From Lentisphaerota bacterium (lineage in GTDB: Bacteria > Verrucomicrobiota > Lentisphaeria > Victivallales > Victivallaceae), in contig SUWH01000018.1 of NCBI GenBank assembly GCA_015061605.1, positions 1-57,261 on the forward strand: 57,261 nucleotides of DNA, written 5' to 3'. Shown here piece after piece: positions 1 through 57,261 of this stretch (position 1 is the stretch's first letter; each line of letters opens with the position of its first letter). Below the pieces are notes generated by a model. That model was not told where the DNA came from. It did no database searches and was given only the letters and a program-made list of their open reading frames with translations. Position numbers and translations under genes: made by a program.

Positions 1-202
1 GGCCGATGCCCTTGAAGTTGTAGTTGCCCTTGCGGATCTCTGCGTGGTCAGCCTCCACCGCCTTGCGGTAGTCTTCTCTCTGCCGTTCCTTTTCGTAGCA
101 ATCCATGCAAATGGTCTGCTCGTTGTACATTGACATTATTCTGCCACCATCGAGCGAACCGTGGCATCTGTCGCACCGTGTCTTCCTGAAGAAGTCGTCC
201 AT
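1..202 (-). CDS. Partial zinc-ribbon-like small protein
   Basis: Only the first 67 codons are in the window; the 3' end runs off the left edge. The start ATG at 202 has a good ribosome binding site (AAGGAGG, about 6 bases upstream). The product begins MDDFFRKTRCDRCHGSL and carries CxxC (CDRC) followed by a second CxxC (CMDC), a probable zinc ribbon, then a charged helix and the ending KGNYNFKGIG. I recall this style of small protein from plasmids and conjugative elements, but no function is known to me. It points the same way as the gene at 224-502 and probably lies downstream of it in one unit. Confidence 0.7.
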   Translation of the reverse strand, partial: MDDFFRKTRCDRCHGSLDGGRIMSMYNEQTICMDCYEKERQREDYRKAVEADHAEIRKGNYNFKGIG

Positions 203-223
203 TTTGTACCTCCTTGTTTAGGG

Positions 224-502
224 TTAGAATTCAAAGTTCAGCTTTTCGCCCCGTGAGGCTATTGCGTGAACACAACTGTTGCAAAGGCAGCCGAGGTCAG
301 CCTCTTGCCGCAATTCGCTTTTTTCAAAAATCTCGTTGCACCACTCGCAAGTTCCGTTGCCGTCCGTGATGTTTTCGAGGTAGTCCTCGAAGGTTTCCGC
401 TTCGGTTTCACTACCGTTTTTCAGGGTTTCGTATTCGGCGCGAAGATCCGTCAAGGTCAGCTCTTCGCAGCGTTCCGTGTCTCTAATGACCGTCTTTTCC
501 AT
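224..502 (-). CDS. Small Cys-motif protein, unknown function
   Basis: 92 aa. The ATG at 502 was chosen because GGAGG lies 6 bases upstream; an upstream in-frame ATG at 514 lacks a site. The N-terminal half is acidic and probably helical (EELTLTDLRAEYETLKNG). The C-terminal half has CEWC followed by CLCNSC, a probable metal-binding knuckle. It is followed by the partial gene 1-202 after 21 bases, suggesting one operon. Not recognised; the company fits a mobile element cargo region. Confidence 0.6.
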   Translation of the reverse strand: MEKTVIRDTERCEELTLTDLRAEYETLKNGSETEAETFEDYLENITDGNGTCEWCNEIFEKSELRQEADLGCLCNSCVHAIASRGEKLNFEF

Positions 503-969
503 ATTTGCCTCCATCGTTGGGCGTTTTTTCGGGTCGGGGCGGCGTCCGTACCACCCCCGTTTACAGTGACATAATATGCCGCATAATTCCATAATAGCCA
601 GCAACTTATGCAAGAAATAGTGATAATATAAGCACTTTATTTTCAAGGATTTATGACATCAAAACTTGCTATTTTTGTCAAGCTGTGCTGCAACTGTAAA
701 TCCGGCAAATCTGCATAAAAAATAATGGGGATTCGCACTCGATAATGCAATCATAAATACGCCCACAAACCGCCAGAAACGGCCCACTGTCGGCTTATGC
801 GGGGGCGGCTGAACCGGCCTGATCGTAATAAAATCTGTTCGCCGCGACAAGCGGCTTTCGTGGCATTTAAGAAAATGGAATAATATTTGTAATAAACTGC
901 GGAATATGGAGTTGCAATATAAAATCACCTGCGCTTATATATGCAAAAGCCAACTATCGGAGGATTTTG
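503..969. other. Intergenic region between divergent small genes
   Basis: 467 bases lie between the minus-strand gene ending at 224 and the plus-strand gene starting at 970. Open frames here are short, overlap each other and lack ribosome binding sites, so I call no gene. AT-rich stretches near 600-650 and 885-940 could hold the two divergent promoters, but no convincing -35/-10 pair was found. Confidence 0.5.
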
Positions 970-1383
970 ATGAACAATATGTTTTTATACTTTGCCTACG
1001 GCAGCAACATGAATCCGGCACGGATGGCAAAACGCTGCCCGGGATCGATTGCATTGGGCGGTGCGGTTCTATTGAACCACCGCCTTGTAGAACGGCTCTA
1101 TGCGGATATCGATTTTGTTTCCGGGGCAACGGTTGAAGGTGTTCTTTACCTGATTTCAGAAGCAAATCTGGCACGGCTGGATGCTTGCGAAGGCTACCCG
1201 AAAGTTTACCGCCGGTTGTGGCTGGAAGTTGAATTTGACGGTGGAATCTATCAGGCGATCACCTACGAAATGTCCCGGTGGACAAAGTTCATCCGCCGCA
1301 GAAAAAGATACCCGGAAGAGTACCGCAAAATCTGTTCTTTCGGAGCAGATTATTACGGAATAAAAAATAACTTCAAAAAATGA
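970..1383 (+). CDS. Gamma-glutamylcyclotransferase-like protein (first of pair)
   Basis: 137 aa. The ATG at 970 follows GGAGG by 6 bases. The GGCT fold signature is visible: a beta strand, then FAYGSNM (the substrate loop, YGSN) near the N-terminus, ARLDACEGYPKVYRR (the Glu is the candidate catalytic acid), and a C-terminal PEEYRKICSFGADYYGI stretch typical of the family. Members act on gamma-glutamyl amines or peptides; the substrate here cannot be read from sequence. The next gene, 10 bases downstream, is a divergent member of the same superfamily, so the two are probably co-transcribed. Confidence 0.8.
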   Translation: MNNMFLYFAYGSNMNPARMAKRCPGSIALGGAVLLNHRLVERLYADIDFVSGATVEGVLYLISEANLARLDACEGYPKVYRRLWLEVEFDGGIYQAITYEMSRWTKFIRRRKRYPEEYRKICSFGADYYGIKNNFKK

Positions 1384-1393
1384 AAGGAAGATT

Positions 1394-1765
1394 ATGGCAA
1401 CAGTCAAACTTATCGTTTACGGCACATTACTGTCCGGCGAACGCAACCACCATTTCTGCCGGAACGCTGTCAAAATCACCCCCTGCACAGTAATCGGAAC
1501 ACTCTATGATACCGGTTGCGGATTCCCTGCATTCCAGATGGAGGGCAACACCTCTGTCAAAGCCGAATTGATTGAAATTCCCATCGCCGATTGGGCTGCC
1601 GTAGACCGTCTGGAAGGTTACCCCAGACTTTACGACCGCCAACTGTTCCCTTGCACACTTCCGGACGGTACAACGGATACCGGTTGGATTTACATCATGA
1701 ACACCTTACCCCCAATGGCAACCGTCATCAAAAGCGGTGATTGGAAAGAATATCGCCATGGATAA
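1394..1765 (+). CDS. Gamma-glutamylcyclotransferase (AIG2-like) protein, second of pair
   Basis: 123 aa, preceded by AAGGAAG. It starts with VKLIVYGTLLSGERNHHF, matching the YGTL substrate loop of the YtfP/AIG2 branch, and continues to AAVDRLEGYPRLYDRQ, where the Glu in EGYP is the candidate catalytic residue. It is shorter than its upstream neighbour and clearly not a recent copy, so the pair combines two branches of the superfamily. Its last codons overlap the start of the membrane protein at 1758. Confidence 0.8.
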   Translation: MATVKLIVYGTLLSGERNHHFCRNAVKITPCTVIGTLYDTGCGFPAFQMEGNTSVKAELIEIPIADWAAVDRLEGYPRLYDRQLFPCTLPDGTTDTGWIYIMNTLPPMATVIKSGDWKEYRHG

Positions 1766-1967
1766 AACCATCCTGATCGAAAAGACATCCAAACGCCTGA
1801 AACGCTGGGAGTTTATAATCACCGCAGCATTGTTTCTGACACTCCTCGCCGGTTTCGGAACACTCTACATCGCCATTCCGCTTGCCATAACCGTATGGAG
1901 CATTTCCGGCCTGTGCTTCCTTGCCTTTATCGGCATCCGCACCGCAATCTGGTGGCATCACGGATAA
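1758..1967 (+). CDS. Small two-helix membrane protein
   Basis: 69 aa. The ATG at 1758 overlaps the end of the upstream gene by 8 bases, suggesting translational coupling. After a basic N-terminus (EKTSKRLKRW) there are two hydrophobic segments, roughly residues 20-38 and 42-62, ending IWWHHG. This fits a tiny inner-membrane hairpin protein. Not recognised. Coupling to the cyclotransferase-like pair hints at a shared role, which is inference only. Confidence 0.55.
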   Translation: MDKTILIEKTSKRLKRWEFIITAALFLTLLAGFGTLYIAIPLAITVWSISGLCFLAFIGIRTAIWWHHG

Positions 1968-2005
1968 GTTCAAATGGTCAACAACAAACACATGGATGAA
2001 ATAAA

Positions 2006-2236
2006 ATGCATAACGGAAAAAAAGAATTACCGGAAATGTATCGAACTGTGTTAGCCCTGCTTGTATTTGATGAAATACCGCCACTTCCTCTGACTGGTTT
2101 TATCGCAGAAACAATTGACACGCACGAAAAATATTTTCACGCATTCAACAAAATTGGATATTCCACAGAGCTTATAAAAAAGTGGGACTATCTTGATGAA
2201 ATTGCACCGGGCTATTGCCTGAAAAACAAAGGTTGA
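2006..2236 (+). CDS. Hypothetical protein
   Basis: 76 aa, starting MHNGKKELPEMYRTVLALLV and ending YCLKNKG. It looks soluble and mostly helical, with no motif I recognise. It precedes the next small gene by 4 bases and follows the membrane protein by 38, so it is probably part of the same plus-strand run. Confidence 0.45.
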   Translation: MHNGKKELPEMYRTVLALLVFDEIPPLPLTGFIAETIDTHEKYFHAFNKIGYSTELIKKWDYLDEIAPGYCLKNKG

Positions 2237-2240
2237 AACA

Positions 2241-2564
2241 ATGAAACAACAAAAGATCAAAATGTTTACAGATGCTGAATCTCAAGTTTATTTTTGTGCA
2301 TTTCATTATTGCCTCGGCAGGAAGAGTTATGTCGTTTCTGATTTCTGTGAAGAGGCAACACGGAAAATAAAACAGATCAATGACCATTTTCTGCTGTTGC
2401 TGGAAAAAGAATTGATCGAAGCAATTCAAAAAGATGATGCAGAAAGAGCCAATGGGGAACTACACAAAACTCTTGGTTGGGATTGCGACCGAGATAAATG
2501 GGGAGAATTCACCAAGACTGTTTCTGCGGAAATCAATAGAAAAAAATTAGAGCATTGGGTGTAA
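2241..2564 (+). CDS. Hypothetical protein
   Basis: 107 aa, soluble and helix-rich, with scattered Cys (FCAFHYCLG, DFCEE, DCDRD) that does not form a clear metal site. It starts 4 bases after the previous stop. Not recognised. It is the last gene before the terminator at 2700-2741. Confidence 0.45.
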   Translation: MKQQKIKMFTDAESQVYFCAFHYCLGRKSYVVSDFCEEATRKIKQINDHFLLLLEKELIEAIQKDDAERANGELHKTLGWDCDRDKWGEFTKTVSAEINRKKLEHWV

Positions 2565-2634
2565 AAATCCCTACCAAAAAATTGCAATTTAAGTGTAATA
2601 ACACCGTTGCTTAATCTGCGATTCGGATCAATGT

Positions 2635-2742
2635 TATAATGCCCGCCAGACCCGCAGCGCCGCAACGAGCCGCAACACCCTCCACGGCGCACACCCGCTG
2701 GCAGACCGGGACCGCAAAACGGGAAAAGTCTGCCGCTTTTTT
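2635..2742 (+). terminator. Intrinsic terminator, possibly ending a small RNA
   Basis: GGCAGAC (2700-2706) pairs with GTCTGCC (2728-2734), with a nested CCG/CGG pair inside and a T7 run after it. A TATAAT at 2635-2640 has no well-spaced -35 box, but a transcript from it would be about 95 nt and GC-rich, ending exactly at this terminator. Either this simply ends the small-gene operon, or it is a short RNA. The terminator is firm; the RNA is a suggestion. Confidence 0.6.
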
Positions 2743-2799
2743 TAATTATCCCGAATGATTACAGATTTCTTTCAAATATTTCATAAAAAATCAAATCTT

Positions 2800-2838
2800 T
2801 TGTTTGTAATTTTTACCCCATAATAGTATATTATGGGG
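2800..2838 (+). promoter_or_regulatory. Promoter overlapping a perfect palindromic operator
   Basis: CCCCATAAT-AGTAT-ATTATGGGG (2816-2838) is a perfect inverted repeat with 9-bp arms. A plausible promoter (-35 TTGTTT at 2800-2805, -10 TAGTAT at 2824-2829, 18-bp spacer) lies across it. The XRE-type gene starts 39 bases downstream, so the simplest reading is autoregulation of the whole defence operon. Confidence 0.6.
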
Positions 2839-2876
2839 AGCTGGGATCTTTATGTGATTTCAAAGGAACTACGATT

Positions 2877-3143
2877 GTGGAGATGCTTTATAAAAAATTG
2901 TGGAAGGTACTGATAGACCGGGATATGACACAGACTGATCTGCGTAAGTCTGCCGGAATCAGCTCGTCCACGCTTGCGTTGATGAACAAGAATCTTCCTG
3001 TCACCACAGCCGTAGTAGAGAAAATCTGCAAAGCACTCCAATGTCAACCAAATGATATTTTTAGTGCCAAAGCACTCCGTTCTTTGAAAACGCGCAAGGT
3101 ATCTGAATACAAGAAACAAACAGTTACCGGGGAGATTATATAA
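2877..3143 (+). CDS. XRE/Cro-family transcriptional regulator
   Basis: 88 aa. GTG at 2877 is preferred because AAGGA lies about 9 bases upstream; ATG at 2883 is the alternative. The helix-turn-helix is easy to see: MTQTDLRKSAGISSSTLALM, then TTAVVEKICKALQCQPNDIF. This is the short Cro/C1 form that follows a strong palindrome in many regulators. Its stop overlaps the next start as TAATG, so regulator and operon are translated together. It probably represses the BREX-like operon through the operator at 2816-2838; defence systems are often controlled this way. Confidence 0.85.
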   Translation: MEMLYKKLWKVLIDRDMTQTDLRKSAGISSSTLALMNKNLPVTTAVVEKICKALQCQPNDIFSAKALRSLKTRKVSEYKKQTVTGEII

Positions 3144-6079
3144 TGGGGATCTTTTCGGTAAAATGCCCGCAGTGCGGAGTCATGCTTGAGGCTGATGAAA
3201 AATATATCGGTGCAAGAGCTGCATGCGCAGAATGTGACTTTCACTTTATCTTGCAAAAAATTGATGAAGAGGTCGTCCCGGTTATTGAGTTGCATCCGAC
3301 CAAATCAGCTGGCTCTGAAATTAGAGAGGAGCAAAAAAAACAAGCCCAACCTTCAACGGAATTCAAAGAATTTAGTTTTATAAATCCTCCTTCAAAACTG
3401 ACCTTTGCAAAGCCTGTTACCCTGATTGTCCCCAGTGGAATAATTGAAGTCAACAGTTGGAATGACATTTTGTGTGCATGTTTTAACTATGCACTAACTC
3501 ATGAAAATGCTGCTGTTTTGAGAACGTTTTTAGACAAAGAGAATAACCTTTTTTCAAAAAGGATGATTTTAAGTTCTTCCGCAGCCAATTTAAGAAGGGC
3601 AAGAGAACTTTCTGAAAATGTGTTTTTGGAGACTAATCTCAGTGCATCTCATATTATTCAGATTGTGTGCGGCTTAATGAAAAACTGCGGTTTCCCTGCT
3701 GAACAGTTCTTTGTACGTTATATTCCCCATGGAACTAATGTTTCGGATTTAAAAAATGAAGAATACAGCATAGATAATCAGCCGGAGACCGAAGTAAGCG
3801 AACCAACGACAGAAAAAATAGTTGCAACATCCCCAATTGAAGTATTCCAATTTTATCCCAATGTGCTTCAAGCATTGAAAAATCAAAATGTCTCGCTTGT
3901 AAAGGACTTATTAGTTGTTCCCGGAAGTAGATTTTCATGTGAACGCAATATCGGCTCCAGCAAAGTGAAAGCAATGCGAGCCCTTGTTAACGCATTAAGA
4001 CCTTATTTGCAGGGCTCCGATACAGAATCAATACCGTTGGAGGCACTCCCGATCGCACCCACATTATCACCGCTAGGCAAGGAAAACTGGGAGGAGATGT
4101 GTTCTGCAGATCAAAAATTTGTCGATACTGAAAAGATAGACAAATCAGATACTTCTACGACAGCTGTTTTTCAGAAAAGAATAGATTGGTCATTGTTGAC
4201 TGCGGGTACTACAATACCTGTTGCTTATTACGATTTATTTTTAAAGAATTTGTCATACGAGCCTCAGCCTGGAGAAGGGCAAGCTGTCGATGTTGTCCTT
4301 GAAGACAAACGGTACTCCGCGCGAGTGATAAAAGTTGCTTTCAGCAGTGGACGGAAACCAGTACTGCAATTACTTTGGGGCAGTAAAAACAGTGGCATCG
4401 TTAAAGTTTTGCAAGCCACATTTGCTCAGATTTATGCTCAACTTTCTGCTGACAGAAAAAATAAAGAAGGGTTGGATCATATTTTCACCTTTTCTCAAGG
4501 TAAGCAGTTGGATGAATTTATCTTGTCTTTGGACAAACCATTGATTGAAGTTTCTGAAACAGACAAAAAAGTTCCGGAAACACGCATAACTTCTATTCAA
4601 ACTGTTGATATAGAAGAACTCAAAGCATTGATTTGTCGTGATTTCAGTAATGGTTTTGTTTTTAACGCCGGAACAATTAAACTTTTGGAAAATAAACTTG
4701 GTCGTGATTGTTCTGAAACGGAGCAAAGAGAACTTAAGCGTATAATGTTCAAGCGATCAGATGATGTTTACTTGCTCCCGGAAATGGTTGCAGAGGATGA
4801 TACCCTTGCTGATATGACAGCCCGCATAAGGGAATATTTTGCGGAATATGGATGTTTTTCTTTGTCTGTCCTTTTCGATGAATTCGGGTATGTTTTGAAG
4901 AATCTGACAAATCCAGACAGTGATTTCAGATTGTTTTTGCTTAAAACTATATTGCCGGATGACGGCAAGATTTTTGGCCGTCTTCAGCGACAAATTTGTA
5001 TTCCGGGCAATATCAGCGAAGAAGAAGTTACACAAACCTTGGCGGAACGCATAAGAGAAATGCTGCAAGGGTATGGTGATGCGGTGTGCATTGACGATCT
5101 GGATAATGAATTGCCATGCCTGAATAAATCTGCACTGGAAATGATCTTGCAAGAGCATATTGCAGATGCCATTGAAATAAAAGTTGATGGATTGAGTTAC
5201 TGGAAGCTTGTAGAGTTTTTCTGTTTGCCGGATGATTTTGCGGAATATTTACAATTGACGGTCAGTTCAATGGAAGAAGCTCAAACTGCCCCATCCTTGC
5301 AAACTCTTTCAGAAGCGATGGAACAACAATATGGCGAAGGATTCCGGGAAATTTATGCCGTAGATGACGATGATGTTTTCAAGCAGATCATCAAAGTATG
5401 TATTGCTGATGACCAGTACAGCTGGAATCGGAATGTATTTGCCAAACAAAACGCAGGACAAGAACTGAATGTTGCAGACGAATTTTTGCAAACTCAGCAA
5501 GGTATTTTCCACGAATCAGAGTTTTTTGATTATGCCAGTACACACAGAGGTCTGACAAATACCGGAATGCTGATTTTGACATTCTTGCGGAATAAATGCA
5601 TTCGCTTGGATCAAACTCATTGGATTTCGTTAAAAGATTTTGATAATTTTTCAAATTTTTCCACGGATATGGCTGAAGCGATTGCTCGTGAACTTGACTT
5701 ACTGCGCGGTTCAAAAGCCTTTTTGCCGCTGGGTACTTTGACTGAAGCATTTTTATCCAACTTACCTGTTTTTACCATAAACGAGCAAGTGTTTTATTGG
5801 AATCACTACTTACTTGCCAGTGTTGCAGCACATAAAATATCAGATGTTCAGATAATAAATGATGAGCCAAGTCCATACACTGTTACTGCAATGACTATTC
5901 CTCAACAGGTAAAAATCCAAGGAGATGTAATCGACTACATTTTTCAGGATTTAAGAAAGACTCATTGCATATTTTCGTCTGCAAACGATGTGTTTGAATA
6001 TTTGCGAACACATCAAGTACGCATGGTAAAGACAAAGAAGCTGTTTGCCAGGATTCGGGATTTTTGGGGTGTTGAATAA
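3143..6079 (+). CDS. Large multidomain protein of unknown function, first large gene of BREX-like operon
   Basis: 978 aa. Domains readable in order: (1) residues 1-40, a zinc ribbon with CPQC and CAEC; (2) about 95-195, a helical domain with the stretch FLETNLSASHIIQIV, which I associate with restriction-type proteins; (3) about 240-290, a helix-hairpin-helix-like segment (CERNIGSSKVKAMRAL) recalling the RNA polymerase alpha C-terminal domain; (4) about 345-470, a probable beta-barrel domain (TIPVAYYDLFL, RYSARVIKVAF); (5) about 500-978, several repeated helical, winged-helix-like units. No nuclease or methyltransferase motif is visible. TAATG overlaps at both ends show tight coupling to the regulator and to brxP. 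It may be the DNA-recognition or effector part of the system; that is inference. Confidence 0.8.
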   Translation: MGIFSVKCPQCGVMLEADEKYIGARAACAECDFHFILQKIDEEVVPVIELHPTKSAGSEIREEQKKQAQPSTEFKEFSFINPPSKLTFAKPVTLIVPSGIIEVNSWNDILCACFNYALTHENAAVLRTFLDKENNLFSKRMILSSSAANLRRARELSENVFLETNLSASHIIQIVCGLMKNCGFPAEQFFVRYIPHGTNVSDLKNEEYSIDNQPETEVSEPTTEKIVATSPIEVFQFYPNVLQALKNQNVSLVKDLLVVPGSRFSCERNIGSSKVKAMRALVNALRPYLQGSDTESIPLEALPIAPTLSPLGKENWEEMCSADQKFVDTEKIDKSDTSTTAVFQKRIDWSLLTAGTTIPVAYYDLFLKNLSYEPQPGEGQAVDVVLEDKRYSARVIKVAFSSGRKPVLQLLWGSKNSGIVKVLQATFAQIYAQLSADRKNKEGLDHIFTFSQGKQLDEFILSLDKPLIEVSETDKKVPETRITSIQTVDIEELKALICRDFSNGFVFNAGTIKLLENKLGRDCSETEQRELKRIMFKRSDDVYLLPEMVAEDDTLADMTARIREYFAEYGCFSLSVLFDEFGYVLKNLTNPDSDFRLFLLKTILPDDGKIFGRLQRQICIPGNISEEEVTQTLAERIREMLQGYGDAVCIDDLDNELPCLNKSALEMILQEHIADAIEIKVDGLSYWKLVEFFCLPDDFAEYLQLTVSSMEEAQTAPSLQTLSEAMEQQYGEGFREIYAVDDDDVFKQIIKVCIADDQYSWNRNVFAKQNAGQELNVADEFLQTQQGIFHESEFFDYASTHRGLTNTGMLILTFLRNKCIRLDQTHWISLKDFDNFSNFSTDMAEAIARELDLLRGSKAFLPLGTLTEAFLSNLPVFTINEQVFYWNHYLLASVAAHKISDVQIINDEPSPYTVTAMTIPQQVKIQGDVIDYIFQDLRKTHCIFSSANDVFEYLRTHQVRMVKTKKLFARIRDFWGVE

Positions 6080-8421
6080 TGTATAGCTACGAATGGGATA
6101 AAAAAACACGCGGATACAAGCTTACCACACAAACTGGGAAATTTGTGGCAAGCGAAGTGCGCCCCGTTTTTGCTCAAGAGTTATTGCTTTTGAAAGCAGA
6201 CGAGTATTTTAACTTTGAGCCAGAAGAACTCAAACCATTGATGTGGGCAAAGCAAAATACTTATTTTTACAATGGAGAAGAATGTGCGAAAGCACAATTC
6301 GATGAGAATAAAAATTTGCATTTAGTTGTAACGGCAGACTTTGATAAGCGTAAATTACAGCCGGTCGATTTACTTGAAATGATTGCCCGCAACAAGAATA
6401 TTATGGATTCTCTTGTTGCGGACACTCTTAAGCGAATCAAAGAGATGTATGATGAATTTCAAAATAAATGTGATGTAACATACATTGGCTTCAGTGGAGG
6501 CAAGGATTCGATGGTACTTCTGGATCTTTGTCATCAAGTGTTGCCGTTGACTGTACCTGTCGTTTTTAGTGATACTGATATGGAACTTCCCGATTCCTAT
6601 GAAACGTGGGCAATGGTTCAGAAACGATATTCAGGCAGACCATTTGTAAAAGTAAACGCTGAAAAATCTGCCATTGAAAACTGGCTGTTATTTGGACCAC
6701 CGTCTCAGAATCTCAGATGGTGTTGTGCAGTACACAAAAGTACACCAGCAATCTTGTATCTCCGTGAACTTGCTCAAAGTGCATCAGCTAAGACTCTGGC
6801 TTTTGTCGGAGTGCGCGCTGATGAAAGTCTGCGTCGTTCTTCGTATGATGACATCGGTGATGGGCTCAAAACACAGAATCAGGTAAATGCGATGCCGATT
6901 CTTTCCTGGGGAACTCATGAGTTATTTTTGTATACATTTGAACGAGATCTCATTATTAATCCAGCTTATCGCAAAGGATTGCCGCGAGTCGGATGTCTGC
7001 TTTGTCCCATGTCCAGTGATCGTCAAGCGTGCATGATCAACGCCTTGTATCCTGATGCAGTTGCACCATTTTCGAATTTGATAAAAGAGTTAATTTCCAG
7101 AGAATTTTCATCAGATGAAGATGCGGAAAACTTTATTCTTACAGGAGGATGGCATGCCCGGCAAAGTGGAGTTTCTTTAAGAGATGTTATTCTTTCTCCG
7201 AGTGAGAAAAAAGGGAAAAACTCTTTGCATTATGATTTTCAACCGATTCCAAAGCAAATGCTGATGGAATGGTTGAAGACTTTAGGCAAAATAGCATATT
7301 CTGAATCTCCACAAACTTTTGAGATTTCAACAGGCAAAGATATTTTCCAAATACAGATTATTGGCAATGATAATGCGATAACTCAAATGGACTGCTCAAT
7401 CAATGACAGCAGAAGTATGAAAAACACTGCAAAATGGTTAAAAAGTTGTTTGTATAAATCATTGGCATGTGTAGGATGTCGAGCTTGTGAAAGTGAATGC
7501 CCGACTGGAGCTTTGAAATTTATTCCGCAAGTAGCTGTTGATGCGGAAAAATGTGTTCATTGCATGAAATGTCATGCAATGCAAGATGGTTGTATGAGAT
7601 ATTTTTCAAGAAGATACGCAGGAGGAACAACTATGAATATTTCCGGCATCAACAAATATATGACTTTCGGCTTAAAACAGGAATGGATTGATGTTTTAGC
7701 GGAAGAAAAAGAAAATTTTCGGTCAACATCTGCATTGGGTAACCGTATGATTCCTTCTGCAGTGACTTGGTTTAGAGAAGCCAAACTTATCTCAGACGCC
7801 ACAGCTATTCAACCAACACGCCTGTTGAGTGTTGCTGAATCTGTGGGGTCTGACTCTGAACTTTTATGGAGTCTTATTTGGATTGCGTTGTCCAACCATT
7901 CCCCTTTAATAAAGTGGTTTGTATGTAACAGTACAATTGGAGAAATGGTTGCTGTAGATGCTTTGAATGAAAAACTTGCAAACCAGGTCAATTCAGAATC
8001 CGTTCGTAAGGGGGCATTGCAATCTCTCTGCGGAACAATAAAAAATTCTCCCATTGGAAATGCCGCTGAGCCATTTGTGGAACTTGAGCAAAAAGGTGTC
8101 AGGGTGCTTGGCTTGAAACGCGTTGCCAAAAGCATTGATCCCATTGCTGTTCTTTATTCTCTTTATCTGATGGCTGGTGTGGCGGACCGCACCTCATTTA
8201 CTTTGAGTGAAATGATGACTGCTGATTTTGATTCACCATACATTTCTCCGCTGGTTGCATTCGGTATGAGCGTCGAAGAACTGAAAGCTCAATGTATGGG
8301 CATTGCTTCAATTTATCCGCAGTATTTGTCATGCACATTTACTTTGGGACTTGATGAAATCAAGGTTTATCCCAATGAAAATTCACTTGATAACATTCTC
8401 GGCTTGATCCTCGGAGAATAA
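6079..8421 (+). CDS. brxP: PAPS-reductase/ferredoxin fusion, BREX type 4 BrxP-like
   Basis: 780 aa. A PP-loop ATP pyrophosphatase motif SGGKDS lies at residues 139-144. It is followed by other PAPS-reductase family features (FSDTDMELP, RWCCAVHKSTP, FVGVRADES, VGCLLCPMS). A ferredoxin-like segment follows: CxxCxxCxxxCP at 464-475 and a second set, Cys 492, 495, 498 and 505, enough for two iron-sulfur clusters. The last 260 residues are an unrecognised helical domain. The PP-loop part resembles DndC, which acts in DNA phosphorothioation. With the cysteine desulfurase at the end of the operon, this suggests activation of DNA or a carrier for sulfur insertion. Start and stop overlap or abut neighbouring genes. 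Confidence 0.85.
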   Translation: MYSYEWDKKTRGYKLTTQTGKFVASEVRPVFAQELLLLKADEYFNFEPEELKPLMWAKQNTYFYNGEECAKAQFDENKNLHLVVTADFDKRKLQPVDLLEMIARNKNIMDSLVADTLKRIKEMYDEFQNKCDVTYIGFSGGKDSMVLLDLCHQVLPLTVPVVFSDTDMELPDSYETWAMVQKRYSGRPFVKVNAEKSAIENWLLFGPPSQNLRWCCAVHKSTPAILYLRELAQSASAKTLAFVGVRADESLRRSSYDDIGDGLKTQNQVNAMPILSWGTHELFLYTFERDLIINPAYRKGLPRVGCLLCPMSSDRQACMINALYPDAVAPFSNLIKELISREFSSDEDAENFILTGGWHARQSGVSLRDVILSPSEKKGKNSLHYDFQPIPKQMLMEWLKTLGKIAYSESPQTFEISTGKDIFQIQIIGNDNAITQMDCSINDSRSMKNTAKWLKSCLYKSLACVGCRACESECPTGALKFIPQVAVDAEKCVHCMKCHAMQDGCMRYFSRRYAGGTTMNISGINKYMTFGLKQEWIDVLAEEKENFRSTSALGNRMIPSAVTWFREAKLISDATAIQPTRLLSVAESVGSDSELLWSLIWIALSNHSPLIKWFVCNSTIGEMVAVDALNEKLANQVNSESVRKGALQSLCGTIKNSPIGNAAEPFVELEQKGVRVLGLKRVAKSIDPIAVLYSLYLMAGVADRTSFTLSEMMTADFDSPYISPLVAFGMSVEELKAQCMGIASIYPQYLSCTFTLGLDEIKVYPNENSLDNILGLILGE

Positions 8422-8437
8422 CACAGGAGTAACGAAA

Positions 8438-11400
8438 ATGCTTTTCTATAAAGACTACTTTAAGATTTCAGAGGATTATGCTCCGTGTATGACTCGGGAA
8501 GCCATCAACCGCGAGCCCAGAACCTGGTTGCAATTTTATCCACACGAAACTTTTGTGACATTGCTCCGCGATTTACTTGCCTGTATGAATGGCGGCAATA
8601 AATCTGTTTGGTTGACCGGTGCTTACGGTACAGGTAAAAGTCACGCCGCTCTTGTATTGCAAAAACTTTTTATGGACGATGCCAGCAGAGTCAATGAATG
8701 GCTTGAACACCGAAAAGAGTTGGTCCCGGAGGCGGTACGTGCCGCATTGAACACATTGCGCAGCAATCGTGTCCTGGCAGTATTTGACACCAAAAGTGAC
8801 GGATTAAAAACTCCGGAACAGTTCCTTGTCCGCATCGAAAACAGTATCATTCAAGCGTTGAAAGATAACAACTATCAAATCCCGGCTTTCGGTTCATTGG
8901 ATAAAATCATTGAACGCATTCGGGAAGAAGAGGGAAACTTTTTCAAAAAACGCGATGAGCTGCAGGGACAATTGAGCATTCTTACCAGCGACATCAAAAC
9001 TGCAGATGCTTTAGAAAAAGCAATCAGCAATCCGGAATTGCAGTCAGCAATGTTGAGCGATGTGATGACGGTCATGCACGCTCGTGATATCTACATCAAT
9101 CTTTCAACCGAAAATCTGTTGAAATGGGTAGATGAAATCCTTGCAGTAAACAACATTTCCAAGTTGCTTTTTATTTGGGATGAGTTTTCATCGTATCTTG
9201 AACAAAATCGCAGTCAGCTTAAAACATTTGAGGAAATAGCAGAATCCTCTCAAGAAGGTAAGTTCTTTTTTATGCCGGTAACGCATATGGGGTTAGAATC
9301 CTATCTGGCAGCAGGTTCTGATAGCATAAAGAGAACTTCCGGCAGATATATATTCAGAAACTTGGATATGCCAACCAATACGGCATTGCTGCTGGCAGCA
9401 GATGCATTCAAGGTTACCAATGCGGAATGGTCTATTGAGCGAGATCAACTGTGGCACGGTATTTCATCTGTTGTTACCAACTATATGGCAACGAAAGATC
9501 AGGAATGTAACGAAAAACCGGAGGCTTTCAAAGGAATTCTGCCCATTCATCCGATGACGGCCTTTGTCCTGAAATTTCTTTCCACCGCTGTCGGTTCAAA
9601 TCAGCGCAGTATGTTCAACTTCCTTAAAGGTGAAGTCGGAGAAAGCGAATTTCAGGATTTTATTGCGCAAAGCGGCCCGGAAGTCAAGGGACGTCAGTAC
9701 CTGACGGTGGATCACCTGTGGCATTATTTTATTGAGCGCAGTGATCTGGGAACCGGCAAAGAAGTCAACGAAGTTCGGATTGAATTTGCGAATAAAGCCA
9801 AAAATTTGAATGACGTAGAAAAGCGTGTTTTCAAAGCAGTTTTGCTTTACAGCTTGCTGGGGCGTTTGACCGGTAATGCCGGACACGAATTGATTCAGCC
9901 GACTCTTTCCAATATTGAGCGCTGTTTTGAGGGCGATGGTGATGTTATCGGCGTTGAAAATATTGCCAATGAATTGATGAAAAAACATTGTTTTTCAATT
10001 ATTAACGGCCGCTGTGAAATGTTCCGTTCTGCCGGGGATTCCGAAGATATTGAAAAACAGAAAGCCAAAATCAATGAGCAATTCAACGAGCAGGTTTTGT
10101 CACCAAAAGTACAACCCAAGCTTGAAAGTGCAGTAAAACGCTTTAAGGATAAACTGCATTTTGAAGTACGCGCAGCTTCTGTAGATAAGGCAATGACCTC
10201 GTGCCAGCGGACGAAAGAGCTTTTCGCCGAAAAATGTGACAAAGGAAAAGGAAATAAAATTCTCTTGCAATTCATTGTTGCAAAAGATGGCGAAGAACAA
10301 CTGCTGGTTGCTGATAAAGCCAAAGAGCTTGCCAAACAATGGCAAGGCTTCCGGATGCTCTTCATTACTTTGCCGGAATTACACTTCTGCACCACAAGTT
10401 TAACCTTTTGGGAAGAATATGTTGACCAGTTGGCACATATTGCCCTTGCTACGGATCAGGCGACCAAAACCAATTACGAAACTCAGATCAAAATGATGGA
10501 TACGATGTGGTTGGGAAAATTGACCAGTCTGTCCCAGAAACTTGTGATTTTCAAGCCTAACAATAATGGCGAACCCTATCAAGAGGAACGGGCTTGGAAC
10601 ACGTTGGAAGATTATTTGAAAAAATATCTTAAAGAGTGTTTTGATTGCTTTATTGATGATCTTTCTGACTACAACTTGAGCGCAATGACTGAAGGCGGAA
10701 AAGGGCTTGCCTCATGGGCAAAGGCCGGTATGGATTTTTCTGCAGCCATCGGTGCATCGCAAAGCATTTGCAAAGCTTTTGAGAAGCGGGGTATAACCGA
10801 TTCACCTGAGTGGTTTGCTCAAAACCCGACACACCCCTTGACTCGTATCCGCGATTACTGCAAAGAGCGTTTGAATAATGCCATCAACGGCTCTACCGGT
10901 CAGTGTTCGATTCGCAAGATTTACATTGATTTGCAGCGTCCGCCTTATGCGATGTTGTCTATTCCTTATACCGCATTTGTCCTCGGTTTTGTGCTGAAAG
11001 AATGGGTGAACAACCCACGGCAACAGTTACAATGGACAAACGGAGCGATGTCTGAAAAATTGGACAATGCGACTTTGGCTGAAATCATTGATGCTGTGGT
11101 TAAGGATGACGGCAGTGGTTCTATAAAAAATGAAAAATATATTTGCCGTATATCCAAGGAAGAGAAGAAGTTTATTGAGTGTGCACCGGTTATGTTCGGC
11201 ATCGAGCATATTCCCAATGCAACTGTAGAAGGGACTCTCGATGCTATTGCAAAACGCTTGGAAAAAATCACCGATAAAGTTCCGCTTTGGGTATTGCCTG
11301 ACTTTATTTATACCCGGGATGATTTGTATGCTGATGCGTGTACGGCAATGATAACAGATCTGTGTGAAGCTCAAAAAATCAGCGCCAAGGGTGATCAGCA

Positions 11401-12619
11401 GGAAAGAAGTGCGCGAATCAAAGCAATCGGAGCTAAATTGCAAGAAACGGATGGACTGGCTGGACATTTTGCGAAGTACATCAAAACAGAGTATTTTGAT
11501 ACAGCTTTTCAAATTCGTGTCAATAAAATAAAACCGGAACTTGCTGCATTGGCGAATGAAGTCGGAGATTATTCCGCAACCTATTGCAAGATTGTCAAAG
11601 AACATTTTGCCAATACGGCATCATGGCTTTGGAACACTCAAAATGTGGATGATGAGCTGGATTTAGTCGAAGCGAAATATAAAATCATTCGTGCTCTTCA
11701 AGGCATTATGGGGTCTAAAGTTTTTATTACTTATGAAGATGCCATTAGTCGAGTACAAAAAGCGATGTTTGCCGACAATAAAGTTTCCATTGAATTGCTG
11801 GCTGGAGATTATCCATTCCTTGCCAGATTTGTACAAGTAATGGATTCCTCAAAAATTGGCGATGGTCTTAAAGATTTAGCGGAAATATTCCAGAGTCAGC
11901 AGAGTGCGCTAAAGGAGTTATTCTTTGATCAAACGCAGAATATTCAGGTTATTACTCTGAAAAAACATTTTGATACTCAATTGGCTGCCCTTGGAGATAC
12001 CGAAATCAAAAAACTCTACGATGGTATGTCTTCTGGAGCCAAACGTACAGCTGATGACTTTAAGAGATCTGCATTGCAGGAAATCAATGAATATCTGAAA
12101 AATTCCACCGTTCAGCAGTTGTTGGCCTTATGGGAACAGAAAACAGGCTATAAAACTCCGGTTGAATGGAGTTTGGCACATAAAATGCCCTCTTATGTTT
12201 TGTTTGACTCAATTGATATTGCTCATGCAATCGTACCTATGGTCAATGATCCCAAGAGTTACCAGGTTGGTGTCTTAAAGACTGCAAAAGACAAGCTTGC
12301 CAAAGCCGAAATACCTGATGCTGCTGAATTTGGGAAGAAGTTCCTTCAGCAGATCCTTCCGCAAAGATATGCGGCACTCAATATCAATGCATCTGATTTA
12401 GGAGATTATTTGTTTAATGTAATTGGCAACAATCCTGACAAATGGGATGGTGCAAAACTCCGAGATGCTATTGAAAAGTTTGTCCGTGATCGTTATACAT
12501 CTGCATATAAGTCCAAAGCCGTGGATAAAGTCAATTCCATGAGCGAAAATGAAGCGAAAAAGCTTCTGCTTAAGTTTGTGGAAAACAATCCTGATGTCGG
12601 TCTTGGGATATTGGAGTGA
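8438..12619 (+). CDS. brxC: BREX large P-loop ATPase, BrxC-like
   Basis: 1393 aa. Walker A GAYGTGKS at residues 61-68 and Walker B LLFIWDEF with D248-E249, after an N-terminus (YKDYFKISEDYAPCMTREAI) of the type seen in BrxC/PglY proteins. The rest is long, mostly helical and charged, as expected for this family of very large ATPases. It follows brxP by 16 bases with an AGGAG site and overlaps the pglZ region, so it is in the same transcript. The exact action of BrxC is not settled; family knowledge supports a role in a DNA-bound complex with PglZ. Confidence 0.85.
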   Translation: MLFYKDYFKISEDYAPCMTREAINREPRTWLQFYPHETFVTLLRDLLACMNGGNKSVWLTGAYGTGKSHAALVLQKLFMDDASRVNEWLEHRKELVPEAVRAALNTLRSNRVLAVFDTKSDGLKTPEQFLVRIENSIIQALKDNNYQIPAFGSLDKIIERIREEEGNFFKKRDELQGQLSILTSDIKTADALEKAISNPELQSAMLSDVMTVMHARDIYINLSTENLLKWVDEILAVNNISKLLFIWDEFSSYLEQNRSQLKTFEEIAESSQEGKFFFMPVTHMGLESYLAAGSDSIKRTSGRYIFRNLDMPTNTALLLAADAFKVTNAEWSIERDQLWHGISSVVTNYMATKDQECNEKPEAFKGILPIHPMTAFVLKFLSTAVGSNQRSMFNFLKGEVGESEFQDFIAQSGPEVKGRQYLTVDHLWHYFIERSDLGTGKEVNEVRIEFANKAKNLNDVEKRVFKAVLLYSLLGRLTGNAGHELIQPTLSNIERCFEGDGDVIGVENIANELMKKHCFSIINGRCEMFRSAGDSEDIEKQKAKINEQFNEQVLSPKVQPKLESAVKRFKDKLHFEVRAASVDKAMTSCQRTKELFAEKCDKGKGNKILLQFIVAKDGEEQLLVADKAKELAKQWQGFRMLFITLPELHFCTTSLTFWEEYVDQLAHIALATDQATKTNYETQIKMMDTMWLGKLTSLSQKLVIFKPNNNGEPYQEERAWNTLEDYLKKYLKECFDCFIDDLSDYNLSAMTEGGKGLASWAKAGMDFSAAIGASQSICKAFEKRGITDSPEWFAQNPTHPLTRIRDYCKERLNNAINGSTGQCSIRKIYIDLQRPPYAMLSIPYTAFVLGFVLKEWVNNPRQQLQWTNGAMSEKLDNATLAEIIDAVVKDDGSGSIKNEKYICRISKEEKKFIECAPVMFGIEHIPNATVEGTLDAIAKRLEKITDKVPLWVLPDFIYTRDDLYADACTAMITDLCEAQKISAKGDQQERSARIKAIGAKLQETDGLAGHFAKYIKTEYFDTAFQIRVNKIKPELAALANEVGDYSATYCKIVKEHFANTASWLWNTQNVDDELDLVEAKYKIIRALQGIMGSKVFITYEDAISRVQKAMFADNKVSIELLAGDYPFLARFVQVMDSSKIGDGLKDLAEIFQSQQSALKELFFDQTQNIQVITLKKHFDTQLAALGDTEIKKLYDGMSSGAKRTADDFKRSALQEINEYLKNSTVQQLLALWEQKTGYKTPVEWSLAHKMPSYVLFDSIDIAHAIVPMVNDPKSYQVGVLKTAKDKLAKAEIPDAAEFGKKFLQQILPQRYAALNINASDLGDYLFNVIGNNPDKWDGAKLRDAIEKFVRDRYTSAYKSKAVDKVNSMSENEAKKLLLKFVENNPDVGLGILE

Positions 12620-12624
12620 CAGTT

Positions 12625-14736
12625 ATGCAAATCAATGACTTTTGCCAACGATTTTCACGGGAAGAGGGATTTCGCAAATCCCGGCTTCTGTTCATTCCAA
12701 ATGAACAGGATCGAACTGATGTACGAAGTTTCTTTAATAACTGTACTCTGATTAAAAAAGTCAGAATCAGCGATTGCATCACAGGCAACGATTTTTTGCC
12801 AGCACCTCAAAAACTGTTTTGGGATTTACGACAAAGAATTGAAGAAGCTAATGCCAAAAGACTCTTTGCGGTGGTAGAAGGATTTGATGCTATAAAAAAA
12901 CTTTGGTCTGCTGAAAATATCAATTCTGCGTATGCCAATATACGCAACTTATTGGACAATGTTAATTTGCATTTTGTTATACTTACAAACACCTATAATG
13001 AAATAGCAGAGATGACTTTTCAGCATCCGCGATACAAAGAGGGACAAATCGTACTGAGAATTGGAGAAAATACAAGTACCGATGAGGTTCAGCGCAAAAT
13101 TTATTTGATTGCCAGCCCCTTGCCATTTATACCGATTGCCGGAGTCCACAGGCAGTCATTGCAAGCTTTTTTACATGATTGCGAAGATGAATCATTACCG
13201 GATGGAAATGTTAATGTTTCCATAAATTCAAAGGGAGGAGAATTAGCCGGATTTTCCCCCGATGTGGAACAAATTTATTCAAAAAAGCGTTTTCTGCAGG
13301 TGTTCTGTAATTTGCAGCACAATTTATCTGATTTTGCGATTGATTGGTTATATGCAAAAGTGTTTGAGCAAAATGAACCGGTAAATGTTTTGGCATTAGC
13401 CCAGAAATATTTCTTCCCGGCAGGAATAAACAGTCACAATACAATTCAGGAAGCACCTCTCAAAATACGTTCAGCGGAGGCTGCCGAACAGGAGGTATTA
13501 TTGTGGATGTTGCGTTTATCCTTGAGTCAGAACTCTTACTTGGCGTATGTGTTAAATAATCCAGATTTTATTCCAGAACATTTCACAAGTTTTTATGTAT
13601 GCGAAGCATTGAATCATTTGAAAGATGCTCAAGTCGAAAAATTATCAGCCGAACGTAAAAATGGTTTGGAAACAATCGGCTTTGATTTGCTTTCCGGAGA
13701 GTTTGCAACATTCATCAAACAAACAAAAGATTTTCCTGTCGATCAAGTCGCTCCGTGGCTTAACTGTCAGACGCTTATGGAAAAGCATGAGTTGGTTCGC
13801 AGGATAGCTGAAATGGAAGCATGGGAAATCCCATCTTGTATTTTCAAATCTTATCCCCTGCTTGCCAATTATGTAAAACCATATCAACTCGGATTTATTG
13901 AGTTAAATAGTTATTTCACAGAATATCGTCAGCAAAAACTCAAAAATTATGTCAAAGAAGATTTTTGTGAAAAAACAAAAAATATTGATATTGAGATGAA
14001 AGGCATCGCTCATAGAGATTCTCTTTTGACTACTTATGCCTGCGATAAAGATACTGCATTGCTGATCGTAGATGCATTGGGTGCAGAATATATGCCATTG
14101 TTGTTGGCGTTGGCTGCCGAGCGCTCTTTAGGAATTGAAACAGCAGCAGTTGCCCAAGCGAAATTACCCACATCTACAGAATTTAATTCCATAAATTGGC
14201 CTGCAGAACGTAGATTACCAGAAGTAAAAGCTCTGGATCATATCATTCATAACGGTGCGGAATACCACATGACAAAACCTGTGGAGGAAAATTTCGTTGC
14301 TTTGCTTGATGTTTTTGAAACAAAAATTCTCACAGAAGTTGCAAAAGCAATGACTGTTTACACTCGCGTAATATTGACTTCTGACCATGGGGCAACGCGA
14401 TTGGCAGTCTGTGCTTATCAGCAAGGAATGGCAAAAACATTGACTATGCCGGAAATATCTTCTCCGGATGATTGGCGATACACATCAGCTATCAAAGGCA
14501 AAACACCTTGTCCTGATTTGTTGGAAAATCTTTCCGGAGATTTCTGGATGGTTAAAGGGTACAATAGATTTTCTAAAAAAGGCGGAAAACTCCATGAAAT
14601 GCACGGTGGAGCTACATATGAAGAAATACTGGTTCCTTTTATTGTCTTTAAACAGGGGGCTGTCTTTGTGCCGCAAGCCCAACAAACACAGGATACCAAT
14701 GTTGAATTTATCGAAAATGATGACTTTGATTTGTGA
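12625..14736 (+). CDS. pglZ: BREX alkaline-phosphatase-superfamily protein PglZ
   Basis: 703 aa. I chose ATG at 12625 because GGAG lies 8 bases before it; GTG at 12616 would overlap the brxC stop but has its site too close. The C-terminal PglZ domain shows the metal-site motifs: LLIVDALGAEYMP with D483, and LTSDHGATR with D587-H588, then KLHEMHGGATYEEILVP near the end. The N-terminal 400 residues are helical and poorly conserved, as usual. PglZ is the marker protein of BREX systems. Eight bases separate it from brxL. Confidence 0.9.
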   Translation: MQINDFCQRFSREEGFRKSRLLFIPNEQDRTDVRSFFNNCTLIKKVRISDCITGNDFLPAPQKLFWDLRQRIEEANAKRLFAVVEGFDAIKKLWSAENINSAYANIRNLLDNVNLHFVILTNTYNEIAEMTFQHPRYKEGQIVLRIGENTSTDEVQRKIYLIASPLPFIPIAGVHRQSLQAFLHDCEDESLPDGNVNVSINSKGGELAGFSPDVEQIYSKKRFLQVFCNLQHNLSDFAIDWLYAKVFEQNEPVNVLALAQKYFFPAGINSHNTIQEAPLKIRSAEAAEQEVLLWMLRLSLSQNSYLAYVLNNPDFIPEHFTSFYVCEALNHLKDAQVEKLSAERKNGLETIGFDLLSGEFATFIKQTKDFPVDQVAPWLNCQTLMEKHELVRRIAEMEAWEIPSCIFKSYPLLANYVKPYQLGFIELNSYFTEYRQQKLKNYVKEDFCEKTKNIDIEMKGIAHRDSLLTTYACDKDTALLIVDALGAEYMPLLLALAAERSLGIETAAVAQAKLPTSTEFNSINWPAERRLPEVKALDHIIHNGAEYHMTKPVEENFVALLDVFETKILTEVAKAMTVYTRVILTSDHGATRLAVCAYQQGMAKTLTMPEISSPDDWRYTSAIKGKTPCPDLLENLSGDFWMVKGYNRFSKKGGKLHEMHGGATYEEILVPFIVFKQGAVFVPQAQQTQDTNVEFIENDDFDL

Positions 14737-14744
14737 GGTGATTT

Positions 14745-16211
14745 ATGCTTGATGAAAACAAACTCAAGGAAGCATTCCCCAATACAACAGTTTTTAAGGA
14801 TCAAAATTTAATTGCGACTTTTAAGGCAGCTTCAATTCCTGCATTTTTACGAGATTGGATTCTGAAGAAAAAGGCTGGCGTGGACGGTCGCATTCATGAT
14901 AAAGACGAGCTTCGGCAATATATGAATGCGATTATTCCACGTCGTGAGGATGTTTTGGAAATTAAAGATTCTGCTAGAGCCACAGGTGCTAGCAAAAAGT
15001 TTTTGGCAAGAATAGACATACGCTTTAATGTTGCAGACAATCATGTTTCATTTGAAATTCCTGATCTTGGGATAACGCATTCTGAAACAATTGTTGAAGA
15101 TTATATTTGGGAAAGAATAAAGGATGAAATTGTAAAAACTTCCGGCGGTTGGGGGCTTGTTCAGCTGGGGTATTTGCCTCCGGAAAAACCAGAGCGTCCC
15201 AAAGGAAAACTTTCCTTATTGGAATACAAAAATTTCTGTCCTTATACCGTAAATTTAGATGCGTTTAGAAATGCCAGAAAGAATTTTACCATAGAAGAAT
15301 GGTTGGATGTTTTACTTGGAGCAATTGACTATAACCCGGAAGGATATAACGACTGGGTAGAAAAACATACAATGCTTACCCGCTTGCTGCCATTTATTGA
15401 ACCAAGAATAAATCTTGTGGAACTTGCGCCCAAAGGTACAGGAAAATCCTATCTTTTTGGGCGTGTCGGCAAGTATGGATGGCTGGTCAGTGGAGGTACT
15501 CTCAGCAGAGCAAAAATGTTCTATGATATTGCTAGAAAACAACCTGGACTTGTTGCTACAAATGAATTTGTTGCTCTTGATGAAATTCAGTCTATTGAGT
15601 TCCCCGATCCGAGCGAAATGCAAGGTGCATTAAAGGCGTATATGGAGTCTGGCGAAGCAACTTTTGGAGACAAACGAGTAATTGGCACAGCTGGTGTTAT
15701 TTTATTGGGCAATATTCCTCAAGATGATATGGATATTTCACGGAATATGTTTATTTCTTTGCCTTCTGTGTTTCATGAGTCTGCATTGTTGGATCGCTTT
15801 CATGGATTCATTCAAGGACGCAATATCCCTCGAATGAATGAAAAACTTAAAATAAATGCATGGGCTTTGAATACTGAATATTTTTCTGAAATAATGCATC
15901 TTATGCGAAGTCAATCAGAATGTTTACTTTACAGAAGTGTTGTGGAAGATTTAATCGAATATCCTGCTGGAGCAGATACTCGTGATACAGAAGCTATTTT
16001 GCGTGTTTGTACAGCATATCTTAAGCTGTTCTTCCCGCATGTAACCAGTGCTGAAATGATAGATATTTCGGAATTTAAGCGTTATTGTTTGCGCCCTGCA
16101 GTTCAAATGCGAACCATTATACGTAATCAGCTGCAAATTATTGACCCCAAGGAGTATGGGGGAAAAAACGTTGCTGTTTACAGTGTAAAGGAACGCTATG
16201 AAACAGCGTGA
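14745..16211 (+). CDS. brxL: BREX Lon-like AAA protein BrxL (short form)
   Basis: 488 aa with a GAGGTG ribosome binding site. The AAA P-loop is APKGTGKS (K234, S235) and the Walker B region is FVALDEIQSIEFPDP near residue 282. The N-terminal half (KLKEAFPNTTVFKDQNL, then WGLVQLGYLPPE) matches the BrxL type. It is shorter than the roughly 680 residues of type 1 BrxL because the C-terminal Lon-protease-like domain appears to be missing: the protein ends soon after the AAA lid. BrxL of type 1 systems forms DNA-binding rings; the same is likely here. Confidence 0.85.
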   Translation: MLDENKLKEAFPNTTVFKDQNLIATFKAASIPAFLRDWILKKKAGVDGRIHDKDELRQYMNAIIPRREDVLEIKDSARATGASKKFLARIDIRFNVADNHVSFEIPDLGITHSETIVEDYIWERIKDEIVKTSGGWGLVQLGYLPPEKPERPKGKLSLLEYKNFCPYTVNLDAFRNARKNFTIEEWLDVLLGAIDYNPEGYNDWVEKHTMLTRLLPFIEPRINLVELAPKGTGKSYLFGRVGKYGWLVSGGTLSRAKMFYDIARKQPGLVATNEFVALDEIQSIEFPDPSEMQGALKAYMESGEATFGDKRVIGTAGVILLGNIPQDDMDISRNMFISLPSVFHESALLDRFHGFIQGRNIPRMNEKLKINAWALNTEYFSEIMHLMRSQSECLLYRSVVEDLIEYPAGADTRDTEAILRVCTAYLKLFFPHVTSAEMIDISEFKRYCLRPAVQMRTIIRNQLQIIDPKEYGGKNVAVYSVKERYETA

Positions 16212-16225
16212 TTCGGGAGAATACA

Positions 16226-16438
16226 ATGGCTGCTAAAAACGAAAAAAAATGCCGCTATTGCGAAATTACATTAGACCGTAATGCAATTGGCTTAAATAAA
16301 AAACTGTTTGAAGATGATGCAAAGCGAAATCTCTATATGTGTTTCCCGTGCATGGCTGAATATCTGGAATGCTCGGAAGATGATTTGAGAGAAAAAGTCG
16401 AAGAGTTCAAACGAGAAGGATGCAAACTGTTTTCATGA
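16226..16438 (+). CDS. 70-aa zinc-finger-like protein in BREX operon
   Basis: The ATG at 16226 has GGGAG 8 bases upstream. The protein has two CxxC knuckles (CRYC near residue 9 and CFPC near 40) about 30 residues apart, followed by a charged helix (EDDLREKVEEFKREG). This looks like a small zinc-ribbon adaptor. It sits between brxL and the cysteine desulfurase and overlaps the latter by 4 bases (ATGA), so it is almost certainly a system component. It might be a sulfur carrier or scaffold using its Cys residues, but I have no family match. Confidence 0.7.
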   Translation: MAAKNEKKCRYCEITLDRNAIGLNKKLFEDDAKRNLYMCFPCMAEYLECSEDDLREKVEEFKREGCKLFS

Positions 16439-17595
16439 GCACACGAAATCCGATTTACGCAGATAACGCAGCGACAACGCAGCTTGATCCGGCTGCGCTG
16501 GATGCTATGTTGCCTTTTTTGCGGGATTCGTATGGTAACCCATCAAGTTTATATTCTTTCAGCCGGTCAGCAAAGAAAGCCTTGCAAGAAGCACGCAACA
16601 CAATTGCAGAATGTATTGGCGCACTACCCGAAGAAATCATTTTTACCAGTGGTGGATCTGAAAGTGATAATTGGGCAATAAAGAACTTTGCATTTGCTAC
16701 TCCACAGAACAAACGGCAGATATTGACTACTCCTATTGAGCATCACGCTATCCTTAACAGTTGTGCAGAAGCGGTCAGATTGTTCGGTTGTTCGACTGGC
16801 TGTGTTGCCGTAGATAAGTTTGGGACAATTGATATTGATGATTTCCGGGCAAAACTGTCAGAAAATACTGCCGGAGTATCGATTATGCTTGCCAATAATG
16901 AGGTTGGAACAATACAAGACATTAAAACTTTGGCGGCAATTGCTCATGAACACAACATCCTGTTTCACACCGATGCAGTCCAAGCTATAGGACATATTCC
17001 GGTAAATGTACAAGAACTGGGGGTAGATATGCTTTCTGCATCAGCACACAAGTTCAATGGGCCCAAAGGTATCGGCTTCCTTTTGGCGAAGCGAGGTACT
17101 TCGTTGGTTAGTTTTGTCAATGGCGGACAACAAGAGTTTGCCCGCAGAGCCGGAACAGAGAATGTAGCCTCTATTGTTGGAATGGCAACAGCTTTGAAAA
17201 ATAATTGCTCGCAGATGCATGAAAATACCTTGAAGCTCCAGAAAATGGAAACGCTTTTTAAAGAAATTATTTCAGAAAGCATTTCCAATGTCGTGTTCAA
17301 CGGTGACCCGGTAAACCATTTGCCTGGTCTCATAAGTTTATCAATTCCCGGAGCTTCAGGCGAGAGCCTTTTGCATATTTTGGACCTGAAAGGCATTGCT
17401 GTTTCAACTGGAGCAGCGTGCAATTCAAAAGATACAGAGATATCCCATGTTTTGAAGGCGATGAATCATCCTGAAGATTTGGCAAAAGGGACTTTACGGG
17501 TTTCTTTTGGGAAATATAATACTCTTGAAGATGCAGAAAAAATGGCCGATGCAATAATTCAATGTATCAGGAAAGTCAAGATAAGGAAAAATTGA
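16435..17595 (+). CDS. Cysteine desulfurase (IscS/NifS/DndA class)
   Basis: 386 aa from the ATGA overlap at 16435; an in-frame ATG at 16420 is possible. PLP-enzyme landmarks are complete: IYADNAATTQLDP at the start, HTDAVQ, SASAHKFNGPKG with PLP lysine K206, and STGAACNS with catalytic C329. It transfers sulfur from cysteine to an acceptor as a protein persulfide. In Dnd systems the equivalent enzyme, DndA, feeds DNA phosphorothioation. Being last in the brxP-brxC-pglZ-brxL cluster, it is the obvious sulfur donor for BrxP. A housekeeping role in iron-sulfur assembly is the alternative but fits the context less well. Confidence 0.9.
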   Translation: MSTRNPIYADNAATTQLDPAALDAMLPFLRDSYGNPSSLYSFSRSAKKALQEARNTIAECIGALPEEIIFTSGGSESDNWAIKNFAFATPQNKRQILTTPIEHHAILNSCAEAVRLFGCSTGCVAVDKFGTIDIDDFRAKLSENTAGVSIMLANNEVGTIQDIKTLAAIAHEHNILFHTDAVQAIGHIPVNVQELGVDMLSASAHKFNGPKGIGFLLAKRGTSLVSFVNGGQQEFARRAGTENVASIVGMATALKNNCSQMHENTLKLQKMETLFKEIISESISNVVFNGDPVNHLPGLISLSIPGASGESLLHILDLKGIAVSTGAACNSKDTEISHVLKAMNHPEDLAKGTLRVSFGKYNTLEDAEKMADAIIQCIRKVKIRKN

Positions 17596-17600
17596 AAATA

Positions 17601-17657
17601 GCAAGTTTTGCAAAATGGCCAATGCAACTTGCAAAGTAGGACAGAATGGTTTATATT
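17601..17657 (+). promoter_or_regulatory. Promoter with inverted-repeat operator ahead of hipA-like gene
   Basis: TTGCAA (17629-17634) and TATATT (17652-17657) are separated by exactly 17 bases. GCAAGTT (17601-17607) and AACTTGC (17626-17632) form an inverted repeat whose right arm overlaps the -35 box. The site implies that the HipA-like gene is expressed separately from the BREX-like operon and can be repressed. Confidence 0.55.
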
Positions 17658-17688
17658 ACGGAACAGGGTAACGCTTTTAGAGGATGAT

Positions 17689-18819
17689 ATGACTTATACG
17701 CTGAAAATTTATGATACTGAACTGATGACTTTTGAGTTGACTCAAAAGCCGTTGGAGGGTTTTTGCTGCCAAATTGTCAGCGTTAATGAAGAAAACAAGC
17801 ATCTTCTGCCGCTGGGTATGACCGTTGACGGCGATGGAGTTCTCTCCTGGCTCAAGTCCAGAGTCATTCCTCAAAACCGGGAGTTTGTGGATAAGATACT
17901 TTCCGTTTATGGACTTACCCACAACAATATTCCCGGCATTATTCAGCTTTGCAAGGGGCTTTCTCTTAATGACAGCTACTGGATCACCGAACCGGATTTT
18001 AAGGGAAAGTTTGCGGATTACAACCTCTTTGAGAACAGTTTTTATAAGGCATTATCGCTAATCGCTTATACCGGATATGGTAGTGTGAAGCCCAGCGGAT
18101 TTTCTTCATCGCCGGAGTTTACCACCAATGGAATGCTCCGCAAGGGATGGCGCAGAATTGACGGTAAAATCAAGCTGTACAAAGGCGGGACTTCAGGTGC
18201 TGCCAATACCGGCAACGAGCCTTATTCAGAATTTTACGCTGCACAGATTGCAGACGCGATGGGGCTTGACCATGTTCCTTACACACTTTCCAAGAGGAAA
18301 GGCAGCCTTTGCTGCGTGTGCGAACTCTTTACCGATATTGACCACTCCTTTGTTCCCATGTGGCGGTTCTGCAAGACCAAGAGCATCAAAGAGGTCGCCG
18401 AATATCTGCGTAATCTGGGCGAAAATTATTTCAATGCGTTCTGCGATATGATGATCTTTGATGCGTTGATTTACAACACCGACCGGCATTTGAACAACTT
18501 CGGTTTGATGGTAGACAACAAAAACAATCAGCCTTACGCTTTTGCTCCGATTTTTGACAACGGGCTGTCGCTCTTCAACTTCGCCATGGCAGATGATTTT
18601 GCCGACCTTGAAACTTACGCAAAGAGCCGTTTGTCGGCGTTTGACGTGCCTTTCGATGAGATTGTCAAGGAATTCATTACCTTGCGCCAGAAGGGGCAAT
18701 TACGCTGTTTACAGGCGTTCAAATTCACTCGTCACAGCCGTTACAATCTTCCTGCTGCAAGACTGAAAGCCTTGGAGCAATTCATACAGAAGCGTGCAAG
18801 GCAACTGCTCGAATGGTAA
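17689..18819 (+). CDS. HipA-like Ser/Thr kinase domain protein
   Basis: 376 aa. The ATG at 17689 is preferred because GAGG lies 6 bases upstream. The catalytic loop reads NTDRHLNNFG (D265) and the metal-binding motif IFDNGLSLF (D290), the HipA/PI3K-like kinase pattern. A probable ATP-binding lysine lies in KIKLYKGGTS. The N-terminal 120 residues differ from E. coli HipA and no HipB-like antitoxin is adjacent. It lies between the desulfurase and the MGMT-domain gene, 12 bases before the latter. HipA kinases phosphorylate tRNA synthetases or other targets; the target here is unknown. It may be a stand-alone toxin or signalling kinase carried in the defence island. Confidence 0.8.
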   Translation: MTYTLKIYDTELMTFELTQKPLEGFCCQIVSVNEENKHLLPLGMTVDGDGVLSWLKSRVIPQNREFVDKILSVYGLTHNNIPGIIQLCKGLSLNDSYWITEPDFKGKFADYNLFENSFYKALSLIAYTGYGSVKPSGFSSSPEFTTNGMLRKGWRRIDGKIKLYKGGTSGAANTGNEPYSEFYAAQIADAMGLDHVPYTLSKRKGSLCCVCELFTDIDHSFVPMWRFCKTKSIKEVAEYLRNLGENYFNAFCDMMIFDALIYNTDRHLNNFGLMVDNKNNQPYAFAPIFDNGLSLFNFAMADDFADLETYAKSRLSAFDVPFDEIVKEFITLRQKGQLRCLQAFKFTRHSRYNLPAARLKALEQFIQKRARQLLEW

Positions 18820-18831
18820 TTTGCGAACATT

Positions 18832-19140
18832 ATGAGTAGTCTGAAAGAAAAAGTGTATGAATTTGTGAAGAATATTCCTCGGGGAAAAGTTGCAACCTAT
18901 GGGCAAATTGCTTTGTTTTTGGGAAATCGGAACTTTGCCCGAGTAGTGGGGAATATTCTTCATAACAATCCTGATCCGGAGCATATTCCCTGTCATCGGG
19001 TGGTCAATGCTCAAGGGCAGCTTTCCCGATCATATGCGTTTGGGGGCGTTGAGGCTCAAAGACGTCTGTTGGAATCCGAAGGCGTTGTGTTCAAAAATGA
19101 GCAGATTGTCGATTTGAGTGTATCTCAAATGGCATGGTAA
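18832..19140 (+). CDS. MGMT-family DNA alkyltransferase domain protein
   Basis: 102 aa, about the size of the C-terminal domain of O6-methylguanine-DNA methyltransferase alone. It has RGKVATYGQIA, the recognition-helix region RVVGNILHNNP, and the active-site PCHR with C54. Because the cysteine is present, it differs from many alkyltransferase-like (ATL) proteins that have Trp there. It could repair alkylated bases or act as a sensor of modified DNA. It follows the HipA-like gene by 12 bases without an obvious ribosome binding site, suggesting coupling. Confidence 0.85.
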   Translation: MSSLKEKVYEFVKNIPRGKVATYGQIALFLGNRNFARVVGNILHNNPDPEHIPCHRVVNAQGQLSRSYAFGGVEAQRRLLESEGVVFKNEQIVDLSVSQMAW

Positions 19141-19189
19141 GATAACGTCCGAGAAATTGCGCACATTTTCAGAAAGAGTGCTTGAAAAG

Positions 19190-19251
19190 AGCCTGTTTCT
19201 GTGATTGATTATTGTTACCACACAATTTAATCAACAGAAAGGAAACAGGCT
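19190..19251. terminator. Long imperfect hairpin between convergent genes
   Basis: AGCCTGTTTC (19190-19199) pairs with GAAACAGGCT (19242-19251), with further partial pairing inside (TGATTGATTATTG against CAATTTAATCAACA). It lies between the plus-strand MGMT gene and the minus-strand toxin gene. A bidirectional terminator is the simplest reading, though there is no clean T-run next to the stem. A small mobile-element remnant is the alternative. Confidence 0.4.
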
Positions 19252-19282
19252 ATAACTAATTTTTAGATTGATGAGAAAATCT

Positions 19283-19729
19283 TTATGTATGCTTTTTATG
19301 CGATGGACAAATTTTATGTTGCGGATCCCACCAGATGATATCTACAATACCAACTCCAGATTCAATAATCCCGAATAAACGTTCCCTTGCTGATATATGA
19401 ATAGAGAACACTTGTTCTATGTCTTCTCGTTTTTTTTGTAATAATCGTTGAACCTCTGGAATTAAATCGGTAACATTGATATGATGATGCTGTTTCGAAT
19501 TTTTAAATATATCAGACCATTTTTGAACTTCAATGTCATGCAACTTTGAAATAATGTAAAACATCTGTTCCTCCATGGAACTCCAACCAAATTCTGAGTC
19601 ATTATAGTGTTTCAAACGGGCAAAACGCCATGCAGGATGTCTGTCATGAAAAGTCAATGTGTCTACTATGCACACTGGTTTTTTTTCGCTTTTGCTTTTT
19701 ACTGCAGTTATTGGCGTTTTCTTGTTCAT
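19283..19729 (-). CDS. Toxin partner of Panacea antitoxin (PanT-like)
   Basis: 148 aa from ATG at 19729; GTG at 19735 overlaps the antitoxin stop and is possible. The protein has WRFARLKHYN, then EQMFYIISKLHDIEVQKWSDI, then HHHINV, and ends in the hallmark IIWWDPQHKICPSHKKHT. That WWDP...C..KKHT ending is what I associate with toxins paired with Panacea (DUF4065) antitoxins. It overlaps or abuts the antitoxin gene upstream, the usual pair arrangement. The mode of action of this subfamily is not known to me. Confidence 0.75.
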   Translation of the reverse strand: MNKKTPITAVKSKSEKKPVCIVDTLTFHDRHPAWRFARLKHYNDSEFGWSSMEEQMFYIISKLHDIEVQKWSDIFKNSKQHHHINVTDLIPEVQRLLQKKREDIEQVFSIHISARERLFGIIESGVGIVDIIWWDPQHKICPSHKKHT

Positions 19730-19731
19730 TG

Positions 19732-20310
19732 TCACCTATCAGCAATAGAGGTATAATATTCCATCATTGACTCAAGAGAAATAATTCTTTCTCCACGCTC
19801 ATCATAGGACATCCCTGTTCGTGCAATTTTCCATGGATCTTCTAAATGAGTAATTTCCACAAGTTGTTGTCCAGTTTTATTTCCATAAAAATTCAAAACA
19901 GCATTTATAGTTTCTTTTTGTTCTGCTGAAAGTTTTGCAGGAACTCCTATAGGAATCTCCGAAATTTGAAAATTTCCTCGATGATACGCAAACAAAGTTC
20001 TAACAACAGGTCCATTTATCCATGCTTCAATAGGCTCTTCAAACAAAGATTGTTCATCCCACACAAGAGACCAAGCTTGACAGTAATAAACTAATTTTTG
20101 CAATTTTATAGTTGTAATTGTTCCAAGTTTACACAAAATATATGCTGCCACATCAAAAACAGAAACTGGATTTGCGGATATCTGTACCGTTGTTTGTGGT
20201 TGAAAGATATCTTGCGTTGCAAATCCAACGGAGAGCTCGTTGCTACTTTTGGTGATATCAACCTTATGACTGATACAATTTTCATTAACTACGATGTCGG
20301 ATGTGTTCAT
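19732..20310 (-). CDS. Panacea-domain (SocA/DUF4065) antitoxin
   Basis: 192 aa. From about residue 50 the Panacea domain is clear: VFDVAAYILCKLGTITTIKL, then LQKLVYYCQAWSLVW, EPIEAWINGPVVRTLF and ITHLEDPWKIART. The first 48 residues form an extra N-terminal segment not needed for the domain; in related antitoxins such segments can define the matching toxin. It starts 8 bases after the 220-aa gene and overlaps the toxin gene, so the three form one operon. Confidence 0.85.
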   Translation of the reverse strand: MNTSDIVVNENCISHKVDITKSSNELSVGFATQDIFQPQTTVQISANPVSVFDVAAYILCKLGTITTIKLQKLVYYCQAWSLVWDEQSLFEEPIEAWINGPVVRTLFAYHRGNFQISEIPIGVPAKLSAEQKETINAVLNFYGNKTGQQLVEITHLEDPWKIARTGMSYDERGERIISLESMMEYYTSIADR

Positions 20311-20318
20311 GTTTTAGA

Positions 20319-20981
20319 TTATCCCAAGGATGCAAGACTACTGGAGATGCCTTCCGCAATACTTTTTGCTTTAGTTTGATATTTTTCAATATCTCCATCC
20401 ATAATTGACTCTTTTAATAATGTCATAGATGCTAATTCTCCAGACTTAATTGCAAAATGAAAATTGAAATCATATGACAATGTAGGCATACCGTTATCAT
20501 AATTTTCTGTTAGAGAAAATGTCATCAAACTTTTATCGTATTTTATTTGTTGTTCTAATTTTATAGAATCTGGAATAGGTATATTGTGAAACAACATTGA
20601 AAGTAAACTATTTTCCTTCAACACTGCTTTATCTAGCTTTTCGATAAAGCGAAAATTGATTCCATAGGCACTCAACGGGGTATGCGGTAAGGCAGATGCC
20701 ATATTTTTTATTAAGTCTACAATTGCGTCAAGCTTAGAGAGTGACAAGTCAGACGGAGTGATTTGTATTTTTCCAGGTCCTACATCAACACGAATATCAT
20801 CGATTGTCATCGATGAAGAAATTTCATCATTAAGCAAAGAAATTCCCATGTTGACAGTAATTTCATCTTGCTTGACCAATGGAAATAAGAAATGTTTGAC
20901 CCAAGAAGCATCACGCATTATTTGAGTGTTAAATCCCCCAAGTAAGACCAATAATGGACGGTTCTCTATTTCTAAAGACAT
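20319..20981 (-). CDS. Unknown protein leading the Panacea TA operon
   Basis: 220 aa. I place the start at ATG 20981, preceded by AAGGAGG at 7 bases. The product starts MSLEIENRPLLVLLGGF and ends EGISSSLASLG. It appears as a mixed beta-rich protein with alternating hydrophobic strands, no signal peptide and no motif I recognise. Its stop is 8 bases from the antitoxin start, and the only promoter (21026-21053) is in front of it. It may be a third component of the toxin-antitoxin module or an independent defence gene. Confidence 0.7.
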   Translation of the reverse strand: MSLEIENRPLLVLLGGFNTQIMRDASWVKHFLFPLVKQDEITVNMGISLLNDEISSSMTIDDIRVDVGPGKIQITPSDLSLSKLDAIVDLIKNMASALPHTPLSAYGINFRFIEKLDKAVLKENSLLSMLFHNIPIPDSIKLEQQIKYDKSLMTFSLTENYDNGMPTLSYDFNFHFAIKSGELASMTLLKESIMDGDIEKYQTKAKSIAEGISSSLASLG

Positions 20982-21013
20982 ATGTGAAACCTCCTTGTGT
21001 ACTTCAAATGCAT

Positions 21014-21053
21014 ACAAATTTGTGTAATATATCATATTTTTTCAAAAAATCAA
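21014..21053 (-). promoter_or_regulatory. Promoter of the three-gene TA operon
   Basis: On the minus strand, TTGATT (21048-21053) and TATATT (21026-21031) are separated by 16 bases. ACAAATTTGT, a perfect 10-bp palindrome at 21014-21023, lies just downstream around the transcription start, where an autorepressor could bind. It is about 45 bases upstream of the 220-aa gene. Confidence 0.5.
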
Positions 21054-21597
21054 GTCTGAAGGTGAAAATTTCATGTGCGTTGATCGTGCGATAACAAAAT
21101 ATTTTGTGATTCTATAATACAAGAGTTTGTCAACATTGGTGTTTATACTCAAATTTCAAGCGAACTGTCGCAAAACATTTTTTGAGCATTGGGATATATT
21201 CAACTCCTTCAAATAATTAATCTTCAGCTTGTATCGTATTTATGCTCTGACTCTAAAGAAGGTTTTCGTTTATGCTTTCAATTATCAAATTGAAATTGTT
21301 TGAATATGTCAGGTCGATTTTTTAATTTGAAAAGAATAATTTTCTCATCTCTCTCAAATGGTATGGTTAAATCAGTTCTTCTGAAAATCCAGCCCTTTTG
21401 AGGGTAAATTGTCACGACACGGGGTATCGAGACAGAGAGAGATTTTTGAGAGAAAATGAGGGATTTTTCGGAAATATACCTTGCCGGTGTCATCTCTGTT
21501 TAAAAGTACAAAAGCCGTAATTCGCTTGAAATCAAGCAGTAACTACGGCTTTTTATTTTAACAAACTCACGGCACTTTTGGTCGTAAGTTGTGATTT
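21054..21597. other. Gene-free stretch left of the prophage
   Basis: About 540 bases without a gene I can support. An open frame of 71 codons on the minus strand (21278-21493) has no ribosome binding site or recognisable product. The stretch holds the terminator-like hairpin at 21510-21553 and abuts the prophage end. Confidence 0.5.
21510..21553. terminator. Terminator-like hairpin, probably the original ssrA terminator
   Basis: AAAAGCCGTA pairs with TACGGCTTTT, with an inner GCTTGA/TCAAGC stem, and A- and T-runs lie at both sides. If the prophage is removed, this hairpin lies about 45 bases downstream of the ssrA 3' end on its strand, the right place for the tmRNA terminator. That supports the integration model. 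Confidence 0.6.
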
Positions 21598-21606
21598 TTG
21601 GTGGAG
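21598..21606. other. Putative prophage attachment core, left end
   Basis: TTGGTGGAG is shared with 56656-56664, where it is the last bases of ssrA (complement of CTCCACCA plus one base). It lies between the presumed ssrA terminator and the last phage gene's terminator. Short identity is normal for serine recombinases. Confidence 0.55.
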
Positions 21607-21670
21607 TATTCGCCACTTAAACATAACTTGCGTGATCGCGATTGATGTCGGTGGAAAATACCGGAAATAA

Positions 21671-21700
21671 AAAAGCGTTCCCCGAAAAAATGGGGAACGC
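21671..21700 (-). terminator. Terminator of the phage leftward operon
   Basis: GCGTTCCCC and GGGGAACGC form a perfect 9-bp stem with an 8-base loop. On the minus strand it is followed by a T6ATTT run. It lies 36 bases beyond the stop of the last phage gene and so closes the late transcript. Confidence 0.85.
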
Positions 21701-21736
21701 CGGAGCGGAAGGAATCACATTTGCTCCTGAAGGGGT

Positions 21737-22147
21737 TTATTTCGGGGTGGTGGATTTTTCGGCGGCAGCTTGCCGCAGGCGTTCAAGCTCTTTCAATGCC
21801 CGTTCCGCTTCGGCATCACTGCCGGCTGTAAAATCGTATTCAACAATTTTTTCTTTCGTCCCCAGAATCGATTCCGTTTTGGTCGACCGGAAATGTCCGG
21901 TCGTCGGAACCTTCTGATCTGCCGGAATTCCAACGCGGCGTGATTTATAAGTCAATCGGCCGACAATAAATTCACCCTGCGGCGTGCCGGTTTCCGGATT
22001 GGCAGTCTCGATTTTTCCCAGAGAAACAAAACCGTCCATATCCAGATTTTTTCCGGATACACTTTTGTAAATTTCTTTATTGCCGGCGCAACCGGTCAGG
22101 ATCAACACCAGCGCGATCATCCACAACAATACAACAACATTTTTCAT
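21737..22147 (-). CDS. Prophage lipoprotein, possible outer spanin
   Basis: 136 aa. The signal sequence VVVLLWMIALVLILTGC ends in a lipobox (LTGC), so the mature protein should be lipid-anchored at about residue 20. The remainder is soluble, with an Ala/Glu-rich helix at the end (AEAERALKELERLRQAAAE). It overlaps the upstream gene (a membrane coiled-coil protein) by 4 bases. Such a pair at the end of the late operon could be a two-component spanin, but the lipoprotein is longer than usual and not Pro-rich. A lysogenic-conversion lipoprotein is the other option. Confidence 0.6.
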   Translation of the reverse strand: MKNVVVLLWMIALVLILTGCAGNKEIYKSVSGKNLDMDGFVSLGKIETANPETGTPQGEFIVGRLTYKSRRVGIPADQKVPTTGHFRSTKTESILGTKEKIVEYDFTAGSDAEAERALKELERLRQAAAEKSTTPK

Positions 22148-22464
22148 CTTTTTTCGTCCTTCACTTCTTTATAAATGCACTGCGTCCGCAGTTTCGCGCA
22201 TTCCTCGGCACATACCCTGCGGCGCAACTCTTTTTTGATTGTTTTCAAGTCGCTTTTATACAACTGTCGCAAAACGGAAATTTCTGATTCCAATTTACCG
22301 GCAATTTTTTTTTGCCCTTTTCGGATCAGTTTCATATAAAGCATAACATTTTCCAAAGTTTCCCGCTGGCTGTTCTTTATAATTCGATAAATCAAAAGTA
22401 TCGCCGAACCGCCAATTACAGCGATTGCGATATAATTCTGGATCGCGGTCAGGTGGTCAGTCAT
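22144..22464 (-). CDS. Prophage membrane protein with coiled coil
   Basis: 106 aa. One N-terminal transmembrane segment (IAIAVIGGSAILLIYRII, about residues 11-28) is followed by a long charged helix (KLESEISVLRQLYKSDLKTIKKEL), with C-terminal Cys at three positions. Topology fits an inner spanin (Rz-like) or a small holin-associated protein. Its start overlaps the preceding 43-aa gene (ATGA). Confidence 0.55.
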   Translation of the reverse strand: MTDHLTAIQNYIAIAVIGGSAILLIYRIIKNSQRETLENVMLYMKLIRKGQKKIAGKLESEISVLRQLYKSDLKTIKKELRRRVCAEECAKLRTQCIYKEVKDEKR

Positions 22465-22592
22465 AATTCAAATATCTCCCAGTCAGTTATACCAGTAATG
22501 CGTTCCCGGAAAAAAACATCGTCCGGAGTGTGGTCAGCGTGCCAGTTTTTACCATCTACGCTGAATTGAAATTCAGTGATTTTGTTTTTCAT
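22461..22592 (-). CDS. 43-aa phage protein
   Basis: This very short gene starts MKNKITEFQFSVDGKNW and ends DWEIFEL. ATGA overlaps at both its start (with the 142-aa gene) and its stop (with the membrane protein) make it convincing despite its size. The pattern FQFSVDGKNWH...R.TG recalls short beta-rich phage proteins near tail fibre genes. Function not known. Confidence 0.6.
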   Translation of the reverse strand: MKNKITEFQFSVDGKNWHADHTPDDVFFRERITGITDWEIFEL

Positions 22593-23017
22593 TTTTTTGT
22601 TTCTTCCTTCTTTTGCTGCGAATTGTCAAAATCCTGGATCTTCATTGCAAGCATTTCCCAATCAGGACAAATCCCTTCATATCGATAATCCCGTTCTGCC
22701 TGCAGCAGAAGTTCAAACAGCTCCGGAAAATCTTCACTTTCATCAACGGCACACCCCAGATTGCCAATTATTTTTAACTGTACCAACGGGATATTCACTT
22801 TTGCTTCGCCGTCATTCGTTCCGGATTTAGCTGCAGTCAACAATTCTTCGTAATAGGCAAGTGCCCGCCCGATATGTTTTTTTATGCAGCTTGTGCAGCT
22901 ATCTAATTTTACAATCCGATTCCGATTCAAAAAATCAACAATTTCAGAATGAAATCTTTGCATCTGTCTTTCGTTCTTCCAGCGTGATTGGCACACTGGG
23001 CAATCATTGTTCACCAT
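22589..23017 (-). CDS. Phage protein with Cys pairs, unknown
   Basis: 142 aa from ATG at 23017, which has GGAG 10 bases upstream. CPVC lies near the N-terminus and CTSC near residue 40, a possible zinc site, followed by a helical region (HIGRALAYYEELLTAAKSG) and a Lys/Glu-rich tail. It overlaps the fibre gene by 7 bases. It may be a fibre assembly helper; no family recognised. Confidence 0.55.
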   Translation of the reverse strand: MVNNDCPVCQSRWKNERQMQRFHSEIVDFLNRNRIVKLDSCTSCIKKHIGRALAYYEELLTAAKSGTNDGEAKVNIPLVQLKIIGNLGCAVDESEDFPELFELLLQAERDYRYEGICPDWEMLAMKIQDFDNSQQKKEETKK

Positions 23018-24576
23018 ATACAAGTCTCTCCTATTGTTGGCCAAGCCTTCGCGGAATTATTGCTGAATTCGTAACTTTTACATTCTGTCTCAATGTACCT
23101 CGGATTAAGACCGCCTATTCCTGCAGCTATTTTTGCATAATTGCAGTGAAATTTGCAATTTCCGTAAATATCATTGCTTGAATTACCCGGCGTAATGTAT
23201 GAAAAATCAATAAATTTAACGCTGGTCAAATTGGTAATGCTGTAATCACTGCTGTATGTGCCAGCTGCAAAATAGTTTATTCCACTTCCGCTATAATATT
23301 CTTTGTTGTAGGTTGTTGAAGATGCCTTTATTTTTGCACTGCAATTTGCATTTGAGTTTTTCAAGACATTTTGAGATCCCAAGTAATAACCTTGTATTTC
23401 GATCTCTGAATCAATTATGCTGCAATCGATAACGACGTTCGCGCTGCAATCAGTTACATCTGCATAATGGAAAAGTACAGCACTGAAATCTTGTTTTATT
23501 TCTTCAACGATGTGAAGGTTTGCAATACAGTTAATGTATGTTTGTTTTGTTGAACTTCCGCAAAAAATTTGACATGAAGAATTTGTGTAAACCGTTGCGG
23601 TGCAGTTTACCGCCGTGTTTGCTCCGCACGCGCCATAACCATACCATGTGGATCCAGTCGAATTTGCCCTGGATAGTAGCTGGCAATCGACCCACAATAC
23701 CCCACTGGTTTCCAGAGCTTCGGCTGTGATATTCGATTTATAGGCATAATTTATTTTTGCGTATGTTTTATAGGGATCGGGATGTGTCGCAGAAATTGAA
23801 AAATTAAAATCGCAATCTTTAAAAAAATCATAACCCAAACTTCCCGAATTGTGGCTGTAATTATCCGCAAGCGAAAAAGTGCTGTTTATGCAGAACAAGC
23901 CGGAAAGCAAAGAAAACTTACTGCACGAAAGATCGACGATTGAATCATAAAACGACCAATTCGATAAAGTGATTGCATTATCATTTCCAGCAGTTGTACC
24001 GATGCGGCAACCGTTTGCATAAATATTGCAGCCGGAACTATCATAACTATCTTGATACTCTATTGCTATATTGGCATTCACGAAATATATACTGGCGGTT
24101 TTGCTACTCCCGACCACTTTGAAAGTCGATTCTGAATCAAGAATGATTTCAGTGTCTTTATCTTCCGGCCAGGGGCATAATATCGCAGAAAAACCATACA
24201 TACTTTTTAATCTTCCCCGACAAAATATCCGAATCATTGTTTCAGGACAACTTTGCTGCAGTGCATTATCCAAACAATACAGAAAACTTCCTGCTGTTTG
24301 GCTTAATTCTTTACCGGAAAACGGAAAATTTTTCGTTCCGAATCCGGAGCGCAGCGCGATCGGTGCTGAATTCTGCAATAAATTTCCGTCATAATAAAAA
24401 TCGATCGTTCGTATTTTTTTAGTTGCCGATACATACACAGAGGCAATATTATCAGCAGTAATTTCATCTGAACTCTTTTCGAAAACGGTCAATTCCTGTT
24501 CGCCAAACGCAAAAAATAAATTGCTGATTTCTTTGCCGATATCATTATATAACAATTCTGGAATCTCACTCAACAT
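23011..24576 (-). CDS. Probable tail fibre/receptor-binding beta-helix protein
   Basis: 521 aa. The first 170 residues contain a conserved-looking head with a stretch FCRGRLKSMYGFSAILCPWP. The rest is rich in Ser, Thr, Asn, Tyr and regularly spaced Cys, with short strand-turn repeats (CNIYANGCRIG, TDCSANVVIDCSI), as in a pectate-lyase-like parallel beta-helix. Its position, the last large gene of the tail module, fits a receptor-binding protein. Base composition is more AT-rich than the neighbouring tail genes, consistent with exchange of host-range genes. Confidence 0.6.
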   Translation of the reverse strand: MLSEIPELLYNDIGKEISNLFFAFGEQELTVFEKSSDEITADNIASVYVSATKKIRTIDFYYDGNLLQNSAPIALRSGFGTKNFPFSGKELSQTAGSFLYCLDNALQQSCPETMIRIFCRGRLKSMYGFSAILCPWPEDKDTEIILDSESTFKVVGSSKTASIYFVNANIAIEYQDSYDSSGCNIYANGCRIGTTAGNDNAITLSNWSFYDSIVDLSCSKFSLLSGLFCINSTFSLADNYSHNSGSLGYDFFKDCDFNFSISATHPDPYKTYAKINYAYKSNITAEALETSGVLWVDCQLLSRANSTGSTWYGYGACGANTAVNCTATVYTNSSCQIFCGSSTKQTYINCIANLHIVEEIKQDFSAVLFHYADVTDCSANVVIDCSIIDSEIEIQGYYLGSQNVLKNSNANCSAKIKASSTTYNKEYYSGSGINYFAAGTYSSDYSITNLTSVKFIDFSYITPGNSSNDIYGNCKFHCNYAKIAAGIGGLNPRYIETECKSYEFSNNSAKAWPTIGETCIW

Positions 24577-25453
24577 TACACATACGTCCCCAGTTTATTC
24601 GCACAATGCCATTGCTCGATGTGCCGATATGATCCTGCTGAACAGTGAACGCTCCGTCCTTATACACACAGCGGCCGATAAGATAATATACAAATGAAGA
24701 TGAATTTACCGGCAGGCTGCGGCCGATTTCATACTTTACCGATGCTGCAGTCGAATTCGTCGCAGCCGAAAAAGTAACATAAACATACAACGTTCGAAGT
24801 GTGGTTAGTGCGAACTGTTGCGGTTGAAGATCGAAACTTATCCCATTGACTTCGACGCGGGAAGTGTCGCTATTACCAGTTGCCGGATCGAACGTTGCTC
24901 CGTCGGCGATATGCACAGAATAGCTTTTAACTCCCTGGTTATCTGCAGTATGAAGAATCAATTTATGTTGGCCATTATAGACCGATGCGGCTGCACCGCC
25001 GCCGCCACCAAGCAAAATAATTCCTTTCCCTTCGCTCATACATAATATTTTTGCGCCACTTGTGCCTGCGGTAAAGCTCTTTCCGTCCGCCGCAGGAACA
25101 GCAAATTCCCCAGTCCCAGAAATCTCAACTTCGACCGGCCCGGCAATAATACAATCGCCGAAAACATCTGGCGATATTGTATTTTTCATAATTCCCCAAT
25201 TTTGATTCCCTGAATCGTACGCAATAACCGGCACTGCACCGGAAATGATACGATTTACGGAAAAAGAAACAACGCTCCCTGCAGTTAATACTGACGGCGA
25301 ATTATTATATACTTTCAGTTGTGACGCTGAATATTTGTGTTTGTCGCCTGCAACGAAGCCGTTGGTTTTGTTGAAAAAATCCCGAATCGCATTTTCCAGC
25401 GAGGCGGACGGGGTATAAGATTTCCCCGGTTGAACTTTAGGCCAGAACGCCAT
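24566..25453 (-). CDS. Tail-associated protein, probable fibre/baseplate component
   Basis: 295 aa, starting MAFWPKVQPGKSYTPSASLE. Gly/Ser-rich, beta-rich sequence with LLGGGGGAAAS near the middle and the ending GIVRINWGRMCNVE. No signal peptide. It lies between the 283-aa tail protein and the fibre, overlapping the fibre gene by 11 bases. It is most likely a structural part of the tail tip, by position only. Confidence 0.55.
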   Translation of the reverse strand: MAFWPKVQPGKSYTPSASLENAIRDFFNKTNGFVAGDKHKYSASQLKVYNNSPSVLTAGSVVSFSVNRIISGAVPVIAYDSGNQNWGIMKNTISPDVFGDCIIAGPVEVEISGTGEFAVPAADGKSFTAGTSGAKILCMSEGKGIILLGGGGGAAASVYNGQHKLILHTADNQGVKSYSVHIADGATFDPATGNSDTSRVEVNGISFDLQPQQFALTTLRTLYVYVTFSAATNSTAASVKYEIGRSLPVNSSSFVYYLIGRCVYKDGAFTVQQDHIGTSSNGIVRINWGRMCNVE

Positions 25454-25468
25454 TTTTTTTACCTTTCT

Positions 25469-26320
25469 TTAATCGCCGATTTCCAACAAGAAAAAGTTTC
25501 CATATTCAGCGACCTGTTCTTTGTAGGCATTGGTGATAACCGCCGTTGGTGTTCCGGTGGCGCGATCAACAATAGTATCGCTTATTGTCCACATATACTC
25601 GAACCCCTCTTTATCAACAGTCTGGCCGCCGATAGCAACTTCCGTTTCATTCGGACGGATGGAAAAATGGAAGGTGACAGGGATCAGTTTGTTCCATTCT
25701 TTATCCAGCTCACAGGAATAAGAGCAGCCAAGATACATTACTTCGCCTTTCTGCCACCCTTTGAAGTAACGATCATTGACTTTGCCAACCAACTGCGCTA
25801 AAGTCCTCCGGTATTTCGCATTATCAACCAATTTCCCGAATCGTATCATCGCTGTATAACTTTCACGGATGTCAGCCGTTGGCAGGTCGAGTCCGCGAAC
25901 ATCCATATCAATGCCAGTTTTGCCGTTCCAGTTGATAAGATTATTCGCATTCAAATCTCCAATAATGCGGGTTTGCTTCAAGCTCTTTTCAATGTGCCGC
26001 GTGCCACCGCCGCAGTCGAACGAAGCATTATACGGAGTTTGTGCATTGTTGTCATGACTATCGTAAAGCTCTTTTTTTTGATAAATAGCTTTGACAAGAT
26101 ACACCGAATCACTTTCACGCGCTTCTATTTCGATATAGGCCAACACCAGTTTACCTTTTTTTGGTGGTGCAGCTTGTTTGACAGCTGTCAACGCCTCGAT
26201 TTCTCCTTCTGCAACTGAAACTACGTTCTCGACAAGATACGGAATTTCCATTCGTTCAATATTGCCGTTTGCTTCCATTCTGGCAACTTGTTCAGTACGA
26301 TATAATGTTACAGTAGCCAT
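25469..26320 (-). CDS. Tail protein downstream of tape measure
   Basis: 283 aa with GGAG 12 bases before the start. It begins ATVTLYRTEQVARMEANGN and contains FDCGGGTRHIEKSLKQTRI and WNGKTGIDMDVRGLDLP. It follows the tape measure gene by 3 bases, where siphoviruses encode the distal tail or hub proteins. I do not recognise a family, so the call rests on position. Confidence 0.55.
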   Translation of the reverse strand: MATVTLYRTEQVARMEANGNIERMEIPYLVENVVSVAEGEIEALTAVKQAAPPKKGKLVLAYIEIEARESDSVYLVKAIYQKKELYDSHDNNAQTPYNASFDCGGGTRHIEKSLKQTRIIGDLNANNLINWNGKTGIDMDVRGLDLPTADIRESYTAMIRFGKLVDNAKYRRTLAQLVGKVNDRYFKGWQKGEVMYLGCSYSCELDKEWNKLIPVTFHFSIRPNETEVAIGGQTVDKEGFEYMWTISDTIVDRATGTPTAVITNAYKEQVAEYGNFFLLEIGD

Positions 26321-26323
26321 TTC

Positions 26324-29260
26324 TTATTCTCCATATACAAGACCGTTATAATTCATTGTTTTTTTTATCAGGGCATCCAATTTGCGATGTGTTACTTCGG
26401 TCAACTTGTTCGCCTGTTCGGTCGCAGTTGCAGTACGGTCGGCAGCAGTACCGCCAACGCCCAGCATCGAATTTAAGTGCGCAACACTCCAAGAACCGGT
26501 TGCGCGGGAACGATTCTCTATTGCTGCGCCGCTCTGTTGTAATTTGTCACGCCAACTGTCGATCTGATTTTCCGCATATTTCAATTTTTCAAATGCTGCC
26601 GCAATTCCGGATTTCTCTTCGTCGGTATAACGGACAACTCCGTCGGCATCCTGGCGGCGGGCTTCGGAAATCAGTCGGGTATGCTCGTCGGCCGCAGTTT
26701 TTGCCGCCGTCTGGTACATCGCTATCAGTTCGCGCAATTTACCCGCTCCGGCTTCCGGATCGCTCGCCAGCAAAGTATTCATCTCACGGTCAAGATCTCT
26801 GCCAATGCGTTTGTTTTCCCGCTCTTTCCGGTAATCGGTCAATATTCCCGCATCTCCGGCAATCGCCGAAAGAGCAGCGCGGTTGTTTTGCTGACGCAGG
26901 GCGTTTTTCCTTCCTTCGGCGGCGGCATCGGCTCCGGAGAGTTTAGTTTCCAGATTTTTGATATCCGCTCTCAAGGCATCGATTTCGGCGGCAGGCGCAT
27001 TGTTGCCTTGCATCAGTTTCAGTTTTTCGTGCTGATACTGCAACATAGTCTGCAGAAGTTCTTTATAGGCAGAATTGGTTTTTTCAATCTCCGCAATTTC
27101 AATTTCAAACGGGGATTTTTCTTTTTGGACAAAATCGTTTTCCATTTTCGTCGCCTGATCGCGGGCGTTCAGATAATCGCGGTAACTGGTCGATGTGCCA
27201 GTTACTCTGGAGGTTCCGGGGACATTTCCGGATCCGGGAACGGCATCCGGATTTTTACCGGATAAAATGGCGGCACGGCGCGCTTCCAGTTTCCGGATTG
27301 CCCGCTTCTGGGCATCGATATAGGCGCGATTTTGCCGAACTGCTTTTTCAGCATTGGTTTCCCCGCTCAACGACCAATGATCCCAGCCTAAATTCATAAT
27401 ATCCTGCCAAGATATACTTTGCCACTCTTTTATGTAATCTTCTGCTTGGTTGATATTACGTTGCTTTTCAGCGATTTCGACATCGATATCTGCAACCTCT
27501 TTATTAACTTGCATTTTGTTCAGGCGTTCCAAAGCATCAGCGACATTGCCGATGCTTTTGGCTGTATCGTCGAAGGTGATGCCAAGTTTACCGTATCGGC
27601 TCTCCAGTTCGGCGGAAAGCGTCCGGGCTTCAGCCATTTCGCTATTGGTCAACTTCTGTTTTGCCGCCAATGTTTGAAGGCGGGTCATTTTGGCTTGATC
27701 CGAAGCACGCTGCCGGTCGTTGGCTTCGCGCTGCTTCTCCATTTTGTCGGAACATTCCTCGGCCGCATCGCCGGCATCGCTGAACGCGGTAACAAGTCCG
27801 ACCAGTGCGCCGGCAGCCAATAATATCCAGCCGACCGGATTGGTGGTCATAAATGCCTTGATCGCGATCCCGAATGCCCCCAGGACACTGGTTCCCACTG
27901 CAGTTGCCGCGGTAAACGCGGTTGTCGAAGCGGTAAATGCCGCCATCGTTGCCGCCCAGGCAACTTTCAACGCCGGCACGATCGCGCAAGCGGCTGAAAA
28001 TGCTGAAACGCCGACTTTTGCCAATGCCAAGACACCGGCAAATGCTTTGACCGTTACTCCGACCGCAACCAGTGTGCCGCCGACGACCATAATCGCGGCG
28101 GTGACTTCGCCCAATGTCGTGATCAATCCGGAGTTTTCCGCCGCCAATTTGCCAAAAGACTGCAAAAGCTCTGTGATAGTTCCCATCAGCGGCACCAGAC
28201 TTTGAGAGATGATTTCGCCGATCGTGATCCCGACATCCTGGAGCGCGGAAAGCATTTTATCCCATGCGCCACCGGCCCCTTTTTCAATATCTTCGCGGGT
28301 TTTATTGGCAACTCCCCGGCAGTTTTCAAGTTTTTTGATAAATTCGTCAAGTTTGGTCGTGTCGGCCGTAATCGCCAGCCCGCCGGTCATACCGCGCAGA
28401 TCGAAAACCTCTTTGGCAAAAGCAAGTTTTTCGGCACTGCCCATCGTCGCCATCGCGCGGGTAAGGTCAACCATAATATCGCGCATTTTACGCAGATTGC
28501 CGTTTGCATCGACGGTACGAATGTTGTAGTCGCGCAAAAATGCCTGGATTTTCGGATCAGCGAACTGCAAATAGGCTTTCCGAAGGCTGGTTCCTGCCAG
28601 AGATCCTTTGATGCCCATGTTTGCCATAACGCCCAGAGCGGCCGCCGTGTCCTGAATGCTTTCACCGGCAGTTTTAGCCTGCGGCCCGGCAAGTTTCAAG
28701 GCTTCAAACAAATCGGTCAAAGTCTGCGCCGACCCGTTGGCGGTCGCGACCAGATAGTCGGTTACATCGCCCATTTTTGTCGCATCCAGTCCAAAAATCC
28801 GCAAACTGTTCGCGGCAATGTCCGCTGCTTCAGCAAGATCGGTGCCGGTCGCCCGGGCAAGGTTCAGCACCGGCATAATTGCCGCGTCGATTTCCTGCGG
28901 ATTCAAACCCATGCGGCCCAGTGCCGTCATCGCCTGCGCAACCTGTTCGGCCGTGTAAGAAGTTACGGCTCCGATCTGCCGGGCTTTCGCCGTCAGCATG
29001 TCGAATTCTTTGCCGGTTGCATTGGTTACCGCTTTAACCATACGCATTTGCGAATCAAAGTCTTTGAAGGTTTTGAACGCCAGACCGAAGCCTGCCGCGC
29101 TGGTTGCGCTGAAAGATAAAATATTTCTGCCGATCTCACTGTATGCCGCGCCGAAGGCTTTCAAGCGTGCCTGCGCATTCGCCAGTCCTTTTTGCAATTT
29201 ACTGTCGCGGGTGGTCAATTCGATAAACGCTTCACCCGCTCGAACAGATCCCATACTCAT
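26324..29260 (-). CDS. Phage tail tape measure protein
   Basis: 978 aa from ATG at 29260; a second in-frame ATG follows at 29254. Residues about 60-340 show the TP901-type domain (DSQMRMVKAVTNATGKEF, AEQVAQAMTALGRMGLN, ANMGIKGSLAGTSLRKAY). Hydrophobic helices lie around 380-500 and long coiled coil after that (KNALRQQNNRAALSAI). It sets tail length and helps DNA injection. Its ribosome binding site GGGAG lies in the 3' arm of a strong hairpin (29264-29331), so translation may be regulated. Confidence 0.9.
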   Translation of the reverse strand: MSMGSVRAGEAFIELTTRDSKLQKGLANAQARLKAFGAAYSEIGRNILSFSATSAAGFGLAFKTFKDFDSQMRMVKAVTNATGKEFDMLTAKARQIGAVTSYTAEQVAQAMTALGRMGLNPQEIDAAIMPVLNLARATGTDLAEAADIAANSLRIFGLDATKMGDVTDYLVATANGSAQTLTDLFEALKLAGPQAKTAGESIQDTAAALGVMANMGIKGSLAGTSLRKAYLQFADPKIQAFLRDYNIRTVDANGNLRKMRDIMVDLTRAMATMGSAEKLAFAKEVFDLRGMTGGLAITADTTKLDEFIKKLENCRGVANKTREDIEKGAGGAWDKMLSALQDVGITIGEIISQSLVPLMGTITELLQSFGKLAAENSGLITTLGEVTAAIMVVGGTLVAVGVTVKAFAGVLALAKVGVSAFSAACAIVPALKVAWAATMAAFTASTTAFTAATAVGTSVLGAFGIAIKAFMTTNPVGWILLAAGALVGLVTAFSDAGDAAEECSDKMEKQREANDRQRASDQAKMTRLQTLAAKQKLTNSEMAEARTLSAELESRYGKLGITFDDTAKSIGNVADALERLNKMQVNKEVADIDVEIAEKQRNINQAEDYIKEWQSISWQDIMNLGWDHWSLSGETNAEKAVRQNRAYIDAQKRAIRKLEARRAAILSGKNPDAVPGSGNVPGTSRVTGTSTSYRDYLNARDQATKMENDFVQKEKSPFEIEIAEIEKTNSAYKELLQTMLQYQHEKLKLMQGNNAPAAEIDALRADIKNLETKLSGADAAAEGRKNALRQQNNRAALSAIAGDAGILTDYRKERENKRIGRDLDREMNTLLASDPEAGAGKLRELIAMYQTAAKTAADEHTRLISEARRQDADGVVRYTDEEKSGIAAAFEKLKYAENQIDSWRDKLQQSGAAIENRSRATGSWSVAHLNSMLGVGGTAADRTATATEQANKLTEVTHRKLDALIKKTMNYNGLVYGE

Positions 29261-29263
29261 AAT

Positions 29264-29331
29264 AAAAAATCTCCCGGTGGTGGATAAATAACAGTTCAAG
29301 TATTATTTATCCCGTCGCCGGGAGATTTTTT
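29264..29331 (-). promoter_or_regulatory. Hairpin covering the tape measure ribosome binding site
   Basis: AAAAAATCTCCCGG and CCGGGAGATTTTTT form 14 pairs, continued by GGATAAATAA/TTATTTATCC inside. On the minus strand the 3' arm contains the GGGAG ribosome binding site and ends in T6, 3 bases before ATG at 29260. It could act as a terminator for upstream transcripts, as a translational switch, or as both. Confidence 0.65.
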
Positions 29332-29346
29332 CAACGGACAGGATTT

Positions 29347-29883
29347 TTATTTCCTGCAGGCGTAATAAAACAGCAATAAAAATATTGACCCCATGATGAA
29401 GCAGCCCCAGTTTGCCTGTTTTTGCTGTTCCGGAGTTAAAACTACCTTGCCGACCGGAGCGGATGAAGGAACTGCAGAAGCGAAACTTTTTTCCTCCTCG
29501 CAAAATGCCGTTTTATTTTTCATATTCTCCGCTGGAACCGGTTTGAAGCGGCGCGGATCAAGCCAGGGAGAATCAGGAATATCATCCAGAAAATTATAAC
29601 GGCGATTATTGGAACGGCACATATAGCGATATAATTCGGCAGATTCCTGATAAGTAAGCATATCATGTGCGGGGATGCCGTCGGCTTTTGCCTTATCGAT
29701 CGCAGCACTTGTGCTTTTAAAAGTCTGGCAGCGCATATCAATACCAAATTTCAGCGCATAAATAAACTGTGCTTCGGTGGGAAAGTCCCAACCTTCAGGA
29801 TAACGGTGTCCGAGATATTCCGGCATTTTACGGAAAAGCGAAACGATTACTTCGCGCTCTTTCTGCAATTTCTCTGAAATCAT
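29347..29883 (-). CDS. Tail-anchored protein in moron region
   Basis: 178 aa. The soluble N-terminal 150 residues contain YPEGWDFPTEAQFIYALKFG and MLTYQESAELYRYM. A C-terminal hydrophobic segment (WGCFIMGSIFLLLFYYAC) is followed by RK, the mark of a tail-anchored membrane protein. It sits between BRO and the tape measure gene, away from structural genes. A superinfection-exclusion or host-modifying role is possible but unproven. A hairpin (29887-29936) covers its ribosome binding site. Confidence 0.55.
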   Translation of the reverse strand: MISEKLQKEREVIVSLFRKMPEYLGHRYPEGWDFPTEAQFIYALKFGIDMRCQTFKSTSAAIDKAKADGIPAHDMLTYQESAELYRYMCRSNNRRYNFLDDIPDSPWLDPRRFKPVPAENMKNKTAFCEEEKSFASAVPSSAPVGKVVLTPEQQKQANWGCFIMGSIFLLLFYYACRK

Positions 29884-29886
29884 AAT

Positions 29887-29936
29887 AAAAACTCCGTTTG
29901 GTGTGATTTTGAATATATCACAAAAAACGGAGTTTT
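29887..29936 (-). promoter_or_regulatory. Hairpin covering the ribosome binding site of the moron gene
   Basis: AAAACTCCGTTT pairs with AAACGGAGTTTT, with TGTGAT/ATCACA inside. On the minus strand CGGAG is the ribosome binding site of the gene starting at 29883, and the stem ends in a T-run. The layout is the same as the hairpins at 29264 and 38138. Confidence 0.6.
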
Positions 29937-29950
29937 CAAGTTTTTTTAAG

Positions 29951-30850
29951 TTAATATATGGAAACTTCCTGCAAATGACCGTCTATAAAATCTATGATCC
30001 GGACTCTTTGGCCGGGGACATAATTCCACATAATTCCGCTTTTTCGTGCAGCTCCACAGCCGGAATGATGGGGATAACGACGGATTTTTTCTTGAATTTG
30101 CGGAATAAATCCTGCTCGTGCCATTTCTAAAACGGTTTCTATTACTTTTTCTTTCAAATCAATCTTTTCGCAGATTGCTTTCATTGCTTCCGTACAGAAA
30201 AAAACTGATGCACTATTAACATTTAAAGGAATAGTATCCGGGCAATATGTCGTTTCATACTCCAATGAATCTGAAACTGCAGAAATAAATTCTTCAGCGA
30301 CAACAGAAAAATCCTGAAGCGGAGCAATGAATAAATCCCGTTTACGACTGTTTTTTACCGACATTTCCTTGCTTATATTCGCCATATTCCAGGCATATTT
30401 AAGTATACTTGCCGGAATATCCTCTCTGGCGATAATCCGCTCGTTTATACTTCGAATCATGGAAACAATTGTTTCAATCAATGGTTTTTCCTGTTGAGAA
30501 TCATGTTTAAGCAACTCATATTTTTCTCTCCGGAGTGAAGGCAGAACCTCTGACGTAACCCATTTGCGGAACTCGCGGGCAAAAGTTTTCCTGCTCCGGA
30601 AAATCAAGGCGTACAATCCGGATTCAGTAACCAATGTCAATTTATTCTGCATTTTTTTACCGCTTTTACTGATATAATTATAGTTAAAGACAATACATTC
30701 ATCATCGTCCAGTCCTTCTTTGGCCGTTCTTGAATTTTTCAAATCAAGTACTTTGCAAACATCCGACAGAACAAAATGCGGTAATCCGTTATAATCAACA
30801 ACACGAACATCGTGTTCATTTTGAAAAGCAAATGTCTTTATCTCATTCAT
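29951..30850 (-). CDS. BRO-family antirepressor-like DNA-binding protein
   Basis: 299 aa; ATG at 30850 follows GAGG by 7 bases. The BRO N-terminal domain is plain: FQNEHDVRVVDYNGLPHFV, then SDVCKVLDLKNSRTAKEGLD, LTLVTESGLYALIFRSRK and EFRKWVTSEVLPSLRR. The C-terminal 180 residues are helical, with PHHSGCGAARKSGIMWNY and RVRIIDFIDGHLQE at the end. The same ending, a histidine-rich stretch then ILWNYSA and RVIALL, occurs at the end of the primase-helicase, suggesting a shared C-terminal module. BRO/KilA-type proteins bind DNA and often act as antirepressors. It is co-transcribed with the small RHH gene. Confidence 0.8.
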   Translation of the reverse strand: MNEIKTFAFQNEHDVRVVDYNGLPHFVLSDVCKVLDLKNSRTAKEGLDDDECIVFNYNYISKSGKKMQNKLTLVTESGLYALIFRSRKTFAREFRKWVTSEVLPSLRREKYELLKHDSQQEKPLIETIVSMIRSINERIIAREDIPASILKYAWNMANISKEMSVKNSRKRDLFIAPLQDFSVVAEEFISAVSDSLEYETTYCPDTIPLNVNSASVFFCTEAMKAICEKIDLKEKVIETVLEMARAGFIPQIQEKIRRYPHHSGCGAARKSGIMWNYVPGQRVRIIDFIDGHLQEVSIY

Positions 30851-30854
30851 AGAA

Positions 30855-31043
30855 TTACCTCGCTTCCCGCGCAAGTAAAGCAATCAAAGCCTTGCGGATA
30901 ATTAAAGAAATTGAAACTCTGGATTTTTCCGCATATCTCTGCAAAAGTTCCGGCAGCGGCTCCGGCAGCATAAAAGAGACATGAATCAATTTTTCAGCGT
31001 TTTTTCCGCTGAAGCGGCACAAGCATTTTTTGCTCTTTGACAT
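30855..31043 (-). CDS. Small RHH-like regulator upstream of BRO
   Basis: 62 aa from ATG at 31043, with GGAGG 5 bases upstream. The C-terminal 40 residues (VSFMLPEPLPELLQRYAEKS, then VSISLIIRKALIALL) match a ribbon-helix-helix fold: a short strand, then two helices. Its stop is 4 bases from the BRO start. It is likely a repressor of its own cassette. Confidence 0.65.
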   Translation of the reverse strand: MSKSKKCLCRFSGKNAEKLIHVSFMLPEPLPELLQRYAEKSRVSISLIIRKALIALLAREAR

Positions 31044-31105
31044 AGTGACCTCCAAGTTGTTATGGTCAATTTTACTATGCTTTTTTTCGTGCTTCTCACA
31101 GACAC

Positions 31106-31237
31106 AAAAAAAAGCGGCTTACAGGGGTGAGAAAAACCGAACAACTACGGCCACGCATAAAGCGTCCCTGCAAACCGCCAAAGTTTACAAAGATGTCAGA
31201 TCGGGTATTTAGTTGTTTGAAGGTTTCTCACGCCTTT
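31106..31237 (-). ncRNA. Structured leader RNA with pseudoknot topology and terminator
   Basis: On the minus strand, GCGGTTTGCAGGG (31178-31166) pairs with CCCTGTAAGCCGC (31126-31114) over 13 pairs including two G-U, followed by T8. Its loop holds 31147-31127, which pairs with 31231-31210 in the 5' end (two 8-bp blocks, GTGAGAAA/TTTCTCAC and AACAACTA/TAGTTGTT, joined by a short interior loop). Order B-A-B'-A' is that of an H-type pseudoknot. The G-U pairs are only possible on the minus strand. Promoter elements at 31244-31271 would start the RNA at about 31237. It is either a 130-nt small RNA or an attenuator for the RHH-BRO genes. Confidence 0.55.
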
Positions 31238-31243
31238 AACAAT

Positions 31244-31271
31244 AATATACACCCAAATCCTGAATTTGCAA
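31244..31271 (-). promoter_or_regulatory. Promoter for leader RNA and RHH-BRO cassette
   Basis: Minus strand: TTGCAA (31266-31271), 16-base spacer, TATATT (31244-31249). A start about 7 bases later would be at 31237, immediately ahead of the first arm of the leader RNA. Confidence 0.5.
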
Positions 31272-31332
31272 ATCAACAAAAAAGTTTCATTTTGCACAAG
31301 AAAGTTCAATTTTTGAATACTTTCTCATAATA

Positions 31333-31385
31333 TAATGCGACAAAGTTTACTTTTCAATGGTAATAATGCGACAAAGTTTACTTTT
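31333..31385. repeat. 22-bp direct repeat pair
   Basis: The 22 bases at 31333-31354 recur exactly at 31364-31385 (period 31; both contain ATGCGACAAAGTTTAC). They lie between the palindrome array and the promoter at 31244 in a 620-base gene-free region, so protein binding is a reasonable idea. Confidence 0.7.
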
Positions 31386-31420
31386 TTATACTAAAAAAAT
31401 TTTTGCTCCATACCCAAAAT

Positions 31421-31610
31421 ATCACCGGTGTAGGTAATTCCTACACCGGTGAAACAAAGATTATTCATAATGCTTTTATTTGCAATGTGTTGTAAAAAAC
31501 ATCACCGGTGTAGGTAATTCCTACACCGGTAAAATAAAGATTATTCGTAATGCTTTTATTTGCAATGTGTTGTAAAAAACATCACCGGTCTAACTATTAG
31601 TTACACCGGC
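31421..31610. repeat. 80-bp tandem repeats each with a large palindrome
   Basis: Two nearly identical 80-bp units (31421-31500, 31501-31580) and the start of a third. Each begins with an inverted repeat with 12-bp arms CACCGGTGTAGG/CCTACACCGGTG around TAATT; the second copy loses the final G. The third (31585-31609) is a degenerate version. The remainder of each unit is AT-rich. The array occupies the gap between tail gene T and the RHH-BRO cassette. Operators, or a site of condensation or packaging, are possible. Confidence 0.85.
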
Positions 31611-31666
31611 AAAAAAATGACCCGCCGTAGTCCGCTAAACTTAATGATCGCGTGGCGGGTGCGGTT

Positions 31667-31957
31667 TTATTTTTTTCGGCGCGGTGTCGGGAAGAAAATG
31701 TCGCGCAAAACAGAAATATCTTTTCCCAGATGAATAACCTCCGGCTCTTTTTTCTTTTCCATCGGGTGGAAATCTGCCGGGGATACCGCTTCGCCGGTGG
31801 TCAACGCGTTACGGATCATCGCCAGAAGTGATGCCGTATGCCACCAGTTGGAGCGTTCCCGCTCATCCGCCATCGCGATCAGTTCACGGAGGGTGAATTC
31901 TCCGGGATCGATGCCGAGGATTCCGGCGCATTGCCATACAAGATGCCATCCACGATT
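31667..31957 (-). CDS. Frameshift extension of tail assembly chaperone (T part)
   Basis: 96 codons open in the -1 frame relative to the 179-aa G gene, with no proper own start. The product continues GILGIDPGEFTLREL, then RSNWWHTASLLAMIRN and VSPADFHP. This is the pattern of T-type extension domains, and most of it lies upstream of the only in-frame ATG (31873). The frames meet at an A6 run (minus strand, 31961-31956; GAA AAA ATC), where a -1 slip at AAA would make a G-T fusion of about 250 aa. This matches the lambda G/GT strategy. Confidence 0.65.
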   Translation of the reverse strand, partial: NRGWHLVWQCAGILGIDPGEFTLRELIAMADERERSNWWHTASLLAMIRNALTTGEAVSPADFHPMEKKKEPEVIHLGKDISVLRDIFFPTPRRKK

Positions 31958-32418
31958 TTTTCGATTTTGGCTTCCATTGCCGGAGTGTCGATCAGGTTGT
32001 CCAGCATCTTTTCGGCGCGCTGCTGAATGGTTCGGGTGGTGTCCCAGATTGCGCGAAGTACGCGCTTCTTCGCTTCGGGGAAAAAATCAATCAGCTCTTT
32101 CATCAGGGCATCGGTTGCGCGCTCGATATCGTCGCCGGTGAGCGACAAATAAAACTGTTCTTCAGAAATGTTTTTTTTGTCCAGTTGCGATTTCAGCAAA
32201 GCGTAGAAAATTTCGACCAGCAGCAAGGCGTCTCCGGTGATTTCAGAAAGTAAATCCATCTTGGCGTTCGGAGTGCCCGGATTGGAAACTTCCGTAATTC
32301 TCAACAAATCAAGCGGTTCGCCATTTCGCCGCAATACCCGCGACCGGACATACATCGCGGAAGCGACATTTATTTTCAAAATCCATTCGGATCCGTTTTC
32401 AAGTTTCAAAATCTGCAT
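31879..32418 (-). CDS. Tail assembly chaperone, G-like
   Basis: 179 aa, following AAGGAAGG. It begins MQILKLENGSEWILKINVAS, and contains SLTGDDIERATDALMKELID and KKRVLRAIWDTTRTI. It sits directly between the tail tube and the T extension, and 2.6 kb before the tape measure gene, with a moron region inserted. Lambda-like tails need this chaperone to load the tape measure protein. A terminator lies just upstream, separating it from the more strongly expressed tail tube gene. Confidence 0.65.
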   Translation of the reverse strand: MQILKLENGSEWILKINVASAMYVRSRVLRRNGEPLDLLRITEVSNPGTPNAKMDLLSEITGDALLLVEIFYALLKSQLDKKNISEEQFYLSLTGDDIERATDALMKELIDFFPEAKKRVLRAIWDTTRTIQQRAEKMLDNLIDTPAMEAKIEKIVDGILYGNAPESSASIPENSPSVN

Positions 32419-32443
32419 AATGTTTTCCTTCCTTAAAAAAAAT

Positions 32444-32470
32444 CAAAAAATGGAGCGGCGAACCGCTCCA
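32444..32470 (-). terminator. Terminator after tail tube gene
   Basis: Minus strand: TGGAGCGG, TTCG loop, CCGCTCCA, then T6G. A perfect 8-bp stem with a UUCG-type tetraloop. It lies between the tail tube stop (32487) and the G start (32418) and should reduce expression of G and later genes relative to the tube protein. Confidence 0.85.
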
Positions 32471-32486
32471 GATGTTCGCTGAAAAA

Positions 32487-32945
32487 TTATTCAGCAGAGG
32501 ACTCTTCCGGTTTGGTTCCGGAACCATCATCGATCCACTTCGGAGCGCGTGCATTGCTGCCGGAACGGGTCGGTTTCAAAGTGACGGAACACTTGACTGC
32601 ATCGTCCATTTCCTGCGGCTGGCTGAAATCAAAGACTTCAAAATCGGCATCAAAGCCGTTTCCTTCACCGTCGGAGATAAAAAGTGCCATCGGCTCATCT
32701 TTGAAAAATGATTTCTGGAAGGCTTTGAAAGCCTCATCTTCGGTATCATAATTCACATTCGCTTCGATAGTGGCATCTTTCAAGCCGCCGCGGAAGATTT
32801 TCCAGCCATCACCGCCGCGGGTGGTAATGTCAACCTGGCTTTTGCTCAAAGTCACATTAACGGTGGTGATTTCTTTTACTTCGGTAGTTGCAATAGATCC
32901 GGCTTCGCCGCGGAACAAAACGCATTCAACACCCAGTTTAATCAT
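32487..32945 (-). CDS. Phage tail tube protein
   Basis: 152 aa from ATG at 32945 (AAAGGG upstream). The order is characteristic: KLGVECVLFRG, VKEITTVNVTLSKSQVDITTRGG, then DATIEANVNYDTED and DAVKCSVTLKPTR. It forms the tail tube by hexamer stacking. It follows the HK97 gp10-like gene and is followed by a terminator, as expected for an abundant protein. Confidence 0.8.
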   Translation of the reverse strand: MIKLGVECVLFRGEAGSIATTEVKEITTVNVTLSKSQVDITTRGGDGWKIFRGGLKDATIEANVNYDTEDEAFKAFQKSFFKDEPMALFISDGEGNGFDADFEVFDFSQPQEMDDAVKCSVTLKPTRSGSNARAPKWIDDGSGTKPEESSAE

Positions 32946-32967
32946 ATTTTTCCCTTTCGTATTCAAA

Positions 32968-33693
32968 TCATGTTACTATATTTTGCCAGAAACTCAAAAT
33001 TTTTCCTTCGTGTTCGCTCAAGGTCGGCCCCATGAAGGGACGCGGCGCGATAACGGTTGCTGCTGCTCCGGGATACCCGAAGTATTTTATCACATTTTTC
33101 GCCGCCCGCCGTGCCTGCCGGTCGGAGCGCATTTCCGCAGACACATAATAAATCAGACGGTACTGCCCGGATCCAGTCCGCTTGAAATCGGGGGCTTTTT
33201 TGCTGCGGACTTTTTTACTTCCGGATGCGCGTGCAACGCTTCCGGAACTCAATCCCATATAGAGAGGGGCAAATTTTTTAGAACGGAAATACCCGGCAAC
33301 TTCGCTTTCCGTCCTCAACTCCGGCGCGGACTGGTTAAACCATACTTTATTCCGATCCGCGCGGGTCATACCACCAAACTCCAATGTGTGGGGCACCGGG
33401 CCACTGGCATTTGCTGGTTTTGCCGGTTCCCGCTGCGGGCCGATGACCGCCGTCGTGCCCGCCGGATCAACCGCAAACCGGATGCTGTGGCTGAAACTGT
33501 TCGGGCCGTTCTTATGCTTGAATGGCGCACTGCCCGGAGCAGATGCCATTTTGTAGCTGCGATACCGAATTTTGCGACGGGCAACGGTCATTGCAAAACC
33601 GGCAGCGCGGAACATCGCTTTCCGGCTGGCTTTGGCAACCATAGTCTGCAGTGCAGAGGTGTTGATTTCAGTTTTGCAAGCAGTGCCGATCAT
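32968..33693 (-). CDS. Minor tail/head-tail joining protein, gp10-like
   Basis: 241 aa, basic. The first half (LQTMVAKASRKAMFRAAGFA, then PFKHKNGPNSFSHSIRFAV, PHTLEFGG) follows the HK97 gp10 pattern of tail completion proteins, and it ends PRPFMGPTLSEHEGKIL. There is a Lys/Arg/Ser-rich insertion in the middle. It overlaps the upstream gene by 4 bases (ATGA). Confidence 0.65.
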   Translation of the reverse strand: MIGTACKTEINTSALQTMVAKASRKAMFRAAGFAMTVARRKIRYRSYKMASAPGSAPFKHKNGPNSFSHSIRFAVDPAGTTAVIGPQREPAKPANASGPVPHTLEFGGMTRADRNKVWFNQSAPELRTESEVAGYFRSKKFAPLYMGLSSGSVARASGSKKVRSKKAPDFKRTGSGQYRLIYYVSAEMRSDRQARRAAKNVIKYFGYPGAAATVIAPRPFMGPTLSEHEGKILSFWQNIVT

Positions 33694-34115
33694 TTGCAGA
33701 ATACCTTGAAATTAACCGACAACCGGGCAAAGAAAGTTCCCTGCTGGAGAAACATATTTACATCATAAATCGGGGCGTACTCTACACCCAACACCACCCC
33801 GGTTTTATAAGTGGCAGATTCCAGCAGATCGCCGACATTTTCAGTAAGCGTTACCAGATCAGCAATCTCGCTTTCCTGGCACCGTTTGAAAATGCCGACA
33901 TCGACCGCGACAATTCGTTCTTTGGTTTTCCCCCGGGTAATGATTTTACTTTCCAGCGCGTGGGGAACACAGATGCAAAAAAGGTCACGCGCGGCAGGCA
34001 GTTTCTGATCCACAATCAATTTACGAACTGCGGACAACTTTTTTCCGTCAACGTCCAGTCCGTTCAATTTGGCAGTGACTTCATCGGCCAGGGTAATCAC
34101 TAAAGAACTTTTCAT
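33690..34115 (-). CDS. Tail completion/terminator-like protein
   Basis: 141 aa from ATG at 34115; GTG at 34127 is an alternative. It contains LVITLADEVTAKLNGLDVDG, then CVPHALESK and a beta-rich C-terminus (YAPIYDVNMFLQQGTFFARL). Its position between the head-tail joining protein and gp10-like protein is where small tail completion proteins lie. No firm family match. Confidence 0.55.
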   Translation of the reverse strand: MKSSLVITLADEVTAKLNGLDVDGKKLSAVRKLIVDQKLPAARDLFCICVPHALESKIITRGKTKERIVAVDVGIFKRCQESEIADLVTLTENVGDLLESATYKTGVVLGVEYAPIYDVNMFLQQGTFFARLSVNFKVFCK

Positions 34116-34154
34116 TTTTTTACTCACTCCAGAAAAATTTTCCCGGTACAGATA

Positions 34155-34511
34155 TTACTCTGCACTGGCGTTTTTGGCATGGATCCGGATTTCGGCGCGG
34201 GTGGCGCGGGTATGCCACTTCCAGCAAGGCTCATTATTCGGGGCGCAAACCACAAAAATTTCCCCGCCATAAACGATCTCGTCACCGGTCGCTGGTTTAA
34301 TGCCGATATCTTCAAACCGGCAGATAAAATCCCGCTGCTCCGTCCGGATCGCCATCCCGTGTGGCGTGGTATAACGGAATACCGTTTTACCAAGTTTCGC
34401 CGGAATGTTCGCCGCCAGAGTTTTAATGCCGCGGCGGTAATCGATACGGCGCGAAGCGTAATCGAACGCCCCGCGCAGCATTTTTTCGCCATTACTGAAA
34501 ATCGAATCCAT
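34155..34511 (-). CDS. Head-tail joining protein, FII-like
   Basis: 118 aa. The sequence RYTTPHGMAIRTEQRDFI followed by GDEIVYGGEIFVVCAPNNEP and WHTRATRAEIRIHAK fits the small beta-barrel connector (lambda FII-type). It follows the capsid gene by 20 bases. A second open frame over the same DNA is a shadow. Confidence 0.6.
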   Translation of the reverse strand: MDSIFSNGEKMLRGAFDYASRRIDYRRGIKTLAANIPAKLGKTVFRYTTPHGMAIRTEQRDFICRFEDIGIKPATGDEIVYGGEIFVVCAPNNEPCWKWHTRATRAEIRIHAKNASAE

Positions 34512-34531
34512 CTTTACAGCACCATGCGTTA

Positions 34532-35917
34532 TCAGGCGACGCCAGTCACTTTGACAATTCCGCGATAATCCTGCTCGCGGATACCGAAGTCGAACCGGGT
34601 ACGGTAGGCGATTCCGAAGTGGGTCATATCAAATGCACCCATTTCGACGGTCGGAGTTTTGCGGCCCTTCAGATAGCCGATTTCAAAAGTGTCGGTCATT
34701 GCCGGATCCGCAAAGAGGTAATAACCGGTACTGGAATTGCCTTCGTACTTTTCATTTTCCAGATAGGGAGAAGTGACGACTTCCATTCCCCATTTGGAAA
34801 CAATGTTGGTCGCACCTTTGGTTTTCGCTTCGCCGGTGATCTGCAGGGCAGAAAGAACCAGTTCCTGCGCTTCGGATTCAAGAGTGGTCGGAACCAGCAG
34901 ATACTTCGGAGTAACGGCAATCGGTTCGCCGTCGGTGTCTTTCTGATTCAGGAACAGTTTACGGGCAGCCTTCAAACCTTCGATGCCGAACGCATAATCG
35001 GTGCCGGTCAAAAGGTTTTTCCGGTCGGCATGGAAAAGAGCAGTGCCGTTGAATTCCGGATTCTGCATCAAACGTTTGTGGAACACCTGATCGATCAGAC
35101 GGATCGCGCGGGCTCCGAAAAGTTTCGGCAGTTTCAGGAATGCCTGCAAATCGTCGTTCACGACAATCATTTCGTCCAGCCAGAAAAGTTTGGCGTAGCG
35201 TTTCGCCTGGTTGACGGCAACTTCATCTTTGACGCCAGATTCTTTGACGGTACCGCCCAGGGCGACTTCTTCCAGATTGCCAATGTCGGAAAGACGGATG
35301 CGCTGGGATTCCTTATAGTCGGCAAGATCGCCGTCTGCGCAAATTTTCTGTGCGATGCTTTCATAAGCAGTAAACTCTTTCAGCATCGCTTTATTGGCAA
35401 CGTTGGACATAATGCCCGGAAGGTCAGTATCCGCCATACCGGCGCGGATAACTTCACGATCCATTGTAACACCGGTCGGAATGTTGCGCAGCTGACAGGC
35501 TGCCAGCAACGCTTCTTTCAGCGACATACCGCGCAGCGGATAGGCAGTCTCCAGAGCTTCAGCACCGAGATCTTTTTCGATGGTGTTTTCATCAATGCCG
35601 GCACGCAAACACAGCGCGGCTTCAATCACCTCTTTGGTGGCAGCCGGTTTGTTGCGGACGATGATGTTTCCGGTACTGCCCGGAAGTCCGGCAAGTGCTT
35701 TTTTGGCACTTTCAGCGACATCTTTGGCGTGCTCTTCGCTCCAGCCGGCTTCGATCGCTTTATCAACCATGTGCGGGAACTCCGAAAGAGCAGCACGCAC
35801 AGCGGAAACGCGGGCGCGTTCCTGGGCGATTGCAGCATCGGCGGCGGCTTTCACACTCGCATCATCTGCGACAGGGGCGGCCGGACTTGCCGCCGGGGTT
35901 TCAGTTTTTTTGTGCAT
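34532..35917 (-). CDS. Nested internal-start capsid product (predicted)
   Basis: In frame within the protease-capsid gene, ATG 35917 (MHKKTETPAASP) is preceded by AAAGGAG at 6 bases. That is one of the best ribosome binding sites in the window and has no reason to exist inside a reading frame by chance. The 461-aa product would be scaffold plus capsid, made in excess of the full-length protease fusion, analogous to nested scaffold genes in lambda-like phages. Confidence 0.55.
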   Translation of the reverse strand: MHKKTETPAASPAAPVADDASVKAAADAAIAQERARVSAVRAALSEFPHMVDKAIEAGWSEEHAKDVAESAKKALAGLPGSTGNIIVRNKPAATKEVIEAALCLRAGIDENTIEKDLGAEALETAYPLRGMSLKEALLAACQLRNIPTGVTMDREVIRAGMADTDLPGIMSNVANKAMLKEFTAYESIAQKICADGDLADYKESQRIRLSDIGNLEEVALGGTVKESGVKDEVAVNQAKRYAKLFWLDEMIVVNDDLQAFLKLPKLFGARAIRLIDQVFHKRLMQNPEFNGTALFHADRKNLLTGTDYAFGIEGLKAARKLFLNQKDTDGEPIAVTPKYLLVPTTLESEAQELVLSALQITGEAKTKGATNIVSKWGMEVVTSPYLENEKYEGNSSTGYYLFADPAMTDTFEIGYLKGRKTPTVEMGAFDMTHFGIAYRTRFDFGIREQDYRGIVKVTGVA

Positions 35918-36469
35918 ATTTTCTCCTTTGGAAATAATATTAAAACCAGCTGCGACGCGCAAACTGGTATCGGCATCAGCACCGATTGCCACGACGGAAA
36001 CTTCGCGCAAAACGGCTTTGGAAATCAAATTGAACGGGCCGGTAAGTTCACGGCCGTTCACGGTACGCACCTCTTTTTCTCCGACCCGGACGATTTCGAT
36101 AATCTCTGCGCCATGCGACAACTGCCAATCACATTTTTTCCCGGCATCGATGATCGCTTTGCCGCGTTCACTGTCTGGATCGATGCCGCCGGCAACCTGA
36201 AGCGCAGTTTCAGTTTTCGTGACAGTAAGTTCTCCCAGCCGGTACTCCGGATCGTTATAATGGTTATACATCAGCGGGATCTGCGCGGCGATCTCCAATC
36301 CGGCAAGATCCGTTACGCAGGGAATACTGCTCCACCACTGCGAAAAGAATCCGCCGGAATAGGCGGTGCCTTCAACGCGGGTAAGATCGTTGCCGATTTC
36401 GCTGGAAGCTGTCACCATACGCAACTGCTTACCATCCAGCGCAGCAGTGATTTTATTCGTTTTCTTCAT
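34532..36469 (-). CDS. Prohead protease-major capsid fusion protein
   Basis: 645 aa. Residues 1-175 look like a prohead serine protease: MYNHYNDPEYRLGE with H70, then WQLSHGAEI with S118. Residues about 185-285 are an Ala/Lys-rich, scaffold-like helical region. Residues 290-645 are the capsid protein (IRLSDIGNLEEVALGGTVKE, YAKLFWLDEMIVVNDDLQAF). Fusions of this kind are known. A strong internal start (AAAGGAG before ATG 35917, residue 185) would give a 461-aa scaffold-capsid protein without protease. It overlaps the portal gene by 17 bases. Confidence 0.85.
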   Translation of the reverse strand: MKKTNKITAALDGKQLRMVTASSEIGNDLTRVEGTAYSGGFFSQWWSSIPCVTDLAGLEIAAQIPLMYNHYNDPEYRLGELTVTKTETALQVAGGIDPDSERGKAIIDAGKKCDWQLSHGAEIIEIVRVGEKEVRTVNGRELTGPFNLISKAVLREVSVVAIGADADTSLRVAAGFNIISKGENMHKKTETPAASPAAPVADDASVKAAADAAIAQERARVSAVRAALSEFPHMVDKAIEAGWSEEHAKDVAESAKKALAGLPGSTGNIIVRNKPAATKEVIEAALCLRAGIDENTIEKDLGAEALETAYPLRGMSLKEALLAACQLRNIPTGVTMDREVIRAGMADTDLPGIMSNVANKAMLKEFTAYESIAQKICADGDLADYKESQRIRLSDIGNLEEVALGGTVKESGVKDEVAVNQAKRYAKLFWLDEMIVVNDDLQAFLKLPKLFGARAIRLIDQVFHKRLMQNPEFNGTALFHADRKNLLTGTDYAFGIEGLKAARKLFLNQKDTDGEPIAVTPKYLLVPTTLESEAQELVLSALQITGEAKTKGATNIVSKWGMEVVTSPYLENEKYEGNSSTGYYLFADPAMTDTFEIGYLKGRKTPTVEMGAFDMTHFGIAYRTRFDFGIREQDYRGIVKVTGVA

Positions 36470-37934
36470 TCTCGATTACTCCTTTTTTTATTCCGGATTG
36501 CTCCGGATCGTCAATTCCATATTTCTGCATCAATCTTTTTTCACGACCACGCTGGCGAAGTATCTGTTCGTAGTCTCTGCCCTGGGCGGCGCATTCCTCC
36601 GCCAGCGTGGTCGTTCCGTTGGTCAAACGCGTTGCCTGCGCGTTCGCCTCTTTTGCCGGATCAGCATGCTCAAACCCATCCCACATCCAGACGTGATTTA
36701 CTTCCAGAGCATCGTCGTAATCTTCACGGTGGAACGCCTGGTCGTACTTTTCCCATTGCTCATAAATATCATCCAGAATCATCTCTTCGATGTTCTGCCG
36801 CTCGATCTGGATTTTCCGGTGATACACCTGGTGATCCAGTCTGCCGGATGCGTAGTTGTAAGTACTGGAGTTTCCTTTCGCTACGTTGAATGGCATGGAA
36901 ATCGCCCGCGCCGCTTCGTTCAATTTCGCATCGGAAAAAGCACAGTATGTGCTGGTCGGCTGTTCCGCTTTCAACTGGTGGCCTTTCCAGCCTTCCGGAA
37001 GGGCTACACCTGCGTTTTTTGCCATTGGCACAATATCGGTAAAATTCAACTGTTTGATCTTTTTGCCTTCGTCATCCAACTCGCCGTCCAGATTCACTTC
37101 ATCCGGATCCGGAATCACATCGGTTTCCAGAAGGAAAGAGATCACAGCAGCCGTTTCTGCTGCTGCCAACACAGAATTACCATACCGGCGCAGATCGTTG
37201 AATACCGTCAATCCGGCGGTCAATTCCGGCAGTCCCCGGTGCTGTCCGGGGCGGCGGATATGCGCGTAATGAATAACTGCTGCTGCCGGCAGTAAATAAG
37301 AATCAGTCGCACCGTTCAATGCGCCCGGATGCACGCGGTAAAAACGGTACTGCTCCGGATTGCCGTACCGGTCATAGATAACGCCGTCCACCTCTTTCGG
37401 GATGCCGTTATCGTAATATGACTGATTTTCGCCGCAAAGTCCGGAACTCACCTGTTCGGTTTCAAAAAGAATAAGGTCGATTTTACATTCATTCCGGACG
37501 CCCGGATTTATAACTTTCTGGAAAAACACTTCACCATCCCGCGCTTTGCTTAAGCGGGCAAGGCGCAGTTTGCCGGCAAGATGGATCGCTTTGGTATATT
37601 TCCGGAAACGCCGTTCCCGGCGGCGCAGTTTGGCATCGTTCAAGGTGTCGGTGTCCAGATCCTGTTCCGGATCGTCGTTTTGCAGCTGCAGCCGGGGCCC
37701 CGTGCCGATCGTATCATCAGCCAGCGTCTCCAGAATTCCGCCCATATAACCGTTGTTCGTCGCCTCAAACCGGTTTCTGGATACGATCAAACGCCGGATC
37801 CCCGGCTGCAGCGCAGCGTCCGCCGAAAGATTGTCCGCGCCCGCCCAGTGGCGACGGGCTTCCGGCGACATATTGGCGGCATCGAATTTTGCCAGATCAT
37901 TCAGCTTAAATACCCGGGTGCGTCGTTTCATCAT
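36453..37934 (-). CDS. Phage portal protein (lambda gpB family)
   Basis: 493 aa. Family features: DNLSADAALQPGIRRLIVSR, ETLADDTIGTGPRLQ, then DGEVFFQKVINPG, VIHYAHIRRPGQHRGLPELT and RQNIEEMILDD. It forms the dodecameric DNA gate at the head vertex. The start overlaps the stop of the upstream gpW-like gene (ATGA), and the stop lies within the capsid fusion's first codons. Confidence 0.9.
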   Translation of the reverse strand: MMKRRTRVFKLNDLAKFDAANMSPEARRHWAGADNLSADAALQPGIRRLIVSRNRFEATNNGYMGGILETLADDTIGTGPRLQLQNDDPEQDLDTDTLNDAKLRRRERRFRKYTKAIHLAGKLRLARLSKARDGEVFFQKVINPGVRNECKIDLILFETEQVSSGLCGENQSYYDNGIPKEVDGVIYDRYGNPEQYRFYRVHPGALNGATDSYLLPAAAVIHYAHIRRPGQHRGLPELTAGLTVFNDLRRYGNSVLAAAETAAVISFLLETDVIPDPDEVNLDGELDDEGKKIKQLNFTDIVPMAKNAGVALPEGWKGHQLKAEQPTSTYCAFSDAKLNEAARAISMPFNVAKGNSSTYNYASGRLDHQVYHRKIQIERQNIEEMILDDIYEQWEKYDQAFHREDYDDALEVNHVWMWDGFEHADPAKEANAQATRLTNGTTTLAEECAAQGRDYEQILRQRGREKRLMQKYGIDDPEQSGIKKGVIENEENE

Positions 37935-38137
37935 TCAAAGTCTCCCGGAGTAGTGATCTGCGCAACGCCAATTTGCGAAAATGCGTTTTTCATAGTGATT
38001 TTCCGTTTTTTGGAAAAATTCAAAAGTTTTATCGTGTCATCTGCCGAACGGTTTTTTATCCGCTCGCCGTCGGTTTCATATTCGGCGGGCTGCAGAGCAA
38101 GTTCAGCGATTTTCTCTTCAATTCCTGTTTCAGACAT
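37931..38137 (-). CDS. Small protein in gpW position
   Basis: 68 aa with AAGGAG before the ATG. It starts MSETGIEEKIAELALQPAEY and is helical, charged and soluble. Its place between terminase and portal genes is where lambda has gpW, the head-completion protein. Sequence similarity is not convincing, so this is by position. Its ribosome binding site is in a hairpin (38138-38192). Confidence 0.55.
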   Translation of the reverse strand: MSETGIEEKIAELALQPAEYETDGERIKNRSADDTIKLLNFSKKRKITMKNAFSQIGVAQITTPGDFE

Positions 38138-38192
38138 AAAAAATATCTCCTTGACGTTTTATTATTTTTTATCCCGTCACGGAGATTTTTTT
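38138..38192 (-). promoter_or_regulatory. Hairpin covering the gpW-like ribosome binding site
   Basis: Minus strand: AAAAAATCTCCGTGACG and CGTCAAGGAGATATTTTTT pair across a loop containing GGATAAAAAATAA. AAGGAG is the ribosome binding site of the gene at 38137. The 5' part (ATCTCC...GACGGGATAAA) is nearly the same as in the hairpin before the tape measure gene, so the two share an origin or function. Confidence 0.6.
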
Positions 38193-38208
38193 CAAAATGA
38201 AAGATTTT

Positions 38209-40536
38209 TTATCCGTTTTTCAGCGCATGAACTTTTCCCAGCGTATGAACTTTTGGCACGGTTGCCGTTTTTTTGGCAGCAACCGGTTTCGGTGCCGGTG
38301 TTTTATGCTTTTTCGGATTGATCTGGCAGCCGGCGACCGATGCGCCAACCATGCAGCCGACAACGCAGTCCAGATAATGGTTTTCCGCGCCGACATTCAG
38401 TTTCCAGATATCGACCTGACGACCGCGACCGGCGGTCGGTGTCGCGTTTTCGCTTGCCAACTGTTCGGCAAACATCCGGTGACGTTCAGCATTGCTTCCC
38501 CAGATCGTAAAACTGCCCGGATCGCCAGGAGCAGTAAATAATCGCTCCCGAAAAAACGATTTCCAGAAATTAGTGTCATACTCAAGCAATCGCGCCGTTC
38601 GCTTTTTTACCGCGCCCGGGATCCACCAGTTATACCCGATTTTGTCGCCCGGCTGCTTCCGGTATTCCGTAATCGGTCGCTGCGCCGCCGATATACCAAG
38701 TCCCTTGCCGGGCATCAGCAATCCGGCGTAACGGCTTTCACGGCAAACTTGATACACCGTCGATGTGGATAATCCCCAGCCGGAATCTATAATCGCCTTC
38801 GATATGCGTAAAACACTCCCATCATCACGGGTAAAATCCCGCTCCAGAAATTCATCGGTCAAACTCTGCAGCGCAAGATAAATCGCGCCTTCCAATCCCG
38901 CAGACGGGAACATTTCACTGTATGTCGGCGATGCCTGTGACAAAGTGAAACGCAACCTTTTCTGCTCCGGAAAACAGCCGTAATCAACAACCCAGCAAGT
39001 GAAGTTATCCGCAAATGCACAAACCGTGTAAAACAGCAGATTTTTCTGCACGTCGATAAACATTATCAAAGTGTTCGCGGCAAGCGGTACAGTATAACGC
39101 GCCCGGTGGTTCAAACGCGACAAAATATCTTCTTCGCGGATCTTTGCGACAGCTTCGGTTTCTTCATGCTCCGGAGTGTTCTGGTATTCGGCATAAAATG
39201 CACCTTCGTCCTTGAAATACAAATTCATCGCAAATTGAACGGCGGACAATTCATCAGGATTGAACCGCTCCGGCCAACTCGGCATCGCCCCGATATCCAT
39301 TTCAGCACGATGCGCCCGGTAAAACTCCGTCGCTTCGCGGTTGTCGCCGTGGATCCGGAACGATTCAACGGAAATTTCCCGGTATTTATCCCAGAGTTCC
39401 ATCTTTTCCGGCATCGCCCGGAGCAACTTCAAACGCTTGCCGCACCATTCCGGATTTTTCTCCGGATCCAGAAGTTCGTCCGCAACATCTCCCGGACGGA
39501 TCACCGTGCAGGGCATCACTCCGGATATCTTTTTTCCCGGCCCCGATAAACCCAGAATATCTCCCAATATCGTCCGCAGTCTCTTTTTGCACTGCTCCGG
39601 ACTTTCGGCACTTTCGCGGGTCTGCGGGTCATCGATCAACACCATTTCCGGACGGCAATCGCGCCCGTCAATGTGACGTTTCATCCCGCGGATCCGTCCG
39701 GTGATGCCGACCGTCACAATCGTCGCTCCGCTCGCTGCGGATTTTTCAACCGTCGGCAAAGAAATTTCGCTGCCGCTCCAGCAGATCTGCGTCCGTAAGC
39801 CGTTCAGCAACTGCCCGGCGGCGCGGTTGTTTACCCCTTCCAGTTTCCGGATCGGATAGCACACTTCCGGGAAGTCCGCCAGCAGAAGATCGTTTTCTTC
39901 AATTTCGCGTTTGATAGTGTCTAAAAGTTCAAGCGCGGCATCTTCCGATGCGCCGATCACAACAATAAATTTCCGGTAGCCGTACATCGTCGCCCAGATC
40001 GCCGCCCGCTCGTTCAGCGTGGTTTTCCCAGTGCCGCGCGGCATCGCCAGCGCAAATAACCCGCCTTCTCGAATGGCCGTTTCCAGCCGTTCAATGACTT
40101 CAAAGTGGTCTTTGCTCCACCCCAGATAAAAGATGTCCGGGAAGTAGGTTTCGCAGAACTTTCGCAAACTTTTTTTGCATCGCTCCCGCCGCTTCGGATC
40201 CGCAATCTCCGGCAATGGCGCAATGTCACGCCCTGATAAACTCAACGCCGCAGAGCGTTCGCGGGCACTTTCTTTTTTCTCTTCGTAACTCCGTTCGCGT
40301 GCCGACAGCGCAGGGCACATTTTTGCAGCGTGTGCTTCATCAATCAGCCACGCCGCATATTTCAGTAAATTCACCTTTTTACGATTGCTTTTATCGGAAA
40401 TTTTTTCACCGGCACGCTGGAAGTCGCTCCGGATTTTCGCTGGTTTTATCGCCGGGATGCCCGGAGGAATATATGAATTCAATATTCGCTCCAGTTCGGC
40501 AACCGATAACGCATTTATATTTGCAGTTTTCGTCAT
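38209..40536 (-). CDS. Terminase large subunit (gpA-like) with extra N-terminal domain
   Basis: 775 aa from ATG at 40536, which overlaps the previous stop (ATGA). Walker A LAMPRGTGKTTL, Walker B MVLIDDPQTRES, then nuclease-domain strands (LIMFIDVQKNL, AIIDSGWG) and WWIPGAVKKRTARLLEYD identify a packaging ATPase/nuclease of the gpA type. The first 70 residues (TANINALSVAELERIL ... VNLLKYAAWLIDE) are a separate domain that resembles the complete 61-aa protein encoded just upstream. The C-terminus is a basic Ala/Pro/Lys tail. Confidence 0.9.
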   Translation of the reverse strand: MTKTANINALSVAELERILNSYIPPGIPAIKPAKIRSDFQRAGEKISDKSNRKKVNLLKYAAWLIDEAHAAKMCPALSARERSYEEKKESARERSAALSLSGRDIAPLPEIADPKRRERCKKSLRKFCETYFPDIFYLGWSKDHFEVIERLETAIREGGLFALAMPRGTGKTTLNERAAIWATMYGYRKFIVVIGASEDAALELLDTIKREIEENDLLLADFPEVCYPIRKLEGVNNRAAGQLLNGLRTQICWSGSEISLPTVEKSAASGATIVTVGITGRIRGMKRHIDGRDCRPEMVLIDDPQTRESAESPEQCKKRLRTILGDILGLSGPGKKISGVMPCTVIRPGDVADELLDPEKNPEWCGKRLKLLRAMPEKMELWDKYREISVESFRIHGDNREATEFYRAHRAEMDIGAMPSWPERFNPDELSAVQFAMNLYFKDEGAFYAEYQNTPEHEETEAVAKIREEDILSRLNHRARYTVPLAANTLIMFIDVQKNLLFYTVCAFADNFTCWVVDYGCFPEQKRLRFTLSQASPTYSEMFPSAGLEGAIYLALQSLTDEFLERDFTRDDGSVLRISKAIIDSGWGLSTSTVYQVCRESRYAGLLMPGKGLGISAAQRPITEYRKQPGDKIGYNWWIPGAVKKRTARLLEYDTNFWKSFFRERLFTAPGDPGSFTIWGSNAERHRMFAEQLASENATPTAGRGRQVDIWKLNVGAENHYLDCVVGCMVGASVAGCQINPKKHKTPAPKPVAAKKTATVPKVHTLGKVHALKNG

Positions 40537-40718
40537 TGTACCCCTCGCAACAGCCAAGCAACATATTCAAACAGATGGATCGTGCCGTCCGAATTTACCG
40601 GCGCGCCGGATGCGATGTCAGCATTTATTTCTTCAATCGTAATCGTGGTGCTGCCGGCTTTTTTTAAAAGTGCGACAAATTCTTCAATCGTCAGCGCGTT
40701 TATGTTGATTTTTTTCAT
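40533..40718 (-). CDS. 61-aa homologue of the terminase N-terminal domain
   Basis: ATG at 40718 has AAGGAG 5 bases upstream. The protein starts MKKININALTIEEFVALL and ends with TIHLFEYVAWLLRGVQ. Both blocks match the terminase N-terminus (TANINALSVAELERIL and VNLLKYAAWLIDE) at the same spacing. It may be a minimal small-terminase or DNA-recognition subunit whose domain has also been fused to the large subunit. Confidence 0.6.
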   Translation of the reverse strand: MKKININALTIEEFVALLKKAGSTTITIEEINADIASGAPVNSDGTIHLFEYVAWLLRGVQ

Positions 40719-41344
40719 CGCCACTCCTTATCGAATGAGACAATTCCACCGTAAAACTCAAAGTAAAACTGCGCAATCGCTCCGCCTATCGTGACCGTCG
40801 TCTGCTCCGTTCGCGGATTGGTGTTGATGTTCGCGCTGGATTCAATCGCAAAATCAAACTTTTCGCCGCGCCCCGCCATCACCTTGCTGTGGTTGCGGAA
40901 TACGGCAATCCTTCCGCCGCTCTTTTTACAGACTTCGCCAAGTTCTTTATATTCTTCCGGAAAACTCCCCGGCAGTATCTCGCCAACATAAAAATCAAGT
41001 TTGCCGATTCGTCCAAGATCAATTTGACGTGAATATTCGGCAATGTCAACTTTCGCAATGCACCACGTTGAACATAATAATTCTTTAATTCTCTGCATCC
41101 GCAGTATCCACATCAGATAACTGAAACTGTCGATGTTGCCGCCGGAAATTATGTGGTAACATTTGCCATTTTTGACCTTCAGCGGCAGTATATCTTCCAG
41201 CATCCGTTCACTATTCAACCGGTGATATAAATGTTTCGACCGGATCTTGATAAATTTTGCTTCCAGTTCCTGTTCAGTATCTTCAATCTCCGAACAGTCA
41301 CCAAACAGTTCGGCTTCGGTATATTCAATCTGAAGTTCTCTCAT
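40715..41344 (-). CDS. PLD-like phosphodiesterase-fold phage protein
   Basis: 209 aa. The C-terminal part carries FRNHSKVMAG followed by FAIESSANINTNPRTEQ, the H-x-K...N pattern of a single PLD-type half-site as seen in a family of phage proteins. The N-terminal 60 residues are charged. Such proteins lie near terminase genes in several phages, and their role (nuclease or structural) is unclear. It overlaps the downstream 61-aa gene by 4 bases. Confidence 0.65.
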   Translation of the reverse strand: MRELQIEYTEAELFGDCSEIEDTEQELEAKFIKIRSKHLYHRLNSERMLEDILPLKVKNGKCYHIISGGNIDSFSYLMWILRMQRIKELLCSTWCIAKVDIAEYSRQIDLGRIGKLDFYVGEILPGSFPEEYKELGEVCKKSGGRIAVFRNHSKVMAGRGEKFDFAIESSANINTNPRTEQTTVTIGGAIAQFYFEFYGGIVSFDKEWR

Positions 41345-41693
41345 TTTTCAGCCTTTTTTTTCGCAGAAAGAAAGTGTGTGTCAACTCCCGGGTACTTCCT
41401 CGGTAGGTCGGGGCGGTCGGGGCGGTCGGAAGTACCTTTTCGACCCTGTCGGGGGTGCACCGGGGGGGCGGGACGATCCCCAGATCGACGGCGACTGGGT
41501 ACATCATCACCCGGACGATTTTCGTTATCCGGTAACTGGATATCCGGTATTTTTTCGCAACCTGATAAATTTTTTCGCCGTACAGAATAACATCGGTGCA
41601 AATATCCCGCGCCGGTTCCGGCAAGCGGGAAATATAATCAGCGATATCATTATATCGATCTTCTATAATCGGTTCATCAAATGGAAACTGCAT
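41325..41693 (-). CDS. Sigma region 4-like protein (half of split sigma pair)
   Basis: 122 aa. The first 70 residues read ISRLPEPARDICTDVILYGE, then IYQVAKKYRISSYRITKIV, which fits sigma-70 region 4: a helix followed by a helix-turn-helix. The C-terminus is a Thr/Pro/Arg-rich tail. It overlaps the preceding gene, which resembles sigma region 2, by 17 bases in another frame. The two could form one sigma factor as separate chains and switch on the late genes downstream. Confidence 0.55.
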   Translation of the reverse strand: MQFPFDEPIIEDRYNDIADYISRLPEPARDICTDVILYGEKIYQVAKKYRISSYRITKIVRVMMYPVAVDLGIVPPPRCTPDRVEKVLPTAPTAPTYRGSTRELTHTFFLRKKRLKNERTSD

Positions 41694-41949
41694 CGCGGAT
41701 CATCCGGTTTTTGAATCGCCGCAACCGGCGCAAAATTCTTTTTTTTGCAGTCGCGGTCGTCATCGCGATAAAGGTGGTCGCGGCCCCGCGCTCCGCGTTA
41801 TAATCCGGCGCGCGGCGAACTAACCATAAATAAATCTCCTGGCGGAAATCATCGACATCACCAAACCGGCATGTTATTTCGGCGATTTCCATCGCGCGGC
41901 AGCTTGCTGATTGTTCAATATAATCCCAATTATTTTTGAAAAAATCCAT
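41677..41949 (-). CDS. Sigma region 2-like protein (half of split sigma pair)
   Basis: 90 aa from ATG at 41949, which has AAAGGAGA 7 bases upstream. FGDVDDFRQEIYLWLVRRAP, then GAATTFIAMTTATAKKRILRR, is the arrangement of sigma-70 region 2 (core-binding and -10 recognition helices). It stops there without region 4, which is supplied by the next gene. Family knowledge: SigO/RsoA in Bacillus is a known two-part sigma factor. Confidence 0.55.
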   Translation of the reverse strand: MDFFKNNWDYIEQSASCRAMEIAEITCRFGDVDDFRQEIYLWLVRRAPDYNAERGAATTFIAMTTATAKKRILRRLRRFKNRMIRDAVSI

Positions 41950-41991
41950 AAATATATCTCCTTTCAACATCTTCATCAATAGCGTTTAATG

Positions 41992-42777
41992 TCAAAAGGG
42001 AATACGCATTAAACCGTCCTCGGTAACATTTCCAGCAATCAGCAGCATTGCCTGAAGTGACAAATCCGGAAGCGTGATATGTTCAAAAGTTTCCGTTTCA
42101 AAATTGTATCGCTTCAAAAAAAGATCGACGGTCGCATCCAGCGGAATATAATCTTCGATCTTCAGTATCATCTTGTAAATATTCAGCTGCAGTGCATAAT
42201 GGAAGAAATTGCAGTCCGGAATATTCCGGGTAGCGTGGACAATTCCGGTGCGATGCTGGAATGCTTCAAAACGCAGTTTCCGGATGAACTTCCAATCGCC
42301 GATCGCGTAATGGTTCTGGTTGACAACGCAAAACATATCGATACTGCCGGCAACAAGGAAGCACGGAGAAAATACTAATTTTTCCGGCTCAATGCGGCAA
42401 TAGTTTTTCTGCAGATCTTCAACCTCGTTCCAGGCGGCGCAAAAGCGGCGGCGTTCTGCTTCATCGATGGGAGTGTGCAGTTTATCGAAGCGGCCCAGAA
42501 TCTGGTTTTCACAGTTTTCGTGCGTTCTGGTTCCGGCGGCGGCGCACTCTTCGCCGAGCCTTTTCCACTCCAGAATATATTCTGCAGCCGGTTTTCCGGT
42601 TTTCAAAGATTTTGCTGCAGCAGCTCCGGCGGCATCAAAGGGCGCAAATGCACCGTGCAGCAACCGGGTTCCGGAAGTGTATTCAAGTCCGAAGCTGTCC
42701 ATGTAAACGTGATCTTCTTCGGAAAAATCAATTCTTACTTTCCCGGACGGATGTAAAGCACTGGCGGTGGATGGCAT
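41992..42777 (-). CDS. PD-(D/E)XK nuclease (RecB/Cas4-type)
   Basis: 261 aa. Active-site motifs: an N-terminal THENCENQIL helix, then VAGSIDMFCVV (D) and IGDWKF (D..K), then FFHYALQLNIYKMIL (QxxxY). This is the RecB-nuclease arrangement used by phage exonucleases. With ERF and RecD-like proteins in the same operon, it probably processes DNA ends in recombination. GGGAG precedes the ATG. Confidence 0.8.
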   Translation of the reverse strand: MPSTASALHPSGKVRIDFSEEDHVYMDSFGLEYTSGTRLLHGAFAPFDAAGAAAAKSLKTGKPAAEYILEWKRLGEECAAAGTRTHENCENQILGRFDKLHTPIDEAERRRFCAAWNEVEDLQKNYCRIEPEKLVFSPCFLVAGSIDMFCVVNQNHYAIGDWKFIRKLRFEAFQHRTGIVHATRNIPDCNFFHYALQLNIYKMILKIEDYIPLDATVDLFLKRYNFETETFEHITLPDLSLQAMLLIAGNVTEDGLMRIPF

Positions 42778-42779
42778 AA

Positions 42780-43082
42780 TTACAAACTCCCTTCTTCGGC
42801 ATGATCAAAACAGCGGCGCAGATAGTCGGCGGCATTTTCTCCCGGCTTCCTGATCAAAGCAGCCGGGGCAAGGTGGCAATGTATCGAACTCATAAGGAAA
42901 AAAACTCGATCTTTCCAGTGCGCAAGCAAGCGCGCCACTTCGGCGTTATAAGTTTCGTTTTTCTCGATCTCCTGAAAAACGATCTTCATTTCAGCATCAA
43001 ATTTTTCGCGGTTCTGCAATGGGATCAGCATCCGTCTTTTCAACATTTCGGAGCGGATTTTGTCAAGAGTTTTTTTCATCAT
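42780..43082 (-). CDS. Hypothetical phage protein
   Basis: 100 aa, starting MMKKTLDKIRSEMLKRRMLI; helical and basic at the N-terminus, ending RRCFDHAEEGSL. No motif recognised. It is the first gene after the iteron-like region and is followed by the nuclease gene after 2 bases. Confidence 0.55.
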   Translation of the reverse strand: MMKKTLDKIRSEMLKRRMLIPLQNREKFDAEMKIVFQEIEKNETYNAEVARLLAHWKDRVFFLMSSIHCHLAPAALIRKPGENAADYLRRCFDHAEEGSL

Positions 43083-43170
43083 TTTTCCACCCCCGCCCAG
43101 TCTGCACCACCCCGCCCGGGGCAGTTCTCTATATATGGTGTTGTAAGCATACTATATTCTATTTTTTCTT

Positions 43171-43452
43171 CAACACCCCTGGAGCATCTGGAGCAGTATG
43201 GAGCAAAGGCGTTTTCAAGCGTAAAAAAAGCCTTTTTTTGCTCCACCCCGCTAAAAAAACACCCTGGCGCAGTCTGGAGCAGAAAATATACAGTTTCGAT
43301 AATTTTTCCGTTGCACCACTGGAGCAGTATGGAGCAAGCGCGCGACAAAAGATTTTTTTTACCGTTCACCATTGGAGCGGTCTGGAGCAGTTTTTTATTT
43401 TTCATAGTTTTACCAAATTTTTCCGTTGCACCACTGGAGCAGTATGGAGCAA
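43171..43452. repeat. Iteron-like repeat array, candidate replication origin
   Basis: Five copies of CACC(N5)AGCAG(N4)GGAGCA-type units lie at about 43176-43205, 43260-43281, 43314-43336, 43368-43389 and 43429-43451. Each has two GGAGCA half-sites 10 bp apart, that is one helical turn. The unit at 43301-43337 is repeated exactly (37 bp) at 43416-43452. AT-rich DNA lies between the units. Copies fall in different reading frames of the open frame that spans the area, so the conserved thing is the DNA. It lies next to the primase-helicase gene, as phage origins often do. Confidence 0.7.
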
Positions 43453-43461
43453 TAATTTTTC

Positions 43462-45846
43462 TCACCCTTCAACGATTTCGACGGCTTTATTTTTCAGCAG
43501 CGCGATCACCCGGGTATCTTCGTTCGCGGCACTGTAATTCCAGAGAATTCCTGAACGCCTTTTCAAAGTGCCTCGGTCATGGTGTGGCCAGCGCAGCAAA
43601 TTCGGATCCACCTGGGGAAGCATCCCCGTTTTTGCCATGTTCCGGATCACTTCTGACGGATGCTTTTTATCCATATATCCGGCGTCCTTGAACCAGTGTT
43701 CCAATACCTGACTGCGGATAAAAATCCGTTCAGTAAGCGGGTTCATCACCGGTTTACCGATCAATGGTTCTGCACTGGCGATATGCTGTATCAATTCTTC
43801 CTCGATCCGGCGCGCCAATTCTTCGTCAGTGTTGGTTTCTTCCTTTTTCGCAGTAAGGAATTCTATCACCCGTTGATACTGCTCCGGAGATCCGCAAGCC
43901 GCCTGCAGTATGGCAGTTTCAAACTGCGGCATTCGTGTCGCCGGTGGAATATCATATATTTCATGCCGGGAGATGATATCGATAATATCGGAAAAAATCT
44001 GCATCCGGTTCCGCTGAATATAATTTATCACGTCGCTCGTCCAGTGCGGATTCATCTTCGGTTTACTGACCATAATGTAATAAGCGCGTGAAGCGATATC
44101 GGTGTCAACCGTCGCGCCGTTCACCGTCACGACATAGGTAAGGTTATTCGGCCGGGATTCTTCGCCGCGGCCGTAGGAGGCACGCCCGGAGATACTGCCG
44201 GCAGTAACCAGCATCGCCAGATTTGAAGAGTGCAAAACTCCGGTGACATTATCCAGACGCAAAATCCGGGAGTTTCTGCCGCGGGTTGAAATGATCCGTT
44301 TTACAACTTCCTGAAAGTTCCGTTCCAGATCATAGACAGATACATCGATCGGTTTTGCCTCCATGATGTTTTCGCCATAAAGCAGCGCGACCATTTCGGG
44401 GATCATGCTTTTACCGGACCCCTGACCGTTCGGGCTGTCGATGATCCAGAGCGGCCGCGCGACCAACGGTTTGAAAAATATCGGTGCCATGATGAACGCA
44501 GTCAGCAGCGACCGGTTGATATCGTCGGTCGGATTGAAAAAATCGACAAATTTTTCAAAAGTTTTATGCCCGGCGGACGGCGGCGGCATCTCCGGATGCG
44601 TGTAAAAAACATCATCACGCTTCGGATAATCCGGAGTGAAAGAGATTGCAGAATACGCGGTCGCTTCGCTTTTCAACGCGGAAAAGAATTCTGTTTTCGT
44701 TACACATCCGTCAATCCGCGCCCAATCAATTACTTTGCCGGTTTTCCGGGCGATCCATGCGAAAAGATCGCTGGCATCGTAGATATAAGAGATCATGCCG
44801 GTTTCCCGATCGCGGTCGAAAAGTTCTTCGCCAACACGGAAGGGCGCGCCAAGTAATCGGGTGTGCACATCTGCAATCAGATCGTTTATCTGCAGCGGAA
44901 TTTTATCCGGATGCTTTTTGTTATCCTCAAATTCATAATTCCGGAACGGTTTTTTATTGGCCTCTTTCGCAGCTTCAAGCGGGGATAAATGCTTTGCATT
45001 ATATTCCGGAGCGGCGGCGATCAGTTCGGAAAGTTGCTGCCAGGTGCCGTTTTCTTTTTCAAAAAAATCGGTAACGTCGCCCTTTGGGAGATTGGAACAC
45101 TTTACCACCTTTATCCCCGCCGCAATTCCTGAAAGATCTCTGGCAATTAAATCAGCGTGCTCCATACCGGTATCGTCATTATCCGGCAGGATGATCACTT
45201 GTTTACCGCGCAGACATTCGGCAAATTCTTTCCGCCATTTTTTCGCACCGCCGGAATTGGTGGTCGCCGGTACTCCGAAGCGTTTCAGCGTTTCCACATC
45301 TTTTTCGCCTTCAACGATCACACACCAGTCGGAATCATGCACCATCTGCCAGTTATACAGGATCGGTGTAATGTCGGCAATGCCCCAGTGGGACGGCGTA
45401 CCCTGAACAAACTCTTTTTTCTTTTCCGGATGCTCCATCCGGCAGACAAAATATACCAGATTTCCGGACAGATCACGGTATTCATACCGGGCAGTTTCGG
45501 TATAGCCTTTTTCGATCAATTCGTCGAAGTGACTGCGGCCGGTGGAACTTTTCCGCAATTTTACCTCTTCCAGATGCAGCCAGTCGCCCAGGAATTCCTG
45601 GGCAAGCTGGATGCAATTGAAATCGGTGCCGCCAAATTTCGCGCGGGCGCAAAGTTCGATCAAACCGCCGCCGATCTTTTCGCCGTGGTCGTACCATTTT
45701 TCCGCGCTCACCGTTACGGAATCCCGCGTGCCATCGCGCCAAACCGCGACGCAGCGGCCGGCAGTAACTAAAGTCGCCAGCACTTTTTCCACGAAGTCGA
45801 TGCAGTTTCCTCGCGCTTTGATTTCAGCAAAATTGTAGTGTTTCAT
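43462..45846 (-). CDS. Toprim primase-helicase
   Basis: 794 aa from ATG at 45846, which overlaps the previous stop (ATGA). The Toprim motif VIVEGEKD lies at about residue 178, with the acidic partner ILPDNDDTG. The helicase P-loop SPNGQGSGKS lies at about 472. The C-terminal 90 residues contain a winged-helix-like part and the ending seen also in BRO. This architecture matches phage and plasmid primase-helicases that start replication at an iteron origin; the adjacent repeats are the natural target. Confidence 0.85.
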   Translation of the reverse strand: MKHYNFAEIKARGNCIDFVEKVLATLVTAGRCVAVWRDGTRDSVTVSAEKWYDHGEKIGGGLIELCARAKFGGTDFNCIQLAQEFLGDWLHLEEVKLRKSSTGRSHFDELIEKGYTETARYEYRDLSGNLVYFVCRMEHPEKKKEFVQGTPSHWGIADITPILYNWQMVHDSDWCVIVEGEKDVETLKRFGVPATTNSGGAKKWRKEFAECLRGKQVIILPDNDDTGMEHADLIARDLSGIAAGIKVVKCSNLPKGDVTDFFEKENGTWQQLSELIAAAPEYNAKHLSPLEAAKEANKKPFRNYEFEDNKKHPDKIPLQINDLIADVHTRLLGAPFRVGEELFDRDRETGMISYIYDASDLFAWIARKTGKVIDWARIDGCVTKTEFFSALKSEATAYSAISFTPDYPKRDDVFYTHPEMPPPSAGHKTFEKFVDFFNPTDDINRSLLTAFIMAPIFFKPLVARPLWIIDSPNGQGSGKSMIPEMVALLYGENIMEAKPIDVSVYDLERNFQEVVKRIISTRGRNSRILRLDNVTGVLHSSNLAMLVTAGSISGRASYGRGEESRPNNLTYVVTVNGATVDTDIASRAYYIMVSKPKMNPHWTSDVINYIQRNRMQIFSDIIDIISRHEIYDIPPATRMPQFETAILQAACGSPEQYQRVIEFLTAKKEETNTDEELARRIEEELIQHIASAEPLIGKPVMNPLTERIFIRSQVLEHWFKDAGYMDKKHPSEVIRNMAKTGMLPQVDPNLLRWPHHDRGTLKRRSGILWNYSAANEDTRVIALLKNKAVEIVEG

Positions 45847-46178
45847 ATTTCTTTTGTCCATTCTGCAGATTGGTGGTGCTTACAGAAGTCATCCGCTTCG
45901 GTTTCAAGTTTTTCCCGTGCAATATTGGCACATATACCGCGAAAACCGACCGGTTTTCCGTTATCCGTGACACCGGTGGAGAAGTAATGGCAACTGAAAC
46001 AGTATCCACCCTGCGGATTTTCGTACCGTTTATTGGTGTACTGGTCGCAGCTGCTTTTGAAGTCCGCGTAGCAAACCGGAAGTCCGCCGGGTTGAAAATC
46101 CGGTCGGTCAGTATTCCGGCTGCAGTTCCAGTTTTTACAATCTTTCGCCGGACAAAATGCCATATTTTTGTAACTCAT
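45843..46178 (-). CDS. Cys-rich phage protein A
   Basis: 111 aa with ten Cys in pairs or near-pairs (CPAKDCKNWNC, CYADFKSSC, CFSCHYF, CANIAR, FCKHH). It is likely a zinc-binding protein. It overlaps the upstream Cys-rich gene by 44 bases in another frame and the primase start by 4. Function unknown. Confidence 0.6.
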   Translation of the reverse strand: MSYKNMAFCPAKDCKNWNCSRNTDRPDFQPGGLPVCYADFKSSCDQYTNKRYENPQGGYCFSCHYFSTGVTDNGKPVGFRGICANIAREKLETEADDFCKHHQSAEWTKEI

Positions 46179-46761
46179 TTTTTTTTACCTTTGGACTATT
46201 TAACCACGATTTAATACCATTTTTACAGTCAGGAACAACTGTTTTATCTGGATAGTTACATTTAGAAGAAAGAACATCTGCAGTAACATTATATACACAG
46301 TTTATACAGCCAGTATTTTTTATTAAAAATTCCGTAAGTTCATCAGTGCTCATTTGCCTGATGGCGTCAGCATTGGTGATTGTTTTTTGACTTGTGATTA
46401 ATTGTAACCATAGTTTCAATGCAGCGGTTGCCGCATTATCCCTATCGGACGAATCCTGTAAATCCGGATCGCAAAAACCATTTTTACAACTCGTACAATT
46501 AACTTGCCAAGTACCATTTTGTTTGAACGCGGTCGGACAATGAAAACCTATATCTTCAAGTGCTGTCAAGATTTCTTCCAGTGTCGGAGCAGCTGCGATG
46601 CACTCATCTTTCTTGATGCAATCGCCACATTCGCGCGGCAATACATAAATATTTTGAAAAAATGTATCTCCGCACCATACCAGCGCAGTCGCAGTAAAAT
46701 TACCCTCTGGAATTTGTTTACACAGTTCCAAAGGCGGAACAAGCTGTTTTAAGTCACTCAT
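46135..46761 (-). CDS. Cys-rich phage protein B
   Basis: 208 aa. Cys clusters CGDCIKKDEC, CTSCKNGFC and CINC...C are spread over the length, with IRQMSTDELTEFLIKNTG in between. Base composition is more AT-rich than its neighbours, suggesting later arrival. It overlaps the ParB-like gene by 4 bases. Function unknown; probably metal-binding. Confidence 0.6.
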   Translation of the reverse strand: MSDLKQLVPPLELCKQIPEGNFTATALVWCGDTFFQNIYVLPRECGDCIKKDECIAAAPTLEEILTALEDIGFHCPTAFKQNGTWQVNCTSCKNGFCDPDLQDSSDRDNAATAALKLWLQLITSQKTITNADAIRQMSTDELTEFLIKNTGCINCVYNVTADVLSSKCNYPDKTVVPDCKNGIKSWLNSPKVKKNELQKYGILSGERL

Positions 46762-48242
46762 TTCTGATTTTTCTCCTTCAAACGGGCGGCAATCAGAGTT
46801 TTGCTGGCGGGGATCTCTTCTTCAGCCGGTTTCCAGAAGTCATTTTTCCAGTCCAAGTGAAACAGTTTGCAAATGTTCGGGCCGGCAGTTTGACTGATAT
46901 CATCCAGTGTGTATCCGACCTCTGCACGCAGTAATTCGGCAACTTTTACAAAAGTCCATTCCAGGCATTTCCGGAACATATCTTCCCGCAAATATTCGGC
47001 ATCCAGCATCGCTTTGTTGATTTTGAAGCGGAAATAATTGGTATATTCGCCATGATAACCATACTGCATCAGGGAAACGAAAAACACCCGTGTAACTTCG
47101 TTCCAGGTGATCGCTGATTTTTTATCCTGAAAGCGGTTGAGAAATTCGTCAAAATTCCACTTGTTTTTATCTTTCAGAAAGTTCATCAATGCGATCAGTG
47201 CGGCTTTATTTCTTTTGCGGAAAAGTTCTTCTTCCATATCCTTAACGGTGCGCTCTTTCTTTTGCGCGGGCGCGTCAGTCTTGCCAAGTGCCGGCGTTGC
47301 GTTTTTCGGATATTCCGTCACAACAGCATATCTGCCGATTTCACTTCCGCAAACATAAATAGCATTCGCCTTTTCGGTCGGTTTCGCAAATCGAACCTTT
47401 TGAAAAGAATAATATGATTGAGCTTTTATTTTTTCTGCAAATTTGTAATCGGGGGCGTCCCAGCTGTTATTGCTGCCGCGAAGAGGAATCAGATTTTCGT
47501 TTTTCAAAATAGTCTGAATTGCAGTCAGCGTTTTTTTGATAAAACATTTTTTATCCAGGCAGCAATTATTTTTTGCCAAGTCGGTAAAAAGCAGTTCCGA
47601 TGCCGCGGTGGTTCTCGCACAGGACAAACAATCTTTCGCATTGAATACGGCCAGAGATAGATCCATCCGCATTTCTGCAAAACGATGATTGATCTCCTCG
47701 ATGGTCAGCGCATCATTGATCCGGAATGCCAGCAAATCTTGATTTGCCGCCGGTTCCCGGGCAATCAATTCAAGTTTTCCGATCGTCCACTGGGGATACT
47801 GCTCCGGATCCGCCAGAACTTTCTGCCATTTCGACGACAGAGTGGAAAGTTTCAAACGGCGGGCGACATAAGCCGGTGTCCGGCCGATTACCTTCGCCAG
47901 ATCTTCGATGGAATATTTTTTCTCCAGCTCGGCAAGCTGCTGAATTTCTTCAGCAATCGACAACTGTTTCCGTTCGGTATTCACGACAAACGCTGCCTGC
48001 TGCTCTTCTTCGTCGCTGAAATCCTGCAGACGATACTGTTCCGGAGTAAGCTCTTTTTTATTCAGCAGATACAGTGCATAGAACCGGCGGCGACCGTCCA
48101 CGATCCGGAAATTGTCATCATCTTTCGGCCGAAGCAAAATCAGCTGCAGCAAACCGTGCTGCTTGATACTGGCGGCAAGCGCATCGATATCGCCCAGATC
48201 GCGATTCTTTACGCAATCAATGTTTTTGAAATGGATGTTCAT
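46758..48242 (-). CDS. ParB-like protein
   Basis: 494 aa. The N-terminal ParB/Srx domain is clear (ALAASIKQHGLLQLILLR, FRIVDGRRRFYALYLL, AAFVVNTERKQLS), and the helix-turn-helix follows: SIEDLAKVIGRTPAYVARRL. A C-terminal region of 250 residues has CLSCART and CCLDKKCF, perhaps a zinc domain. There is no ParA nearby. It may bind the iteron-like sites or regulate replication rather than partition. Confidence 0.8.
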   Translation of the reverse strand: MNIHFKNIDCVKNRDLGDIDALAASIKQHGLLQLILLRPKDDDNFRIVDGRRRFYALYLLNKKELTPEQYRLQDFSDEEEQQAAFVVNTERKQLSIAEEIQQLAELEKKYSIEDLAKVIGRTPAYVARRLKLSTLSSKWQKVLADPEQYPQWTIGKLELIAREPAANQDLLAFRINDALTIEEINHRFAEMRMDLSLAVFNAKDCLSCARTTAASELLFTDLAKNNCCLDKKCFIKKTLTAIQTILKNENLIPLRGSNNSWDAPDYKFAEKIKAQSYYSFQKVRFAKPTEKANAIYVCGSEIGRYAVVTEYPKNATPALGKTDAPAQKKERTVKDMEEELFRKRNKAALIALMNFLKDKNKWNFDEFLNRFQDKKSAITWNEVTRVFFVSLMQYGYHGEYTNYFRFKINKAMLDAEYLREDMFRKCLEWTFVKVAELLRAEVGYTLDDISQTAGPNICKLFHLDWKNDFWKPAEEEIPASKTLIAARLKEKNQK

Positions 48243-48266
48243 AAAATGTGATTCCTTCTCTTTATG

Positions 48267-48767
48267 TCATTTCTTTTTTGCAGTTCTGCCCTTCCGTGCG
48301 CGATGATAAAGGAATAACCATCGCGCCGCCGGAAGTTTATACAGGATGTTACGGAAGAGTATCGACAATTCCGGTCGGTCAGCGATAATATCCAGAATTT
48401 TCCGGTGCATCGCCTGCCGGGAACAGTTATGTTTTACCGCCAGATTGGATACCGTTTGCCGATCTTTCACATCCGGTCGCATTACCTGGAATAATATCCC
48501 CAATGTATAATCATCCAAATCAATCAAATAACCAAAAAATCGGGCTAACAGATCAACAAACTCCGTAACTGTATCGTCGCTCATTTCGTCGTGGATTGCT
48601 ACTTCACACAATCCTTGAATAGCGTCAAAATTCACCATTCGCAATCGTGAGCGATCGTCGATATTTTCCGTTTTTTTATAAAATTCACAAGACTTCCGGA
48701 ATGAGCAGTCAAGGCATTTTTCATTATTGAAAAATTTGCCGTAGCATTCCGGATCCAAGTTTTCCAT
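48267..48767 (-). CDS. DNA-binding-like phage protein with N-terminal Cys cluster
   Basis: 166 aa. CYGKFFNNEKCLDCSFRKSC (C-x9-C-x2-C-x5-C) at the N-terminus suggests a metal cluster. Later, QTVSNLAVKHNCSRQAMHRK looks like a helix-turn-helix. AGGAG precedes the start. It could be a transcription regulator of the middle region; this is inference. Confidence 0.55.
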   Translation of the reverse strand: MENLDPECYGKFFNNEKCLDCSFRKSCEFYKKTENIDDRSRLRMVNFDAIQGLCEVAIHDEMSDDTVTEFVDLLARFFGYLIDLDDYTLGILFQVMRPDVKDRQTVSNLAVKHNCSRQAMHRKILDIIADRPELSILFRNILYKLPAARWLFLYHRARKGRTAKKK

Positions 48768-48829
48768 AGTGCCACTCCTAAATTATGCCGGTACTTTCCG
48801 TAAAGGATTTCCCGGCGCGATACTCAAAA

Positions 48830-49135
48830 TTACCGGTCGATTTCCTGCAGCTTCAAATAGATCGTGCAGTTTTTGCAGGCTTCGACCTTTCCACGATGCG
48901 GGCAGTGATCCTTGCAGGAAAGATCAATAATTTCCCGCAGCGCGGCAATCGTGCCGCTATCTTCCGAAGCAGTTTTCGGATCGGCATTTTTCAGCGTTTC
49001 CAACTCTTTTTTGGCGGCGGCAAGATCGGCGCGGGCTTCCAGCAGATCACCCTCCAGAATCTGTTTGTCGCTGCGCAGCGTGTCGTTTTCGGCGGTGAGT
49101 TCGCCGATCTTCGTGGTCAGTTCTTCTTTGGTCAT
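48830..49135 (-). CDS. Coiled-coil protein with C-terminal zinc motif
   Basis: 101 aa from ATG at 49135, which has AAAGGA 7 bases upstream. A heptad-rich helix covers residues 2-60 (ELTTKIGELTAENDTLRSDK), then CKDHCPHRGKVEACKNC forms a probable zinc knuckle. It follows the helicase gene; a helicase-associated role is a guess. Confidence 0.6.
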   Translation of the reverse strand: MTKEELTTKIGELTAENDTLRSDKQILEGDLLEARADLAAAKKELETLKNADPKTASEDSGTIAALREIIDLSCKDHCPHRGKVEACKNCTIYLKLQEIDR

Positions 49136-49139
49136 TTTT

Positions 49140-51299
49140 TTATCCTTTCGTTTTTTCTTCCGTCCGACCATCGGACGATTTTTTCAAACATTGCAAACAG
49201 GTGTTTTTCTTTCGTTGGACTGCAATCGCACTTTCAAGTGCTGCGTGATCGCCGATCACGACGCATTCTTTCTGTGTCCGGGTGACACCGGTATATACCA
49301 AACTCCGATCCAGTTGGAATTTATCACGCGAAAGAAGGAGCAATACAACTTTCCGGTACTGGCTTCCCTGGCTCTTGTGAATAGTCAGCGCGTAGGCATA
49401 GCGGAGATTTTTTATCATCTCTTTTGAAAAGCGCACCGTGTCAACCATTTCGCCGGAAACTTCGTCCCGGTACGGAACATCAAGCAGCACATACAAACCT
49501 TCATCATCAACCGCGCGCACCGTGCCGGTCGTGCCATTCCACACATGACAGGCGGGAGTATTCACAGTGTTTATCACCCGGTCGCCGGCAACGAATTTTT
49601 CGCCGGTGTCCTTGCCGCGGGCGATCCGCAGCAAATCTTCATTCAGTGAATTCACCGTCGCCAACTGGAAAGTGCCATCGGCAAGTTTTATGCCGTTTTT
49701 CGGACAAAGTACGATGTCGGTTTCAAAATCCAGAATACCTTTTTCCGCCCAGTCGCAAACGATCTTTTGAATCTCTTCCGGATCGCTTGTCTGGACGACT
49801 GTCCAGCGTTCGTTTTCGCTTTCGGCGTGGATCTTCGGCAAATTTCCAGCGCGGATCAAACTCGCGGATTGAAACACCGCTTCGGAGTTCCGGTAACACT
49901 TCGTCAAAGTGCGCACCGTGTCCGGATATAACTCGATCAGATCGTGGAACGGTTGGCCGGCGCCGACCGGTGTCAACTGCGCCTGGTCGCCGACCAGAAC
50001 GATTTTCGCGGGAGCGCGTTTCAGGATTTCGGCAAGCAGCGATGAATCAACCATACTCGATTCATCGACAATCACAGCCGCGTCATCCAGTGAACCGGCG
50101 GAAAAACGCCCGTCACCCTGCGCGCCCAGTAAAACATGAATCGTCGAGGCTTCAATTCCCGATGCTTCCTTCAGTCGTGCCGCCGCTTTCCCGGTGGGAG
50201 CGCAGAGGCAAACCGCCAATTTCGGGAACACCTTTTTTATTCCGCGAACGATCATTTTTATCACAGTAGTTTTTCCGACTCCCGCCCCGCCGTTAATAAT
50301 TGCAAACGGCTTTTTAATGGCGAAGCGTACCGCCGACAACTGCGATTCATCCGGAGTGAATTTTTCTCCGGATGACAAAAACTTATCATCCGGAAAAACA
50401 AGTTCTTTTCCCGCTTCGGCAACTGCAGCAAAAGCAACATAATCGCCGATGATCTTTTCATGCGCGTGGTTTTTCGCCGTCGCCATCATACTGCAATTTT
50501 CAAAAATATACAGTTTTTTCCGGTCGATCATATCCTGCACCGTGCGGACGATCAGATCGTCGCCGATATTCGGCAGAAGTTTCTGACAGGCGGAAAAGTG
50601 ACGCCAGCAATCCAGCGCAGTCGAACCGTCGGCGCATTCCTGATCGACAGCGTATTCAACCGCCGAACATAACCGGCGCGGATCATCGTCGGCAATATCA
50701 AAGTTTCTCCGGACATTTTCATCGACCGTTTTGAAGCTGAAGCCGGGCAATTCTGCCAGCCGGAAACAGTTATTATTCACCACTCCCGCGGCATCTTTTC
50801 TCCAGGCATCATACGCCGCCGCCGCCATCGCTTCGGAGCAGCCTTTATTCTCCAGATAGGAGATTATTTCAGCCTTTTCGGCGTTCGCATCAAACAGGGA
50901 GGCCTGTTCGGTGAAACTCCGGAACGCGGCAGCGGTCATTTTCCGGATCGCGCCGAATTCCAGTTTCCGCCAGTTTTCACCGGCGCAGTTCCAGATTGCT
51001 TCTTCCATTGCCGGCCCGATCCCATGCGCCCGGCGGCATACATAGTGCAGCTGCCCGCGCGGATCCAGCGGCAAAGTAAGTTTCGCCGTTTTGAACTGGA
51101 ACTGCCGTTCACCTTTATAAACGCACCAGTCGCCGACCAAAGCAAGCGTTTCCATCTCCCCGGGCTGCCACGCCATCGAACCTTTACAAATGACCGTGGT
51201 TTCCGGAGCACCGTCGCCGCCCATTGTCGCCCGGAAGAAATACCAGCGCGATTCCGGCCGGGCACACAGCATCCGGTCAATAGTAACAATTATCTGCAT
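49140..51299 (-). CDS. RecD2-like SF1 helicase
   Basis: 719 aa. Walker A NGGAGVGKTT at about residue 337, Walker B VIVDESSMVD, motif III LVGDQAQLTPVGAG, and C-terminal YALTIHKSQGSQY plus VYTGVTRTQ give the full RecD/TraA set. The N-terminal 300 residues contain the helix-hairpin-helix region of RecD2 (ENKGCSEAMAAAAYDAW). It unwinds DNA 5' to 3'. It overlaps the ERCC4 nuclease gene by 10 bases. Confidence 0.9.
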   Translation of the reverse strand: MQIIVTIDRMLCARPESRWYFFRATMGGDGAPETTVICKGSMAWQPGEMETLALVGDWCVYKGERQFQFKTAKLTLPLDPRGQLHYVCRRAHGIGPAMEEAIWNCAGENWRKLEFGAIRKMTAAAFRSFTEQASLFDANAEKAEIISYLENKGCSEAMAAAAYDAWRKDAAGVVNNNCFRLAELPGFSFKTVDENVRRNFDIADDDPRRLCSAVEYAVDQECADGSTALDCWRHFSACQKLLPNIGDDLIVRTVQDMIDRKKLYIFENCSMMATAKNHAHEKIIGDYVAFAAVAEAGKELVFPDDKFLSSGEKFTPDESQLSAVRFAIKKPFAIINGGAGVGKTTVIKMIVRGIKKVFPKLAVCLCAPTGKAAARLKEASGIEASTIHVLLGAQGDGRFSAGSLDDAAVIVDESSMVDSSLLAEILKRAPAKIVLVGDQAQLTPVGAGQPFHDLIELYPDTVRTLTKCYRNSEAVFQSASLIRAGNLPKIHAESENERWTVVQTSDPEEIQKIVCDWAEKGILDFETDIVLCPKNGIKLADGTFQLATVNSLNEDLLRIARGKDTGEKFVAGDRVINTVNTPACHVWNGTTGTVRAVDDEGLYVLLDVPYRDEVSGEMVDTVRFSKEMIKNLRYAYALTIHKSQGSQYRKVVLLLLSRDKFQLDRSLVYTGVTRTQKECVVIGDHAALESAIAVQRKKNTCLQCLKKSSDGRTEEKTKG

Positions 51300-51751
51300 A
51301 TTTCTTTCTCCCGTTCAGACAATATTTTCAATGCCAGTGCTGAAGCAAAATTCGCATTACCGGCAAACAGCACCGATACCCCGCGCATCGTCAATTCCGC
51401 GATCCGGCGCATAATGAATCCCGGACAGCACCGGGTATGTTCATGATCCGGCGGAATAATTTCACCATTTACGCCGTTGGCATAGCAGAAAGTGTAGAAG
51501 TCAGTTTCGACAATAATTACTTTCGCCGCAAATCCGGCAGTATCCATGCGGTTGATCTCCCGGCAAAAACGATGCCAGCCGACGGAAATCGTGCCGATAA
51601 AATCGTCGGCACTTTTCCGTTCGATCGCGAAGTTTTTTTCATCGCCCTTCAGCGCGTAGTCGCCGGTTTGAATCGTGGTGATCTCCGTCGCTATATCAGG
51701 CGGAAAACTCCAGGGCCGCTGTTCGCGCGTGTCAATCAACACCGTCATCAT
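51290..51751 (-). CDS. ERCC4-type nuclease
   Basis: 153 aa from ATG at 51751, one base after the previous stop. VLIDTREQRPWSFP, then TIQTGDYALKG and AIERKSADDFIG, are the ERCC4 nuclease motifs (ERKxxxD). The remainder has a sheet and helix ending ILSEREKEICR. It is likely a structure-specific nuclease in recombination. The longer open frame upstream overlaps the Pro/Ala-rich tail of the preceding gene and is not real. Confidence 0.85.
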   Translation of the reverse strand: MMTVLIDTREQRPWSFPPDIATEITTIQTGDYALKGDEKNFAIERKSADDFIGTISVGWHRFCREINRMDTAGFAAKVIIVETDFYTFCYANGVNGEIIPPDHEHTRCCPGFIMRRIAELTMRGVSVLFAGNANFASALALKILSEREKEICR

Positions 51752-51752
51752 A

Positions 51753-52385
51753 TCACCGGCTGTACGGATTGGCAGGCGGCGCAGCAGGCGCGGGAGCGGC
51801 AGGGGCGGCGGGATAACCGGGCGCAGGCGGAACTGCAGGCGCACCGGGCGCGGCCGGATATCCCGGCGCGGGAACTGCAGGCACGGCCGGAGCAGACGGA
51901 ACGGCATTTTTCCGCTTCAAGAAATCGTCATACGACATTTTTTTCACCGTCGGGCCGGAACCGATATATTTTACATTGCAGAACACTCGACCATCATCGC
52001 GGGTAGTGCGAACCACCGTCGCAATGCAGGTTTTTTCCCGCAAATTCGGAACTGCGATCGTCCGTTCCGGAGTAGCGACAAATTGCTGCTCCAGTTCGGT
52101 CAACGTCTGGACGTTGAAATCAATTTTCTGGAGCGTTTTCAACGTGAGATCCAGCCGGTACAAATGCGCATTTGTGCCGGTTCCGCAGCGATTGGAGATC
52201 TCGCCATGCCAAACGTCGGTATTGCCGTTAGCATCCTGCAGCTGCAGCACGAGGTCGTAATAACAAACCACCATTTCGCCGCGGGTATTCGTTTCTCCCG
52301 GCTTCGGCGGAAATTTGCATTCCGCAACATACGCATCGACGATCGTGCAGGGGATATCCATCTGGTCGCATTCAATTTTGAACAT
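51753..52385 (-). CDS. Possible ssDNA-binding protein with Pro/Ala-rich tail
   Basis: 210 aa. Residues 1-145 are beta-rich (YDLVLQLQDANGNTDVWHGE, RVFCNVKYIGSG) without a match I can name. Residues 155-210 are repeats of PAVPAPGYPAAPGAP type. The place between exonuclease and ERCC4 nuclease suits a ssDNA-binding or recombination accessory protein. A disordered Pro-rich tail is common in such proteins. Confidence 0.55.
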   Translation of the reverse strand: MFKIECDQMDIPCTIVDAYVAECKFPPKPGETNTRGEMVVCYYDLVLQLQDANGNTDVWHGEISNRCGTGTNAHLYRLDLTLKTLQKIDFNVQTLTELEQQFVATPERTIAVPNLREKTCIATVVRTTRDDGRVFCNVKYIGSGPTVKKMSYDDFLKRKNAVPSAPAVPAVPAPGYPAAPGAPAVPPAPGYPAAPAAPAPAAPPANPYSR

Positions 52386-52407
52386 TTTTCTTTTTTCCTT
52401 TCTTTGT

Positions 52408-53073
52408 TTAGATCAAAATTCCGTTTACCCGGAACCAAATTTGCTGGGTCAAGCGAACATCCTGCATACAGTAATCAAGCAGTTTTTTCCGCCCTTTTTT
52501 TGTCCGGAGCAACTCCGGAAACTCCCGGAAATCAATCTCGATCTTTTGATCGTTAATCAATGCCCGGGCAATGTTATCAAGTTTTTCATAACTTCCGGAT
52601 CCGCACCAAACTTGCATCAGATCGACGTGCAGTTCATTCCGGTACTTCGCGGTAATCGCAGTGAGTGGCGGCAGTCCGTACAATGACGGGGGGCATCCCA
52701 ACAGTGCTGCGCGGCGGTACAGGAAGGGAAAATCAAATCCGTTGCCGTTATAGGTGATAATTTTTCCATATTCACCCAGAAGATCAAAAGCCTTTTCGAT
52801 CAGTTCCGTTTCGGCGGTGTCGGTATCTTCGGAAATACATTCCTGATACTTTTTTCCCTCGTCATCGATCGCGCACCAGGCGCAGATCCGACCATAAAGC
52901 GGCGACAATGACATCTTTTCGATCTGCTCGTTTTTCGCCGCTTCCTGCTTCTCGGCGATTTTTGCCGGATCTTTCAAGTTCCCGGCTTTCACTTCCAGCA
53001 CGGGAAGCCGGTCGATCATCGACGCATTTTTCATCGTCTCGATGTCGAACACCAAGTCCTGTTCCTTTTTCAT
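52408..53073 (-). CDS. 3'-5' exonuclease of DnaQ/PolB type
   Basis: 221 aa. DEDD motifs: LVFDIETMK (D, E), IITYNGNGFDFPFLYRRA (D), and KLLDYCMQDVRLTQQIW (Y...D, the DEDDy form). This is the predicted exonuclease domain seen in family B polymerase proofreading units, here alone. In the operon with ERF it likely trims DNA ends. Confidence 0.85.
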   Translation of the reverse strand: MKKEQDLVFDIETMKNASMIDRLPVLEVKAGNLKDPAKIAEKQEAAKNEQIEKMSLSPLYGRICAWCAIDDEGKKYQECISEDTDTAETELIEKAFDLLGEYGKIITYNGNGFDFPFLYRRAALLGCPPSLYGLPPLTAITAKYRNELHVDLMQVWCGSGSYEKLDNIARALINDQKIEIDFREFPELLRTKKGRKKLLDYCMQDVRLTQQIWFRVNGILI

Positions 53074-53114
53074 TTTTTTGTTCCTTCCTTGTTATTTTTT
53101 CTGCCATACGGCAT

Positions 53115-53585
53115 TTATTTTTTAGGGGGCGGCGGCGGGGGCGTCACTGCAGATATTGCCGGTGCAGGCGCAACTGCAGACGGAGCAAACGCAGTAACTG
53201 CAGGCGGTGCCGGACAAAGAGCATCCACATCATCGCCGCCATCAATCAAAAACAATCCGCAGAGCGCATATTTCCGCGCATAACTTGATGCCGCGCCGGT
53301 GATCTGGGCGGCGTCCATGCCTTTCTTATCTTTGTCCAGCATAGCGTATCCAGTGGAGATGTAAAGCTGTTCGCCAATTTTCAACATCGCCGTCGCTTTC
53401 AGGAATACATAATTCCCAATCGCGACAACCTCGTCGGTTAGGTACAATTCAGCATCGTGTTTCTGTAAAATCGGTTTCACGGCGAAAAGAATATCTTCGC
53501 AGTTCCGGTAATAGAAGTTGCCGAACTGGTTTTTCTGCCCTTTCGGGGCTTTAAGTTCACATTGAATTGCCAGCAGTGTGTTCAT
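53115..53585 (-). CDS. erf: ERF-family ssDNA annealing protein
   Basis: 156 aa. NQFGNFYYRNCEDILFAVKP, then MDAAQITGAASSYARKYALC and LFLIDGGDDVDA, are the ERF signatures. It anneals complementary single strands in phage recombination. The last 30 residues are Ala/Pro-rich, ending in six Pro and KK. It overlaps the upstream 58-aa gene by 29 bases. Confidence 0.9.
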   Translation of the reverse strand: MNTLLAIQCELKAPKGQKNQFGNFYYRNCEDILFAVKPILQKHDAELYLTDEVVAIGNYVFLKATAMLKIGEQLYISTGYAMLDKDKKGMDAAQITGAASSYARKYALCGLFLIDGGDDVDALCPAPPAVTAFAPSAVAPAPAISAVTPPPPPPKK

Positions 53586-53733
53586 TTGCGTTTACCTTAT
53601 CGTGGATCTTTTTTCCGACATGAGCGGCCAGGGCTTTCCGCGCTTTGGATATGCGCGCCTGATCCGCCGGCTCCAAATCCGTCCAGTGTACCCGATTTAT
53701 AATTATCGTTATCGGTGTATGCTTCGCCGCCAT
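53557..53733 (-). CDS. 58-aa phage protein
   Basis: ATG at 53733 comes one base after the stop of the small membrane protein. The sequence starts MAAKHTPITIIINRVHWTDL and contains ISKARKALAAHVGKKIHDKV: a strand then helices. No family recognised. It is early in the recombination operon. Confidence 0.5.
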   Translation of the reverse strand: MAAKHTPITIIINRVHWTDLEPADQARISKARKALAAHVGKKIHDKVNANEHTAGNSM

Positions 53734-53734
53734 A

Positions 53735-53872
53735 TTACCACGTCGCAGCCTGAAGAATTCCGACAAGATAACCGATGCAAACTCCAAGCAACATAAATCC
53801 GATTATCAATCCCCAGTCAGTTTTTTTGACAGGTTGCTTTTTTCGACCAAGTGTTCCAGGATAAATTTTCAT
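53735..53872 (-). CDS. 45-aa single-helix membrane protein
   Basis: ATG at 53872 has GGAGG 9 bases upstream. After a basic stretch (GRKKQPVKKTDW) one hydrophobic helix (GLIIGFMLLGVCIGYLVGIL) runs to the end (QAATW). An in-frame ATG upstream (MHEYEVDW) would extend it by 12 residues but has no site. The tight junction with the next gene supports it. Confidence 0.6.
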   Translation of the reverse strand: MKIYPGTLGRKKQPVKKTDWGLIIGFMLLGVCIGYLVGILQAATW

Positions 53873-53918
53873 ATCAAACGGCCTCCAATCAACTTCGTAT
53901 TCGTGCATATTTTTTTCA

Positions 53919-53937
53919 AAAATGAAACAAATGAAAC
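53919..53937. promoter_or_regulatory. Operator copy downstream of tandem-RHH gene
   Basis: AAATGAAAC occurs twice in a row (9-bp period), directly after the stop of the tandem-RHH gene. The whole 19 bp is the exact reverse complement of the site at 54286-54304. Confidence 0.6.
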
Positions 53938-54237
53938 TTAATGGGCAAAAAAATAATTCACGGCCTTTCTAATAACCGCGCTCCTGTTCGTGTGTCCGTC
54001 CTGCTGCGCTCTCATATCCAGTAATTCAATCACATCGTCCGGAAGTTCCAACGCCGTAACAGTATTCTTCCCGCTATTATCCGGCACAATGTTCGCAATA
54101 TTCGGTGAACCATCTGCTAAAAAACAGTTTACAGCTTTACGAATAACTGCACATCGGCTGCTGTGTCCATCCTTCTGGGCCTGCTGATCGATCAATGAAA
54201 TCAGACTGCCGTTCAACTCAATTGTGATTTTTACCAT
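53938..54237 (-). CDS. Tandem ribbon-helix-helix regulator
   Basis: 99 aa from ATG at 54237 (AAAGGAA upstream). Two RHH domains lie in one chain: KITIELNGSLISLIDQQAQK ... SRCAVIRKAVNCFLA, and TALELPDDVIELLDMRAQQ ... NRSAVIRKAVNYFFA. The second helix is nearly identical in both copies, showing an internal duplication, so one chain has the fold of an RHH dimer. Identical (GTTTCATTT)2 sites flank the gene, one in the spacer of its promoter. It likely represses the early leftward operon and itself. Confidence 0.8.
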   Translation of the reverse strand: MVKITIELNGSLISLIDQQAQKDGHSSRCAVIRKAVNCFLADGSPNIANIVPDNSGKNTVTALELPDDVIELLDMRAQQDGHTNRSAVIRKAVNYFFAH

Positions 54238-54279
54238 TTTCTTTCCTTTCATTTTTTTTGCTTTTTCAGCGGATGGTAA

Positions 54280-54308
54280 AATATAGTTTCATTTGTTTCA
54301 TTTTACAA
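54280..54308 (-). promoter_or_regulatory. Early leftward promoter with operator filling the spacer
   Basis: Minus strand: TTGTAA (54303-54308), a 17-base spacer made of AATGAAACAAATGAAAC, and TATATT (54280-54285). The spacer is the repeated 9-bp operator also found at 53919-53937. It drives the tandem-RHH gene and the recombination/replication operon. Confidence 0.7.
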
Positions 54309-54348
54309 GGGTGAAAGCAAAGATTTTTATAATTTTTCTTTGTTTTTC

Positions 54349-54377
54349 TTGAAAAATCAATAAAAAAATAGTATATT
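54349..54377 (+). promoter_or_regulatory. Repressor/lysogeny promoter
   Basis: TTGAAA (54349-54354), 17-base spacer, TATATT (54372-54377), followed by AAGGAG and the HTH repressor gene. It is divergent from the early leftward promoter. Confidence 0.65.
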
Positions 54378-54411
54378 TATAACAAATGCAACATCAAAAG
54401 GAGATGAAAAA

Positions 54412-54765
54412 ATGAAATTTGACCATAAAGTATTCCGTTTTTGGCGTGAGCAACGCCGGTTGACATTAGAAGAATGCGCGAAAGCAGTCGGCGCATCAAA
54501 AGCAAGTGTTTCCAAATGGGAAGCCGGAACCGTAATACCGCGCCCGGCGAAAATCCGTGCGATTGCCAAACTGTTCAATATTTCTGTATATGACATTTCT
54601 GATCTGCCGCCGGAACCGGAAATTATCAGCCGGACAGAAATGCTGGAAGAAACTTTTCAGGATCCTATGTTTGATATAATAGTCCGCGCCTGGAGCAAAC
54701 TCACTGCAGCCGATAAAGGTGAAGTTGTAGAATTCATCTCCAATAAAATCAAGGCGCAGAAATGA
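54412..54765 (+). CDS. Phage repressor, XRE/CI-like
   Basis: 117 aa. Helix-turn-helix LTLEECAKAVGASKASVSKW then EAGTVIPRPAKIRAIAKLFN and VYDISDLP. The C-terminal 45 residues form a short helical tail rather than a protease domain, so it is not a self-cleaving CI. It is the first of three coupled genes (repressor, membrane protein, integrase) read away from the early operon, the usual lysogeny block. Confidence 0.8.
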   Translation: MKFDHKVFRFWREQRRLTLEECAKAVGASKASVSKWEAGTVIPRPAKIRAIAKLFNISVYDISDLPPEPEIISRTEMLEETFQDPMFDIIVRAWSKLTAADKGEVVEFISNKIKAQK

Positions 54766-55139
54766 ACGAAAAAAAGCAAAACTATCCTTTATCTGCCCGG
54801 ATTGTTGGATTTTTGATCTTTGCCGCAATACTGGTATTCTGCATGGCAAAGTGCAACACCGATCCGGGAGATGGTTCACCGACAAACGCCGAAGCGTGGT
54901 ATATCGCGAAGCAATTTGCCAAAAAAGATTTGAAATCACCGGCGACGGCAGAATTCCCGCGCCAGACGGCAGACGGGGTAAATATCAACGATCGCGGTAA
55001 TGGTAAATATACTGTTACCGGTTATGTCGATGCGGAAAATTCTTTTGGTGCGAAGCTCCGGCAACATTTTATTATCGATATTCAAAAACAGCCTGATTCA
55101 GATAAGTGGACGAAGGGGAATATAGTATGGCTTCGTTGA
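54762..55139 (+). CDS. Membrane-anchored exported protein in lysogeny block
   Basis: 125 aa. After a short basic start, one hydrophobic segment (ARIVGFLIFAAILVFCMAKC, about residues 12-31) acts as signal anchor. The outer domain has AKKDLKSPATAEFPRQ and YTVTGYVDAENSFGAK, a pattern I have seen in other exported small proteins of unknown role. It overlaps the repressor gene (ATGA) and would be expressed in the lysogen, so it may alter the host surface or exclude other phages. Confidence 0.65.
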   Translation: MNEKKQNYPLSARIVGFLIFAAILVFCMAKCNTDPGDGSPTNAEAWYIAKQFAKKDLKSPATAEFPRQTADGVNINDRGNGKYTVTGYVDAENSFGAKLRQHFIIDIQKQPDSDKWTKGNIVWLR

Positions 55140-56695
55140 ACGGGCATCGTTATTGCATATACGCGCGCGTGTCCCCGAAGGGATCAACCTGGTCGGCGTA
55201 TGAAACAAGTATCCAGGCGCAACTGCAGGAGTGCAGGGAATATGTTTCCAGGATGGATCCGGATGCAGTTTTTTCGGAAGTTTTCGACGAATTCCGGAGC
55301 GGCAAAGATCTGGAGCGGCCCGGGATGCAAGAAATTCTGGCCGACATTGAAAGCCCGCGACCGTCATTCGATACGCTGGTCGTCTGGCAGCTCGACCGGC
55401 TTTCTCGCAACCTTGCCGATGCCGCGCCGCTTTTTGAAAAACTCCGGGATGCCGGACTGGGCTTTATTTCGATCCGGCAGAGTTATCTTTCCGCGACCGG
55501 AGCAATGGCGCGCTTCAATCTCACCCAAACGATCGCAATCGCACAGCTGGAGCGGGAAATGACTTCGGAACGCATCAGCGCAAAACTCCGCTGGCTCGCG
55601 CAGCAGGGGAAAGTGGCCTGGGGCAAACTCCCGATCGGATACCGGCGCAAACCGGGAGTAAAAAACACCGCTGAAATTGTTCCGGAAGATGCCGAACTGG
55701 TAAAACAGATCTTCGCGCTCTATCTGGCGGGGTGCAATCAAAACGATTTTTCCAATCTGAATAATTTCTGGGCGATGAATCGGGAACGGCTCGGCGATAC
55801 CAAAAAGATGTACCGGATTTTGCGCAACCGTTTTTATATCGGTGAAGTCGTCCACCATGACGAAGTTTTCCCGGGAGAACATACGCCGATCATCGATCGC
55901 GGCACCTTCGATGCAGTTCAAGCAAAACTGCCCGGAGCAAAATACAATGTTCCGCGCCCGGGGCGGCAGAAATACGCGTATCTTCTTTCTGGATTGGTTC
56001 GCTGCCACTGCAATCCGGAGCGGTATATGCGCCCGGCATCGGTCAAAAAGAAAACCAAACGGTATTTTTACTATAAGTGTACGGATTCTGCATGCGGCTG
56101 TGAAATAAATGCCGAAAAACTCGATGCCGCCGTACTGGATGCCATCAAAAAAGTTGCGCTGGATCCGGAATATGTTCGGGAGTGTTACGAAGTTCATCAA
56201 CAGCAGATCGCAGAACTGAAACGGCAGCAGGAACCAAAAATAAATGCCGCTCTGCAGGATATTGAAAAAGCAAAAGCAGATCTGCAAAAGATTGATGAAC
56301 TTTTCCTGAACGGCGTGGTTCGCGCAGATAACGCCGATTATTGGAATGAAAAACTGATCGCAGCCCGGAGCAGGGCAGGGGAAGCGGAACAGCGATACAA
56401 GCAGCTGATATCTGACATGGAACCATTGAGTAAACAAGACAAACTGTCTGCGATTCTGGAATCGATCACCGGCTGGGCATCGCTGCTCGATGATGCCGCG
56501 GAAGATGTCACATTGAAACGCAATCTTATTTTGTCGCTTGTGTATCGGGTGCGGTGCCTGGAACACGGCAAATTTGCAGTGGATCTGATTCTGGATGGAA
56601 CCGGCAAAAAGAAAATAGACATAACCCCGGATGAAGTTATGTCTAATGGTGGCGATTGGTGGAGGTGGCGGGAGTTGAACCCGCGTGTCGACTGA
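55127..56695 (+). CDS. Large serine recombinase (prophage integrase)
   Basis: 522 aa from ATG at 55127 (AAGGGG upstream). Catalytic S16 lies in CIYARVSPKG. DEFRSGKDLERPGMQEIL and WQLDRLSRNLAD complete the resolvase domain; the recombinase domain and a Cys zinc region (CHCNPERY ... CTDSACGC) follow, and a coiled coil runs from about 355 to 440. It couples to the upstream gene (13-base overlap). Its last 39 bases, including the stop, lie inside ssrA, so the final residues WRELNPRVD are encoded by host tmRNA sequence. Confidence 0.9.
   Translation: MASLNGHRYCIYARVSPKGSTWSAYETSIQAQLQECREYVSRMDPDAVFSEVFDEFRSGKDLERPGMQEILADIESPRPSFDTLVVWQLDRLSRNLADAAPLFEKLRDAGLGFISIRQSYLSATGAMARFNLTQTIAIAQLEREMTSERISAKLRWLAQQGKVAWGKLPIGYRRKPGVKNTAEIVPEDAELVKQIFALYLAGCNQNDFSNLNNFWAMNRERLGDTKKMYRILRNRFYIGEVVHHDEVFPGEHTPIIDRGTFDAVQAKLPGAKYNVPRPGRQKYAYLLSGLVRCHCNPERYMRPASVKKKTKRYFYYKCTDSACGCEINAEKLDAAVLDAIKKVALDPEYVRECYEVHQQQIAELKRQQEPKINAALQDIEKAKADLQKIDELFLNGVVRADNADYWNEKLIAARSRAGEAEQRYKQLISDMEPLSKQDKLSAILESITGWASLLDDAAEDVTLKRNLILSLVYRVRCLEHGKFAVDLILDGTGKKKIDITPDEVMSNGGDWWRWRELNPRVD
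56656..56664. other. Putative prophage attachment core, right end
   Basis: TTGGTGGAG covers the tmRNA CCA end and the first acceptor-stem bases (minus strand CTCCACCA). It matches 21598-21606. Integration at this point leaves tmRNA intact because the core supplies the same 8 terminal bases. Confidence 0.55.
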
Positions 56696-57012
56696 GTGTG
56701 AAGCTGATCTCTACATACTTATTCCGCTTTTATTGCTTATCGTCCTTTACTCCGCCAACGGACGGGCAGGGCAGCAGACTATATCTCCTTGAAATCTCGC
56801 TGTTTCCCGGAGATCATGAAAACAGCCAGGGCGCTGACTGACGCCGCTTATACCTTAGCACCCGGTCAGGCACAGCGACGTGGCGGGATTAAGCCGCCAA
56901 TGCGTACTCTTCGTTCGCAGTTATTTGTTTAACCGGTGATTAGCGAGGCCAACGGTCATCCTCGGTATGCGATCAACCCCTGACCCGAGCCGGTCGAATC
57001 CGGAACACCCCC
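56657..57012 (-). ncRNA. ssrA: Transfer-messenger RNA (tmRNA)
   Basis: The 5' end (GGGGGTG, then TTCCGGATTCGACCGG) and 3' end (GGGTTCAACTCCCGCC, then CACCTCCACCA) form the tRNA-like part with a 7-bp acceptor stem. The tag reading frame, minus strand 56918-56889, encodes ANEEYALAA followed by TAA, close to E. coli ANDENYALAA. It rescues stalled ribosomes. Length 356 nt, one-piece form. The integrase 3' end overlaps it in the opposite direction. Confidence 0.95.
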
Positions 57013-57030
57013 AGTGTCAGTCGTTTTTAT

Positions 57031-57059
57031 AATATAGTCGAATAATGTTATTTTTTCAA
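57031..57059 (-). promoter_or_regulatory. ssrA promoter
   Basis: Minus strand: TTGAAA (57054-57059), 17-base spacer, TATATT (57031-57036), ending 18 bases before the mature tmRNA 5' end. This allows a short leader for RNase P to remove. Confidence 0.7.
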
Positions 57060-57129
57060 CTGAATCGCCGCAAATTCTTCAATATTTGTAAAAAAACAAC
57101 ATTTTTCGGGAATTTTTTGCAAAAAACAC

Positions 57130-57158
57130 TTGTTTTTTATTGTTTTGTTGTGTATACT
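57130..57158 (+). promoter_or_regulatory. Promoter for the partial gene at the right edge
   Basis: TTGTTT (57130-57135), 17-base spacer, TATACT (57153-57158). It is 34 bases upstream of the ATG at 57193, which has AAGAGGTG before it. Confidence 0.5.
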
Positions 57159-57192
57159 GTAATAAAACACGATTTTAACCAAGAGGTGTGTT

Positions 57193-57261
57193 ATGATTTC
57201 AAAACAATATTTTCGCTCTGTCGGCCGACAGAGTAAAGCTGTATACAGCTTTACTCTGTCG
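57193..57261 (+). CDS. Partial gene at right window edge
   Basis: The start MISKQYFRSVGRQSKAVYSF is preceded by AGAGGTG and a promoter. Only 23 codons are present, and the last 12 are in a 36-bp perfect palindrome which may not be real genomic sequence. No identification possible. Confidence 0.35.
   Translation, partial: MISKQYFRSVGRQSKAVYSFTLS
57226..57261. repeat. Perfect 36-bp palindrome at the window edge
   Basis: The 18 bases at 57226-57243 (CGACAGAGTAAAGCTGTA) are followed directly by their reverse complement, ending at the last base. The 18-bp palindrome CTCTGTCGGCCGACAGAG (57217-57234) overlaps it. Confidence 0.8.

Follow-up and report, generated by a model that had tools for sequence, protein, structure and literature searches.

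The window is a stretch of 57,261 nt from a Lentisphaerota bacterium (GCA_015061605.1, contig SUWH01000018.1, positions 1-57,261, forward strand). Its list of open reading frames contains an operon of eight genes, all on the plus strand, which spans positions 2877-17595. The first gene (2877..3143) encodes a Cro/C1-type helix-turn-helix regulator of 88 aa (Pfam HTH_26, 2.7e-18) and is followed by the gene of a 978-aa protein (3143..6079), which from family conservation and an AlphaFold model is predicted to be a DNA-binding protein of tandem winged helices. Then come brxP (6079..8421), which according to PADLOC and Pfam codes for a PP-loop sulfurtransferase with a ferredoxin-type 4Fe-4S domain and which, by comparison with its family, has a C-terminal DUF4007-like DNA-binding part, and brxC (8438..12619), coding for an AAA+ ATPase of 1393 aa that matches the PADLOC BrxC model over its full length (1336 bits). 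PglZ (12616..14736; 706 aa) is of type 4 (NCBIfam BREX_PglZ_4, NF033445, 189.1 bits at a cut-off of 140), and BrxL (14745..16211) is the short form of this AAA+ ATPase (TIGR02688, 385.3 bits at a cut-off of 329.3; Pfam BrxL_ATPase, 6.1e-108). The preliminary description of this DNA had called BrxL short; its length of 488 aa is confirmed, yet the protein matches the 482-position PADLOC model from end to end and is therefore not truncated. The operon closes with the genes of a small zinc protein of 76 aa with a CxxC..CxxC pattern and a C-terminal GCxLF motif (16208..16438, an alternative ATG start at 16226 being possible) and of a NifS/DndA-like cysteine desulfurase (16420..17595, with a likely start at 16435; Pfam Aminotran_5, 3.1e-83). 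Family models name six of the eight products, namely the HTH_26 regulator, BrxP, BrxC, the type 4 PglZ, BrxL and the desulfurase; the zinc protein owes its name to its cysteine pairs. All eight genes that had been claimed are present, with family scores far above chance.

Almost all of these genes had been described as joined by overlaps of 1-4 bases, which holds for five of the seven junctions at best. The sequence has one-base overlaps between the regulator gene and the gene of the 978-aa protein and between the latter and brxP. The overlap of brxC and pglZ amounts to four bases when the GTG start of pglZ is used (an ATG lies nine bases further on), that of brxL and the zinc protein gene to four bases given the GTG start of the latter, and that of the zinc protein gene and the desulfurase gene to four bases given the second ATG at 16435. 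The two remaining junctions are gaps, of 16 nt between brxP and brxC and of 8 nt between pglZ and brxL. Near the start of the operon a promoter-like site (2804-2832) agrees with the searched pattern at 9 of 12 positions; there are 47 such sites in the scanned stretch and 37.0 (sd 6.3) in shuffled sequences, and because comparable sites are nearly as frequent in the shuffles we consider this site weak.

By every defining gene tested the operon is a type 4 BREX system: BrxP, BrxC, the type 4 PglZ and BrxL each match their models, their genes stand in the order brxP-brxC-pglZ-brxL, as had been proposed, and the operon has no methyltransferase. The last point was examined with the open reading frames, Pfam, PADLOC and NCBIfam and bears out the preliminary description. 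A search of the genome (88.7% complete) with the model of the BREX type 1 methyltransferase PglX gave no match above the cut-off; the one methyltransferase-like frame reached 26 bits against a PglX cut-off of 500. The PglZ residues D486, T521, D590, H591 and H663, which from the alkaline-phosphatase fold we take to be the metal site, are present in all 66 aligned proteins.

That self DNA is marked by sulfur, in the form of phosphorothioates, had also been suggested before, and this is supported by literature on type 4 BREX. According to a passage in PMC11931770, brxPCZL is one of three gene families which make phosphorothioates, a finding credited there to Yuan et al. (10.1101/2024.06.03.597175); section 34 of PMC12839542 likewise credits Yuan et al. 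for the production of DNA phosphorothioates by type 4 BREX, and a passage in PMC12707154 agrees with brxPCZL as phosphorothioate makers (further background is found in parts of PMC10853773 and PMC11437467). The locus is a complete copy of this known kind of phage defence, which most likely marks self DNA with sulfur. Both the phosphorothioation by type 4 BREX and the accompanying desulfurase and zinc-finger gene are already in print and not new. What our sequence comparisons appear to add, and what seems to us worth following, is a family of tandem winged-helix proteins upstream of brxP and an exchanged cassette within BrxP. A literature search over titles and the beginnings of abstracts, its scope excluding Yuan et al. 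and, of PMC12839542, figure 8D and supplementary material, returned neither an upstream gene nor a BrxP recognition cassette.

For comparison we used the best 80 of 404 brxP loci, picked by similarity to BrxP; together with the window and a further locus, L039, the sample comprises 82 loci. Cultured bacteria with a related type 4 operon include Lacrimispora celerecrescens (L077), Desulfosporosinus lacus (L090) and Flexilinea flocculi (L100). Matches to the HTH regulator occur in 5 of the 80 other loci. A HipA-like gene directly downstream of the operon (17608-18819) was considered as a member of the system and rejected, since it is present in none of these 80 loci. Of the 67 loci whose sequence extends 400 nt beyond brxL, 64 have the zinc protein; of the 44 whose sequence extends 2,000 nt beyond it, 26 have the desulfurase by a single-pass search. 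Within this set of the best 80 loci the zinc protein accompanies brxL more regularly than the desulfurase does. For comparison, section 34 of PMC12839542 gives a desulfurase for 255 of 457 type 4 taxa and states that it is often accompanied by the gene of a small zinc-finger protein.

The 67 copies of the zinc protein have five conserved cysteines, two CxxC pairs and one in the GCxLF motif, of which four are conserved to 100% and one to 99%; all five are invariant in the 38 aligned sequences. The family occurs in 10 of 387 genomes of the phylum, and in seven of these ten the flanking sequence, roughly 1.5 kb to each side, contains nothing that matches the BREX genes of the window. As the family is found away from BREX genes, we rejected the idea that it is specific to BREX. 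Matches in three 'phage' records were also discarded as evidence for a viral occurrence; the two that were inspected are unannotated faecal scaffolds, one of them with BREX genes. From its linkage and its fifth cysteine one might guess that the zinc protein is a sulfur relay. The desulfurase resembles DndA (PADLOC, 428 bits, to be read as similarity only) and stays below the NCBIfam equivalog cut-offs for both NifS and DndA (DndA, TIGR03235, 312 bits against 480). That it is a dedicated sulfur donor, as had been proposed, is still something we infer, because a further NifS/IscS-like gene (42% identity) is present in the genome and because the other 18 of the 44 loci showed no linked desulfurase in the single-pass search.

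BrxP matches the PADLOC BrxP model with 854 bits over residues 1-777, and Pfam finds a PAPS_reduct domain (2.4e-26) and a 4Fe-4S domain. In an alignment of 62 of the 82 BrxP proteins (A5) the PP-loop motif SGGKDS is invariant except for G140, which is nearly so, and 12 cysteines are conserved, eight of them ferredoxin-type. Judged from these alignments the catalytic set of the operon, that is, the PP-loop and cysteines of BrxP and the PglZ residues named above, looks intact. DUF4007 is recognised by Pfam in 13 of the 62 proteins; the window's BrxP gives no match to it at E 0.01. One could suppose that the substrate of BrxP is not DNA but, for example, a nucleotide or tRNA, or that the protein works in sulfate metabolism, given that PP-loop proteins are functionally diverse and that BrxP has weak similarity to assimilatory reductases. 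The match of BrxP over its full length, its linkage to brxC, pglZ and brxL and the phosphorothioates reported for type 4 in passages of PMC11931770 and PMC12839542 speak against this supposition, and we regard it as highly improbable.

Comparison of closely related BrxP proteins revealed a central region, residues 311-675 (7009..8103, plus strand), which, as sequence identities, break points and trees indicate, is swapped between systems. We considered all 93 pairs among the 82 proteins whose residues 1-295 are at least 80% identical; these pairs fall into 11 clusters. In 36 of them (swap pairs) the identity of residues 311-675 is at least 20 points below that of both flanks, and as these pairs come from 4 of the 11 clusters they are not independent. 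The same test, with regions set proportionally and left untuned, found such a drop in 0 of 38 BrxC pairs, 0 of 6 PglZ pairs (a small number) and 0 of 67 BrxL pairs. The flanks are alike in the swap pairs and in 30 uniform pairs (86% and 83-84%), whereas for residues 311-400, 400-508 and 515-675 the swap pairs show 53, 61 and 44% identity against 85, 79 and 84% in the uniform pairs. The right border of the region is sharp and lies at about residue 680.

The clearest case is a quartet of loci that the centre of BrxP divides into L056 with L057 and L059 with L061. Between these two sets the core of the upstream protein is 92-94% and BrxL 98-99% identical; BrxC splits differently in this quartet (L057 and L061 95%, L057 and L059 72%). 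Between L056 and L061 break points can be seen on the nucleotide level, the identity of brxP being 90-99% for codons 1-300, 41-73% for codons 301-690 and 86-99% for codons 691-794. In the pair L085/L103 the drop has two parts, at about residues 331-390 and 511-660, and the intervening residues 391-510 stay at 73-87%. The tree of the centre was in conflict in all four groups tested, with clades for the AU test that were chosen after the identities were known and with the C part tested in the first group only. In this first group the quartet as one clade was not rejected for the N part (AU p 0.295) or the C part (p 0.109) and was rejected for the centre (p 2e-41); in the tree of the centre L056 and L057 stand with Spirochaetota sequences and L059 and L061 with sequences from Lachnospiraceae and Heliophilum. 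In the three further groups the tree of the centre is incompatible with the chosen pair as a clade (p 1.3e-4, 2.4e-9 and 1.5e-4). The N part gives no such rejection; p is 0.263 and 0.287 in two groups, and in the third the pair is already a branch of the tree (support 78/79).

On these sequence comparisons we take the centre of BrxP to be an exchanged cassette. An unlikely reading is that the locus is ordinary type 4 BREX and nothing else, with a merely fast-evolving BrxP centre and an upstream protein that is a passenger or a transcription regulator. All core genes are indeed known, and the centre is more variable in old pairs too. Fast evolution, however, cannot explain why 30 uniform pairs with a centre of 79-85% identity exist beside 36 pairs with 44-61% when the flanks are the same, and it leaves the nucleotide break points and the tree conflicts unaccounted for. 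The specificity subunits of restriction systems evolve by exchange of their recognition parts. Since in these subunits conserved parts flank variable ones that recognise the target, as a passage in PMC12707154 describes, the exchanged centre of BrxP is by analogy probably the target-recognition part that reads the DNA site. The exchange could also reflect an arms race with phage inhibitors rather than the choice of a site.

The preliminary description had listed the 978-aa protein without a role, yet few parts of the locus proved as informative. It has no match to any family at E 0.01 in Pfam or NCBIfam and no sequence match in the PDB. Its AlphaFold model consists of about six tandem winged helices, each unit being formed by three helices and a beta hairpin, and by this prediction the protein would bind DNA; a structural comparison of the model with VIA-align gave a match list which covers residues 623-695 only. 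Along the plus strand we distinguish a zinc-ribbon-like N-terminus (residues 1-50, 3143..3292; a sub-threshold match to Zn_ribbon_RPB9, E 0.02, in a part of low model confidence), an N module (residues 83-195, 3389..3727; profile matches in 28 loci including the window, and repeated in some other members), a possible segment like the C-terminal domain of the RNA polymerase alpha subunit (alpha-CTD; residues 216-300, 3788..4042), a middle module shared with L078 and L104 (residues 340-447, 4160..4483) and the conserved winged-helix array (residues 493-968, 4619..6046). The alpha-CTD-like segment is suggested by a weak match of 92 residues (206-297) to the PADLOC model of PglW (E 0.0023); the relative in L100 has an RNA_pol_A_CTD match of 4.9e-16, and among eight longer relatives some have RNA_pol_A_CTD, Sigma70_r4 or, below the cut-off, HARE-HTH matches. 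Pfam names for domains derived from 72 aligned pieces were discarded as too weak (single matches to 23 families, best E 0.003). Matches to the N-terminus in genomes of the same genus or order (5 of 60, the own genome included) consist of short zinc-ribbon segments and were disregarded.

Direct searches with the 978-aa protein found no relatives in genomes or viral contigs (peptide patterns) or in plasmids (tblastn); they surfaced only after the brxP loci had been retrieved. With iterated profiles, members of the family were found in 80 of the 82 loci (the best 80 of 404, the window and L039). The two exceptions are L097, where only 166 nt are available upstream, and L087, where 10 kb are; the whole genome of L087 also gives no match to the A3 profile of the family. 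The count includes L107, with a 38-residue tail at a contig edge only, and L111, which is recognised by the iterated profile only and missed by the A3 profile. In another locus, L040, a member is likewise recognised by the iterated core profile only and missed by the A3 profile. The genome of L039 has two brxP copies; the first of them, L038, has upstream sequence and no family member there. Among 9,698 ORFs searched in these loci 84 belong to the family, and all lie upstream of brxP on the same strand, 73 within 80 nt of it. When only the member closest to brxP is counted for each locus, it overlaps or abuts brxP in 25 of 80 cases and lies within 20 nt in another 31. The family has two branches, which were aligned from disjoint sets of 33 and 44 sequences and are related to each other (hhalign probability 98.1, E 1.3e-13, 246 columns; for the C part 96.0 and 4e-9). 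Besides the window, 71 of the 80 loci are represented in each of the alignments A2 and A3. We excluded members that were partial, weak, broken in frame or situated at a contig edge and, from A2, also a near-identical one.

The A3 profile matches 40 of the 42 source genomes searched (42 of 80), the genomes of L087 and L111 being missed, with 39 of the 42 loci themselves contributing rows to this profile. The same search turned up two brxP loci that are not among the 82, L177 and L178; both have a member directly upstream, which in L178 exceeds 2,600 aa, is open at the contig edge and contains nine N modules. In the phylum, 6 of 387 genomes match the profile; the matches are strong in those of the window, of L039 and of L145 and weak in G012, G109 and G295. 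The relative in L145 has type I restriction genes as neighbours, with HsdR recognised by Pfam, and no BREX gene in the 20 kb covered; that in L179 has a BREX locus on one side and, on the other, an HsdR gene 72% identical to the one of L145, and for that in L180 no defence neighbour was recognised. Judged from this linkage the upstream gene appears to be a nearly constant partner of brxP that is missing from the component list in section 34 of PMC12839542. Some relatives bear modules of transcription proteins, as one would expect if the upstream protein were a regulator; a mere passenger would nevertheless hardly be present in 80 of the 82 loci sampled (the window, L039 and the best 80 of 404) and overlap or abut brxP in 25 of them.

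We also considered whether the upstream winged-helix protein, in the manner of HsdS, and not BrxP sets the DNA site. The upstream family is the fastest-evolving of the five genes compared, its extensions have no detectable similarity between some systems with BrxP proteins 73-75% identical, and the predicted fold is a DNA-binding one. In the comparison of L056/L057 with L059/L061, however, the centre of BrxP changes and the upstream core stays at 92-94%, and for the relatives beside type I genes (L145, L179) an HsdS-like gene, recognised by eye, should set the site. A site-setting role of the upstream protein seems to us distinctly unlikely. In the clearest case the BrxP cassette was exchanged and the 978-aa protein was not exchanged along with it, which makes this protein an improbable candidate for the site-specificity subunit.

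As a whole the locus is in our view best explained, and with good likelihood, as a brxPCZL defence operon with a sulfur path, site reading by the BrxP centre and an upstream winged-helix sensor. In such a system the desulfurase would draw sulfur from cysteine and the small zinc protein may hand it on. PP-loop enzymes of this class activate phosphate by adenylation. The PP-loop of BrxP would adenylate the backbone phosphate, its iron-sulfur part would handle electrons or sulfur, and BrxP would insert sulfur into the DNA as a phosphorothioate at a site read by residues 311-675, which reach into the DUF4007-like part. BrxC could be the ring ATPase that places BrxP on the DNA. The winged-helix subunit, translationally coupled to BrxP, might scan or sense the DNA and link recognition to BrxC, PglZ and BrxL, and the nuclease-type PglZ together with BrxL would block unmarked phage DNA. 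Gene content, conservation, predicted fold and the cassette come from this analysis and the phosphorothioate chemistry from print; the roles in the sulfur path, the site reading and the sensing are what we infer. More tentatively, and with somewhat more doubt than trust, we propose a joint reading in which BrxP residues 311-675 would be a target-recognition unit in an enzyme that modifies the DNA backbone and, as recognition domains of restriction enzymes do, would pass from one phylum to another. In this reading the systems would depend on a fast-evolving upstream winged-helix sensor that some loci of type I restriction also possess, and the cysteine of the GCxLF motif in the zinc protein would relay sulfur into BrxP whichever desulfurase supplies it.

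The operon lies in a stretch of lower G+C content, which is followed by a prophage reaching to the tmRNA gene. The comparison with 80 relatives makes the choice of the DNA site by phosphorothioate BREX addressable by an exchange with defined borders. A reconstitution of brxPCZL from the four named genes would omit the upstream partner gene.

Compared with known systems, the operon has in common with Dnd (DndABCDE) a NifS-like desulfurase close to DndA and the PP-loop core, whereas BrxP reaches 23.6 bits against the DndC equivalog cut-off of 290.4. A search of the genome with one PADLOC model gave no DndC match, and the desulfurase is not a DndA equivalog. Ssp (SspABCD) has a homologous PP-loop transferase, ATPase and DUF4007/SspB part according to section 34 of PMC12839542, and PADLOC gave partial matches only (SspD 1.6e-15, SspC 4.8e-20); unlike Ssp, the window has PglZ and BrxL, and the DNA-binding part is fused to the transferase. 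The C-terminal half of PglW from BREX type 2 consists of an alpha-CTD-like helical domain followed by winged helices (section 23 of PMC12839542). The 978-aa protein has a weak local match to that part and no Pfam match to a NERD or kinase domain, and any homology to PglW is tentative. The HsdS subunit of type I restriction systems, with variable recognition between conserved parts (a passage in PMC12707154), resembles the proposed BrxP centre, but the two proteins are unrelated and the likeness concerns only their mode of evolution. With type 4 BREX the operon shares the four defining genes, their order, the PglZ subtype and the lack of a methyltransferase, and also the desulfurase and the zinc-finger gene given in section 34 of PMC12839542; to this the window adds the 978-aa upstream protein, the extra modules in it and the downstream HipA-like gene.

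The BrxC sequences of three loci from other genomes (L057, L059 and L061) fall into alleles which are discordant with the split seen in BrxP, where L056 and L057 differ from L059 and L061 in a central cassette (residues 311-675). BrxC of L057 and L061 is 95% identical, whereas that of L059 shares 72-73% identity with either, and the differences among the three are distributed over the entire length of the gene.

On the upstream side of the type 4 BREX operon, a pair of AIG2/gamma-glutamylcyclotransferase-like genes stand next to each other (967-1762). Immediately 3′ of the desulfurase gene lies a HipA-like gene (17608-18819; Pfam HipA_C, 7.3e-10), which was found in none of the 80 other brxP loci (the best 80 of 404 candidates by BrxP similarity). 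Further downstream are a gene with an MGMT-like DNA-binding domain (18832-19137) and a SocA/Panacea-type antitoxin gene (19735-20310).

A prophage (21737-56692, the left boundary being provisional) adjoins the tmRNA gene (56657-57012, minus strand). It encodes capsid/protease, portal, terminase and tape measure proteins, a RecD-like helicase, a ParB-like protein and a large serine recombinase (55106-56692). Within it an 80-nt unit is tandemly duplicated (31416-31575, copies 95% identical), and this duplication includes a palindrome around ACCGGTGTAGG.

In locus L048, between the gene of the upstream winged-helix protein and brxP, there is a gene of 547 aa (8358-9998 of that locus) that carries a HATPase_c_4 domain of the RecG type. 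Two other members of this winged-helix family, L145 11740-14481 and L179 7785-9503, adjoin type I restriction genes.
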